Source: Coleophoma eucalyptorum
Lineage: Eukaryota; Ascomycota; Leotiomycetes; Helotiales; Dermateaceae
DNA length: 64,000 nucleotides
Direction of reading: 5' to 3'
Assembly (NCBI GenBank): GCA_026120035.1
Contig: JALRME010000035.1
Span: 1-64,000, forward strand
The notes under the pieces: generated by a model
Databases searched by the model: none
Told to the model about the DNA's origin: nothing
Seen by the model: the letters and a program-made list of their open reading frames with translations, nothing else
Shown here: piece by piece, positions 1 through 64,000 of the stretch
Position numbering within the stretch: the stretch's first letter is position 1
How the letters are laid out: each line of letters opens with the position of its first letter
Program-made: the position numbers and the translations under genes

Positions 1-949
1 GAATGAATGTGTAGGTCGTAGAACAAGATCTAGAGTAGAAATGTAAGGTTCGCTGAGCGTTAGCCCATACTGAGCGTTAGCCCATAAGTCACGTTACTAG
101 GTTTCTTAAATGTTTTCAAAGCTGACTATCTATTAACTTCTATTGTCTCAAAGAGAGTCACTACCATCTTAGGTACTACCGCCTATTACTACAATTTCTA
201 TAAGATAAAATATTACTATACTATACCATACTATAATATAGATTCTTTGATTAGTTATGTAGTATACTAACTCACTAGAAGGATTAATATGCCTACCTAG
301 TATTAGTACACTTCAAATGTTAATCCCTACGCAGTTAATTGAACCTCAAATTTCACCATCAAAAGGGGTTCAAGTTAAAAGAAGAAAGGTTTATACCTTA
401 CTATATGATCGTAAAATCTCACATAGTAGTATTTTGGCTATTAATTCGCGCACAGATACTCAAAGAATTAGGGGACGATTGTGGGAGCATTGTCCTGGTA
501 CCACTCCCCCGCCCAGAAAAGTAATGAGGACCGTTAGAGCTATCTCCAATTGTAACAATAGCCCTAGCTCCAACAGCATATGAAAAGCTATACGTTCTAG
601 CATTGCCTACAGTACTACTTGTTGGCTGGGTCTACATTTTCCTTCAATGTAAAGGCAAGTGATTAGGTATTAATTTGTTAAGTAGAAATACGTAACTAAT
701 CAGATTAGAGGTAAGTATGAAATGAACAATTGAAGTTAAGTACAAAGTTTCTATCTACTACCTAGAAACTTCATGTTCCTATCTACTAAATGAATTCCTA
801 ACGAGCGGTGATTTCTTGAATTGAACAATGTAGCCTATGTTCCTCAAACACCGCTTATACTACGCATTTAAACATACAAAATTCAGGTCGTAACAGTTAA
901 ATCTACTAGTCGTAAATGTCTACCAGTCGTCTATTGATTACGTTACCAT
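1..949. other. AT-rich gene-free left edge
   Basis: No convincing gene is visible. Short open frames around 317-583 have no recognisable domain. A 17-bp unit starting TGAGCGTTAGCCCATA is present twice in tandem (54-69 and 71-86). The stretch around 200-260 is low-complexity TA-rich sequence. The 3' end of the lipase gene on the minus strand lies just to the right. Confidence 0.5.
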
Positions 950-2731
950 CTAGTTTATAATTTTTCCCATCATAGCAGCAAGAGCCACCTTCTTGACCCG
1001 TCGTATATACATCTCCATTGCATGTTGTGCGAGATCACCAAAGATTACATCGCTCAGGTCGTCAGTCGTTACTCGTGATGCTGCCGTGCTGCCGTTATTA
1101 TCGCGGAGAAGGATAACATCACCGCCGTTGGTTAGTGGAGCAGGCGGTGTAGGCCACAGTGGAAGCTGCTCCCACGGAGTAGGCGGCGCGGCGATCTCTC
1201 GAATGATTGAATTTCCCCGGGAGCGGCGGACAACTTTGACAGGCGTAGTTGTGGCAGATGAAGGTGGCGATGCGGTCACCAGTTTCGCCAGAGACTTTAC
1301 ATATGTAGCATCACTTAGCCGAAGGACTGGGTCGCCTTCATTTGCAAAGGCGAGGAAAACACCAGACCCATGATTGCGTTCTAGCAATGGCGTCAAGGAG
1401 AGGGGTGGAGCGCCAAAGGTCACGCAGTTGACGCTGGAAAACTGGCTTGCGAGCGCTGTCAAGTCTGAGTCGACAGAGGTCGAGAGCATATGGCTGTACA
1501 ACATTGCGGCCACCGCGCCCCCAGCGGAGTGACCAGTGAATAGAAGCGAAGGCATTTCTGAGGAAGCTGGATGCTGTTGTAGCTGTTCTGCGACTTGTCC
1601 CACCATTGCCTTAGTGACCTGAAGGAATCCTGCATGGCATGCATTCTCCTCGTCATCCAAAAATCCAATAGGCTTTGCAGGTTTCGCAGCCTTGTTAACG
1701 GCCCAATCTGTGAGACTCTTACACTGAGTGCCACGTATGGCGACGATGACGAGCCGAGAGTTGTCGATGAGCTGGTCGTCTACAATCATTGCTTTGATAT
1801 CTTTGGACGAGTTTGCTGGAGTGTATGTTCCTCTTCGTGTACGTAATTGCGAGTCGTAGCAATCTTGTGATGCTTGGGCAGCACGACAAACCATGGACCA
1901 CGTTGGAAGAGAAGTATTGAACGACGGCAGTTGCGGTGGCAATCGAGAGTTTTTGAACAGGGCAGCCTTCTTCGCCAAGGAGGATGTTTCCCGGGATGCA
2001 GCATCTTGAGTCTCTGGTCGCCTGGTACGTGAACGTTGTTGATATTGCGATCCGCCTGGCAAGCGAGAGTTGAAGGTAGCCTCAGCCCCTTCTGCAATCG
2101 ATCCGCATTCATCAAAGCCATTGTATGCCAATGCCCCACCGGAGTAGATCGATGAGCTACTGGAGTATATCGATGAGGCACTCGAGTATATTGATGAAGC
2201 ACTAGAGTATATCGATGCAGAGTCTCTGGAATATATTGAAGACGAGGCACTAGACTGAGTGTCTATGAAGCTGAAGTTTTCCAACCTATTCAAGGCAGCT
2301 AAGTCTGCTTCATATGTGTCTTCTTGTCCCAAAGGCTGCGCCAATAAGGTTGCGCTGGATGTCGGTCGCTCGGAATATTCTAACTCATCAGGCACACCGC
2401 TGGACATTGTATCCTGACCTTCGTCACACTCTTCGAAGTCCGTACCATTGTGGGCAATATCAGTCTCCCTCGTCTGGGAATCTACAGTCTCATCCATTTG
2501 ACAAGATAACTCCCCGCCTGGAGGAGGTGGATCAGACACCGGGCCAGGTACTTTCGGATCAGACAAATTTCGTAACAGTAGAGTTGCAGTTCGGATGCCG
2601 GCCTTCCAATCTGTATTTTTTCGTGTTGGCTTCGTCGCCACGGAAGGGACACTAGGAGCAGAGGTGTTGGCATGCACCACCTGCACCACCTTCACATGCT
2701 CATTCTTACGGGTATAAGCTCCTCTTCCCAT
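950..2731 (-). CDS. class 3 lipase-domain protein with a Ser/Ile/Tyr repeat tract
   Basis: This 593-residue single-exon protein carries a C-terminal class 3 (fungal-type) lipase domain that should hydrolyse acylglycerols or related lipid esters. The nucleophile elbow GHSAGG lies near residue 400. A later NEGDPVLRL segment and the C-terminal GDLAQHAMEMY segment supply candidate catalytic Asp and His. The first 260 residues are low complexity and acidic, and include tandem copies of a unit resembling SSIYSSA around residues 165-200, encoded by 21-bp DNA repeats. I see no clear signal peptide, so an intracellular enzyme is more likely than a secreted one. The start ATG sits in MGRGAYTRKN. The gene is divergent from the MFS transporter to its right across about 900 bp. 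The lipase family call is confident; substrate and role are unknown. Confidence 0.85.
   Translation of the reverse strand: MGRGAYTRKNEHVKVVQVVHANTSAPSVPSVATKPTRKNTDWKAGIRTATLLLRNLSDPKVPGPVSDPPPPGGELSCQMDETVDSQTRETDIAHNGTDFEECDEGQDTMSSGVPDELEYSERPTSSATLLAQPLGQEDTYEADLAALNRLENFSFIDTQSSASSSIYSRDSASIYSSASSIYSSASSIYSSSSSIYSGGALAYNGFDECGSIAEGAEATFNSRLPGGSQYQQRSRTRRPETQDAASRETSSLAKKAALFKNSRLPPQLPSFNTSLPTWSMVCRAAQASQDCYDSQLRTRRGTYTPANSSKDIKAMIVDDQLIDNSRLVIVAIRGTQCKSLTDWAVNKAAKPAKPIGFLDDEENACHAGFLQVTKAMVGQVAEQLQQHPASSEMPSLLFTGHSAGGAVAAMLYSHMLSTSVDSDLTALASQFSSVNCVTFGAPPLSLTPLLERNHGSGVFLAFANEGDPVLRLSDATYVKSLAKLVTASPPSSATTTPVKVVRRSRGNSIIREIAAPPTPWEQLPLWPTPPAPLTNGGDVILLRDNNGSTAASRVTTDDLSDVIFGDLAQHAMEMYIRRVKKVALAAMMGKIIN
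2141..2252 (-). repeat. in-frame 21-bp minisatellite inside the lipase gene
   Basis: About five imperfect copies of a 21-bp unit (plus-strand core GAGTATATCGATGA) lie in tandem. Read on the minus strand they encode a Ser/Ile/Tyr-rich heptad. The period is a multiple of three, so copy changes would keep the lipase frame. Confidence 0.75.
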
Positions 2732-3634
2732 GATGTGTTCAAAAAGAAGGTCGCTGTGTAAGTTGAAGATAGGATTGTTATGTAGAAATTGTCGGGTTGC
2801 AAAGGCCTTTTGAGCAATGCAGCGAATTTAGTTTGCCCATGTTATAATCTTCAAAATTGCGGTCTAGTTTTAAAATTGATGGCTTGGGTCAATATCTGAC
2901 TGGCCAAGATACGAAAAGATCTATGAATTGAGATCTAGGTATAATCCAGTCAATCAATAGCACTCCGACCACAGCAAGGAGGCTGCAAGCTAACCCGAAG
3001 GCTAAGCGACGACACCGGGTATAGGTTGGCCTAGGCGTGCACAACTAGATGGAACTGCCTTATCGGACCATTGGAACGTCTTGATCAGGTATTGCGACTC
3101 ATGATCTGGCGCTATTACCTATAGTAGGTATCGGATGATTGCGATAAGGCGTTGTCCTAGTCCATATCAAGAGAGTTCCATATCGGGGCCATCGAATTTT
3201 ATCAAGCGAGTTGGGGAAAAGGCTAAAACTTATCCGTATCTCATTCTCCACCTCAGTCAAGCCACCCGCAAGTGGCAACTCTCTGATCGAGATCTATATC
3301 GCCCAAAATGGCTTACCGTAGTACGCACGGTTCTATTGACAGCCGCAAAGGGTTCGAATACAAGACCGAACCGAATACCTGGACCCAAGCTACGGGCAAA
3401 AGGTACGGATGCAGGGACCGAACCGAATACATGGACCAGAACTACGCAGCCAGGCCGAAGCCCTTGCCGCAGACGGAAGTATAATGAGTCAATGGCAACG
3501 AACGAACGTCTTCCGCGTGTCTTCTGGAGGGGAGTTTGTCTCGTGTAAAGGAGCACCTCTCCCATATATCTTTCCTCCATAGATTTTTGCAAGTTCCTCC
3601 AGCTTCAGCAGTGGAATTGCATACAACTCTCTCC
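2732..3634. other. divergent intergenic region, lipase / MFS transporter
   Basis: This holds the promoters of two divergent genes. It includes a partial tandem duplication of about 52 bp: a 22-nt block GACCGAACCGAATAC...TGGACC occurs at 3364-3385 and, with one mismatch, at 3416-3437. Short open frames here overlap each other on both strands and look non-coding. Confidence 0.5.
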
Positions 3635-5355
3635 ATGGCATCGAAATATTCAAAAGATTCGGCCGATGTCGAAAGTCAGGTGCCAGAATGGGACGGTGCT
3701 TCCAAGGAAATATGCGACGAGACCGATACCTCGAGAAACCATTCGGATGCAACTGACAACCAGACCAATGCTTCCACTTTGATAGATGATTGGGATGCAC
3801 ACGATAACCAAGAAAATCCCAGGAACTGGAGTGCATGTAAGTCATGAGCAATTCTCATTTATTGCCTTAAAATTTGGCCAACAAAGCTAACATATTCGCA
3901 TCCGCAGTGAAGAAGGCCTGCCATATTATCCCGGTGGCACTGCTTTGCCTAAGTGTCACGGCTGGCTCGTCCATGATTACACCTGGCGCTTTTGCGATTG
4001 CGCACAAGTTTCATGTGTCTCACACGGCTGCATTACTACCTCTATCGCTATTTGTCCTTGGACTCGCGATCGGTCCGATGATTGCTGCACCTATCTCGGA
4101 AACCCGCGGTCGGGCCATTGTCTACAAAGTTAGCATGCCTCTGTACATGCTGTTCATTCTCGGTGCTAGCTTTTCGAATTCCTTTGCAGGCTTACTAGTA
4201 TGCCGCACCCTCGCAGCGATAGCTGGTGCTCCATGTCTCGCTGTAGGAGCAGGCACCGTTGCTGATCTCTTCGAGCCAAAGAAGATGGCCGCCCCCGGCG
4301 CTGTCGTAGTTATGGCACCATTCTTAGGTCCTTGTAAGGAATATTCCGTCATATTTCAATATGGTTCTGGCACTAATTGATTGTCAATTCTAGGTCTAGG
4401 GCCAGTTATCGGAGGCTTCTCCGCAACATTTACAGAATATCGGTGGACGCAGTGGTCTACCATTCTCCTGGCACTGGCTGCATATATTCTCATTCTTCCC
4501 ACGCATGAGACACACCGAAATGTCCTGCTAAAGAGACGAGCCAAGCGAATGGACATTCCAGCTCCGGAACCAGAGCTGGCGCCGCTAGAGGCTATCAAGT
4601 TACTTCTCACGATTACCCTCTTCCGCCCGATCCGCATGCTTATGTCGGAGCCCATCGTTCTATTGTACTCCATCTATAACGCATTCACTTTCAGCGTACT
4701 GTTCGCTTTCTTTGAGGCTTACCCATTTGTTTTCATGGGAGAATACGGCTTCAACATCTGGCAGTACGGTCTAACGTTTTTGGGGATTGGCGTTGGCGTG
4801 CTACTTGGAGCGGTCGGCGCGATTCTGATCGATCTCTTTGTATATCAGAAATTCGTTCGGGAGGGTGGTGAACGAATCAAAAATAAGGGGCCTGAGCAAA
4901 GATTATACATTGGTATGATTGGCGATCTCTGTCTCCCCATCGGGTAAGTCATTCGACGGTCCGCAAAGGTTGGAAATCTGAGATCATTATGCTGACTTCT
5001 CTACAGGCTCATCTGGTTCGCCTTCACTGCCAATCCGTCCTTCCACTGGATCGTGCCAGTCCTTGCTGGTATTCCATTCGCTTTTGGCAACGTTACTGTC
5101 TTCATCTCGGCTGCACTTTACATGCTAGACGTCTATGGTCCACTGAGTGGTGCATCTGCCATGGCTGCCAACGGTCTACTTCGATATACCATGGGAGCTA
5201 GCTTCCCATTATTTACCGTACAAATGTACGACGCGCTAGGTGTTAAATGGGCCACATTGCTACTAGCTTTTATTTGCATGCTCATGGTACCAATCCCTTG
5301 GGTGTTCTACACATATGGACCAGGCATTCGGAAAAGAAGTCCCTATAGTCAATGA
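3635..5355 (+). CDS. MFS transporter, DHA1 (multidrug-type)
   Basis: This is a predicted 12-helix drug:H+ antiporter-like membrane transporter of 508 residues. I place four exons at 3635-3836, 3908-4333, 4394-4943 and 5007-5355, with GT-AG introns of 71, 60 and 63 nt; the spliced length is a multiple of three. Family evidence is the hydrophilic N-terminus ending in NPRNW just before the first helix, the loop GRAIVYKVS after helix 2-3, the RTLAAIAGAP segment, and the motif-C-like FLGPCLGPVIGGF formed across intron 2. The start ATG (MASKYSK) is chosen because it precedes the acidic tail usual for the family; longer upstream reading lacks support. Substrate is unknown. It lies divergent from the lipase and about 220 bp before the convergent end of the next gene. 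Confidence 0.88.
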
Positions 5356-5575
5356 TCTGGCAGAATGAATGGAAGCCAAAGATGTTGTTTTGCGCGACAG
5401 ATCCCTGTTGGGACTTATGATGATTTATATGCAACCTTGCAATATCACGTATTTATAGATAGAGACCGGCACCTTAAAGAGTGTCTACGAAAGAAAGTTC
5501 TTGATTAGAAATTTATTACTAGGATGGGATATTACAAGCCATCGTTACAATAAATGAAAAATAATGTTTTTACAA

Positions 5576-8000
5576 CTATTCTTGTCTAGGCCATACAACA
5601 TCAGGTCTTCCGCCGGGTAGCATTATACGCAAAGACCAGCCTTGCAATTCATGAACCTCTGCAGCAATACTCTGTAGCCATAAAGTAGGAATAATGGGAA
5701 TCCAGAATTCGCATTTTTCCTTCCTTAAAATCTCTACCCCAGCAGCCCATGAGTGCCAGCTACCTTCCCTGTCTCCACTAGTCAGCTGGGCATGAGCCAA
5801 GGACACATATATCATCGCCGCTGTAAAACCGTGTTCGGACTTCAAAGCGTACATGCGTCCAACCTCCTGAAGGGCAAACCTCCATCGTAGTACAGCCTCG
5901 CCACGGTCTGGTCTCATGTGGGCTATGCGAGCTGTTGCAAGGAGCCTGCGCATGTGCAGCTGCTGGTCGTAGAGGTCGTCCGGTGAAAGAGGTACAGTAT
6001 TTTCTAGTTCCCTGATTACCCATTCTGAATCCTGTAGCTTGTTAAGTCCAATGTTTGCCTCCACAGATGCTAGCAACAGCCGTCGAAATGGGCGACGTGG
6101 ACGATCAGACTCTTTGATGCTGTCGAGCTCTGGCTGAAGAATTTCTAAAACCTTTGAATACTCTTCCATTTCACAGTATATATCTGCTAGCCTACCGACT
6201 ACCAGACGGCGCGTATCGGCACGTATTGGGTTGGCTATATTCAAGGACAGAAACTGTTCAAGGGAGGCCCTAGCTGCTCCGAAATCTCCAACAGATTGAA
6301 AGAATCGTGCTGCTGTAGTTTGAAGCCTCATTGTTACCTCAATATCTAAAGTCGATAATGGCTGTTCTGCTTCCCACTCGTATATAAAGGAGGGTACATC
6401 GTTATCGTAATACTTGATCTTATTCTCAATCTGAGAAATGTGAAGGCGACCCCGAAGTGCATGGTCACGGCGAGAGTATGGTTGTGGACTTCGACACATG
6501 AAATCGCGTATTTGTGCTTCCGACTTGGCAAGTTTGCCATCGAGGCGATAAAGTATACTCTGGAAGAGTACAACTGAGGCGTGAAGATAGTATGGCATCG
6601 ACTTCTGTAGGAATGTCCTTGCCTGGCTGACAGCCATGCGACGAATATTAACCGAGTCTCTCTCAGCAAAATAGAGTGCCGCTTCAATAATTTGGTTTCT
6701 GAGTGACGCTTCAATTTTGTTCAGCTTTGTTGTCTTTTCAAATAACGGCCAGACTGCCTGTTTCATTGACGCTGACCTATGAATCACCAGTAAGTGGCAG
6801 CTTACGGTTTGTTACAAACCAAATCATACCAAGTTGTGTTGCCCTCATAGCAAGGTGGACAAGCAAAGCAGATTAACTTCAAAGCTATAACTCTAAGTTG
6901 ATCTATCGTTTTTGGGAGCAGAGAATGAGAGAGGAATAATCCCAGCTCAGGACATAGAGACCAAGAGATGGTGCCATCATCTAGGTCATGCCTTGTGATA
7001 TCTGGTCTTGCTGTGGCCTGGGCGAGTTCCATATCATCTGATAAAAGATTGATCAGTTCACTAGGTAGGCCAAATTTAGTAGCACTGACACATTCTATCT
7101 CTCCATCGGCGTTCCATCGCCGTTGCGGGAAGCGAACACATTTCAGAAGGAAATCGGGAATGTTAGAGCCACCGAGTGCGTGAAGCAACAGTGGCAACTG
7201 ATCTGAGACTGGAACAACGTCGCCATAATCAATAACAAGATTGTAGTGCAGGTATGATGGAGCAGGATCTAGAGTTATACATTAGCAAGGCACGGTAACA
7301 ATATAGTCTCGGAGATAACCGACAGCGAAGTTGGCCTAAGATTAGGCGCTGCACAATGTTGGCATAGCGCTCGGCCTGTGGATTTAGAGAATTTAAATGG
7401 CTGAATACTTCCTCGTCGTCGATATTAAGATACCTCTCGTAGCTATGACCTGTTAATCCTTTGGGACATTCAAGATGGGGCAATTCTCTCTCACGTTGAA
7501 GGCGGAATATCCAGTGGCAGCCACAAGATTGATCCAAGACCACCAAGTTTTCGAGCAATTTTGATATATTTCCTCCCCGAGTTTCTAAGATCCAGATAGT
7601 TTTGTTGCCCTTGGAAAAGCCCCACAACTTGCGGTGGTACCAACACCTCGGCACCTAGTTGCGACCTGAGAAATATTACAACACAACTAAGCCGTCTCCG
7701 CAGCTCAATATGGATAGCGTCGTCTGTAGGTGCCCAGAACCCATCAACGTCTTCTTTGAATCTTTCGCACACTCGATTGACAGATGTAAGATCAACTGAT
7801 TCCACGGAAAGAGCTTTTAAAGTCCGTTGATTATTCAGCGTGATCCGATACTGAATATCGTGAATGAACGATTTGGATTGAGCCAAGATGGCTCGAAGGT
7901 CTTCTAAATGGCAGTTTATAGCAGGGATCAAATCTCGAGTTCGGTTCTCATCATAATCCTTTGCCAGCTGGTGAACAGTATCGCAGAGGCACGCACCCAT
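5576..8000 (-). CDS. conserved fungal protein with helical-repeat (TPR-like) C-terminus
   Basis: I do not recognise a named function. Four exons (8000-7495, 7442-7324, 7268-6830, 6776-5576) joined by 52-, 55- and 53-nt GT-AG introns give 754 residues with an intact frame. The N-terminal 200 residues are alpha-helical and include LRRRLSCVVIFLRSQLGA. A middle segment beginning near YLHYNLVIDYGD and containing KCVRFPQRRWN and LICFACPPCYEGN has the look of a domain found N-terminal to repeat regions in many ascomycete proteins. The last 400 residues are a run of amphipathic helices consistent with TPR-like repeats. Intron 2 of this model has a weak donor (GTCGGT) and is the least certain join. 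A scaffold or signalling role is only inference. Confidence 0.7.
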
Positions 8001-8414
8001 TATGTGAGGGCTGATGAGGAGACTCGTCAGAAATGATTATTTCCACTGTGCAAAAAAATGGGTCGAATCGATCCTCATTTTTGCCGGGGTATATTCGCCC
8101 CAAATGCTCCGTATTTGTGGGTTCCCGCGGCGCAATGTTAAGCTCCGAAGACCGGCTTCCTGGATATAGTGCTCTAAACCTATCCATCTTACATCTACCA
8201 CAAATTATAATGTTGTCGTTCAGAGCTGCTGGATCCTGAAATCAGTAGATGGAATATTACGAATGTCTAGCACTGGAATTACATTTTCCAGCCTTGTCAT
8301 GCTGTTCCCCTTCAGGCTAGAACAGAGGAAACAGCAATTGGACAATCCATGTACGACGGAGGGATCATTATTGTCTTCCAGGGACAGTGTAAGGTTACTG
8401 TATTTCCCTATTCA
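8001..8414. other. intergenic region between two minus-strand genes
   Basis: This holds the upstream region of the helical-repeat gene and the 3' flank of the ferric reductase. No gene or repeat is evident. Confidence 0.5.
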
Positions 8415-10499
8415 TCACCCGCCAAAGTCTTCCAAATGAACATCTATCCTATCGCCACTTTCGCCCCGAAAATGGTCAGTCGAATCTCTCACCGCGTCCA
8501 TTAGCGACTGTGGCCCACAAGCCGCTACGAGGACTCGCTGGGGACTCCCAGCTGGCTGTAAAGCTTTGCAGATTACAGTTTCAATACTCATTTTCTTGTA
8601 TTCGAACTTGACCATAGGCTCGGCGATTTCGCAAACTGTTTCGCTAACCAGTCTCTGCATGCCATTGGTCTCCGGGACGTCGTTGTGATTAGACTCGTTT
8701 TCCTCTGATACCTCACTTCCCATTTGGGGTCGAATATCTTCAGAACCAATAATACCATGCACATCTTTCGGGGTTGCAATTGGCTCCTCATCGGTGATGT
8801 ATAGTGTTACTTTCACAGTTGACCCAACCTCTGTAAGATTGTGCAAATGTTTGTAAAACCAACTTAAATGCTCTGCTAAATTGTTACTGGAGCCCTAGCA
8901 ATTGAAAGATTCATACTGAAAGTAAACGCACCTGTACGCTTTACAGCCCACACAAATTCAATGGTCTGCAATTTTATTGTTTCAGAGTGGTGCAAAATAC
9001 GGTTCACAAGACCAAAAGTGAACGCAGCCCCGCTCCCTCCAGAAATTAACACCAACTTGTCGTAAACAGTTGTATCCGGCAACGAGCCATATGGCCCGTC
9101 CATGGAAACCCAGGTAGTATTACTAGGGTACTGGACCGTAAATTGGTAAAGTGCCCTGGTAAAGCCTTTTTGTGATTTTATCACAAGCTCCAAACCAGAA
9201 TGGTCGTTACTGACGACAGTGAAGGGGTGAGTCTGGTAGAAATTAATAATTGGAATCCACAAGAAGCAATGCGTGCCCGGCAGGGCAGCTTTGATGCATG
9301 GTTTTTTGAGAAGCAACCGCGTTCCACCATCTGGAAGTTGGTGAAAGGCAACTTGGTTGTTAAAGAAGTTATAAGACATTCTTGATGCTCGAATCATACG
9401 ATCCAGCATCCATATGCAAGCAGTGACGAGCATGACAACCGGGAGCTTTTTCGCCCAGTCTGGCCGGTGCAGCCCTGTCAAGATAACAGCAGATACAAAG
9501 CCAGCGATGTGGCTCACGTAAAAAATCTCGTATTGTCGATGCCTTAAAATCCCCATCAATAAAATCAGCATCGCAATGCCAGAAGCAATGCCTGCTATAT
9601 TGCCTGCTTCCATCAAAGTTTCCCAGCGACCCTGGCGGCCAAAGAATATCGTATAGAAGATCGCATGGAGAAGCACCAAGACTGCCGCCGTATAGCCCAC
9701 GATTCGATGTAGAATATTAAGTTGAATATGCGAAACCTGGGCCACAAGAGATATTGGCGTGTTCTTCAATCCAAAGAAGACACACAGTGCCATATTCGCA
9801 GCACCCATCCTATAGACACAAGTCAGCCACCACATAGAATCAAAGGAAGCAATAGAAATCACCATCCAAATCTGGAGGCCAGATAGTTCATTCGATAGAG
9901 GGGAATGATAGTTGTAGAAAGAACAATGTTGCCAAAAAGATAGATGCCAACTAACAAAATTAGTTCAAAGGCAGGTCGGGCAAGAACGGTCCAGGCTGCA
10001 CGCCTCTTCAACTTGCTATAAATCTATTAGTATGCCATGAGTTTACAATATTAGCTTCTTACTTACTTAAGGATCGGGAGGCATGCCCTGCGACCAATAT
10101 TTCTTGGGCTTGGAGCATTGTTGCAAAGGGAGTGTAACCGGTGCGTCGCAACAGCAAGAAGAATAAGACCACAAAGAAAAGCGGCGTATGCTTTCAAAGC
10201 CTTCTCATTGTTGAGTTGCTTTATGCTCGGTGGCTTGAGCACATGCATCATGTTCACCATGGGCATTTTCAAGGCATCGCGATCTAGCGAAGGAAAGGAC
10301 AGCTGATTATCAGATTGATTGATAAGATAACTGGCTTCCCGATGCTTGTATATACCTTGAGAAAAACACCGTGGCCAAGCACGAAGGTCTCCACTGTGGA
10401 GTATTCCTGTGCCCAAAGACCGCAAACCGCGCAGGTCACTTGTTCATATTTAGCAATAACAAGGGCGGATTGGGGCACTAAAACGTGGTGAACGTCCAT
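8415..10499 (-). CDS. ferric reductase (FRE family transmembrane flavocytochrome)
   Basis: This is a plasma-membrane metalloreductase that should pass electrons from cytosolic NADPH through FAD and two hemes to extracellular ferric (or cupric) iron. Five exons (10499-10356, 10302-10067, 10015-9863, 9809-8932, 8875-8415) give 623 residues with all phases consistent; introns are 51-56 nt. After an N-terminal helix (AFLCGLILLAVATHRL) the ferric-reductase core shows spaced heme-ligand histidines in NILHRIVGY, VLLHAIFY, FYVSHIAG and TGLHRPDW. The FAD site is HPFTVVS, the NADPH site LVLISGGSGAAF, and the C-terminal CGPQSLMDAVRD is typical. The start gives an extracytoplasmic N-terminus but I see no classic signal peptide. 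It is divergent from an MFS gene; a palindromic iron-GATA-like site lies between them. Confidence 0.92.
10303..10330. promoter_or_regulatory. GATA-motif cluster in intron 1 of the ferric reductase
   Basis: Within the first intron the plus strand shows the palindrome CTGATTATCAG followed by overlapping HGATAR motifs in TGATAAGATAA. This could bind a GATA factor, but AT-rich introns produce such matches by chance. Confidence 0.3.
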
Positions 10500-10886
10500 A
10501 CTTTGTACGTGAGAGAAAAGTGCCTGTCACAACCCTGGTGGACAGGGATATCAGACTCTTCGGAATTCTCACAGTGAGAAACTAACACCCAGAAATGATG
10601 AGAGTGGATAAAATAGCGGGCAGAGAGTGGCTAGCCAAGCATTTAAAGTATGCGATAACGGAAGTAGTGGCCAGACAGGATGCACACCTTATTGAACCGA
10701 ACGGTGCACGGGCATTTGCAGAGTTATCTGATTATCAGATTAACATGAACTATATGCCATTCCTTAACGCACATGTTATTAAATATAAGACATTTCCCTA
10801 ACGTAGTTTTCGATGTTTCCTCCTTGCTGTTCAGCTTTCTCTTTCTTCTTGGCTTCAAACCCACAAGAACCGTTATAATTGTCGCT
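10500..10886. promoter_or_regulatory. shared divergent promoter, ferric reductase / MFS transporter
   Basis: Only 387 bp separate the two start codons, so both genes probably draw on one regulatory region. It contains the GATA palindrome described separately and a CT-rich stretch shortly before the MFS start. Confidence 0.6.
10724..10742. promoter_or_regulatory. palindromic iron-type GATA site
   Basis: TTATCTGAT at 10724-10732 is the exact reverse complement of ATCAGATAA, which fits ATCWGATAA, the site recognised by fungal iron-responsive GATA repressors (SreA/Urbs1 family). It overlaps an inverted partner, giving a perfect palindrome ATCTGAT-T-ATCAGAT at 10726-10740. The site lies 225 bp from the ferric reductase start and 145 bp from the MFS start. 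Function is inferred from motif and context. Confidence 0.55.
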
Positions 10887-12845
10887 ATGGCTACTACTAC
10901 GGTTATCAACACGCCTGTGCCAAGTGAAGATAATGCAGTGATCACACCTCTAGGCTCCGAGCCGAACGAGAAGGGCATTGTCGACGTCAGTAGCCATCTT
11001 ACTGAGGAGTCTGATAAACCCAAGGATTTCCCGCTCTCTTGGAAGCTTACTGCTCTCATTTGTGGTGTTGCTCTCTCCTGGGGCTCGTCGCTCTCAGAAA
11101 ATACGCTAGGGCCGCTGAAATCAACGTTAAAAGAGGAGCTAGGTATCAATAATTCCCAGGTAAGCATGTCATTGTCTTCCGTGGTGCTGAATTGTTAGCT
11201 GAGACTAGTCCTGCATAGTATGGAGCGATCTCCTCCGCTACTTCACTCGTGAATACAATTCTCCCTATTCTGGGTGGATACGGACTCGACCATTATGGCG
11301 TTGAATGGTAAGGCAATCCCCAAAACATTTTTGCCGTACGGAGAAACCAAAAGCAGAGAGGGTGAAATACACCTTATCGCTTTGTGCATCTATCTAATTA
11401 ACTCAACCATCAATAGGGGCTCGCTCGCTTGTTCTACTGCGATCTTTATCGGCGCTACGATCTCCGCGGCAGGCTCTAACCAAGATTCCTTTGATCTAGT
11501 CGTGGTTGGTCGAGTTATTATGGGCTTTGGTAGTACTGTTATTGAGACCTGCACATCTAAAGTTAGTACTACTGAGAAGGCCTAATACAGTGCGCTGCTG
11601 ATCAAATACTTTCATAGATCCTGGCGCATTGGTTTCAACACAGAGGATTAGGTCTGGTATATGGCCTGGATTTAGCCATTGGTGAGCCCAAGCAACGTGT
11701 TCCAGATACTAAATGATATAAGCACTGACATTCTCCTCTGGAATCCAGGAAAACTTATTGTTCTCATCGCCAAGGCTACAGCGGTGCCCATGCGAGATGC
11801 TACTAGCTTCTGGGGCTGGGCACTGTGGATTCCAGCTATCATCTGCTTTGCAAATCTGTTGCAGAATATCTTTTACGTCTGGTGGGCTTGGAGCCGACCA
11901 GAATGGACCTATATGCCCACCGGCAGACGATTAGCCAGCGAGAGAAAACAACGCGAAGACTTACAGGCTAATGGTCAGGGGGCTGTGGGTACAAAGAGCG
12001 TAAAAAGTCGCTGGTTAACCGCCCTGCCCGACTGGACCGCCCTCGCCCGTGTTCCACGATTCTTTTGGCTGGTTGTGTGTACACAGACGCTACAGGCTGG
12101 TGTGGTCGGCGGCTTCAACGGTCTTAGCGCAGATATCATTAAAGTGACTCGCGGCTCTACAGATCAGATTGCCGGCTACACATCGGCTGTGCAGCAGGTT
12201 ATCCCAGTTGTATGCGCACCTATTCTCGGTAGCTTTTTCGACTTCTTTGGTCACAGGATGACTTTTGTCAGTCTAACATCGGCTATCTGGATTTTGGTGT
12301 ATTGCCTTATCGGGTTCAGCAAGACAAATGCTCTAGGCTCCATGGTCATCGCCTCCGTAGGCTCAACTATGAACGCTCTGCCCCTCTTGGCCTCTATCCC
12401 TCTAATCGTACCGAACCAAGTCGAGTTAGGGCTCGTTTTTGGTATTTGGAAGGCATTTAACAACAGTGGAAGTGTCATTGTCGATATGATTGCCGGTAGG
12501 CTGCAAGATATTACACCAGGTGGCACGTATGAACGTGTTATCGGTTTCTTTGTGGCCGTGAAAGGTCTAGAATTCTGCTTGGGTCTCTTTTACGGTATAC
12601 TCGATAGAAAGTATGCTAACCCCTACCAAACCATGCTAAAGTACCTCGATTTACTAATGATTTACAGATATCTTGCAGGCATTCTCACTATTAGTGAGAC
12701 AGCACGTATGGCAATAGAAGAGAAGGGAAAGCTGGAGAACGTCATTGGACGCAAACCTGCAAAGGCTTTCACCATTGTGGGCATCACCTTATGCTTCTGT
12801 TTGATTGTTATTGCTTGGGTTCTCTTCATTCGCTATTCAATCTGA
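10887..12845 (+). CDS. MFS transporter, monocarboxylate (MCT)-like
   Basis: This is a 12-helix transporter of 536 residues of the monocarboxylate-porter-like MFS branch. Six exons fit (10887-11159, 11219-11307, 11417-11561, 11618-11681, 11749-12610, 12668-12845), with introns of 59, 109, 56, 67 and 57 nt and consistent phases. The last intron is a multiple of three with no stop, so it can hide inside an open frame, but GTATGC...TACTAAT...TACAG is a strong splice pattern. Family features include GYGLDHYGVEW after helix 1-2, ETCTSKILAHWF and GLGLVYGLDLAIGK. The substrate is unknown. Sharing a promoter with a ferric reductase suggests a role tied to iron or copper, such as export or uptake of an organic acid or chelate, but that is inference. 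Confidence 0.85.
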
Positions 12846-13744
12846 TGTACAGCTAGAACTAGGACCCCTATTGGGTTTGGTGTGCGACTACGTCTGCTGC
12901 TATACTATGAGTATAGAAGGTCTCTTTAATCTTTATGAGGTTTTGAATTGCGTACAACCCGCTTGTATATATAGTCGCAGTGTTACGATCCACGAATGGA
13001 ATTTATACTTTCTTTTAGCCTTCTGGTGATAAAAATAGCAGGATATTTCCTTGTTCGTTTGAATCCTCTTATAAGAGATGTGAAGACCTCACAGGGCTAC
13101 AGTCCCATTTTCAAGGAGCCCTGCTTCTATATCGCGCAGGAGGACTTCGGTGAATGAGGCCTCGCTCGTCGTCCCGTTGGCGCCTAGTTGTGTTTAAACA
13201 CGGTGCAGTAAGGCAAGTCGGGACAAACTGTAGGGCACGCGATACGATAGTGGATATGTCCGGTGGCGCCTTTTAAACCTTGGAATATGGTGGCAGAAGA
13301 TACTGTTGCCATCATAGTCCTAGTTGGCTGTTGTCTAGTGAGAGCATTTTTATTCGTGACGACGGCCCAATATACAGGATGTCGCCTGCGGAGTGTCGGA
13401 CATGGTGGGGACTCGTAAGTGGGGTGGGGGAAGCCTAAAGTGGGCGCCCACACCTTGGGGACACGATTCAGCCGAGGCTGCTATGACAAGGCTAGTAAGT
13501 ACAGCAAGTCCTCTTTCATCTTCAAATGTAAGGACAGTCTGTCTAATTACCTTTTCCTCAGTTAACCAAGATAACAAAAACCAAACAAGGCAGTGGTCGG
13601 CAGTGGTCGGCACGCTCAAGCCTTTGTCCATCACGGTCTCGTTACAGTATATATCTAGTAGAAAAAGCTGCGTCCAGAATTCACACCGCCGCTTTCGACT
13701 CCTCAACACATATTCTACATCTCTCATAATACCACTTGGGTAAA
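12846..13744. other. intergenic region upstream of the GNAT gene
   Basis: No gene is supported; overlapping open frames on both strands around 13350-13750 look like chance. A 10-bp unit CAGTGGTCGG is duplicated in tandem at 13591-13610, a TATATAT stretch lies near 13648, and a pyrimidine-rich tract precedes the GNAT start. Confidence 0.5.
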
Positions 13745-14464
13745 ATGGCAAATCACGCTCCGCTTTCTGAAACGGTTACCATTGAGCCAATCACCCAGGC
13801 TGAGGACTTTGGACCCTTCTTCGAAGTCTGCGCTAAAGCATTCGGCGAACAAACCTCTGATGGCATTTGGACCGGCGCAAACCCAGGCTGGAATACGCCT
13901 GCCGGGAAGTCTCAAGGCGCCGCTCGACTTGAAGCTCGTTGGCGTGCAACCAAAGACGCAAACAATACCCACTTCCTCAAAGCCACCTTGTTGACGGAAG
14001 GAGCCCCACAGATAGTTGGTGTGGCCATATGGGTCAATGCATCGCTTGTCCCGGGCTGCGGTGATATGCCCGACTCTTTGGACTTCACTTCTGTGTATCC
14101 AGATGATGAGAGGGAACAAAGATATCTTACTCAAGTTATTGGGACTATGCAGACGCGGCGGCGGCAAGTCTTGGGCGAGAAGGCCGCTGCAGACTCAGCC
14201 CAGAAGTCCGTTATGGTGTTGGACCTCTGCGCCTCAAATCCAGACTTCCAGCGTCGTGGAATCGCCAGCAAATTGGTTCAATGGGGTCTTGACATGGCTG
14301 TTCACCTTGGAGATATCGAAGCCATCACCGAGGCTTCAGTCATGGGACGGAGTGTATACAAGCGCCTAGGTTTCACAGAGATCGAGGAAATTCATTATGA
14401 GGTTGATGAAGAGTTCAAGGACCGGAGCCGACCGTCAAATGTATTCTTACGCACACGACCATAG
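13745..14464 (+). CDS. GNAT-family N-acetyltransferase
   Basis: This single-exon protein of 239 residues belongs to the GNAT fold, which moves an acetyl group from acetyl-CoA to an amine. The core motif A lies around residues 157-175: a hydrophobic strand VMVLDLCASNP followed by the acetyl-CoA pyrophosphate loop QRRGIAS and a helix beginning KLVQWGL. The later VYKRLGFTEIEE segment matches the usual last beta-alpha-beta part. The ATG at MANHAPL is used because the frame upstream has only a non-ATG codon. Substrate cannot be told from sequence; small-molecule detoxification is common for fungal members of this type. Confidence 0.85.
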   Translation: MANHAPLSETVTIEPITQAEDFGPFFEVCAKAFGEQTSDGIWTGANPGWNTPAGKSQGAARLEARWRATKDANNTHFLKATLLTEGAPQIVGVAIWVNASLVPGCGDMPDSLDFTSVYPDDEREQRYLTQVIGTMQTRRRQVLGEKAAADSAQKSVMVLDLCASNPDFQRRGIASKLVQWGLDMAVHLGDIEAITEASVMGRSVYKRLGFTEIEEIHYEVDEEFKDRSRPSNVFLRTRP

Positions 14465-15045
14465 GTTTACTTATCACCCACCCGTACTATTGCTTTGGCT
14501 AGCTGAGATATACATAACCCGACTTCTAGTCCACATTCTCTCGGCCATGGCCAATTAATCCTGAATTTTACTCCTGCCTTAGTCATAAATGCGTATATTC
14601 CATCAAAGTCCATGCATAGTAACATCATCTCGACATTTTAGCGTATAAGTCTAGTAAACAATCGCTAGACAAACCGCGTTAGACTATAAAACCGTAATGA
14701 TGTAAACAGAAAAATGGCATTTGCTCGTCGACACAGTATCGGCCTTAGATATAGCCATCACTCCATTTCTCAATTATCCTGAAGTCATGAATTAGAAGGA
14801 ACAGCAAATTCTTCAAAAGGTTTGAAGCCTCCTCCTCTCTACCAAAGAACATAAACTAACGATAGTATGGACCATATGCCTCTACCTCATGATCGCAGGG
14901 TATCGTTATAACCCCAAGAGTAGAGATTCTCACCATGTATATCAGTATATAACTTATGTTTGAAACCGTCGGTTTAAATTAGTAACTAGAAAATTAAAGC
15001 TAAGTTGAATACATTGTTGGTCAACACCCCAATAGGATTTAAGTA
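14465..15045. other. convergent AT-rich intergenic region
   Basis: This lies between the 3' ends of the GNAT (+) and S53 protease (-) genes. I see no gene or notable repeat. Confidence 0.5.
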
Positions 15046-17073
15046 TTAGTAGCCCTTCGCTAGCTTCACAAGCTCCGGGAACACCGGGGTACCAAAGCCT
15101 GTAACGGCGTCCCAACCAGCAGTCACAGGAAAGCCAGTGGTATTACAACCTCCATTACCTCCGCTAAGAACATCAGTGAAAGCCTTGTATCCTTTTGAGT
15201 AGATCCACGGGTTCAAGAATCCCATTGGTGGACGCCCGGAGGAAATCAATGCGTCGTTCACCAACGCGATTATTGAGGACATCAGTGGTGTAGAGGCACT
15301 GGTTCCAGAGATGACTTCGAATGTTGAGTTCCAGACAATTTGGAAGTAGAGACCTTGGGCGGAAATATCGGGGTACCCGCGGCCATCTAAAGGAAGTCAG
15401 CTTCTATAGAAAAGACGAAAGAATGGTAGCAGAACTTACTAGGGTTGAAGAGACCTTTGTGTTCTCCATTCATACTCTTCACATATGCAGGGACAACTTT
15501 ATCTTGGTATGATGGGCGCGGGAAGTATTCACTAAATCCACTACCCGATGCATAATATCCGTGAACTTTGCCATCTGGACCAAGACTGTTGTTTGGTCTA
15601 AATGCAGCAACTTCAGGTTGGAAGCCTTGAGTGGCACCGACAGTGGTTACATATGGGCAACTGGGAGGGAATGATGCGATGAATTTGAAGGTATCCTTGC
15701 CATCGTTGGATACACAAGCATCTGGATCGTTTCCAGCAATGTCTCCGGCTCCCCCATCTCCAGAACCGAAGAGTATGGAAGTTCCTCGCACACCGAGCTG
15801 AGCAAAGCCGTTGCACACCCGCTTTGCATAGTCGTATGGAACAGTTTGCTCATCATCCCCGTAGGAGGTGCTGATGACTTGAGGAAGAGATTTCTGGCCG
15901 AGGACATAGTTGATCCATGTCAGATATGGCTCGTTTCCGGGATCGTCACCAGCTGCGACATCGCCAATTTGTGGTGGTTCACCTCCAGTGGAGTATGCAG
16001 TTACTGGCATTGGGTAGCTCATGCCAATGATAGTCTGCACGTCCAGATTGGCTTCCACAGAAATGCCTTCCTCAGCTTGCTCTGCGGTTAGTGGGCCATC
16101 TTGCGATGGTCCACCATCAATATCCACAAATGTGTACTCGGAGGCTCCGGATACGGCCTCTGGCTTATATTTCTCGAGGAACTGCTTAGTATCTGGGCGG
16201 ATGGGAATTTCCCCAAGGAAGTTATTGAAACCGATGTGGTTAATACCGGCAGCCTTCTGCTTATATCCCTTCGTCTTGTACAAAGTAGCAAAGCACTCTG
16301 GTGTGGTGCCATTAATGTTGCAAGCTGCAGCGAGCTCGGGGTCAGTAGGAGCTACATAGCCTGGAGGTGGCCATGGGACACTCGCATCTGCCACATCGGC
16401 CTTCTTTATAGGACGCATGAAGGACGTTGTAGGTTGAATGGCATCCACATGCTCATGGAGGTGCTGGGGAAGTGACCACTCCGGGGCGCGGATTAGCTCG
16501 GATCCATCCTTATGCCTGAAGACATAGTATTCAGTGTCAAGTAGGCGCTCGGCGGATTTAACATCGATTTTAATGCTAATCCAGTCCTTTGCCGGGCTGT
16601 AGTTGAAATCTCCAATGCCGTTGGTAAGCAACCACTCATGGATAAGTTCCAGAGCTTCATCATCTGGCTTGATGAGCTCATTTACCTCCTCGTGGCTCAG
16701 ATGCTAAGCTTATGTTAGTATTTATATTTGCACGTAAGAGAGATTCAATTTACCTGGCCATAGCGGTCGTGGTCCGGATCCGAAACTACATAAGAACTCG
16801 TGTTAATCCCAATTTCTTACATAGAATCCAACTCCAAAATGAGAATATCAACACACCTTCATACAGATGACGCTCCAGTTCCCCAAATTGACCCTGCTTT
16901 ACACCAATTTGCAGACGAAGAACTTTCTCCGGAGGCGCACGACCAAGTTGAGACCATGCCCGGGGAGCTCTGTGAGTCTCCTTCACCGCGTATGCAGTTC
17001 GGGACTGAATTGGCGTGCCGAAGACAGCTTGAGTCGCGACCGCGACGGTCAACAGAATTGAAGCTCCTAACAT
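15046..17073 (-). CDS. secreted sedolisin-type protease (S53, tripeptidyl-peptidase-like)
   Basis: This is a secreted acid serine-carboxyl peptidase made as a pre-pro-enzyme of 617 residues. Exons are 17073-16857, 16785-16754 (only 32 nt), 16703-15440 and 15386-15046; introns are 71, 50 and 53 nt. The start shows a signal peptide (MLGASILLTVAVATQAVFG). The propeptide carries LERHLYE and the SDP...RYGQHLS segment, built across the micro-exon. The catalytic triad is visible: Glu300 and Asp304 in SVEANLDVQ and nucleophile Ser534 in SGTSASTP, with the oxyanion Asp likely in GSGDGGAGD. The calcium-site region near the C-terminus has GWDAVTGFG. All key residues are present, so it should be active. 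Such enzymes digest extracellular protein at low pH. Confidence 0.93.
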
Positions 17074-18233
17074 GGTGAATTAGGCTACTACGTACACCGC
17101 CAAGCAATAAACGTGAGAAGCACAGACGACCCTGGGTGGGAGGGAAGGAAAACGGGAAACGGGAACCCGTCATTTATAGATTCTTCACGATTTATCAATT
17201 TGTATCTTCGCCGCCCTCGTGTATGCAGTAGCTGTCGAATAGCTCCCCATACCTTCCAAGTTGGACCAGGCTTCCATGGATCTACATCACGGGATAATTA
17301 CGCTGGGATGGGGTCATGCTATGCCAGCTTCTTGTTTCGGACAGCAATTCCATGCACGCTCCACTTAGACTTTGGCTGCTTTTTAGGAGACAATCACAAC
17401 GATTGGCGCAAACCGACCAACAAATAATAGTAGTCCTGTACTGATCGTCAGGCCTTGCATCAATTTAAGTTTGGACGCGATCTTGGTCGGATCTGCATAT
17501 TCTGAGTAAAGGAACGATCCCACGGGTCTATCGGGGTCAATTAGGTAAGGTACGAGGGCATGCTGTACACTTGACTTTGCGAATGTTAGACGGTATATCA
17601 TTATGTTCCTAGAATTGGCCGATCTTGAATCCGCCATAAGCCACATACCCTCCTCGTATTACCGCCGCCATCTTCTGCACCTATAAGGCAACTGCTCGGG
17701 GATATAGTTGCCACAAAATTTATTACAATTCAGGATGTGAATTACGATAGCGGGGAAGACTTTTAGTGCTTATTACCTCATGGTTATCAGTATCGCCCGC
17801 TATCCGCTATCAGCTGTGCCCCCCGTCACCTTCCTAGAAAGCATTAGATTACTATAACGTCCCGCCGACCGCCTTACGTACACGCGCAGCTTACTCGCTG
17901 AAGTCAACCATTTTCTCTTTTTTTGCCCTGATTTTTTGACCCGACTATGTTGTCATACGACGGCTGTTTATGAACTTCCTTTATTGATCTCTATTTCTGT
18001 AGCAGTGATAATGGATGTTCCCTTGTGGAAAAAAATCCATAGATGGTAAAGAAGGAGGTATAATAAGATAGGCAAGTGAGGCGGTGCCCTCCGCCCAAAT
18101 TTTGACCTTAACCAACGGAAAACAACTGTAGTGCAGTCACCTCGTGGTTATACAATTGTGTATAAAGTTTAATATTTTTTAACTGTTTACTTTAAGGTTA
18201 TTTAATGAAGGTTGAAGCTAATTGAATTGACAT
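17074..18233. other. intergenic region upstream of the S53 protease
   Basis: No gene is supported. The part nearest 17074 should contain the protease promoter; the remainder is AT-rich with short chance open frames. Confidence 0.5.
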
Positions 18234-19472
18234 TTATTTGCTTTTGCTGCCGCTCACTTTATCATCTTTGGCCATCCTCTTTCGGGGGTTTTGATTTCCC
18301 ACTAACCGGACCTGGACATACCTGTTCGGTTCTTCCCCATTGGATATCGTTTTCATGTTCATATTTTTTCCGATATTATGTATCAAAGCTCGCTGACGAT
18401 TGTTCATCGGCTCAAAGTCCAGCTCTGTTTTGTCTAAATCCGTCTTGAATTCGCCCAGCCTAATGAGCTGCTCCTTTGCCCAAATCTCATTTTCTCGTGC
18501 CAACGATGTCCACAGTTTCTGTGTATCAGCAGACCAGGCAGTCCTTCTGAATCTTGCCATCTGAACCTCTCCAATTCTGCCCAAAGGCGACGTTTCCAGA
18601 GTGGTATGGTCCGCAAAGTTCCTGTGTCCGGGCGCATCAAACTCCTGGATTGTCTCGCGAATGTCCAGACTCTCCGGCTTGGGCTTGGGCTGAATGGGGT
18701 ACAAATCTCCTATGAATTTGACGTCTAGATCTTTTTCGGCTTGGATCATCATAAGAGTAGTAAGATTGTTCTCGCTCTTAACACTCAGCATACCCGTCAA
18801 CTGAATCTCAATCTCGCCAGGAAATTGTGTGTGTATACGCTGGATTAAGGCGCCTAGGATTTCGTTGTGGTCGATGAAGAATTTGTTTGCGATACGACGG
18901 TCTTGTATAAACAATGGGATCCACTCTGGGTGTTTTTGGCGCATCCAGCCTGGTGCGAGCGAAATGTCCAACCTCACAGTCTTGATTCCTGCCGGCAAAT
19001 TTGAGACTGCATCTATCCAGGTATTGACTAATTCATAGTGTGTGCGCATCACTAGCCCTCTGCAATAGCATGTCCATTGCATGGTATTCACATCGGCGTC
19101 ATGAAAAATACTCAGCGTGATCGTCTCCATTCTCGACATGTAAGTTTGACCCGGTTTTTCGAGCAGTTGAGATGTTGGTAGGGTACTGCTAAGTAGAGGC
19201 TGCAAGCCATAGGGGGCTACCAACGGCGCATATTCTTGCTGGGTCCTCATATGGATATAGGAAGTTAAGATTGACGGTGTATAAAAGTAGTGGTTTGGCG
19301 AATAATTACTGATTACCCATTGCATATCCCGCCGAAAAGCTCTGCAGACATGAAGCAATTTAAAGGCTTGATGAGGCAGTGTAGGGAGGACGGTGTGATA
19401 TTGGTCTTCTGGTAGAAGTAATGCAAGGATACGCTCTCGCAGTTCGTTTGGCAGAGTGAGTATTGAAACCAT
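18234..19472 (-). CDS. hypothetical protein with F-box-like N-terminus
   Basis: This single-exon protein has 412 residues. The first 50 residues (LTLPNELRERILALLLPE followed by FKLLHVCRAFRRDM) resemble the LPxEL start and helical layout of fungal F-box or F-box-like domains, which recruit substrates to SCF ubiquitin ligases. The middle region has the alternating hydrophobic pattern seen in ascomycete proteins that pair such an N-terminus with a domain of unknown function (ETITLSIF, TVRLDISLAPGW). The C-terminus is lysine-rich and charged. The start at MVSILTLPNEL puts the motif in its usual place. The F-box reading is tentative; no function can be assigned. Confidence 0.65.
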   Translation of the reverse strand: MVSILTLPNELRERILALLLPEDQYHTVLPTLPHQAFKLLHVCRAFRRDMQWVISNYSPNHYFYTPSILTSYIHMRTQQEYAPLVAPYGLQPLLSSTLPTSQLLEKPGQTYMSRMETITLSIFHDADVNTMQWTCYCRGLVMRTHYELVNTWIDAVSNLPAGIKTVRLDISLAPGWMRQKHPEWIPLFIQDRRIANKFFIDHNEILGALIQRIHTQFPGEIEIQLTGMLSVKSENNLTTLMMIQAEKDLDVKFIGDLYPIQPKPKPESLDIRETIQEFDAPGHRNFADHTTLETSPLGRIGEVQMARFRRTAWSADTQKLWTSLARENEIWAKEQLIRLGEFKTDLDKTELDFEPMNNRQRALIHNIGKNMNMKTISNGEEPNRYVQVRLVGNQNPRKRMAKDDKVSGSKSK

Positions 19473-21872
19473 GATGACAATGGAAATATAGATAGATGTG
19501 TATAGAACGGATCTTCTCCAGGAAGTTGAAGATCCAAATTACAGTCAGAGACTAATTTATGGCGTTATCGAGGTGAAGTCGACATGTGAGTCAGATCGGT
19601 AAGCCGCGCGGTGGCTGAGTGATCGACTTTCGGTTGAGCCTCAGGGAAGCATCATATCATAGGCAAAGATTTGGTCTTATCTGGTGCACTGTACATGATC
19701 CTAAGATTAGTGATCCATTTTGAAGAACTAAAATTCAAAATAAATTGGCTTCATTGATTAGTATACACGGCATCTTCATGAGATTTATTATTCACTTGTT
19801 CATTGACGGCAGCTGACTTAATAATATCCCCTTTGCCAAGTGGTGGTTTAAGGAAGTACCTGGGTGGCAACTGTTTTATTAGTAAACATGGTGAATTAGA
19901 AATTTTTAGAAAAAACCAGAAAACTACGAGTAGCTCCTTGTAGGAGAAAGATTTAGGTGGCGGGTTCAACGACCACATTGAAGAAAGTAGGGACTCACAG
20001 GTGTTGTATGGAGAAAGAAAGAATTTATAATGGGTGCGAGGTCTTCCATTTTGAACCAACTCTTTTTGGAAGAGGAAATAAAATACTAGGAGCTCTTGAG
20101 AAGCTAATAAAGAATCGAATTAGACCGCAGGCAAGGCGCTAAGTATGATTTGAAATATTTTAATTTAGAAATTATACATTATTTAGGACTATAAAGAAGA
20201 TTGGACAAAGGAGTCAACACATATGAATAATATCAATTCTAAGTCTGTTTGCAACTTAGCAGCAACAGGTCGCCCCCACAGTTCCGAGGTCTTTTCTTTC
20301 ACCGTAGCTCCTCAAGTATAACCCTCTTGATCATTTATAGCTCTCGCTACTCCAAATTTACACTCACAAGGACTGGCGCAACGAAATAAAGCAATCACTG
20401 CTTGGCAGGTAAACCTGGTTTATTGCAGCTCGTACTATTCAATTTGACGCAGCTCAACTCTCAGAGTGTGACCAATATCCTAGCTGAAGAAATATCCGCA
20501 CTTGATGCCTCCTACTGCGAGAGAGAATTCTTTTCTCCAACTTAATCCCATGATGGAGGAGTTCTACAAAATGTGAAATGCTGTTATGATAATTCGACCA
20601 TGGTGATCAAGGTAGCTTTGAATATAATAGTAAAGTATCCGAGTATTGTAAGTATAGGCACTGGATTAGTACTACGCTACATTATTAAAATTCGATCAGT
20701 ACAATAGTTACTACAGAATCGATATTGCGAAATGAGACGAGTACTTTTCATTTAGACCACGCGGTGGCTGCTCGAACCTGGGTCAGTACTTGAGCCACTG
20801 AGCATAATAACACAAGCGAGCATAATTGGGAATGACGACCTCGTCCTCTTTGTATGTAAATTTCCTAAAAATGTTGCCTTAAGCTTATCAGCCACCTCTC
20901 TCTATCTCATAAAGTTGTTAAGTGAATCTATCCGTTCTTGCATTCCTTATTGGCTACCGAAATTTGCTTCTAACACCGTTTAAAACGAGAAGGGGTTAGG
21001 GATAAAAGTGCTAAAATCCTAGATCGGCAAGTTCAACCTCCGATATACCGACTACGCTGATTTCACATCGTAGATTTTAAACTTAACTTAATGTACATAT
21101 TCTTCCTGAACAGGGCGAATCTAATCTGCACTTGGACTTGAAATATGAGACTAAACAGCGATTAAGTTATGGGTGTTTCTACATTATAGCGGTTGTCGAA
21201 AGCGAGGCTTGCTGAGTCGTACTTAAGCATGTTATCAGGTCTCTTTCAGCTTTCAACAAAGCCTAACATGGTTTTCATCATAACCTGGTCGTAGAATCCT
21301 TAGTTACATCAGGATAGCGACGAGTGGCGGTTGGACGGCACTCAGTGTAGAAAGGGGAGTCGGAGAGGTTAGAAGGTCAGGTTGGTCTTTCACGAAGAAT
21401 AGTAGGTTCTAACATGAGACTACTCAGAAATTGGGGAATTGAAGTGGCCAGAAAATGATATGGCTTGATATAGTATAGTACAGATTGAAAAAGTGCCGGT
21501 CTCGTCGACCTGTCTAAATCTGATGTCGCAATGACGCCGATGATACCGTGCCGATCATCCGTTGATACATTCCGTACGGAGTAAAGAGACGACCTCCGTA
21601 CCTATCGGTATTGCTTTAATCCTCAAGCAACGGAATAGAATGCATCTAAGCGAGATCTGCATATCGCCCGTCAATAAGAACCGATAAGCTTGCGCAATTT
21701 TTTGTTTATTCATTTTTACCATTCAAAAATGAGAGAAAACGTATGATTACGCCTTCAAAACCGAACTTCAATGCCTCTAAATTGGCATTATCTAAAATTA
21801 TAGCCAATTAAAAGGTTCCTCGAGCGTCGTAAGTGGTGTTTAAGAATCTGATAGTGTTTGCCTTTTGCCAAC
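19473..21872. other. 2.4-kb AT-rich gene-free gap
   Basis: No open frame here resembles a protein family. Two related short blocks, GCGCGGTGGCTGAGTGATCG near 19612 and ACGCGGTGGCTGCTCGAACC near 20759, look like remnants of the same repeat but fold into no tRNA I can draw. The region resembles decayed repeat DNA; base composition and repeat searches would be needed to say whether RIP mutation acted. Its right end includes the promoter of the MFS gene. Confidence 0.45.
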
Positions 21873-23627
21873 ATGGAAAAAATGCCCGAGTCGGAATCAG
21901 GCTCCGCTGCCAAGAGTCCACCACAGCCATCAGATCTGTCTACCAATGTCCCGGCTCCAGTTCTCAATGATGACAAGAGGGACAGTGAACGTAAGAGAGT
22001 CTCTGAAGATTCAAACGAGGAAACTCTAGCTACAGCAGATGATTACGCTGCTGAGGCAATTGAAGAGGCTGAAGCTGTGTCAAGGGATGGCAACAACGAC
22101 GATAGTAGTAATCCTGAAAAGCCAGGCGTCACAGTAGAAGCAGGGGCCCATGAAGAATCGCTGTACTCAGTGATTCCTAGGAAGCAAAGAGTAGCCATCA
22201 TCATTATCGCCGCCATTGCCGGAATGTTTTCACCAATGACAGGCTCCATATATTTCCCAGCACTTACATCTATCGCTAAAGATCTTGGCGTACGAACCTC
22301 TCTAGTCAACTTGACTATTACTACTTACCAGATCTTTCAAGGCTTGGCCCCAACTTTTATAGCATCTTTTTCAGACGTCCATGGGCGACGTCCAGCTTAC
22401 TTGCTCGCATTCCTCATCTATCTCGCCGCCAACCTAGCTCTTGCCCTGCAGCACAGCTACTCGGCGCTCATGGTTCTCCGATGCTTCCAGTCTGCGGGCA
22501 GCTCTGCTACGATTGCTTTAGGTAGCGCCATTGTGGCTGATTTGGTGACGCGGGCAGAGAGGGGTCGCTGGCTGGGATACACTAGCTTGGGAATCTCACT
22601 TGGGCCCGCTCTGGGGCCGGTCTTCGGTGGGTTGCTAAATGAGTATCTCGGGTGGCGAGCAATTTTCTGGTTTCTACTTATTCTTAGTAGCGTTGTGCTG
22701 GTCATCATTGTCGTCATGTTTCCTGAGACAGGACGGGCCGTGGTTGGAAATGGAAGTGTGCCGCCAAAGTGGTGGAATTTGAGCCTTATGCAATGGCTTC
22801 GGATTAAGAAAAGCAAGCCTCTAAATGGCGGGGCCTACGTTGAGGAAGACAGGTCGTCGATTAGCAAACCAAAGACTAGGCCAAACCCTCTTACCGCACT
22901 CGGTATCCTTCTCGAGCCCGAGGGCGGCATTACACTCGGCTTCGGTGCGATTTTCTTTGCCGGATACTTCATGGTTATGACGACGTTCTCAGAGCAGCTT
23001 ACAGACCGATTCGGCTATTCATCTGCCATAGTTGGTCTTTGTTTCTTGCCGTTGGGTTTCGGAAGTCTATTGTCGAGATGGACTGCTGGGAAGCTGTTCG
23101 ACTGGAACTTCCGACGGCATGCGCGTCTACTAGGTGTGTCTCTTGACAAATCACGGCAGCAGCAAATTGATATTTTCCCAATTGAACGGATCCGTCTTGA
23201 AGTCTGCATTCCTATGGTATACATTAGTTGTGGTACCGTACTAGCGTATGCGTGGACTATGGACTCAAAATCGAGTCTGGCTGGGATCTTGGTCTCGCTG
23301 TTCTTCATGGGTCTCTTTTTCTCGGGAGCTCAGCAGGGCCTCAATACACTGATAGTAGACACGCATGCTGAAATTCCCGCAACCGCTACAGCCGCAAATA
23401 ATTTGTTTCGATGCTTGATGAGCGCAGGCGGAACAGCCGTAGCACCATTCATGATTGAGAAAATCGGAATCGGGTTCATGGGCGTTTTTATTAGTGGGGT
23501 CTGGTTGGCTTTCTCGCCTTGCCTTTGGCTTGTTATGCTCAATGGGAAGAAGTGGAGGGATAATGAGAAGAAGAGACAGGAGGAGAAGGAAGAGCGGAAG
23601 CAAAATATGGAGGGGCAAGCTGTTTAG
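21873..23627 (+). CDS. MFS transporter, DHA1 / quinidine-resistance-like
   Basis: This single-exon transporter has 584 residues. A hydrophilic, acidic N-terminal tail of about 110 residues precedes helix 1 (VAIIIIAAIAGMFSPMTG). The sequences IYFPALTSIAKDLG, TTYQIFQGLAPTF and SDVHGRRPAYLL match the DHA1 subgroup that includes yeast Qdr/Dtr-type drug and polyamine exporters. A motif-C-like GISLGPALGPVFGGLL follows, and a long loop divides the two halves, with a final lysine-rich tail. The ATG in MEKMPESE is taken because the frame further upstream uses a non-ATG codon. The substrate is not predictable from sequence. No biosynthetic neighbours point to a cluster. Confidence 0.88.
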   Translation: MEKMPESESGSAAKSPPQPSDLSTNVPAPVLNDDKRDSERKRVSEDSNEETLATADDYAAEAIEEAEAVSRDGNNDDSSNPEKPGVTVEAGAHEESLYSVIPRKQRVAIIIIAAIAGMFSPMTGSIYFPALTSIAKDLGVRTSLVNLTITTYQIFQGLAPTFIASFSDVHGRRPAYLLAFLIYLAANLALALQHSYSALMVLRCFQSAGSSATIALGSAIVADLVTRAERGRWLGYTSLGISLGPALGPVFGGLLNEYLGWRAIFWFLLILSSVVLVIIVVMFPETGRAVVGNGSVPPKWWNLSLMQWLRIKKSKPLNGGAYVEEDRSSISKPKTRPNPLTALGILLEPEGGITLGFGAIFFAGYFMVMTTFSEQLTDRFGYSSAIVGLCFLPLGFGSLLSRWTAGKLFDWNFRRHARLLGVSLDKSRQQQIDIFPIERIRLEVCIPMVYISCGTVLAYAWTMDSKSSLAGILVSLFFMGLFFSGAQQGLNTLIVDTHAEIPATATAANNLFRCLMSAGGTAVAPFMIEKIGIGFMGVFISGVWLAFSPCLWLVMLNGKKWRDNEKKRQEEKEERKQNMEGQAV

Positions 23628-24046
23628 TATCAATATTATTAATTATTGCGTATAGAGGGCATATAGAACTAGACTGGTAATATAAATTAGATGTGGCTGG
23701 CCCGGCATCTGTAACAATAACTTGTAAATTCTACAGTTTTGTTTCTTACCAATTCAGATCACCAAACCCGATGAAAGCCTTAAAGTTTATAATCTAAGGC
23801 AGTTTTGGTTTAAGGTAACGTAAGAATCAACTTGTAGGTCAACAGGTGTTTGGTAAATTGATTCATAGATGAAGTTTACAAGAGTAGAACGGAGCACTAT
23901 ATTATTGCTAACCGTTGGATGACTGAGTGTTCTCCTATGTAGTACTGGAATTTTGAAAGGCTACCTGATATATAATACGGCTTGCATCCTATCCTTATAA
24001 TCAATACTTCGAGCCACTGTTATGTCTATCTTTGAAAATTCTAAAT
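23628..24046. other. convergent intergenic region
   Basis: AT-rich 3' flanks of the MFS (+) and NCS1 permease (-) genes. Nothing else is seen. Confidence 0.5.
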
Positions 24047-26076
24047 TTAACCCCGCGCCCACGCCTTCAGCTTCTGAAACTTTGTCGGGCTCTCTGCTCC
24101 CATCTCCTCACTGCCTTGAGTCATAACGTTTTTCTCGCCGACCTCAGTACCCTCAAAGACATCCAAAGCGACGACTCCCCTCTTCCCAGCCTCCTTCGGT
24201 GTGAACGTGCCATACACATCGACCTCGTCAATCTCGCCGAGTCCAGGTGGAGGGAAGATAGTACTTATGATGTAGAACAACAGTGCACTAATACTAAATC
24301 CTAGGAAGAATGCCATGTAGTATAGCTGGTACAAAGGGCGTGGAGCATCCGTCTTCTTCTGTACACTGACGATCAAACCGCCGATAGTCGGGGCCCAGCC
24401 GGCTATCCAAGCGGGAATTACTCGCCAATTGATACCATGATAATACCAATATGGTGATCCCTCTGGGTGGAATAGTGCGGTGAGTTTGATCTGCTTCTTG
24501 CGAATGAGGTAGTAATCGGCACACATGACACCCATGAGGGGAGCGAGGAAGACAGAAAAGGAGTTGAGGACAACAATGAACGTCGCTGCGCGATTAATGA
24601 GTTGCCATGGTTGAACAATCTGCGAAAGTTATTACATTGGGCTCCGGTAAATGTTGCGAAAAGAAGAGTTCTTACCCAAGAAGCGATAAATGTAATGATT
24701 GCCCCACGGCGAATATCAATGTAGCGGGGAAACAGGCCAGCAAGGTCGATTCCTCCAGCAACGGCATTACCCTGTTGGGTTATTAGTATATTTCGAATTT
24801 TTGTTTCAGGTCTCACAATATAGATGATACGTACGCATATATTCTCAAACATAGATGTAAGACCAAAGCCTAAAGCAAGGAAGAAGACTCCTACGCGAGC
24901 AGCAGAAGAACCTTCTCCATGGTCCATCATCACCATGAGCAAATCCGGAGGGTTCCAGTAAATCTCGCCGTAGATTTTCTGACACGCAGCTGTGGTTACT
25001 AATCCGACGAAGGAGACTAAGGTACCTGTGGCCCAGAGACAACTGATAGTACCAATAATGTAATCTCTCTTGTTCTTCGCATAACGAGAGAAATCACTAC
25101 CGTTGGTCATACCGGCTGCTTTCTGACCGATAGCTTGATTGATTCCTGCCATCATCAACCACGAGGAGTTCCATTTGGATGTCGCTGCAATGTTTGTCCC
25201 CTTAGTAAAGACAGGACCGACTCCTTTAGCGACCGACAAGGACCAGATCATCATGCAGATCATTCCCAAGCCGCAGTAGATGGATATGAACTGAAACGGG
25301 CGCTTGAAGTTCTCAGGTCGGATGAAAAGGAAAGGCACCGAGATGAGCCAGAAAACGATGAAGCCGACCATCTCATAAGTTGTAGTAGGAACATTAGCAG
25401 CGAGCGTGTTGGGAATTTTTGCAAACGAGGGCCAGATCGCGGTCAGACAGACGCTGTAGGAAATTAGAGACTATAATGATCCTCTCGAAATAAAGGGTGT
25501 GCAATAGGATGCTTACGCGACAAGCTTTCCTCCATTCCAGCATTGCACGGCGTTCCAGATGAAGTTCAACATGATTCTTTGCAGCAGGGGAATGTAGCTG
25601 GCACGGAATCCCCAGGTGTACCTATTCTGGACAGTGAAGCCAACGTGCCAAGTAAGCCCACACCACGAGACGAAAGCAGCAAATAGAGCAATAATAGCTC
25701 GGGAAACAATGATAATTCCCATTGCTTGTCCAACCGAAAGGCCAGTGGCTACATAGATGTTAGAATACAAATCTGATTTTCATTTCACCTAACATGGGTT
25801 GAATAGATCTTACTGAGAAATGTGTTTGGTGTCTGCCATGTTGAGATATTGAGCGAGGACCTGTGAATGGGTTAGTAATGCCCTCATTCTCAGTATAGCA
25901 TCACACGTGACTAACAGTGTCCAGAACCCAAAGAAATGGAAGGCGCCCCAGGTACGGCGAGCAGGCGGAAGAGGAATCAAGTCGCGGTTACTCCAGGCAT
26001 CAGTCTGCTCGTGTTTCTCATCGTCACCTGTCAAGACAACAGCATCTCGAACTCTGCGCACGACCGAAGAATTCAT
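24047..26076 (-). CDS. NCS1 nucleobase/ureide permease
   Basis: This is a plasma-membrane proton symporter of the nucleobase-cation-symport-1 family, 575 residues. Six exons (26076-25916, 25860-25814, 25748-25517, 25453-24835, 24771-24676, 24619-24047) join in frame; introns are 55-65 nt. Family signatures are the N-terminal NRDLIPLPPARRTWG, the helix-1 region NISTWQTPNTFL, SWCGLTWHVGFTVQNRYTWG, GINQAIGQKAAGMTNGSDFSRYA and PLMGVMCADYYLIRKKQI. Fungal relatives carry uracil, allantoin, cytosine/purines or uridine; which one applies here cannot be fixed from sequence. It is divergent from a hydantoinase/oxoprolinase gene, so a cyclic ureide or hydantoin-like substrate is an attractive inference. 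Confidence 0.92.
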
Positions 26077-26840
26077 GATAGGTAGCGCTCGCTTGACTCA
26101 ATGATTGATGTAGAATGAAGACACGAGCCGAGTACTCCCAGGTTATGTCGGTCTTATGAGAAACTTCATGGTATGGAATCTCTTATCCGATGATATCTCC
26201 GTCATACTCCGTCTATCTTATGCCAAGATGATATGTTGTAGATTGTGGCGGTCATGCATGACTCGGATGATCGTAAAAGTGTGACTGGATGATTTGTGTC
26301 TTGATCGCCGTAGATGAGAGATATATGCGTCACATACTGCTGTAGCTGTATTACGATTGACGTTCATATAACCTTAAACTTGCCCGCGGCATACTTATCT
26401 ATATTCCAGAGCCGAGTGGCAGCCGACTCCAAACCTATCTGAGACGATAGGTCCCAAATCTGGGAAGTTTGGATCCCAATAGTGTGGTATTAGTATATGG
26501 TATTCAATTGCCCGTCGCTTACGGCCATCACTGCCAAGTTCTCGGCACGGGCAACTGTAGAGTTCATTCGCTGCGGCAGAAAAGAGCCACGGAAAGTCGC
26601 CATCGCATTGGCGAAAGTGGATATTTGGTTGAACGCCGGGTGCTGAACCGATATGTAGGCCGAAGATGGGGGAAATGGACGGCTTTTCCGAACAAAAGAG
26701 CCGCAATAATAGGAAGCTATTCCAGGGTTTAAGAGGCACGATCTGGAGAGATCACTCGCCTTCAGAATTGACGAACGGGCACTCGGCCGATCGCAGATTA
26801 CATCCTCGCCTTGGGGAAAGAAAATTCGTTTGCGTGTACA
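26077..26840. promoter_or_regulatory. divergent promoter, NCS1 permease / hydantoinase
   Basis: The 764-bp region separates two genes that likely serve one nitrogen pathway. HGATAR motifs, the targets of AreA/NIT2-type nitrogen regulators, occur at 26213-26218 (reverse AGATAG), 26394-26400 (reverse AGATAAG), 26435-26440 (reverse AGATAG) and 26445-26450 (CGATAG). Clustering near the middle is suggestive; such six-base motifs also arise by chance. Confidence 0.4.
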
Positions 26841-29800
26841 ATGACCAAAACACCATACCTTCGAATCGGCGTGGATGTGGGAGGGTAATTATTGCAATAC
26901 TTTGATCTGATCTAGTCCCGTGTCAGAACCACTGACAGAATATGGTAGAACAAACACAGATGGAGTCATTCTCGATCCGTCTCGCTCTAGTGAGGAGGGC
27001 CGAGGAATAGTCGCGTGGCACAAAGCTTCAACAACAGGAAACCCTAGCGATGGCATCAACAATACCATCACTGCCATGTTCGAGAAATCTAACACAGATC
27101 CTCAGGATGTGGCTAGTGTGACGATTGGTACCACCCATTTCATCAACGCCGTTGTTGAGATGGACACCGCACGATTGGCCAAAGTTGCGATAATCCGGCT
27201 CTGTGGGCCGTTTTCCAAAGGCGTGCCACCTTGCATAGACTGGCCTGCTCAGCTGCATGATCTGGTATGCGGATACTACTGCTTTCTCAAAGGTGGTCTG
27301 GAGGTTGATGGAAATCTTATTGCCGATATCGATGAGGATGAAATTCGGGAGCATTGTGAGATCATCAAGGCAAAGGGCATCAAGAGCATCGTCATTGCCG
27401 GGGTGTTTAGTCCCGTGGATATCCTGCATAAGCAGGAGCAACGTGCTGCAGATATTATTCTAGCCACTTACCCTGGCGTAGATGTCGTTCTGTCACAAGA
27501 TGTGGCAAATCTCGGCTTTCTGGAACGTGAGAATGCAGCCATTCTAAATGCTTCCATTCTTCCTTTCGCACGCAAGACCCTCCACTCCTTCCAAAGCGCT
27601 ATCTCTCGACTAAAGCTTAAGTGCCCAGTCTTTATCACGCAGAATGATGGAACTATCCTTCTTGCTAGTGATGCTTCCCGCCTGCCTATTCGAACTTTCT
27701 CGAGTGGTCCAACTAACAGTATGCGAGGCGCAGCATTCTTGACACAAAACGAGTGCAAGGAAGCCATGATGGTGGTTGATATTGGAGGTACCACAACAGA
27801 TGTTGGGCTGCTTTTGGCGAACGGGTTCCCTCGACAAGCAGCCGCGTTTAGTGAGATATCTGGGGTTAGGACTAACTTTTCATATCCAGACGTGCGCAGC
27901 ATTGGCTTGGGAGGAGGATCGATTGTCCGTAAAGATAAGGATGGAATTCTTAGTATTGGCCCTGAGAGTGTAGGCTATCAATTGCCTACGAAGGCTATTG
28001 TATTTGGTGGAACCACGCCCACAGCTACCGATTACACTGTTCTAAGCGACCCGGATTCAACCATCGGTGATCGGAACCTAGTTCTCAACGCTTCATTAGA
28101 GAACAACCTACCCGAGTTCAAAAAGGCAGTCAAAGCCATGCTTGAACGAGTCATTGATACTATGAAAACCTCAGCCAACGACATTCCCGTTTTGCTGGTA
28201 GGTGGAGGAGCAGTCATTGCCCCAAATGAGCTGGCAGGAGCCAGCAGAGTGGTCAAGCCGCAATGGTCGGGCGTCGCAAATGCAATAGGAGCCGCCACAG
28301 CTCGCGTTAGTGGTATTATCGACACCATCGAGAGTACAGAGGCCAAATCGGCTGCAGAAGTAATGAAAGATATCTCTGCTCGAGCTATTGCCAAAGCAGT
28401 AGAGAACGGCGCTAAGGAGGAGACAGTGGAGGTGGTGGAGATGGATCACGTTCCTCTGCAGTATATTGCGAACAAGTCTAGATTCATTATCAAAGCTGTG
28501 GGCGACTTCGACTTCTCGCGGACGAGTTTCACGAATGTAACAATCGAAGCTGACTCGATTACAGAGGAGGATATGACAGAGTTTGCGAAGCAGCCCAAAG
28601 AAGGCAGCCCAGAAGATCAGAAACTATTGGATAGCCCTGATGTCGATATTGCCAACTACAAACCAACAATCAAGGGACGAGAGTGGATCATTTCTGAGAC
28701 TGACTTGGCTTGGATTAGCACAGGCTGTTATATTCTAGGGACTGGCGGCGGTGGCTCTCCTTATGGACACATGCTGCGACTCCGAGAGATAATGCGTAAT
28801 GGGGGTGTCGTACGCGTCATTTCACCAGATGATCTCAAAGATGATGATCTAGTCGCTTGTGGAGGAGGAAAGGGATCTCCAACAGTTTCTATGGAGAAGC
28901 TTCCGGGAGACGAGTATGTGAAATCTTTGATCATCCCCGGTCTCAAGCCTATCTTAACAGCTACTAATGCTATACAGAATGATGCAATCCCAAAATGAGC
29001 TGTACAAATACATGAATGTCAAACCAGACGCCGTCATCGCACTAGAAATCGGCGGAGGAAATGGTCTTCAAGGCATGATCCTCGGAGCATCCACCAATAT
29101 GAACATTCCTACAGTTGACGGGGACTGGATGGGAAGAGCATATCCCGTAGCATGGCAGACGACACCAGTTGTCTTTGAAACTAAGCCTGTATTCCTGCCA
29201 TCCACCATTTGTGATGGTAACGGAAATGTGATGGTATAGTAGCCCCAATCCAGCCGGATATACCATCATCAACTAATCGGGATAACTAGTTCATGACTCA
29301 AGCCACCAGCGAATTGATGGTTGAAAAGGCATTCCGTGCGGCACTCTCTCAGATGGGATCCCACGTAGCATGTGCCAAAGGACCTGTATCCGGACGCAAC
29401 ACAAAGAGTTGGGTTGTGGAGAATACGATATCCCTGTCATGGAGGATAGGACGAGCTGTAGCACTATCGCGGCAGTCAAACCAGACGGATACGGTAGCCG
29501 AGTCTATTATCAATGAGGTTGGCGGCGATGCGGCTGCAAAGATCCTCTTCAAGGGCAAGATCGTGGGTGTACAGAGGACTCTACGGATGGGGCATGTGTA
29601 TGGGGAGGTCATTATTGAGGGTGGTGTAGATGGTATGGAGAAGTTGAAAATTCCATTCAAAAATGAGAATATTGTTGCAGTGAAAGAGGATGCGGATGGA
29701 TCCGAAACGGTATGTGGTTCAAAGCAACTTTATATAAAGCTTCCCCCTCCACTTTTCTGCTTGTCTTCCTCCATACTGACCATATATATAGATATTGGCC

Positions 29801-30040
29801 TCGGTGCCTGACCTCATCTGCGTCATTGACGCACAGAATGGCGAGGCAATCGGGACTCCTGAGTATAGATACGGATTGTTAGTGACCGTTCTTGGAATTG
29901 TCGCGTCAGAGAAGTGGACTTCCACGGCGCGAGGACTTGAGATTGGGGGTCCGAAGGGGTTTGGTATGGATGAAATCGAGTATAGATCCCTGGGCACTTT
30001 CCAAAAGCCGAGGAGTGTGATCGATGAGTATAGCTCGTGA
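26841..30040 (+). CDS. hydantoinase/oxoprolinase-DUF917 fusion enzyme
   Basis: This large cytosolic amidohydrolase-like protein of 977 residues is expected to open a hydantoin- or oxoproline-type ring, probably with ATP. Five exons (26841-26884, 26949-28913, 28978-29233, 29290-29709, 29792-30040) keep frame; introns are 64, 64, 56 and 82 nt. The first intron completes the N-terminal phosphate-loop-like RIGVDVGGTNTDG of the Hydant_A_N domain, and DIGGTTTDVG marks the Hydantoinase_A (ASKHA-type) domain. From about residue 600, YILGTGGGGSPYG, ALEIGGGNGLQGM and PTVDGDWMGRAYP mark a DUF917 domain. The two-part layout is known in fungi. The partner NCS1 permease is divergent. The exact substrate is unknown. 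Confidence 0.92.
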
Positions 30041-31032
30041 AATGCATGCTAAGACGTAGTTCTTGTCGTGCTAGTAAGGGTGTGATTTTAAGAAGCAAGG
30101 AGTAGGGGAATCAGGTCTTGGGCAAAATTCAAGTGCAGGCATGTAGTAGGGTTCCTTAATTTGATATTACAGGCCATAGAGATTAGAATAGATTAATTTA
30201 ATGGCAGGACCTTTTATGGGAGAATATAAACCAGCCATCTAATAGATGTCGGTACATATGTCTAGTGCATCTCTAGAAATTAAACAACGTGCATGATATG
30301 GGTTAAAATATGTTTACTACATCTACTACAGACAATATCTGATTATACTGATTTGATAGGGTCCATATAAGAGAATACCTAGAATGTAAGGCTCGCGGCG
30401 CCGTAGAAAATCTAAGAATCATAGGATAACACCCTAATACGTAGCATAAATCAAGATAGACGCTACCAATATATAGAACAAGACCATGAATTGATGGTGG
30501 AACTTCAAGGGCCACTATCTGAGATTCGGTGTCAAAGAGGGCATACTTCTTAAATCTTATAACCTTGCTAGGATAGAAGATATTAAAGATGGGCATGGCG
30601 ATGATCATTGGAGAAGCACAAAAGTCATAGAGGTATGCTTCGTAGCCTATGAGAGCGCCGTCTGAACTCTGATCATACTATATACGCCCATGTACCGAGC
30701 AACTCATGATGAAAGAACTAGTGATACAGAGTATGAAGCAATATAGCTTTCTAATCTGAAAGCACCTCAATTTATCCGCCCGTTTTTGATTAATCCTAAA
30801 CACGAACCCAGGGCTAGATCCAACTCATCATTGAGAATAGCCTTTAATAATGCATGTTATGCAAGTGATAAGTTGCCAAGAATCTATTGGGTTAACCTAG
30901 TGTGTGGGCGAGTTATATCCTCAAAATCCAACCCACAGCGGGCCAGCCCAGTAGGTGGATTGTGGGGTATAACTCTAACCCATGCGGCTGGGGTGCGCAG
31001 CCTAGCGCTGTCTATCACTTCTGAAATGAAAT
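30041..31032. other. convergent intergenic region
   Basis: This lies between the 3' ends of the hydantoinase (+) and Pth11-like (-) genes. A minus-strand open frame at 30303-30608 has no family resemblance. Otherwise AT-rich with nothing notable. Confidence 0.5.
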
Positions 31033-32341
31033 TTACACCATGTCTTTAACACGCTCCTCTCTCGTAATGTCCACAGTTCTAGCCATATGTATTACCTTGG
31101 CACCCATCTTATATTCAGGGCCATCTTCGTTGTCTCTGTTCGCGTTTATGTGCACTTTGTTATTCATATCTTCTAGCGGCAGCGAATCACCGTTGCTGTC
31201 ATTGTCTGTGGTCATCATCTGCCATGACTTTCCTGGCGCGCGCGCATTTTTCGAGAATGTACCGACTGTCCCTCGTCCTGAGAGTGGTCCAGGCTTTGTC
31301 TGCCCCGATGCATACCCATAGCCATACTTTCCTCGAGTGCGAGACTCTGATTTATCGGCCAAGGATTTGAATAGAGGTCGGAAGGTGACGATGGATAGAC
31401 AGCAGATTCCCACGCAGGGCTCAATCATAGACCAGATCACGACCTTTGAAATGGCGAAGAGGAAATCTTGGGTAAGACTGACATCTCGGATGAACTTTAT
31501 ACGAACGATAACAGTGGCTCCGGCGCTGTGTGTGTTGTGATTAGTTTCAGCCGAGTAGTGACATGTTCGGGTTAAGCTTACACAATACCAATAGCGAGCA
31601 AAAATCCAGCAATAAGCTTCGCCTTCCTATTGATCTTAAGCTTCCAGATCAGAAATATCGGCAACACCCCAAAGATGAGATCGACCAGAGCCATAATGGA
31701 TGAGGATATAATAGATAGATCCTGAACCAATGTCGCTGGCAGACATTTGCCCGGCAGTCCAGAGAACTGCAGCCAGAAATACTTCACAGGGTTGCACTGG
31801 AAGATTGTCAAGAAGAAGAAGACCGCTGAATTTACCAACATCAAGCCCATTGTTCCGTAAATGGTGTACATGTAAGATTTCGCAGTGCCGATTCGTACCA
31901 GTAGGAATCCCAGGCAGAGTCGCATCAGCGCTGTGGTGATGAGTTGAAGAAGCTCACAGATGAACCATAACTAGGAATTTTGATTAGATTGGACAAGAGA
32001 TGCGTATTGGATATGACTAGGGCGTACTTTCATGGCTACTGGTAGGTCCTCAGCAGCGATGTTTGCAACTTTCTGCCCATTCCCATTCACGACGGACATC
32101 AAAGACGTGAGTGCGAGCGCAGTGAAGAATACCTGCAAATATTATTAGTAAGATATTCTAACGGCGATGACTCGTTCATATGCACCTGTCCTCCAACAAA
32201 ACACCAGTCCTCTATGTGCCATGATTTCGAAATGCAAAGCTTGACATATACTCTCACAGGAGAAAAGATCCAGGAGACGGCGAGACAAGCAACATTAGCG
32301 GCTACCAACGACGGGCCGTTTCCTTCGTTGATATATCCCAT
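31033..32341 (-). CDS. Pth11-like integral membrane protein (fungal rhodopsin-type domain)
   Basis: This is a seven-helix membrane protein of 380 residues like the Pth11-related receptors of filamentous fungi. Four exons (32341-32186, 32132-32028, 31970-31582, 31525-31033) are joined by 53-, 57- and 56-nt introns. Helices are seen at the N-terminus (SLVAANVACLAVSWIF), around LWFICELLQLITTALMRL, MYTIYGTMGLMLVNSAVFFF, SIIMALVDLIFGVLPIFLIW and LIAGFLLAIGIV. The family-typical LKINRKAK loop, AGATVIVRIKFI and VVIWSMIEPCVGICC are present. The N-terminus is short and has no CFEM domain. The tail is hydrophilic. A sensing role at the cell surface is inferred from the family; ligand unknown. Confidence 0.82.
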
Positions 32342-33710
32342 GATGAGGACGTGCTAATTGTACACAAGTAATGCACAGCACCGCGAGATCTGTACTGGCA
32401 AGTATAAAATCCAAACAAAAAAGCTTCAGCGGTCAACCCAGTTCTGCAGATCAACGGTGGGCTCCGGAATTTCATTAGGGTTATGTATCGACTTCAGAAG
32501 ACAAGTGAGTTACTTGGCAATGGGGGCAACAGGTACCTTCTAGCACTAGAGTGGATGGATGGCTTCGGGTCTGGGATACCGTACTTGGGATTTTGCGGCG
32601 ATGACCTACCTCGTTTGCGTTTTATCATGGGATGTCTCGGAACGTCCGTGATTCTTGTGCAGGTATGCCATAAGTTACCTATTGGGCGTCCTACATATGG
32701 TAAACAATTAATACGGAACGACAGTTAGCCTCCCATTCTTTGCGAAGCTAACGTTAATGGTTCATCCTCGTGAATCGAGGCATGTTAAATTCACCACGAT
32801 ACCTCCATACCTCCATAACCATCGAGTAGTCTTATACCCGTGTGACATCAACCGTCTGACACTATTTGAAGACGGAAGATTGACACAGGGTTCAATGATC
32901 AATGATACTGCCTAATTTCGATCAAGGGTCTCTTTGAAAGTAAATGATCTGGATGTCGCTGGTTCCTCGCTCAATCTCGGGCGTTACACTGAAAGTGGAT
33001 TGTTTTCTCTCTTAAGCCATTTTTCCGTGTATGGATCAAGAGCCCCTGTCCATAGGGAAACCCTCCCCGCCCCTTGCAAATTAAGCTTGTCTGCGCCTCG
33101 AACATTCGTTTAGGTAGAGTTTCTATTATGATAAGGTGATAAGATCCATAGCTGTGCGTATTAAGTGGATGTTTTTTAGAGGGGGTCAGGACCAGTCTTG
33201 AGTGCTGAGGAAGGAAGTGAGGGGTTTATTTCTTTTATATGTGACTTATGTGCATACAACTTATGTGTTGATGATAGAAAGTATTGCACATTTACATGTT
33301 GCGATACTGTATATGTTTCCGCGCAAAGTCGTCCACAGGCCGATTTTGCATCGTGGCAATTCCACCGACTCCTTAACACTGGGAAATTTAGAGAAGGGGA
33401 AAGGGAAGGAGAAAAGCACTATATCGCTACTTGCAATTCCAACACTATTACAGTCCCCACTTTACCAAAACACTACACTGTTCTTGTTGACTGCACCGAC
33501 ACTAGCGCAGGTCCTATATTCGACTTTCGATAGTTCCTGAACTCCCCTCTTGTTGCTGCCGAGGCTCACGACTCGATTGTTTTTTTATTTTGCTAAAAGG
33601 CTCTTGTACTCTCGTTATGGATTGATATTTCTTCAGAGTTCATTCTTCCTCAAGGTTATTGTTGTGAGCGCTATCACGTTCTGTCCCCAATTCATAATAA
33701 TCCGAACACC
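32342..33710. other. divergent intergenic region
   Basis: Upstream flanks of the Pth11-like (-) and phospholipase B (+) genes. Two overlapping frames at 33198-33540 run together in different phases and share no family features, so I treat them as the 5' leader region of the phospholipase gene. No repeat is seen. Confidence 0.45.
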
Positions 33711-35387
33711 ATGCATGTTGCACGTATCTTGGCAGCCACGACCACTCTCGTCGTGGCCGTCTCAACCAGCTATGCACCAGTTCCGGCAATTTGCCCATCC
33801 ACCAGTTTGGTCCGTACCTCAACCACCAACCTTTCGAGCGACGAAGAAGGTTATCGAGTTGTGCGAAAAGTTGGTGCTGATTTGTACCTGAGGGCATGGC
33901 TTCTGGAAACGCTTGGCTTTTTTGCTGCGATCGAAGGGGACATGCCGACTATAGCTTTGACAAGTAGTGGAGGCGGCTTTCGGGCGATGCTTATCGGAGC
34001 CGGCGTTGTCCAGGCTTTAGATGACCGTGACAGCAGTTCTCCTGTCAGTGGACTGTACCAGTCTCTCTCATACCACTCTGCCCTCTCTGGTGGTTCATGG
34101 CTGCTCTCGTCCATTGCCAGCAATGACTGGCCAAAGATCAGCAACCTGATCGAAACATGGAAACCTGCTTTGGCAAATGGCCTATTTGCTCCTGGTGGAT
34201 CAGAAAATGCTACAATTTACGATTCCATCAACGAGGACTTGAGTAACAAAACCGCTGCTGGATTTTCAACTGTTGCGGCCGACGCCTGGTCTCGTTTACT
34301 CTCCTGGCAACTGCTTCCAGGAACAAATGGCGGTGTGGACAATGCTTTGTCTGATATTACTTCTAAAGCAAGGTTCCTCTTGCGCATTGCTCCTTATCCC
34401 ATCATCACTTCACTGGCTGTTGACCTGAATGGAACTGAATGTGTTCCTCCAACTGATACTCCGCAGTGGGAGTTCACCCCATATGAGTTTGGCTCTTGGG
34501 ACTCAACTGTTGGCGCATTCACACCAACAAAATATCTCGGCAGCTCTCTCTCTGCTGGAAAGCCTGTCAGCTCATCATCATGCCTCACCAATTACGACAA
34601 TCTTGGATTTGTGCTTGGGACCTCGTCCGCTCTCTTTAATGACCCAGGACTCGGTACGGACCAAGTATACGACGCCACCTTTGCAAATTTCTGCACTATC
34701 CCCAATGCCACTACGACCACGACTGATGCCGACGTTACTGCTCTCAATGCTGGAGTCGCCCGTATGCTCACGATTCCTAACGTCCACGTTCAAAGCGTTG
34801 CCGATCTTTACGCACCATGGCCAAACCCTTTCTATAACTTGGCCTCTGCACCACAGGTATCTGCTAGGAAGACTCTAAGTATGGTTGACGGAGGAGAATC
34901 CGGACAAATCAACCCGATATTCCCTATGCTCTTGCCTGCTCGAAAAGTCGATGTTATTATCGTTAACGACAACACGGACGGTAACAATAATTTCCCCAGC
35001 GGTCTGGAAATTACCAATACATACAACGCAGCCAAAGCCGCAGGCATGACTCGCATGCCCTATGTCCCACCATTTGAGACTTTCAAGGCCCAGAACTTGA
35101 CCAGTGGTCCTGTCTTCTTCGGCTGTAACAACGATACCGTTGCAACCATTGTCTGGGTCCCCAATGCACCATTAACTCCCATCGGTGGCAACACAAGTAC
35201 CGACAAGATGCAATACTCGGAAGCAGAGACCGTGGCAATGGTTGCCAATGGTGCTGCAGTCATGAGCCAGAATAACAGTGCCGACTGGGCTAAATGTCTC
35301 GCATGTGCATTTCTAGATAAGAGTAGCGCCGAGACCTTGCCCTCGGTCTGTACAGGGTGTTTCACGAAGTATTGCTTTAACCCATAG
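33711..35387 (+). CDS. secreted lysophospholipase / phospholipase B
   Basis: This single-exon enzyme of 558 residues belongs to the fungal PLB / cytosolic PLA2 catalytic family and removes acyl chains from phospholipids and lysophospholipids. A signal peptide is present (ARILAATTTLVVAVSTS). The three family signatures are intact: SGGGFRAM (residues 86-93, Arg and oxyanion loop), ALSGGSW with nucleophile Ser126, and DGGESGQINP with catalytic Asp393. Several NXS/T sites suggest glycosylation, and the cysteine-rich C-terminus (CLACAF, CTGCFTKYC) is typical of secreted PLB. I see no hydrophobic GPI-anchor tail, so release into the medium is likelier than anchoring. The ATG precedes the signal peptide directly. 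Confidence 0.93.
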   Translation: MHVARILAATTTLVVAVSTSYAPVPAICPSTSLVRTSTTNLSSDEEGYRVVRKVGADLYLRAWLLETLGFFAAIEGDMPTIALTSSGGGFRAMLIGAGVVQALDDRDSSSPVSGLYQSLSYHSALSGGSWLLSSIASNDWPKISNLIETWKPALANGLFAPGGSENATIYDSINEDLSNKTAAGFSTVAADAWSRLLSWQLLPGTNGGVDNALSDITSKARFLLRIAPYPIITSLAVDLNGTECVPPTDTPQWEFTPYEFGSWDSTVGAFTPTKYLGSSLSAGKPVSSSSCLTNYDNLGFVLGTSSALFNDPGLGTDQVYDATFANFCTIPNATTTTTDADVTALNAGVARMLTIPNVHVQSVADLYAPWPNPFYNLASAPQVSARKTLSMVDGGESGQINPIFPMLLPARKVDVIIVNDNTDGNNNFPSGLEITNTYNAAKAAGMTRMPYVPPFETFKAQNLTSGPVFFGCNNDTVATIVWVPNAPLTPIGGNTSTDKMQYSEAETVAMVANGAAVMSQNNSADWAKCLACAFLDKSSAETLPSVCTGCFTKYCFNP

Positions 35388-36631
35388 AGCAAGCATATGT
35401 TTCTTCATGTATATAACGAGTTCTGCAATTACTAGTTTAGATCCTCATACATAATACCTAATCTTAATACGGCTTTCTTCCTTGTGAGAAGAATGGAATT
35501 TTTCCAAATTACAGATGTTCAGACTCGAGAGCTTATATTCGCGGATTGTGTTTGAACATGCTCCAGCCTGCTTCATTCAATTATCGTGCGATCAACCAAA
35601 TTCGCGACCATTCCGTTATTGTCGTGAATGCAATAAACGAGCAGCTTTAGTGTATTTGTATAATTTAGTGTACGGAAGGATTGATTATTATTTACTTGTA
35701 GAATAAAGAAGGCATGTAAATAAAACTACAAAGAAAGTGTTAAAAATAAAAAGAGATTGCGTGCATCATATTATGGAAACAGTAATCCAAGCGTATTGAT
35801 CATTGCAAGTCGTCAAATTTAGAAATTTCATATGGATGATGAAAATAGGATCGATTTAATCGACTGCTACAACAAGGGAAAACAGGCTAGGGGTTTTGCC
35901 AGATTCTCGAAGATTGAATCCAGCCTTCCTTACTTTCAGCTGCAGCATGAACAGCAGGCCTTGGAGAAATCTCAGCTTGGAGCTAGCTTGTAAAGATCGG
36001 TTTAGAATTTAAACCTATTGGATTTAGCGGACCCTTGGTTGCATTGAGCTTGTACACCGGGAAAGTAAGACACTAAGATGAGGCGACTTGTCAGGCGCTC
36101 TAGGAAGCATATGGAGATGTTTGCGGGTATCTTCGGTGGACAAAGGGGGGAAAGGCAAGGCAAGGAACCCATGTGCAGAAGTGGATTCATCGTCACATCA
36201 AACTACTGCTGTACTACAATGCCTTTTGCGGGCGGGAGTGCGGGTCGAGCCGCGCTAGAAGCACCTAGGAAGGTTACAACGAGCAACTTCACTAAACTCA
36301 ATCACAACTATATTCCGGTGAGGTGATATATATAGTTGGTAATGTACTGGTCAGCTGATTTGGGCCCAGGACTAGTCATAGGTTCCTTAGCTAAAAGCCA
36401 AAAGGGGCCAACTCTCTTTTCCTCTCCAGAATCACAGCCTGGCCGAGCCTTATTCTACCCATAAGAGCTCGGTTAAGTCGCTAGCCTTATCGATCGGCAT
36501 GGCATCTCCCTCGGCTGCATTAGAGCCATTACTGGCGAGCTCAAAACGGGTCTTACGAAACGTGACATCCCTTCAAAGCCTCATAGCAGCTTAGCCATCT
36601 CTCAAGCAAAAGGGTCTGGACTCGACTCTGA
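35388..36631. other. intergenic region, AT-rich
   Basis: No gene is supported. A short 33-codon frame with ATG near 36500 (MASPSAALEPLL) might be a 5' remnant of the pseudogene that follows, but I cannot connect it. Confidence 0.4.
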
Positions 36632-37754
36632 CCGACTCAGAACGTCTCACGCGCACAACTTATCGAGAAAGGGGTGTCTAATAGTGAAAGTCTTACTTCC
36701 GAAGAAGTTGTTATCTTAAGAAATAGGTTCTGGACGCCTAATTCAAGGCAAGAGAAATCAAGTATCTTTGATAGCTATTGCCAAGTAAATGACGAAGCAC
36801 ACAAGGAGTTGGAAACTTCTCGCAAACCAGCCTATGCTCCCAATGAGCAGGAAGCACTTGATATTAGTACTATAGAATCCTGGAAACGTTCACAGGTTGT
36901 TAGGAATAACGAGTAGCGTGTTAAAGCCGAAGCAGCGTTGCCAGATGCTCCAGGGTGGATCCAGGATTTGTATAGACAGGGCAAACCCGCGTGGGGTTTC
37001 GTATATTTCTACGATGGTGCTGCTCAAAAACTTGGTCCAGAACGACTTGATACATTCAGTGCTTACTTGGGAGCTTTTTATCGACATGTACTTGATTGGA
37101 ATGGGTCAAAATCTATCATCGATTATAAGTGGCAATTAATGTCGTCTGATTCACCAGCTACTGCATTTGCACCATCGCAAAACCCCGTCGGTGATAATAA
37201 TACCGACAACGAGAATATAACTAACTACAAAGATGGCGTAGTATTTAGAGATGCTTTTCGGGAGAATATAAGAATCCCAGGTGAAAACCTAGAATCAGAG
37301 AGCGGTGGAATCACAGGTGGACAGACTTGAGAAGTATGTTGCTATGTCGGGGGTCCTTACGAACACCTTCCTTGTCTTTGATCCTACCTGTATTGATACA
37401 GTTCTTGGATCCGGAGAATGGTATGACAATATGCGAGTCTTCGCCTTCGAAGTAGATTTTCCAGTGGAGGGGCGGAAATATGAAGAAGGATATCAGGGTT
37501 ATACGTTGGTTAGGCTGGATCAGATACTATACAATTTTTATGAGTTGAGATCGATGAAAGCAGATGAGGTCGAGATGGATCAAATATGGAAGGCAGCACA
37601 GAAGAGTCCGAACAGGGCATTTGTTAGCATGGATAAAGATGAGGCTTTGAGTCATACGACTTTCTGCGCGCTTATTGGATTTACTCGCGATAGTATTCTA
37701 GGGAAAAGGCATTATCCTTTGATGGAGGCCAGACAAAGAACACAGGAAGAGTAG
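36632..37754 (+). pseudogene. broken copy of an unnamed fungal protein family
   Basis: The reading frame runs from an unknown start through 36914-36916, where an in-frame TAG interrupts otherwise continuous coding text, and on to 37330. It then resumes in another frame from about 37300 to 37754. The second segment starts LPDAPGWIQDLYRQG and the third includes GVLTNTFLVFDP, MRVFAFEVDF and DQIWKAAQKSPNRAFVS. These resemble an ascomycete family of unknown function that I recall only as hypothetical proteins. There is no ATG in the first open stretch. No GT-AG intron repairs the second break with matching phases; a 16-nt stretch flanked by GAATCA copies sits at the break. Missing start, stop and frameshift argue for a pseudogene. 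Confidence 0.65.
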
Positions 37755-38242
37755 TTGACTTAAAGAAGTGATTCTTTGTAGAAGTCGTTTGTCCTACAAG
37801 ATATATATTTCAAACTGACGATCAAAATTGCTCTCTATAATGTAGAAGAAATAGAAGTAGCTTCTAAATATATAGCATGTTCCTCCCTATTAGTTCGTAG
37901 AAATTCCTATTTAGTAGACTCTACTTTCCTAGCAGTTACAATCGCAAATAAAAATTTAGATGCAAGCAGATATCACTAGCTGTATAGGTGTAAATGGGGT
38001 TCGGGTAAATTGGACTATTTGTGGAAGCTGTTGGATTAGCTCATTTATTTCCGCTATAGCTGCTTCAGCTATATTTGGTGCCTGTGAGTTGTCTTGGTTG
38101 TCTGCCTCATTGGTATTACAACCTGTTATCAATTGTTAAGTGTATAAGGGTTGTCCAGTTTTACCTTGATAGAAAACATTGAACTCTCGAGTAGACAATT
38201 GTTCGCTTTGATATACGTCTTCTTGCTACTCATGTTTTCTAA
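37755..38242. other. AT-rich gap upstream of the truncated HET gene
   Basis: No coding text is seen. The N-terminal part of a HET domain (the YxxLSHCWG motif) would be expected here and is absent in all frames. Confidence 0.5.
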
Positions 38243-39520
38243 CAAGGTATCGCACTTGAAACTCTTCCCCAAACCCTCAAAGACGCTATTCAAGTCTGCC
38301 TGCAACTTCGGATCCAATATTTGTGGATTGATGCACTGTGCATAATACAAGGTGATGAAAACGACCTTGCACGCGAAATTTCACAGATGGGGCTTATTTA
38401 TAGTCGAGCAACCGTAGTGATATCTGCTTCAAGGGCAAAAACCGTGCACGATGGCTTTCTTGAGGACATTCCTGATCATTTCCAAGACGTAATCATGCTA
38501 CCTGCTCGATTTTCTGCGACATGTGACGGGGAACTAGGCATTCTCCAAGTACCCATGGAATTTTCTGCAAGAGAGCCACTCAATAAACGTGGATGGACAT
38601 TTCAAGAGAGCTTTCTTGCATCTCGCGCATTGATTTATACAGATGAGGGTATGATCTGGCAGTGTAAGGAGCTCTTCGATCGCTTGATCTTTGACGGCAT
38701 TCAAACGGGATCTCATCCAAGTGACGACTTACCCGTCACCAACAAGGAATTTAAGTCTGGCACTATGCAAAAGGTCGAATGGGAACAACTCGTTAGGACT
38801 TACACTCTTCGAATATTAAAAGATCCGAATGACCGACTAGAGGCACTTGCAGGGATAGCATCTATGGTGGCATTATTGTGGAATGATAGGTACTATGCTG
38901 GCTTGTGGGAACATGATATGATAAGACAGCTAGGATGGAGAGTAGACAACAGCAGTCTGGACCACGGCAACAAATGGGATAGGCTTGAAGCACCCAGCTG
39001 GTCTTGGGCATCTGTTGATGGACCCGTGTGTGATGTCACCCGGTGGGATCATCCTAGGACGCCTAAAGACGCTCAAGTTATATCCTGCGAGGTGACACTT
39101 GCTCGTCACGAAAACGACTTTGGCCGGGTTCTTTGTGGACGCCTCACCATAGAAGCTTTTTTGATCAAACCAATACACGCCGATTCTTCATGGCTAGACG
39201 ATACAGTTATGGATTCTAATGCTAGGTCTGCTGAAAGGGAGGATCTAAGTAAGCTGTGGTGCTTGCTGCTTGGTTGTGCTCATAGCAATAGCATAGGGCC
39301 CAATGGGACACCACTGTGGTATGGACTACTGCTGAGTCGCCTGCATGATGGAACTTTCAAGCGGCTTGGCTGCTTTACTCAAGATCTGGATGTTCATCCA
39401 TTCACTGATTATGAAGCAAGTACTGAAGAACACTATACTATTCTCAAGGATAAGCAGTCCTTGGGTACAGAAGCTAGATTGCCAAAAGGAGGACGGCGAA
39501 AAACAGTTGTAATTGTTTAA
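38243..39520 (+). pseudogene. 5'-truncated HET (heterokaryon incompatibility) domain gene
   Basis: The open frame begins just after an in-frame TAA at 38240 and immediately reads the middle of a HET domain: TLPQTLKDAI, YLWIDALCIIQ, then SRATVVISAS and RGWTFQESFLASRALIY, all in the usual order. The first in-frame ATG, near 38387, lies inside the domain, so the conserved N-terminal LSHCWG segment is missing. The remaining 400 codons include the usual variable C-terminus (APSWSWASVDGPV). HET proteins trigger cell death on fusion of unlike strains. The 3' part is intact, so loss by deletion or decay of the 5' end seems likely; an unseen distant first exon cannot be excluded. It sits next to another broken gene. 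Confidence 0.75.
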
Positions 39521-40950
39521 TAGGAGCAGAGGCGTACATTGATATCTGAAATCAAGAAGAAATGAGATACCGACTAATTTGAGTTAGTAAGGGATAAAGG
39601 ACATTTATTTTCTGCACCCTGAAAAGATAAAGATTGTGCATAGGCGAAAGAATTTGAATGGACTTCAAATCATCCTTCAGTAGAATTCGAATTTAACACG
39701 GGTGTGTGAATTGCTTGAGCAGCTAGAAATTTTGAATCAAATTGATTACAATAACTGTTCAAGTTTAAATACTTAGATATATATCCTCACCGCTACTTGA
39801 GTCCATTGACTGCTAGTGGAGTCCAGTCGCCAATGAAGATTTAAAAATTTGCGTTAGGGTTTTGATGCTTTGAGCCTTCGATCGATTCTAGTTTATTGAA
39901 AGTGATTTGAACTTCCTAGCTTCAACGCAATGCGCGCTGGCTTCTATCCTCCAAATTTCTTCACATAATCGTCCACCTTCCATCGTTACCAAGTAAATCA
40001 CCGTTAAAGCGGATAGAGCCTTTGCCCATGCATTTATATACCTGAACCCACGGCAGAGCCTCGTCCGATACACCAGATAAAATATAGCGGATACACTTCA
40101 TGGCTCTTAATATACTAGATAAATGCTACTATAATCATTCTAGATACGTGATTACGATTCTGAAGAGTCTACGACAAATCTGGATGAGCATGTTGAAGGC
40201 ATCCGGCTCGGAATCATCGTGGTATATGATACTCCGAATTCTAATGTTGAGTACCTAAGTAAGCTGCCAAGGTGAATGTATTTAGTGGCTAATCATATTC
40301 TTATCCTAGTATTGTTGCATATCTGAATCTGAGTCCAGCTATCTATCTAACTGACGCACGACTCGGGCCCAGGTGGCCGCTGAATCCAAGCGTGGGACCA
40401 TGGTCAAGGCCTTCGCAACGAGCTTGGCGGCGATATTGAAGAGATTTTCTGCCTTTCCTCAGTACAAAGGACAAGAGTGCCCGGACACAATATCTGGATA
40501 AGGCATGCTGCAGCAGTCCTATACTTCAGGGCTCTTTGGCCCACTCTAGCGCCAGGGGTCGGTCTCGTCAAAGAGGTCACACGCGATGCATAAGAGCATG
40601 CGATAACCGAAGTCTAAATGAGTGTAGCAACATATCAAAACAGCGGTAATCGACTACCACTTCCAGGAGTGAAATCACCTATAGGTAGTTACAAGTAGTA
40701 AGATAAAGGTACTAATTTTACTATAGTAGAACAATTTTAGTCTCAAGTGTCATGAAATTACAGATCACATGCTTCATTCGGCCACTTGATGACTACTTAA
40801 TATCACCTGATTTGGCGGCATAAAGCGGTCAGAAGAAGCTGTATTTGTAAGTAAGCCAGCCAGCTCCGCTTTACCCTCCTTTACTTCATTCCTAGATTCT
40901 TGTCAATACCAGTTAACTGCCTCTGAAATTCGATCGCTCATCGTGATATT
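39521..40950. other. intergenic region with possible gene relics
   Basis: Mostly AT-rich. A less AT-rich island around 40340-40620 has a coding look on the minus strand, but every frame is interrupted and I recognise no family. The last 100 bp before 40951 should be the promoter of the next gene. Confidence 0.4.
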
Positions 40951-41449
40951 ATGTCATCCTCCAACAAAAAGCAGCTGTGCGTCTTCGTAACCTTCCATGT
41001 ACATGCCGATAAGATTGATGAATGGAAGGCCGTGCACCGCCAAATCTGGACACCGGTTGGCAATGAGAAAGAATGTTTGCTCTTTGATGTTTTCGAGAGT
41101 CAGGAGGAGGTGGGACTAATTAAATTGGTTGAGATTTGGGATGGTGATAAGGAGTGGTTTGAGAATGTATGCTGTTTGGACCAACTCACTCTGACAATGA
41201 AAGCCTTCCCCTCTAGCTAATTACGTCATTTATACAGGTCCAGATGAAGAAACCGTACTACAGTCTTTTGTGGGAAAAGTCGCAGCCACTATGGACGCAG
41301 CCAGGTTAGTCTGCCGAACCTTTCCGCCGATAGTATCAATATTACTAACTTTAATTTCAGTTAAGCTAGAATATTTCGATCGAGCTGGTGAGGGTAGTAT
41401 TTTCAGAGATGAATACTTAGCCGGGGCGACAAAGAAGGAGGGAATTTAG
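40951..41449 (+). CDS. antibiotic biosynthesis monooxygenase (ABM)-fold protein
   Basis: This is a small dimeric ferredoxin-like barrel protein of 123 residues. Three exons (40951-41166, 41238-41304, 41361-41449) fit, with introns of 71 and 56 nt; without splicing the frame ends early after 89 codons. The N-terminal strand CVFVTFHVHADKIDEWKAVH, the KECLLFDVFES strand and KLVEIWDGDKEWFEN helix are typical of ABM. The C-terminus KPYYSLLWE and LEYFDRAGEG match fungal members. Some ABM proteins oxidise quinone precursors without cofactors, others have no known activity. It is convergent with an MFS gene 255 bp away, so a small detoxification or metabolite pair is possible. Confidence 0.82.
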
Positions 41450-41704
41450 AAAGTTCTTCGAATAAGATTTTCAACGCTATGGACATAACGATGATGAGAA
41501 ATAATGACTTATTAGCACAGCGCAATACATACTTCATCAAAACTGATAGGAATGCGAGCGACAGAGCTACATTTACTCTGGAGTGACTAATTCACGGACG
41601 GTACTATTTACTTTTTGAAAGCAAAAGCCATTTCCATAATCTGAAACCGTTTACACACCACGAGGAAATCTCTATGTCTTTGTAAACTAAGTACTAACAG
41701 CTTT

Positions 41705-43346
41705 TTATGGTCCATCCCTTTTTTCCATCTTTATCTTAATCCCAACAATACTGATGCATAAAGCACTTGCAAGAAACAAGCCCGCACTAATAAACATTGG
41801 CAATCCAAGTAAAACGTCGACGTGCGTATCTACGCCTAAAGCTAGCAGTTTGGGAAATAACAAACTCGCTAGAAGCTTTCCAAGAATGCTTGCCATACTC
41901 AGTGTAGCTATGACGCGAGCAACACTTTCCTTCTCTACTAAGCTTACAATATACGCCTGAGCTGCAGTCGGTAGCCCCTCACCGAAAAGATATACAATCA
42001 TTCCCGTGATGAATTTAGCACTCGTATCGCTGAATCCAATCAATAGAGCTCCGAACGTGAGAAGCATGCTGCTGCCAGCCATGATTACAAAGTGCGCGCG
42101 ACCTGAGGATCCTAGCTTGGACACCGCAGCCCGGTTGAGAAAAGGCAGTATTATCGAGAAGTGGAGGAGCATAAGGAAGCCCTGAATGGAGACGACTTGT
42201 GACGCCTCTGGAAATGTCCATCCTAGCTTGATGACCGGGTACTGTACTAGACCATACCAGTCGATGGCCTTGATTCCTGTAGCTGCAAAACAGATTGATA
42301 AAGCAAGGATTGCAACGTTGAAAAGGCCGACCCCGGACACGCTTCTAGCGAAAGATTTGATAAGTCTTCGCATCAAGTTGCCCTTCTCTTCTACGCTGTC
42401 CTGGGCCCGTTGTGGTTGTATGGAAGGGATGTCGTCAGTAGTATTTGTTAGGATACCTTTGGATTTCTTGCTCTCACGAACAGTCTCTGGGAATGCGATT
42501 ATAGTTATCAGAGCTGTGGTAACAGATATCAAAAGACTGGCAATCATATTGACTTCCGGAGTGCCGCCTTTGCCGTCCAAGTTCATCAACCACGCACCAA
42601 CGGAAGGGCAGAATGTTTGGGCGAAGTACTGCATAGACGTAGTAAGAAAGAAAAGTGAAGCTCGTTCAGATGCTGATGGCATAACATCCGTGTATGAGGC
42701 AAATAGCATTGCAAGACCGACATCGAAATTTCCGCCAATTAACCCAGGAAGCCCACTTAGATACAGCGTCCATATTGGGATCTTAGGAAATAAGAGATCT
42801 AAGACAAAGGTAAGTAGGCAACTCAAAAGTCATGAGAAGATTCTTACAGGAAACAAGCCAAGATACACACACTACTATCAAGTTGATTTTATGCAATACT
42901 AGCACAGGTTTTCTTCCCCATCGGTCTGCGACCCAACCTAATGGTATGGCACCAACCATGGCAGACAGCATACGCACAAACATAATCAGCCCTGCGGTTT
43001 TTGCCAGCGACTTCTGAATGCTGTCATCCTTACAAAGTCGCTCAGGGATGTGCTTTCCCATTTCTACCAGGGGAGACCCCTGCGCAGCATAGTATTCGTA
43101 GCAGTACATAGCTTCAATAGCCCGCATTGATGCTACCTGTCGGACAAAGTATTCTGCCTCATTGAGGAAGATGATGGAACAACCGAGAAATGGCACCCAT
43201 CGATATCGCGGAGAGATTGTAGTAAATGATGGCCAAAAGCCTCTTTTGGACGCCGTTGGTTCGGATGGGAAGGATTGGGCTTCTTCTGGCAGTGCATTAC
43301 TCAATAGAGGCTCCTGCTCTCTGGAGCCATTTGATCGAGCGAACAT
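41705..43346 (-). CDS. MFS transporter
   Basis: This is a 12-helix major facilitator protein of 530 residues in two exons (43346-42848 and 42798-41705) separated by a 49-nt GTAAGA...TTAG intron with matching phase. The N-terminal third has VGAIPLGWVADRWGRKPVLVL, the classic loop 2-3 motif A (GxxxDRxGRK-like), and a cysteine-containing loop after helix 1 (CKDDSIQ). The second half starts after a hydrophilic loop with EEKGNLMRRLIKSF. The short divergent-looking extracellular loop after helix 1 resembles fungal MFS proteins of unknown substrate that are often found near metabolite genes. The neighbour on the left is the ABM-fold gene, tail to tail. Confidence 0.85.
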
Positions 43347-45071
43347 ATTTCAAAACAGGCGCTCGGGATATGAGCTAACAGTAGGGTGTTCTGACTGGAA
43401 TTCAAAGAACCGAAAGAGATCATTCAGAAATACTCTTGGCCAAAAGTGGGAAAAAAGTGGGATGAATTGTATAATAACTGAGGCTTTGGTAAGCTTCACG
43501 TGCCTCATGGTAAATAGCTTTGGACCGAGTCACGTGTCAGAATGTAATCGTATTAGGTCAAGAATCTTGCTTTTAAACTTCTCCTTTGCTTTTTTAAGAA
43601 GAAATATAAAATGCTATATATTGTAGACGGATAGAATCGTGGTCGCAAGGGCGCAAGGGCCGTTTTTTGCTCCTCCGAGTTGGGGCCGTCGGGAGAGGGT
43701 ATACTACTTCGCGCGCCTTTACTAGCGCTTTACTTCGCTAGATGCATTTTCTCTTTCATCTCGTTAAAATACTCTGTGCCCCATAAATATATGGAGTCCT
43801 AGCTCGCATATGTCGCCGCAGCACAACTAGAGGTCGAAGACGCATGGATGCGGCGCAAATCGTCCTACGTAGGAACGGAGTTTCGTTCTTCTCGTTAGTG
43901 CGAACTTCTATGGATCTTCCTTCCTAACTAGAAAAGGCAGGAGGTTGTTTGTCCCTCGAGGGTTTTACAGCAAGGTAGACTACACATTATCTCTTCTCTA
44001 TATGCTACAAAATACAACGCTGTGCACCGAGGCTACTGATATCCGTGGCAGAGCGACAGTTGAAAGTATGGAATTGGATGTTTCTGTGTTTTCCAAGCAA
44101 AACTTTTGAAATCCCTAGCTAGTGGGTTGATTGGGTAATGGTCTTCCGATAGTAGCTTCTGTGCCTTAGTATATGCTAAAGCATGCAAAATGATGCTATC
44201 TTGACATTGGTGGAGACTTATGCTGTGAGCAAAACCCTGGCCACACAAGGTATGATCTCTAGGAATATGAACTAGTATTAAATGTGAGATGTGTGTTTTT
44301 GTTACACGACTCACTGTGCAAGGCAATCAAAACAGTAGATGTTATGAGGATCCTGGAACGGTCTTCGCCTTTTTTGAAGAACACTGTTGTGACACGTTCT
44401 CCTTAGAATATGCTCAACTATTTCTAGGTCCTAGACAGCAGAGCGGGATATTTGAGGCATTGTAGTTAATGAACCATTATAAGGCCTGGGTACGCCTAGG
44501 TATAAAGCATTTTCAGCATCATCGGCGGAACCACTATTAGTGGGGAACGGGACTGCCTCCAGAGTAGTCTTGCTGGTGAGCCAGGGTCACAGACTCGTGC
44601 TGTCTCCCGAATGTTATGGTTTGTTTGTAGGCATATATCATCCGATCAAATATTCAGCAGTATGTAAAAGCCAACTTGGTCCTTCCATTGCGGCGTTGAG
44701 GGTTAGGATGTGCTGACTAACCGCGCTCAGCCAAAATTTTGACCCTGAAATGAAGGAGCAGGTCAAATTCATTTCTGGTTAGATTGATTTCTAGTTTTTT
44801 CGGAAAAGTAGAGTGAACTCAATTTGGCATTGCTTTGGGAACAAGAAGCTTCAGCATATGGAGTTGAGTTACGAGAATATGCTTTCCAGATCGCGACTAC
44901 GTAATTCAAACGGCACATTTTGAACAGCATAATTTCTAGAGGTAAAATCGCCCATAAATTGAAATAATTCTTGTTTATCATTACCTTAGATGCTCTAATC
45001 TTTTTGAATCTCCTTGATAAGAGAATTCAAAATCAAAAGTCTGGTTCAAAGCTATCAAATCGACTAGAAGA
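43347..45071. other. 1.7-kb intergenic region
   Basis: No gene is supported. A short open stretch near 43800-43900 (translating to QLEVEDAWMRRKSSYVGTE) could be a transposon or gene relic. The remainder is AT-rich with chance frames on both strands. Confidence 0.4.
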
Positions 45072-45990
45072 CTAAATATGTAGACCAGTGGTATTTAACA
45101 GAGTGGCCCATTCATGTATTCTATCGAAGTTCCTACAGGTATGATGTACTTTCCAGTTCACGTCATAAACTTGCTCGTCATCTGCGTCCACAAAAGAATA
45201 ATACAAAGGCAGCGGGGTTGTATCTTTATAGCAGCGTATAGCCTGACGAAGGTAATCAATACAGTGGTCTGATAGGTTAATCAGTATTTATGGTTATCTA
45301 TGAATTGCTTTAGAATAAGTCTCACCTGTATGCTTCATGGCATTCACCGGGCTTTCGTTTGCAGCATATGGGTTGCCCCAGGCCATGAGACGCAACTGGT
45401 TTAGACACTATTTCATTAGCTTTGGACAGAAAGTTTTGCCCGATAGCTTACATAAAATTGATGAAACATAGCTATAACAACAGGGTATTTACTCGGATCT
45501 TGATCAGATGCCACAGATGGGGCCGGAAGATTTTTATTTTCCTCCTCCGTGAGAGCGATCACCCCGACTGAGACTCACATTAGACTAAGTATTGGAAACA
45601 GAATATGAATATACTATTCCGAAGATCGTCCCTTGATTTCAGGAGTTGGGCGACCTTCATATTCTGTTACATGCATCGTTGTCGGATGGAAGCCACTAGC
45701 TTTGAATACGACTTCCTCGTACTGAATAAATCTTCTACTGATTCTGTAGGCTTTTAGAAGGAGGATAGCATTAGGCAAGATTGAATTTACTAACTGAGTT
45801 CTGTTTCGGAAGCTTTCCGTGGATTTCGATCGACATTGAAGAAAATAGTAGTGTAAACACAAATAATTATCGCGTGGATAAGAAGTGGTAGCATACGTTG
45901 ATATGGAGTCCGTTTCACAAAATTTTGGCCATCTTGCTTCTTTGTGCTCTCCGTATCTCGGCTGTAAACATTCTTTTCCAAAGATTGCAT
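45072..45990 (-). CDS. UstYa/DUF3328-family protein (RiPP or peptide-macrocycle oxidase), frame uncertain
   Basis: Members are copper-type oxidases anchored by one N-terminal helix that cyclise or hydroxylate fungal peptides (ustiloxin, phomopsin, cyclochlorotine pathways). Exons I support: 45990-45795, 45750-45615, one ending at 45452, 45407-45326 and 45268-45072. Exon 1 has the helix MLPLLIHAIIICVYTTIFF. Exon 2 has VFKASGF and EYEGRPTPEIKG, exon 3 VIALTEEENKNLP, exon 4 CLNQLRLMAWGNP, exon 5 DHCIDYLRQAIRC and HTCRNFDRIHEWA. The second HC motif is intact; the first, normally HxxHC, reads HQFYC, so one histidine is replaced by Tyr. No GT-AG pair joins exon 2 to exon 3 in frame (off by one near a run of four G at 45562-45565), so a frameshift, a sequencing error or an unusual intron is present. 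A peptide precursor gene lies 0.9 kb away. Confidence 0.75.
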
Positions 45991-46851
45991 GAGGGGCTCA
46001 ACGGATGCAGAAATTATTCGAGTAAAGATTTTTGTTACTCACAATATTAGAGGCCTTGTTAGAAGGTTGTCAGAAGGCAGATAAAGGTTGTGATTGACTA
46101 GATATTGTCGCCTGAAATCACATCATCCTTTGGCCAGACAAGTGGCTCAATACTAGATGGGAGCTGAATATCTTGGTGATGCATTGTCTTTAACAGGCAA
46201 GCATTGCGGACCACTCTTTAATGCACTAGTGATAGCCGCTGTGGCTTCTGGATATTCTGTCATGGGCGCAATGCACAATACCCAGCGTTCAAATATAGTG
46301 CCCTTTTGATTCTCCACACTATATTAACAGGAAAGTCGACGATGTCAAACGCCACGATGGGGATATTCTTAAAAGGATCAGATTCCTTTCCCTTTTGGAG
46401 CTTGGATAAAACAGCCAGGTGCTGCAAAAAGTTTAATCTCTGATGGAAAACGGCTAGGAAATTGGGCAACCAGAGCTTTGAACGAGGTACATGACAGCAG
46501 TTGGTAAATAAGTTAAGGGTATTACCTTCATACTTGGGCTTCCTGCAAAATTCAGATTTAAAAAGGCTTCAGAACGCTTACTAAAATAGCGTTAGATAAG
46601 TTTCAAGTTAGGAAAGACATGTAGCATAGTTGATCCTTGGTGTTACCTCAATTATTATACCCCCCTGTTGTACCTATATCACTATGCAGTAGCACTAAGA
46701 AAGAAAGGTAGAAGTAGAAATCAAGCATAAAAGGCCATGAACTCCTGAAACTAAAAGCCTAACTTCAAACTCCGCATCCTTGATTAACTTGGATAGTTAA
46801 TTCTCAAAATTTCCATACTTCCTACATCCTTTATATTTGTATAAACCCATC
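45991..46851 (-). pseudogene. possible decayed gene between UstYa and the precursor
   Basis: The minus strand shows coding-like pieces in different frames: AFLNLNFAGSPSM (about 46570-46530), KALVAQFPSRFPSEIKLF (about 46480-46420), KNIPIVAFDIVDFP (about 46370-46330) and ERWVLCIAPMTEYPEATA (about 46290-46240). They run in order but I cannot join them with consistent introns, and I do not recognise the family. A broken tailoring gene or a gene with several short exons are both possible. The part nearest 46852 is the promoter of the precursor gene. Confidence 0.3.
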
Positions 46852-47094
46852 ATGAAGTTCTCCCTTCACTTGACTTTGATAGCCTCCTCATTGCTACTAT
46901 TCGCCATAGTAACTCCAATTCCAGCTGATGCTGAGATTTCTACTTTTGGAAAGCGAGCTCCAGGAAAGTTAATGCAGAGTCACTACGCTGGCGTGGACGA
47001 AGATGACGAGGCAATCGAAAAGAGAGCTCCAGGAAAGTTAACGCAGGTTCGCTACGGTGGCGTGGATGAAGAAGACAAGGCGCCAGAGAATTAA
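46852..47094 (+). CDS. secreted repeat precursor peptide with Kex2 sites (candidate RiPP precursor)
   Basis: This 80-residue single-exon product has a clear signal peptide (KFSLHLTLIASSLLLFAIV, residues 2-20). Lys-Arg pairs at residues 34-35 and 57-58 each precede the same block APGKL, defining two repeats of 23 and 22 residues. Each repeat then has a variable SHYAGVDEDD or VRYGGVDEED stretch. Precursors of ustiloxin and phomopsin likewise have a signal peptide and Kex2-cut repeats in which a short core starting with Tyr is followed by acidic residues; YAGV and YGGV are candidate cores here. The ATG is the first in frame; the codons before it lack one. A UstYa-type gene on the left supports the RiPP reading. 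Alternatives are a Kex2-processed secreted repeat protein or a pheromone-like peptide. Confidence 0.7.
   Translation: MKFSLHLTLIASSLLLFAIVTPIPADAEISTFGKRAPGKLMQSHYAGVDEDDEAIEKRAPGKLTQVRYGGVDEEDKAPEN
46951..47091 (+). repeat. two tandem repeats of the precursor peptide
   Basis: Two direct DNA repeats, each starting AGCGAGCTCCAGGAAAG or AGAGAGCTCCAGGAAAG and ending near GATGAAGA or GACGAGG, encode the KR-APGKL...YxGVDE units. The blocks KR-APGKL and GVDE are conserved and the residues between them vary, which is the pattern of selected core diversity around fixed processing sites. Confidence 0.7.
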
Positions 47095-48124
47095 GCTATT
47101 GGAAATATGAGTCTAGTTCAAGTATCTGCTGTCATCTGCAACGGATTAAATGCATAGGAGGATTAGTTCTTTTGTTGTCGTGTTTGGCAATATTTTGGTC
47201 AATAGAAGCTTGCTGTCTCACCCTGAAATATAGCTTCTGTCTAATTTCACTATAACTGTCGTCTGTTTCTCGAGCAGTCTAGAGGTATGTATATTGATAA
47301 AGGATAGAGTTTAGCGACACCCTAGCTTTTCGCGCTAATATAAGTATACTAGATTATAGAATCTCACAATGGTAAGCTTACTGTTGTGATGATAGAGTTG
47401 AAAAAGTACGAAGAGCAGTTTCAGAGTATTGCCACAGATCAGCGGACATCGCTACCGGCCGGAGGCGGGTTATTTGGGGTTAAAGGCCCACCCATAGCAG
47501 ATGCAATCAGAGGAATTCGGGTGAAGAGGAATTGGGTTTTGAGAGAGCCGCTATTCTTGGATTAACGATATGTCGCGTAAGAAGCAGCGTTAATATGAGC
47601 ACATGTATACTGCTACTACTATAGTTACTAAAGCAGGCTGGCTTGTCTGTTTTGGCAGTATAATGTAGTGCTGTGTAACAAGATATCTAAGTTATTGCTT
47701 CCTTTATTATGTAAGGAACTTTGGGGTTATGTGCTAAGCGAAGAACAAGAAATACTAAGGTACCTTAGGCTTTGAATTCTGGCTGACTAACAAATAATTA
47801 CGCCTTTCAGTAAGTTAAAGAACTTCTGAGCATATATTTTGAACCGGAGACAAATAGAACTTAATTGACCTAGATTTATTTTGAAGATCCCCCTTGAAGT
47901 TGGGAACCATTGCATCAGCGAAAGGCGAGGCATTATGGTTTGATTTATGGGACAATCTAGAAGAGAGGCACAGGCTTATGGTACTAGTACTATAAGGTTC
48001 TAGTGTTTCGTCGAGTAGGCATAAAAAGGGGCTAGCTTCTCCTCATTTTCCTTCTTTTTTACTACCAAACCACGACTAGAGCTCTACGGTTGAATGCAAG
48101 TTAACGTCGCTATAAAGCAATATA
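47095..48124. other. intergenic region of the RiPP-like locus
   Basis: Apart from a short plus-strand frame at 47389-47565 (reported separately) no gene is seen. The right end holds the promoter of the acyltransferase. Confidence 0.45.
47389..47565 (+). CDS. 58-codon open frame of unknown meaning
   Basis: It starts at MIELKKYEEQF and contains the glycine-rich block PAGGGLFGVKGPPIAD before ending in REPLFLD. The composition looks coding compared with its surroundings, but there is no signal peptide and I recognise no family. It may be the relic of a larger gene. Confidence 0.2.
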   Translation: MIELKKYEEQFQSIATDQRTSLPAGGGLFGVKGPPIADAIRGIRVKRNWVLREPLFLD

Positions 48125-49357
48125 ATGATATTTTCGAGCCAAAACTCGCTTCAGCTCTGGCTCGAATCCTTCCAGCTGCACCAATTTGGGACCGCTTACG
48201 CCTGCACCATTGGAGTCATTTGTTGTCTCGCCTATGCAGCTACTCAGAGCCCATTCTCGCGGATTCGATGGCTAATGCTTGTTCCTATCACCGCATTGAC
48301 TTTCACCACAGCTTATTCAGTGCTGAAAGTCCAGGCATTTCCTCCAATACGTGCAGCCATGGGTTTTACCTTGGGAACAAGCCTTGCACTAGAGTCTTTC
48401 AACCATCTCTGTATCCGCAGGGCCTTTATAGACCTCAAGAAAAAGCCACACGACAGGTCCACTATTTGGTACGCGTTTTGCTATGGGGCTGATTTGGTCT
48501 TCAATAAACGTTTGATCGGGACAGCACATCAGGTCAAAGGCGTACCAAAATGTAGCTCCAGCGATCCCAGTTATGTGCCATCAAGGACTCAATTCCTCAC
48601 TTTTCGGACTATAAGAATCCTCCTCTTATACGTGCTTTGTGGTTTACTCCTCCGCGAACCACCACTGGAAATCCTTAACATTTGTTATCCCGTTGACAGG
48701 TTGGCATTTCCTATCCGACTTATCCAAGGAAACGTTGGAATTATGGAATGTACATATCGCTTTATCCTGACATTCAGTTTCCTGGCAAGCACCTGTCTGT
48801 TCCAAATCTTAGGCCATGATTGCCTTTCTGTTATCGCTGTGGTTATCTTAAACAATAACCCGGCAGACTGGCCGCCCCGTTTCGACTCAATTGCAACGGC
48901 ATACAGTTTGCGTAGCATGTGGAACACATTCTGGCACCAAGACCTACGTGCGATGTTGACAGGTATCTCAAATTTCATATCAGATAATATTCTTTGCCTA
49001 CCGAAATCGGGCGTTATACAACGCTACACCAAGATCTTTCTCTGTTTTGGTATCTCGGGCTTGGCGCATATCTATAGCGACATGGCAGGCAACATTTCAC
49101 CTACTGAGACCAACGTGGTTGCGTTTTTCTTGTCTATTGCAACAGGCATTCTTATCGAGGACCTAGCCAAGGCCATTTATCACTGGGCAATAACGAAACG
49201 AGGATTTAAATCTCATAGAGTGGAGCCGTCTCTATGGGAGAAGGTTGCGGGATACCTATGGACCCTATTTTACCTATCTCTTATAACACCCCAATGGGCA
49301 TGCTCCCATATGGGCCAGGAGATAGCACCAATGCCAGGTTTATCAGGGTCACTTTAA
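48125..49357 (+). CDS. MBOAT_2 / wax-synthase-like membrane acyltransferase
   Basis: This single-exon polytopic membrane protein of 410 residues has about eight hydrophobic helices. The signature of the fungal wax-synthase-like acyltransferases is present: SMWNTFWHQDLRAMLTGISNFI followed by helix FLCFGISGLAHIYSDM, whose His is the probable catalytic residue, and EDLAKAIYHW near the C-terminus. Such proteins transfer acyl groups from acyl-CoA to hydroxyls; several are tailoring enzymes in fungal secondary-metabolite clusters. The ATG at MIFSSQNSLQL is the first in frame after the promoter. It lies 1 kb downstream of the precursor peptide in the same orientation, so acylation of a modified peptide is a possible role, but this is inference; a role in lipid or terpenoid acylation is equally open. 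Confidence 0.8.
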   Translation: MIFSSQNSLQLWLESFQLHQFGTAYACTIGVICCLAYAATQSPFSRIRWLMLVPITALTFTTAYSVLKVQAFPPIRAAMGFTLGTSLALESFNHLCIRRAFIDLKKKPHDRSTIWYAFCYGADLVFNKRLIGTAHQVKGVPKCSSSDPSYVPSRTQFLTFRTIRILLLYVLCGLLLREPPLEILNICYPVDRLAFPIRLIQGNVGIMECTYRFILTFSFLASTCLFQILGHDCLSVIAVVILNNNPADWPPRFDSIATAYSLRSMWNTFWHQDLRAMLTGISNFISDNILCLPKSGVIQRYTKIFLCFGISGLAHIYSDMAGNISPTETNVVAFFLSIATGILIEDLAKAIYHWAITKRGFKSHRVEPSLWEKVAGYLWTLFYLSLITPQWACSHMGQEIAPMPGLSGSL

Positions 49358-51135
49358 GCAGCATTCTAGAGTCTACTAATACCCGAAAGTATTTTCTTCA
49401 ATATTCGAAATTATTTAGATACTCTACTTAGTTATCATCGTGTTTCCTTAAAGCCTGGCAATCATAGAGACTATAATTAAACCCAAAGCTAATGATATTT
49501 CTATAAAGCTACAAGTATGACTAGCCTTGAGCGTACTGAGTATGAATCATAACTATGTACCGATCGCTCCAAGAAAACATCAAGTTATTGAGGTATTACT
49601 ACTCCTGACGGATGGTTATAGTCATTCTTAGGTATGATCAATTTGTTATGATGGACCAGTTCTTTCAATGTGGTTCACATAGCATGCCTACCGGTAAACC
49701 CTTCTAAGGAAGTATGTTTACCTGACCAGGGCGCCCCTAGCAGTACAAAAGACTCTCCAATGTGCGGTAAAGGTTTCCTTGATACTCTACGCGGCCGCTG
49801 TGGTACCATCTTGGCATGGGGATATAGTCCACAAAATGGCAGAAAAGACTCATATTACGGCTTTAATCCTGTTACTGAGTATGCAAATTAGCTTTATTGA
49901 TTACACTTTTTGGCATAAATCAATGCTAACTAATCTTAAGGTGCCATTGATATGATGTCCAAGATGCTTTCCAATCTACCAACGGTAGTGACCAAGGGTT
50001 GTGATGCAGCTGAGATTCATGCGAAGAATTTATTTGGAATGACAGTTGAGATATAGCTGGCTTTGAAAGTGTCCAAAGGCACTTTTATTCTTTCTTGGGG
50101 GACTAAGCTATGCTTAATTTATAATAAAAGATGTTGGTTTCTGTTAAAATATCGTTATTAGGTCGTCATACGACGCCGGTACCCTCGTTTGTAGCCATGT
50201 GATACCACAGACAGAGCAGGGTGTTAATACCCTCCTCTGCCACATCTGACTTACAAGAATTATTTACGTTATTACCTTATGATTTTGATCTATGATTTAC
50301 AGCTAGAAGTAAGGTAAACCAACAGTTCCAAAGGACTATGGGATAATGCGACATGTAAATACCCTCTTTCGCGCAGGTCTCCCTTTCCCTATTTTACATT
50401 CTATTGCACGCAAGCAATGTGGAGTACGTTGCGTTGAAGTATGGGCTCTTAATATGTAGTACGGATTGTGTGTGTGCTGTGTTAATAAAAGTAACCTTCA
50501 ACGTCACCTGATCGCATTAATTAGATGGCAATTCTTCAAACACATGCAATACTGATTTAAGTGCGCGCTAGCAAGGCGAAGTGAAGCACTATACCCTCAG
50601 GATTTCAACTTGAGCAAGATTACGTGTCTTTTCGCGCAAATATAAGATGTAATACAGGTAACTCTAATTTAGGTAGAAATTTCTACAAAGGTTGGGGGTG
50701 CTTTATGTCATGACATGAGAAAAAATTAAGTAATAATTAATTCCTAGGCCATAATGTAAGGTTTAAAAATTGTCTTATCATCGCAATACCCTCTTATTGT
50801 GAATCAATCCCCCGCAATCCAGAGTACAGACAAGCTAACGGCGGTGCAAGACGCAGCATCATTGGTGCCCACTCATCAACGACCCCCGGGCAACTCTCGC
50901 ACACCCAGACACCCCATTTGTCTCCGTCGGGCTGTATCCGACACTCCGGAAGCTCCGTCGGTCCACGACTACTATCATATTGATCACGTCGGCAACACCG
51001 CTGTGTTTAGTTTCGTAGTATATCGTATATCGAATACTATTCTGCTTTCGAGAGGATCCTCAATTGCTGTATGCTTCCTTCTTTCTCATCCGAATTATCT
51101 TCAACCAAACCATAGAAGTATAGGGAGCCAAAACA
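49358..51135. other. intergenic region with a possible secreted-protein relic
   Basis: Contains the relic reported at 49682-50056. The remainder is AT-rich. The stretch from about 50800 to 51135 is less AT-rich but has only a chance frame and should be the promoter and leader of the next gene. Confidence 0.45.
49682..50056 (+). pseudogene. relic of a small secreted cysteine-containing protein
   Basis: A first piece reads MCGKGFLDTLRGRCGTILAWG. After an intron-like gap with CTAACTAAT...TTAAG a second piece reads AIDMMSKMLSNLPTVVTKGCD and ends at a TAG at 50054-50056. The GFLDxLRGRCG pattern recalls small secreted proteins of plant-associated ascomycetes. The pieces do not join in phase with the visible donor, and no signal-peptide exon is found upstream, so I read this as a broken gene with low certainty. 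Confidence 0.3.
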
Positions 51136-52743
51136 ATGGGGATTATTCCAGCCCGAAAAGCTGTTGCCTTTTCCCTCAAGAAAGGACAGGATGTCAAGGT
51201 CATAAATACTTACGGCAAGCAAGTTGTCGATTTCTGGGCTTTTAACCCAAACGATTCTAATGACTTCCTCTCCATGGTGCACACGAGAACTATTCTCCTG
51301 AAAGTATCTTTGCGCACAGGCGACAAATTGTACAGCACTCGACGCAAGCCTATGCTGACACTGACCGAGGATACCACACCCGGCGTCCACGATATCATAT
51401 GGTCGGCGTGTGATGCCGAGAGATATCGGATGCAAGGTTACGATGGGTATCACGATAACTGCACCGATAATATGCACAAAGCTTTAAAGGATAATTTTCC
51501 CGATTTTGGCATTGCGGATGACTGGGTGCCTGATCCATTCAATGTCTTCATGAATGTGGGAATCAATCACCATGGGGGATTAGATATCAAGCATCCTACT
51601 AGCGAAAAGGGCCAGTTTGTGAGCATGAAAGCAGAAACCGATCTAATCATCGTCATGAGCGCGTGTCCTCAAGATATGGCGCCAGTTAACGCGGGGATGC
51701 CTACTGACTGCGAATATCAAATCAGTGGGGTAGAAACGGATTCCTCAATCGTCCAGACTTCGATCCCGTCAGCGCTTTCTTTGAACCGTCGCCGTCGTGT
51801 TAAAGTTGCCCTCTCTTTTGACTTCGACGCCGTATCACACTGGCTTGGAACCGGTTGCCACCCGGACAACAATATGGCAGACTATAGCTCTGGGATTTTT
51901 GCCGGGCAAGTTGGGGCAATTCGACTTCTTGACATGTTGAAGAAGTATGATGTTTCCGACAAGGTGACCTGGTTTATCCCTGGTCACACCATTGAGACTT
52001 TCCCAGACACGGTTCAAAAAGTTGTCGAATCAGGGGCTGAAGTTGGTCTTCATGGGTATTCCCATGAAGGCATATACCAGATGACGGAAGAACAAGAACG
52101 GGATGTTCTTCTTAAATGTATCGAAGTTGCTACGAAGCTTGTGGGCAAAAAGCCTCGAGGTTACCGTGCTCCTATGTATACCATTCGGGAGACCACGATC
52201 AAACTCCTACGACAGCACGAGTTTCTTTACGACACGTCACTTATGCACCATGACTCGCAGCCCTATTTCACGCCTAATGACCCTCCAATTCAACCAATTG
52301 ATTACTCTCAACCAGCTTCCTCATGGCTCAAACCCACGCCAATTGCTCCTCAATCTTACCCCGAGGGACTGCACCCCTTGGTCGAGATCCCGTGCGGCTG
52401 GTACAACGAGGACATGATGCCTTTACAATATCTCCCACATCTTGCTAACAGCATGGGCTACGTATCTACGCGGGTCGTGGAACAGATGTGGAAAGACAAA
52501 TTCATGTGGCTCTGGGACAACAGTAAAGGGGGACAGAGTGACTCGTTCGATTTCATTTTCCCAATTTTAATGCACCCTGATACCAGTGGTATGGCACATG
52601 TTATCGGTATGGCCGAGCGAGTGGTTCAATGGCTGAAAGGATTTGGTGATAGTATTGAATTTTGTACGCATGAACAGATCGCCAACGCTTGGTTGGGAGC
52701 AGAACAGAAAAAGGCTGCTGCGGCTGGCAAATCAGATATTTAA
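51136..52743 (+). CDS. DUF1989-polysaccharide deacetylase fusion protein
   Basis: This single-exon protein of 535 residues joins two domains. Residues 1-195 form a DUF1989 (urea-carboxylase-associated, cupin-like) domain: KAVAFSLKKGQDVKVINTYG, QVVDFWAFNP, SMVHTR and PDPFNVFMNVG. Residues 225-500 form a polysaccharide-deacetylase/PuuE-like NodB fold with ALSFDFDAVSHWLG, the metal-binding GLHGYSHEGIY, and RGYRAPMY. DUF1989 proteins associate with urea or ureide metabolism, and PuuE-type deacetylase folds include cofactor-free allantoinases, so hydrolysis of a ureide or amide is a reasonable guess; chitin or peptidoglycan deacetylation is less likely because there is no signal peptide. The fusion was not one I can tie to a studied enzyme. 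Confidence 0.88.
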   Translation: MGIIPARKAVAFSLKKGQDVKVINTYGKQVVDFWAFNPNDSNDFLSMVHTRTILLKVSLRTGDKLYSTRRKPMLTLTEDTTPGVHDIIWSACDAERYRMQGYDGYHDNCTDNMHKALKDNFPDFGIADDWVPDPFNVFMNVGINHHGGLDIKHPTSEKGQFVSMKAETDLIIVMSACPQDMAPVNAGMPTDCEYQISGVETDSSIVQTSIPSALSLNRRRRVKVALSFDFDAVSHWLGTGCHPDNNMADYSSGIFAGQVGAIRLLDMLKKYDVSDKVTWFIPGHTIETFPDTVQKVVESGAEVGLHGYSHEGIYQMTEEQERDVLLKCIEVATKLVGKKPRGYRAPMYTIRETTIKLLRQHEFLYDTSLMHHDSQPYFTPNDPPIQPIDYSQPASSWLKPTPIAPQSYPEGLHPLVEIPCGWYNEDMMPLQYLPHLANSMGYVSTRVVEQMWKDKFMWLWDNSKGGQSDSFDFIFPILMHPDTSGMAHVIGMAERVVQWLKGFGDSIEFCTHEQIANAWLGAEQKKAAAAGKSDI

Positions 52744-53733
52744 TTTGAGCATGCTGTTACAGATGCTATTTTATGATGGGTTCTACTTGTAGTTAAGTAT
52801 CTAAATTGACAACAATAAAAAGGTTTATTGGGTACTGCCTCGCTAGGGTTATAGTTTAGCACACTGTCTCGTTCGTAATTTCGATCCCACCTACGATAAG
52901 ATTAGATTAACATGGAGACCCTCTTGCCAACGCAGTACCGTGTTCTCTTGAGCTTTTCGGCTACGGAGCTCACAAACTGTCCGGCGGATCTCGTACCGGA
53001 CTGGTATACCGGAACCAAGTATTATTGAGTTGCCGTTGTGCCTTGTCACAACTGCCGCTAACCTTAACGAGTTTTGGTGTTCAAGAGGCTTAGGGTTCTA
53101 TCGAACGTCAATGGGGATGTCGGTGTGCACCCTTGGCGTTGCTTGGAATCGCTTGGCATGACATCTTTTTCAGATACTAATAGGCATGTTAGGATTATGT
53201 TAGGATTTTGTTAGGGTAAGAATTTCCACATTTAAATCCTTCCTCAATGATGCGGAAGAATGCTACAGCAACAGCACGTTCGAGATGAATTCGACGGGCA
53301 TAAACTTGCATTGACAAAGACACTCAAACATGGGAAAGAGCAGAGTTAGCAAGTACTAATTCGGTATGAACAACATCAATAAATATCCAAAAGCAGTAAA
53401 ATCGCCCATCAGGAACCTTGATATGGATAGCTAGCTGTTTTGTTGACAACCCATGACGTTAGCAATGCGGAAACGTCGGGGGTTGTTTTAGAGCCGAGCA
53501 ACTCAAAAGACGGTCGGACCTCAGTGGCTACCCCATTCACCTACAGCAGAATAAACACGAAATGTTATCCTTGTTATTTCGTCTTGTGAGTGGAGCCTCA
53601 TATCTAGAAAACTTACTATTGAAAGCCTGACCCCCATTTATACTTGCTTGGATAGAGTATATATTGGTTGAATTCCAACTTAGGGAGGTAAATTAGAGTC
53701 TTCTCTCCTGAGACATTTTTCCCCGCGTAAAAA
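52744..53733. other. intergenic region upstream of the carboxylesterase
   Basis: No gene is supported. A short direct duplication (GTTAGGATTATGTTAGGATT, near 53189-53208) is present. The right end should contain the esterase promoter. Confidence 0.45.
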
Positions 53734-55563
53734 ATGATTGCCCCGGTGCTTTTGTTCTCTATTTTCGGTCTTTGGTCGAGTCCTGTGAAGGCGAATAGTA
53801 ATCTTATCGTTGATCTCAACTACACTCGTTATCAAGGCAACGGTCTGGCAAATGGCATCAACCAATGGCTTGGTATGCGATATGCAGCGCCTCCTGTAGG
53901 AGATCTTAGGTTTCGAAAGCCCCAAGCTCCTTTGGTCAATGACACTCTTCAGTTTGCCGATAATGTATGCTACTGGTTCGCTAGTAATAAAATAAACAGC
54001 TAATATGACGCAGTTTGGGCCGCAATGCCTCTCTACCACGGTCCTTACTCTAGTTAACACAACTTCAGAAGATTGCTTGTTTGTGGACGTTATGGCACCT
54101 GCAGCTGCAGCAGAACCATTACCCGTGTACATCTTTATTCAGGGAGGAGGCTTCAACAAATTAGGTAACGCCGAATGGAATGCTACCGGTCTTATCGAAG
54201 CTTCAGATATGAACATCGTGGTCGTCACGTTTTCTTACCGAGTCGGTCCTTATGGTTTCTTGGCAAGCAAAGAGGTCGCTGCCGATGGCGACATGAATGT
54301 TGGCCTGCTGGACCAAAGGAAAGTGTTTGAATGGGTTCAAACTCATATTTCGAAGGTCAAACCCTTTTCTTACTAGGATTAACTTGAAAAGTTTCCAGTA
54401 GCTAACATATGTGTAGTTTGGTGGCAATCCTAACCAGGTAACTATTGGTGGAGACTCAGCCGGTGGTGCTTCTGTAGACTTGCATCTTACAGCATATGGA
54501 GGTCGTGATGATGGGTTGTTCCACAGGGCTGCTGCTGAGTCCCAATCATTTGGTGCTCAACTTACTATCAGCGAGTCACAATATCAATACGACGGCCTAG
54601 TTGAGCGAGTTGGCTGCAGCAATGCCACCGATACCCTTAGCTGTTTGAGATCTGTCGATGTTGCTCTTTTGCAATCCAAAAACATATATCAACCAACTCC
54701 TGGCGGCGCTGGCGGCAATCCAGTTTTCATGTATTCCAATGTTATTGATGGCAATTTTACACCGGACTATACTTACAACATGTTTGCAACGGGCCAGTTC
54801 CTGAAGGTACCAGTTATTTTTGGGTTAGTATGAGATTATCATTTTCCTTTATGAAATTCGATGCTTACAATTAGAAAGGGATACCACAAATGAGGGAACT
54901 AAATTCGCCCCGTCGAATATATCCACAGTTTCTGAAATGAATGCATTTCTCAAGAACAACTTTGTCCGCCTCACTGATGCTCAGCTTGCTAAGATAGACC
55001 AGTTCTATCCTAAAGCAGAGCAGTTTCCAGACTCTGGTGCCTATTGGCGTGCTGCAGCAAATGCTTACGGGGAGATGCGGTACAATTGCCCCGGAATTGC
55101 GATCAGTACAGCATATGATGATGCTGAAGTAGAAGGAAATTGGCTATACCAGTAAGAGAACCTTGCGGCTGCAATACAGAAAAAGTACATTTTTATTCAC
55201 AATTCTCGCAGTTACAATGTTATAGACCCAGCAGACAATGCATCGGGATATGGTGTTAGTCACACCATTGAGGTTACTGCCTTGTGGGGAACGGATTATA
55301 TTACCAGCGAAGCTCCAGCATCCTATTATACGACAAATAGGTTCATTACTCCAGTATTGCAAGGCTACTGGACATCTTTCATCCGCACAGGAAACCCAAA
55401 TACCTACCGTCTTTCAGGTACGCCTGAGTGGGAGCGCTTCAGTCGAGAGGAAAAGGGTAGAATATTGTTCCAAACAAACGCGACACGAATGGAAGTTGTG
55501 CCAGCCGATCAACGAGCGAGATGTCAATATGTGAGTGGTATCGGTGCGACTCTTACACAATAA
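53734..55563 (+). CDS. secreted type-B carboxylesterase
   Basis: This alpha/beta-hydrolase of 534 residues cleaves carboxylic esters. Five exons (53734-53964, 54014-54355, 54417-54823, 54879-55151, 55212-55563) with 49- to 61-nt introns preserve frame. A signal peptide opens the protein (MIAPVLLFSIFGLW). Type-B signatures are RYAAPPVGDLRFRKP, SEDCLFVDV, the oxyanion GGGF, and GGDSAGGAS with nucleophile Ser205. Glu332 in DTTNEGT and His435 in GVSHTIEV complete the triad, so the enzyme should be active. The acceptor of intron 3 is the second AG of a close pair; the first breaks frame. It is convergent with an MFS gene. Extracellular release of an ester-bound compound is a plausible role. Confidence 0.92.
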
Positions 55564-55718
55564 AAAAAGTAGCCGCTATAGTTAAATAAATACGATAATA
55601 AATCAATATCATTTTGCATCATTGATTCTGTAGCAACTCAGTAGCCATAAGGAAGCCACAAGGCGCAATAGAAGTTACTACTGTAGGCCGTCAGGACGAC
55701 ATTTCCCCCTAATACCTC

Positions 55719-57423
55719 TTAGATATCCTCTTCTCCGACTTTATCTATCTCCACCCGTCGAATCAAATCAGTATCCAAAGCATTCACATTCTTCGGGACG
55801 CCCATCCTCTCTCGAATCTCTCGGCCTCTGAACATCAGGACTACAATTGGTAAGAAGGACAAGACATTCAACAATGAGAACATAAAGAAAGTCCACTGAT
55901 AACCGATCCGATCACACAGCTTAACCACGTAAAATGCAAATGTAAATCCGAAAGTTTGTCGAATGAGGTTGATCAGCTGGCTGATTTCGGAGGATTCCTC
56001 GCGATATGAGTCGATGCTATAGGTGTAACATGTAGTGGCAACGACTTGTAATCCAAAACATGCGAGCCCCATTCCGAAAAGAGGTACAAACCAAAATACG
56101 TGATATTGCAGCGTGAAACCATAAATGAGCAATCCGGCTGGGAGGAGCAATGCACCCGTCCAAATGGCCATTAAACGTATTTCAGGCGGCGGGTTTTCAC
56201 CAGCAAAGTTCCGTCGCGCTCGATTGATGATGGCATCTAATACAACACCCGCTGCAAACTCTCCAAGCATACCTAGATTGATAAGTATTAGCTATTAATA
56301 ATGTATAGAGACATACCTCCAATTGAAAGTGCGCCACCATAGGCAAGGCCAATTTCAAGAGTATTCCAACCGAATACCTCGGAAAAAATGGCTGCGACCG
56401 TTACGGCAGGCAAAATAGATGCAAAGCCATAAGAAGACGCATAGTAGAGAGCAGGAAATATGACGGACGGGTATCTTGCCATTTTCAGCGATGGAAGAAT
56501 AAACTGGTTCCACCTCAACTTAAGCTCTGGAAAGTTCGAGTATAACTTTAGCTGCGACACATATGTTTTCGGACTAAAAGCGATTTCTCGTTCTGATATA
56601 GTTCGCGCTAATCGTGACTGGTCCCTTATGTATAGTGTCTCTGGCAGACAAAATGCAATGACCAGGAGCATGAATCCATCTAGAATCGCAGCAAACTTGA
56701 ATGTCCACCGCCATCCCAGATATTGTCCAATAAGACCTCCAATGATAGGTGCAAGGTGAGCACCAGATGTCAATATCACGGTAAACACACCCATTGCACG
56801 ACCTCGTTGATGGTAAAAGAATAGATCAACAACAGTGGCGGGACCAAGCGCCATAGCAACAGGCCAGAGTCCATTGAAAACTCTTGCAGCAATCAATTGC
56901 TTGAAGCTCTGAGCATAAGCGGAGCCCAATGCAGATGCAAACCCGATTAGTGTGGTAAATAGGTAGACAGGTCGTCGTCCAAAGACATTAGCAAGTGGTA
57001 TCCAAAGGAACGGGCCAACTCCATTGAGGGCGATGACGACTGTTGTTTGGTACGAAGCCTGGATTTTACTGATGCCGAATTCTTTGGAAAGCGGACCATA
57101 TGCAGGGTTGATAATTGCTGTGTTGAGGGTTCCAATACATGCGAGCGAGCAGACTTGTATCAAGATGGCAACCTGACAAACAATCAGCAGCTGAAATTGT
57201 ACGTTTAAAAATCTCTCACTTTGAGGTACATAGGCCAATTCAGAGGATCATTTGGATCGTCGGATGGTCTGGGTAGAAATGTATCTCGATTGTTCACGCT
57301 GGTGAAGTCTGTCGGAGCAAGATTTCCCTCCATAATTTCCCTCTCTGCCAACGAAGCTTTCACTTCCGCCATTTCTACTGCGAATCCTACAGCCTGAAAG
57401 ATGGTGAATTCGGAGGTGGGCAT
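55719..57423 (-). CDS. MFS transporter, DHA1-type
   Basis: This is a 12-helix exporter-like protein of 537 residues. Three exons (57423-57220, 57172-56317, 56272-55719) are separated by 47- and 44-nt introns and stay in frame. The N-terminal tail ends in DDPNDPLNWP, the usual lead-in to helix 1 in fungal members. The loop 2-3 motif is VFGRRPVYLFT, and motif-C-like ILTSGAHLAPIIGGLIGQYLGWRW follows. The middle loop is charged (ERE, KTYVSQLKLY). The C-terminal tail is acidic. It faces an EthD-like gene across a 433-bp shared promoter and ends 155 bp from the esterase, so the three may act on the same compound; that is inference. Confidence 0.88.
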
Positions 57424-57856
57424 AGAATGGCCTTATGATTCTGGACAGTAGCCCCTCGCGACCAGGGACACAACCAAAGTATCATCTAGTGATCTCATGA
57501 GCAGTTCTAATCCCGGTCTGCAGATAAGGATTGAGTCTTTATTGGGCGGTCTTATGGGGATACTAGTTCTACCCCGCGTGTTATACAGCGCTAGAGAGCA
57601 ATAGTGGGATGGATAGCTAGAATTTGCTGCAATTCCAGGAAAATTCTACAGATGGTTACGTTGGATCGGTGTGCTTTACCGGTTCGGCCCCACGTTTCGG
57701 GAATAATGGCAACACTCAGTACCCTGTTAATAAATCAAGGTGATTATAACCTGATTATAACCTGACGTCTCTCCCGACAGCTTGAATACTGTATTTTAGC
57801 CTTTAACTTTCTCTCCTATTCCCTCAGAAGTTCACCCAGAACAGGGTTTGGCCAGA
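57424..57856. promoter_or_regulatory. divergent promoter, MFS / EthD-like gene
   Basis: An 11-bp unit TGATTATAACC is repeated in tandem at 57741-57762 and is followed at once by TGACGTC, which matches a bZIP (CRE/ATF-type) half to full site. This sits about 90 bp from the EthD-like start. A regulatory role is plausible but unproven. Confidence 0.4.
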
Positions 57857-58504
57857 ATGTCATGTCCTGGAATTCTATATGTGAAGGAGGGGCTGGATAT
57901 CAGCTTGACAAACAACCAGTATCACGACCGGAACGGAGCTAAGGACGTGCCATCTTATTTACGACTCTCGTCCGCTATTAATGGCATCCTTTATCGTGCC
58001 ACAGATGATATAGATCCAAAATGGACGGCTATGTACACAGTTAGCGGCACATCAAAGCTGTCCACAGAGTTAGAAAACTCTGCTGTAGAAGCCAAAAGCA
58101 CTAAAGTCGCCGCAGAAGGGAAGCTTTACGAATTCATTTCTTGTAAGAAATTGGAAACAATCTCAGACGATTTTAGCGTGGGCACATCTTCTATCATACT
58201 TGTGGTAGTAGCCATGACTATTCGTGAAGAACCAGAAGCTGAAAACTACCTGAACTCATGGTATGAAGAGGAGCATATGTCATTATTATCCAAGGTCCCC
58301 GGGTGGCTTCGAACACGAAGATTCAAGTCTATAGGAATGGAAGAGGATATCTATCTAGCCCTCCACGAATATGAAGCGGAGAACGGGCTAGGGGGTCTGG
58401 AACACAAAGCTGCAATGGCAACACCTTGGAGAGATGCTATTATGGAAAAGTATGTCAAGGACAAATCTAGGCGCACGTATAAAACTTTCTGTGTTATCAG
58501 TTAG
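57857..58504 (+). CDS. EthD-like dimeric alpha-beta barrel protein
   Basis: This single-exon protein has 215 residues and two ferredoxin-like halves. The first half has ILYVKEGLDISLTNNQYHD and ends near AMYTVSG. The second has SIILVVVAMTIREEPEAENYLNSWYEEEHMSLLSKVPGW, the W-x-x-E-H pattern seen in EthD and related proteins, and then RRFK and TPWR. Fungal members of this type occur near catabolic or secondary-metabolite genes; few have a known reaction. The ATG at MSCPGILYV is chosen since the frame upstream lacks one. The neighbouring divergent MFS and the esterase beyond it suggest a shared catabolic role. Confidence 0.75.
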   Translation: MSCPGILYVKEGLDISLTNNQYHDRNGAKDVPSYLRLSSAINGILYRATDDIDPKWTAMYTVSGTSKLSTELENSAVEAKSTKVAAEGKLYEFISCKKLETISDDFSVGTSSIILVVVAMTIREEPEAENYLNSWYEEEHMSLLSKVPGWLRTRRFKSIGMEEDIYLALHEYEAENGLGGLEHKAAMATPWRDAIMEKYVKDKSRRTYKTFCVIS

Positions 58505-58798
58505 CACTAGCTAATAAATATGGGCTTTTTAAATGGCAGGAACAACTAGCACATAATAATATAAGGTCCTACTTGAAATAGCTGCCGCTTTTCCATATCG
58601 AAGAGTGATCACAAATGTAATCCGTTACGCAAATATACTCTACCTGGACACGAGAGGAACATTCCAAAATATAAGCAACGCGTTTGCTTGGCCAAATTTC
58701 CAATGAAATTATTATCATACTCTTGGGAAGTGGCCGAACTGAAGTTGCAGTGCAACAGAAATCCGTCTATGGAACCGATGAAGCATTTTATTATTCTC

Positions 58799-61700
58799 CT
58801 AGCAAAGACTCAATTTCTCAACCTGATACTGCCCTCGCTCAATATCCTTAGCGACCTCTCCCTTCATAAGCCCTTCGAAAAAACAAGCTCCAACCATCTC
58901 ATACGAATCACCTCGAGGTCGAAGCACCATCGGCGTGTCACAGGTAGAAAGAACTACAATCTTATCGCCAAACTGCGTGAGTTCGGGCACCATGCCAAAC
59001 AAACCATTGCGCGATATACACAATCTATTGCCCTTAGCAAACCCACCCAGCTCACTCGCAAGTTCCAAAAATGTATGTGGATCAGGGCACACCTCGTCCA
59101 TCGATGCGGTGAAGTAGTTCCTGAGCGGTTGTCCTCCAACGTTAATCCCCTCATTCCCATACATATAGCGCGAAAAGTAGCTTTTCAGCTGGCTGACGGC
59201 GTAGAATCTTGGCCATTGTCTATCAGCGTCGGAAAAATGAAAATGTTGACAGTCCTCGAACTCAAGGCTATAATCGACTTGGTCATCAATCTCATCTCTC
59301 GCCAGCCATGGGATATCCAGAACTGACGGAGAGTCAGAAAATTCAAAGTGGCTATCCTGAAGGAGAACTCGTGCAATCGTTCGTTTCCATTCCTGATATG
59401 TGAAACGCGCCGGATCTTTAAACTTCTGCTGCGGGTCGAACTCTATCTCAACTGGCACGTTTAATCTCGACACTGCAGTCCCTAACAAGCTAATTGAATC
59501 CAAAATAGCTCCATAGGTAAATAGTAAACGATCGTCCTCGGAGAATGTTACCTCCGTCATGGAAATTCCCAGATTTGCTTCATAATCCCTATAGCGCTTT
59601 GCGGACTCTACGGCATAAGTTATATCGAGCTTTTCTGTCAAGTTCAATGTCCACGAAGGAAGGTCTTGGACCGGTGACAGGTCCTGTCGATTTTTAGCCA
59701 AGATGTTCAGGTTTCCCGCTGCTTTAAAGCATGCCTTTGAGAACATGGTAAAGGCATCCACTACGCTAAAAGATGGATTGTAATTTGGGCGGACTTGTGC
59801 TGCGATTTCACTTGGAAGTAGAGCTAGAATACCATATACCTTATCTCGTAGATCTGTTGCTTTGGATTGTTGAGTGAGATGCATCAGCTCCACAAGCTCG
59901 AGGTGTTTCTTCTTAGAATCAGCGCCATTTGGAGGACGTAGAAGTGCCAGGCGGGATTGGATCTTGCTACTGTTAACTACGCAGCTTACAATACTCTCGG
60001 GGTCGTCCCAGTTAATGTAGTCACGAAACTCATTTTTCTTCATACCCTGGGCAAGAAGAAAACAGCAGGTGGCTATTTCTCTAGTGGTGAAAGAGTACTT
60101 ATCATAGCAGTAGAGTACCGAAGGAGCGAGGGCAATCTCTTGGATGATCCATAACCTCTCCCAGTATGGCGAGGATGATATGGCTGATATCGCTTTCCAA
60201 ATGGATTCTTCTGCTCCTAGGTTTGCAACTACGTCCCACCGAATATCGCGTCTGTGACTATTTGCCACAGTGTCTAGCACTTCTCTCAATACCGGGAGCA
60301 CAGCGGCAACAGAGGGGCTTGTCGGTCCCAGAAACCCTCTCACCGATATGCACTGTGAGTAGATGGCATCCATCTTCTGAACTTGTGCCACACGTTCTTC
60401 AAGATCAAGTTGGTTGATGCAGATTGCATCAACCCAGACATGAAGATTCATGCGATGAACTTCCAAAGAATCTCGAAGGTGGAGGAGTGCTTGGTATAGA
60501 TTTTGAGTGACGGAAAACAGATGGCCGTTTAGTCGAATGTTGCGTCTCGCTTTGGCATCACCCCAGACATAGCTCAAAGCAATGTAGTCTCCCCAGTTGA
60601 AACGGGGATAAATATCCTCGACCCCTTCAAAAGTGGCATCGTTGTTGTCCCGTAATCGTGATTCAAATTTTTTAACAAGATCCTCTCGTGACTCAGACCA
60701 TTTGGCAGGGTCCTGGTGCAACCCTTCCATTCCGCGCTGGTTAGATCGTTGTAGAGATGCACTCGTGAAGTGCCATCCCGCAAGGCAAGATTTTGATGTA
60801 TCGGGAAGTCCCGAAGCTTTATATTGTGCCTTGTATTCTGGCAGCCAGAGTCTGTACAGATACGACCAATCGTCCAAATCGACGGTTTTTATGGTACATT
60901 GAAGAATATTATCTTCATCCTTGCCATTATGAGCTGTCTTCGGTTCAATAGATAAGACTCGGATCTGGTTGCTGTTGGGTTTTAAAGGAGTGTATTGGTA
61001 CGGTTCTTCCAGATTATTTGTGACGCTCTCGTCTGTGTCAGACCCAAGTTCTTCTATTCTCTCTGATATATTGCTCGTAGTTTCGGGTGTGTAAAGTGGA
61101 TGCGTTGACATGTTTGGGAAATTGAAACTCGTAGTGGTCTTGTAACCTTCAGTAGTACCTGGAAATTCGCTTTCGTCCTCCTCTAGATTCTCCGCCTGCG
61201 CTATCTTCTCTAACGCTGCAGGGTCAAATTCTTTCGCAAACGCCTTAATACCAGAGAGAAAGGCCTTCGACACGGTAGCGGGGCTTCTCTGGAATGCCTT
61301 TTCGAAGTGGCATTGTTTCAAAAGTCGCTTTGCCTGCTCCTCCCGACCAACGAAGGTATCGCAAATCAAGGCGGCCTGTATGCATACTGTTTTGATATCA
61401 GAACCAGAGTATCTCCAAGACTTCCTAGCAAGATATTCGTAGCTGACATCTGCGTCGAGGATCTCATCTCTTAGGCAGATTTGAAATATCTTTACCCTGT
61501 CACCCTTATTTGGGAGGCCGATGTGGATGCGGCTCGGGACACGACGAAGTAGGGCATGGTCCAAATCGCGGGGGAAGTTGGTGGCCAGAAGTACAAATGG
61601 AGGAGTCTTATATTTCCTGAGACCATCCATCTCGTATAGGAATTGGTTGATTTGATTCCGTTCCCAACTCTTGTCGTCAGATTTCCGGTGTCGAAACAGC

Positions 61701-63635
61701 GAGTCGGCTTCATCAAGGAAGATTGTACAAGGAGACAGCATTCTGCCCAGGTTAAAAAGCCCCTTGATGGCTTTCTCAGTTTCACCCACGTATTTATTCT
61801 CAATATCTGCGGCTGAGACACATATCATGACGGCGTTGGACTCCCGCGCGAGCACACGAGCAAGATGTGTTTTCCCTGATCCAGGTGGTCCATAGAGTAA
61901 AGCTCCTCCTATACGGCCCTGCTTCAGAATGCCGTAGTCGAGGATACCTATGTTCGATGGTTGGTGCATCAAACGTACAATAGCATCCTTCACCTCTGAG
62001 TCCAATGCAATATCGGACCAACCTTCTTCAACTTCTTCGGGGTTGATCAAAAGGTCAAGAAATTGATTCTCCCATTCGAAAACGTCTTCCGGGTCATCTT
62101 CAATTTCCTTAATTACACTCTGTGTCTTTGCCGAGAAGCTTGACCATCGGGAAACGCGTGATTCGTCTTGTACAGCACTACACCAGTCGTCTAGAGCTTC
62201 CATCCTACGTCCCAAACGGAGGACGGCTTTGGTGATGTGTCCATCTTCCACATTTTGGCCAATACTCTGAAGTAATCCATTCACTTCCTCTTCGCGTATT
62301 TCTTCTTTTGCTAGCTTTTTCTGGGTTGGGGTGCCTTCTAGGAATTTCCACTTAGTAAAAGGCTGTACCAGTGGTAATGTTTTATGCTTCACGGACATTC
62401 GCCTGATGGACCGTTGTAGCACCCGAATATTTTCTAGCTCATAGGACTTTTCAAGCTCTTTCTGGGTATCAAACAAAGCCTTTTGGGCTTGGGTGCGCAT
62501 GGGAGCCATACAAATGGCATCAGGTCTTGGGTTCGTGCCGAGTGTGCTCAGTACAGTAGAATCCCAGTGAAACTTATGTCCACGACGCTTGCGACTGTTG
62601 GTCTCAAAGCGTGAATAGCGGTTGGGCCGTTCAACAGGGTTAGGTGGCGGCATACCTCTAACTGGTCCATAGCCGCAGGATATATAATCAGTGCGTGGCA
62701 CCGCTAAAGGCTCAGCTCCCCGGTCCTCTGTTGAGATTATAACTGCATCGATATTAGCATCGCGCAGCCCCTCTAGAATGTCCCATTCGTCTACATCAAG
62801 CAGTTGGTGAATTCTTGGCAAGAGAATAATTAGTGGATTGCTGGTCTTCGCAGTAGCTTTCTGGAGAAGATCTCTTCTTCGCTTGATGTTGGGGGAAGAT
62901 AGAAGGGTAAAGAACATCATGCGCGCGGAAGCTGACTCCTATATAAATAGCTATTAGGCGGGAAGAAATTTTCTGTATTAACTGGGACCTTGCCTTTGTG
63001 TCCTTGTTAAAGGTGTCGTCAGAACTATCATCGTCATCTTCTCCATAGTAATCACGAGTATAGGTATCCAGAGGATCTTCTGTTCCAGCTTTCGGTACCA
63101 AGCCCGTGAAGTGCTCTAAAAGATCAATGAAATCCTCTACGCCCAACGTGATAAGATCGGCTCCAGCATCTTGCGCAAAGTGCTCCACGATCGTGCTGAG
63201 GAACTGAATCCCTCCTTTCGTTCGGCCCTGGTCAGGGAAGCGGAGGTGAACAGCATCATTCCTGAAGAATTTTGTGTCTTTTAATTCACTAGAATCCAGT
63301 ACATTTGCACCGCCGGTAAGAATGTCCAGCAGCGGCTCATATACGGCTGCTGAAACTTCATAAATCTCTGGTAGAGGGGTATCTGCTTCTTTTCCCTTGT
63401 CAAAACTGGTAGACACGTCTTCTCGGATAACCAAGGGGATCTTAGTTGCTCCCAATTCCTCTGCGGTTTTTACACAGTTCTCGAGGAACCACTGAGGAAT
63501 TCGGGGTGCGAAGTCTTCAATGCTGTGGGAGGAGACAACCGGCTGGTCAGGCTTCTGTGTCGCTTTTCGGGGACGCGGGACCCTCGCTCTAGTCCGACGT
63601 AGTCCCCCACATCTTGTGGGATACACTGGGCACAT
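58799..63635 (-). CDS. AAA+ ATPase-HET domain fusion protein
   Basis: This giant protein of 1593 residues in two exons (63635-62994 and 62938-58799) joins an AAA+ ATPase to a HET domain. The intron that fits is 55 nt with a GC donor (GCAAGG) and TATAG acceptor; the nearby GT donor would break frame. The N-terminal 215 residues are unassigned and acidic. Walker A is GPPGSGKT at 564-571 and Walker B FLDEAD near 624, with sensor-like LLATNF and an Arg-rich LLRRVPSRI segment, as in p97/FIGL-type AAA ATPases. The HET domain runs from YIALSYVWG (999) through VWVDAICINQ to WERLWIIQEIAL (near 1145). HET domains trigger incompatibility cell death. Such a coupling suggests an ATPase sensor or unfoldase driving a death effector, which is inference. 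Confidence 0.85.
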
Positions 63636-64000
63636 CTTGCTTTGTGATCTGTTGTAATCTGGCGATTTCCACCAATTATTATATAACCTCTCGAAGGCTA
63701 TACAGCTCGGGTCTATCTAGAATAGACAACATAAAACCAGAAAACTGATAAAGGTGATGAGAACCAGAATCTCTAGATGGGCTAGATATCAAGACTTTTC
63801 CATAGGATCGTTTGATGTTCACGATATTATAATCAGGAAGAAAATAGGAGATGAGGCTACCTACCTTACATATAAGGAGATAGTGAGGCTCGCACAATAC
63901 AATGGAAGCTGGGCAAATTGTGAGGCTGGTGCTTATTCGTACTTCAGCCGGGCGACTATGCATATCCCTAGCTAGGTTCCATGCCGATGAGCCAATGGAT
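63636..64000. other. right edge, upstream of the AAA-HET gene
   Basis: Presumed promoter of the AAA-HET gene. Overlapping frames on both strands show no family features. The window ends here, so any gene to the right is not seen. Confidence 0.45.

What the first reader, a model, noticed from the sequence alone, without database searches (positions are those of the whole stretch)
45072..49357. Candidate dikaritin-like RiPP locus: UstYa oxidase, KR-repeat precursor and membrane acyltransferase
An 80-residue secreted precursor with two KR-flanked repeats lies between a UstYa/DUF3328 gene and an MBOAT_2 acyltransferase. Known fungal dikaritins (ustiloxin, phomopsin, asperipin) combine a Kex2-processed repeat precursor with UstYa oxidases. 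The repeat text (KR-APGKL...YAGVDE / YGGVDE) matches no precursor I can recall, and an acyltransferase partner would be unusual.
Basis: partly seen in the sequence, partly recalled or inferred. Interest (0 to 1): 0.88.

Follow-up and report, generated by a model that had tools for sequence, protein, structure and literature searches.

The report
Probably decaying fungal repeat-peptide locus
A fungal gene for a small secreted repeat peptide sits beside a gene of the ring-forming oxidase family used for fungal peptide natural products, but the oxidase gene looks broken here, so this is more likely a fading relative of a known class than a new working pathway.

Summary
A UstYa/DUF3328 gene (about 45072-45990, minus), an 80-residue precursor with two KR-led 23-residue repeats (46852-47094, plus) and an intact MBOAT_2 gene (48125-49357, plus) lie side by side. 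The precursor/UstYa pairing is the known dikaritin-type arrangement; 3 of 20 other UstYa neighbourhoods examined in this genome also hold KR-repeat ORFs. Three points weaken the reading as a working new dikaritin. (1) The UstYa gene looks degenerate. Its P-x-E-I-(D-x-x-W)-x-x-L block is split between two frames with no room for an intron, and the second His of the first HxxHC motif is Tyr; 13 of 13 copies recognised in other loci by a pattern allowing H, Y, F or N keep His. (2) There are two repeats; the published survey required three. (3) MBOAT is linked by adjacency only; its 61% paralogue has no UstYa hit on its contig and no KR repeat in 8 kb. No precursor homologue was found. Best reading: a relic or decaying locus of dikaritin-like design. 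Assembly error is not excluded.

The parts
45072..45990 (-). UstYa/DUF3328 gene, probably degenerate: TM piece, YEE..PTPEI piece, RDDL piece in another frame, VIALTEEE..HQFY piece, CLNQLR..KHT piece, DHC..WATL piece; start codon inferred
   Evidence: PF11807 61 bits at 45105-45407; last piece 3.4e-16; frame pieces; splice enumeration
45583..45666 (-). stretch where the conserved P[ST]xE[ILV]DxxWxxL block of UstYa is divided between two overlapping reading frames
   Evidence: frame pieces; no listed intron keeps both halves; 7 of 7 P[ST]xE[ILV]D strings found in six other loci run on to W
45452..45463 (-). first HxxHC motif, read HQFY with C after an intron: second His is Tyr
   Evidence: 13 of 13 copies recognised by a pattern allowing H, Y, F or N keep His
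46852..47094 (+). 80-aa precursor with signal-like N-terminus and two KR-led repeats
46951..47088 (+). two tandem 23-residue (69-nt) units; Tyr-bearing stretch HYAGVDE / RYGGVDE
48125..49357 (+). MBOAT_2 (wax-synthase-like) membrane acyltransferase, intact, WHQ and SGLAH motifs kept; membership of the locus not shown
   Evidence: PF13813 1e-21; 65-67% identical to four proteins, three of them from Coleophoma
41705..43346 (-). MFS transporter on two overlapping frames, possible but unproven neighbour of the locus
   Evidence: PF07690 2.9e-10 and 4.6e-6; frames

Best explanation
The locus has the design of the known Kex2-processed-repeat precursor plus UstYa (dikaritin-type) pairs and is probably a decaying relative of them. 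In its working state the precursor would enter the secretory path, be cut by Kex2 after each KR, and have its Tyr-bearing stretch (YAGV / YGGV) cross-linked by the neighbouring UstYa oxidase. Shown here: the genes, the repeat, the UstYa kinship, the divided block and the His-to-Tyr difference. Inferred: secretion, Kex2 cutting, the position of the core, and loss of oxidase activity. As the sequence stands, at most linear peptides are expected unless another of the genome's UstYa enzymes acts on them. The MBOAT gene is probably an independent neighbour.
For: UstYa match. KR-repeat precursor 862 bp away and divergent. Same pairing in 3 of 20 other UstYa neighbourhoods fetched. Conserved UstYa block divided between overlapping frames, no listed intron keeping it. 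HQFY in place of HxxH, against 13 of 13. Two repeats, against five KR-led units in L020, five or more in L034 and at least three visible in L026, where part is masked. No decayed further unit found in the flanks.
Against: The precursor and MBOAT frames are intact. RIP-type base bias is not seen in the three genes (substrate index 1.21-1.38, window 1.26), though the 47001-48000 bin has a raised TA/AT of 1.14. The first frame change (TM piece to YEE piece) can be bridged by several candidate introns, one with an AAG acceptor and one of 41 nt, so only one interruption is firm. A splice that drops the divided block keeps frame (45654 to 45567), so a shortened protein is possible. An indel error in the assembly would look the same.
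Confidence: 0.55

Rival explanations
1. A working one-oxidase dikaritin-like locus (asperipin-like architecture) whose UstYa gene only seems broken because of an assembly error, or which makes a shortened but active UstYa by unusual splicing.
For: Intact precursor; last piece a good UstYa match, with second motif HTDHC intact once spliced; single-UstYa clusters are known (PMC7329392, section 7).
Against: The Tyr in the first motif is not explained by an indel or by splicing; no listed intron keeps the PxxEIDxxW block.
Confidence: 0.25
2. The precursor is a secreted linear peptide (hormone, effector or pheromone-like) cut by Kex2, and the UstYa neighbour is a remnant with no role in it.
For: Most surveyed repeat precursors (6120 of 7878) have no DUF3328 neighbour (PMC7329392, section 7); the UstYa gene here looks broken.
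Against: The repeats carry Tyr beside a UstYa gene, and in the same survey 65.6% of repeated sequences with a DUF3328 neighbour carry Tyr against 38.2% without.
Confidence: 0.14
3. The MBOAT_2 enzyme acylates the processed or cross-linked peptide, giving an acylated dikaritin-like product.
For: Adjacency, same strand as the precursor, intact conserved motifs. Acetyltransferases of another family (GNAT) occur in lichen UstYa clusters (PMC12048977, section 21).
Against: The 61% paralogue on C79 has no KR repeat or HxxHC motif in 8 kb and no UstYa hit on its contig. There is no co-expression evidence; beside Tyr, the units have one Ser (first) and one Thr (second) as possible O-acylation sites.
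Confidence: 0.06

Closest known systems
Kex2-processed repeat proteins (KEPs) with DUF3328 neighbours (Umemura 2020, PMC7329392)
   Same: Signal-like N-terminus, KR-led tandem units with Tyr, DUF3328 gene as the next gene
   Different: Two units only, where the survey required three or more of at least 8 residues; last unit not closed by KR; UstYa gene interrupted
Asperipin-2a cluster (one UstYa homologue; passages and sections)
   Same: One UstYa gene beside a repeat precursor; a transporter gene about 2 kb beyond the UstYa gene
   Different: No asperipin-type reductase seen near it; the one reductase match in the frames scanned is a ferric reductase at 8879-9964 (its NAD-binding part at 8418-8894). 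The core differs (asperipin FYYTGY is recalled); UstYa interrupted
Ustiloxin / phomopsin clusters
   Same: Core stretch with Tyr followed by small and branched residues (YAGV here; ustiloxin YAIG is recalled)
   Different: No second UstYa match in the window; no tyrosinase or S41 peptidase among 29 of 34 frames scanned. A sedolisin-type pro-domain (Pro-kuma_activ) lies at 15390-16703, about 29 kb away
Lichen 'Clan R2' UstYa clusters (PMC12048977)
   Same: Single UstY gene with acyl-transfer genes nearby
   Different: There GNAT acetyltransferases and no conserved repeat found; here MBOAT_2 and a repeat precursor

Membership tests
Dikaritin / KEP-UstYa RiPP | precursor with secretory signal | tested here: inconclusive
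   N-terminal hydrophobic stretch, mean hydropathy up to 2.67 over 11 residues; no signal-peptide predictor available
Dikaritin / KEP-UstYa RiPP | tandem units led by Kex2 sites | tested here: met
   two units of 23 residues, each led by KR
KEP as defined in PMC7329392 | three or more tandem repeats of at least 8 residues between Kex2 sites | tested here: not met
   two units only; no further unit found in the flanks
Dikaritin / KEP-UstYa RiPP | DUF3328/UstYa gene beside the precursor | tested here: met
   PF11807 61 bits, cut-off 25
Dikaritin / KEP-UstYa RiPP | UstYa with two intact HxxHC motifs and a continuous domain | tested here: not met
   first motif HQFY/C, conserved block split between frames; second motif HTDHC intact once spliced. 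For this reason it is not filed as a dikaritin, only as built like one
Dikaritin / KEP-UstYa RiPP | cross-linked cyclic product | not testable with these tools
   needs mass spectrometry
MBOAT_2 / wax-synthase-like acyltransferase | Pfam profile and conserved His motifs | tested here: met
   PF13813 1e-21; WHQ and SG(L/V)xH kept in all five aligned sequences

The most novel reading that the evidence does not exclude
A live two-core dikaritin-like locus with a new core (YAGV / YGGV), in which a divergent UstYa with a HQFYC first motif still works and the product is O-acylated by the adjacent MBOAT_2 enzyme: an acylated member of the class.
Probability: 0.05. Interest if true: 0.65.

Novelty: new member of a known kind. 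Interest (0 to 1): 0.3.

Why it matters
The kind meant under novelty is the wide one, a KR-repeat precursor beside a UstYa gene, not a dikaritin proper. If the decay reading holds, this is a fungal repeat-peptide locus caught while losing its oxidase, in a genome that holds other UstYa loci with longer repeat arrays; it would help to show how such clusters die or revert to linear peptides. If the gene is in fact intact, it adds a new core type to a class with few characterised products.

Tried and rejected
RIP as the cause of decay: not supported, indices of the three genes are near the window average; one bin (47001-48000) has a raised TA/AT of 1.14. Further decayed repeat units in the flanks: best score 28 against a shuffle maximum of 31. 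Precursor paralogues in the genome: none beside itself. Protein database: no scored homologue (1 candidate, 2 candidates); the database does hold fungal proteins, but short unannotated ORFs can be missing. Repeat text in papers: 0 papers for five strings. Solved structures for MBOAT: none at E 1. NCBIfam for MBOAT: none. Paper searches for acyltransferase or MBOAT with dikaritin or UstYa, for membrane acyltransferases in fungal clusters and for UstYa with pseudogene gave nothing that I recognised as on point from listings and starts of abstracts; most of those papers were not opened. Changes between the two units (4 nt synonymous, 10 nt not) say little about selection.

Full report
Setting. 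The window is G000:C30:1-64000 of a 45.26-Mb genome in 101 contigs. The four proteins found for the MBOAT gene at E 0.001 are 65-67% identical; three are from Coleophoma species and one from a metagenome. A related Leotiomycete-type ascomycete is therefore likely; the placing of Coleophoma is recalled, and no call named the organism.

Observation. The three genes are there. PF11807 (UstYa) matches 45105-45407 minus at 61 bits, and the last piece alone gives 3.4e-16. The precursor runs from 46852 to 47094 with two 69-nt tandem units, 16 of 23 residues alike. No KR-led repeat of that sort arose in 20 base shuffles of the window or in 20000 residue shuffles of the mature part. MBOAT_2 is intact at 48125-49357.

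The UstYa gene. Reading the minus strand frame by frame gives: a TM piece (45793-46038); a piece with RRFIQYEEVVF...TEYEGRPTPEI, open to 45617; a piece with SRDDLRN in another frame (45583-45666); a piece with VGVIALTEEE...MFHQFY; and two last pieces with CLNQLR...KHT and DHCIDYLRQ...WATL. The last three join by ordinary introns. The TM piece can be bridged to the next by several candidate introns, among them one with an AAG acceptor and one of 41 nt, so I do not count that as an interruption. PTPEI and SRDDL overlap on the DNA in different frames, which leaves no room for an intron; the frame-keeping junctions listed (GT or GC to AG, at least 15 or 30 and at most 300 nt, set ranges) all drop one half or both. 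In other loci of this genome the P[ST]xE[ILV]D string, found 7 times in six loci, runs on to W in 7 of 7. For the first HxxHC motif I counted 16 copies in 14 of the 20 loci by eye from the rows, all with the second His. Three of these (L018, L020, L028) were found only by a pattern that demands His, so the fair count is 13 of 13 by the pattern that allows H, Y, F or N. Seven further rows of that pattern not followed by Cys were set aside as unrelated; six of the 20 loci gave no first-motif row that I counted. Here the motif is HQFY, then C after an intron. A published lichen study reports the two HxxHC motifs in all its signature genes (PMC12048977, passages). I conclude that the gene is probably degenerate. 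Only the last piece scores by itself; the earlier pieces are placed by motif.

Baseline in the genome. One search gives 47 UstYa matches, which I grouped by hand into 27 loci including this one. A scan for KR-led repeats (frames of 40 aa and more, KR only, introns ignored) found ORFs in 3 of the 20, L020, L026 and L034, and the one here. L020 shows five KR-led units, L034 five or more, and L026 at least three beside a masked stretch. So the pairing is not unusual in this genome, and the array here is the shortest seen.

Acyltransferase. The WHQ and SG(L/V)xH motifs are kept in all five aligned sequences. The closest paralogue in the genome (61% over 408 residues, C79) has no UstYa hit on its contig (a list that gives lower bounds) and no KR repeat or HxxHC motif in 8 kb. 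Adjacency alone links MBOAT to the peptide.

Neighbourhood. One search kept 34 window frames of 150 aa and more; 29 of them were scanned with Pfam and five were not (starting at 7494, 10727, 24050, 29290 and 55722). No tyrosinase, methyltransferase or S41 peptidase was matched. A sedolisin-type pro-domain lies at 15390-16703, a ferric reductase at 8879-9964 and an MFS transporter at 41705-43346.

Literature. PMC7329392 (abstract and sections 6 part 1, 7 and 13): 7878 KEPs in 1345 of 1461 strains, 22% with DUF3328 nearby, definition of at least three repeats. PMC12048977 (passages and section 21). PMC10512285 (passages): five dikaritins reported at its date. PMC9233826 (passages). No paper of the library held any of five strings of the repeat.

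Conclusion. A real locus of dikaritin-like design, probably decaying; it fails two of the tested defining features and is not filed as a dikaritin. The acyltransferase partnership is unproven. Interest is modest.

Noticed in passing
L034 (G000:C56:23850-33840), about 6472-7726 plus: KR-repeat ORF with many GEQSVDPEGMFSTSVD units near a UstYa gene; no Tyr in the unit; partly masked.
   Followed up: partly
L020 (G000:C101:759630-769620), 6711-7151 plus: KR-repeat ORF with units carrying two Cys (AELYGCASNTKRDNFGRCIKEREASPEP) near a UstYa gene.
   Followed up: no
L026 (G000:C7:962500-972490), 3616-3882 minus: KR-repeat ORF with SNYGEYS units between two UstYa matches; partly masked.
   Followed up: no
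window 58802-62938 minus: One 1379-aa frame with an AAA ATPase domain followed by a HET domain.
   Followed up: no
window 51124-52740 plus: Fusion of DUF1989 with a polysaccharide deacetylase domain.
   Followed up: no
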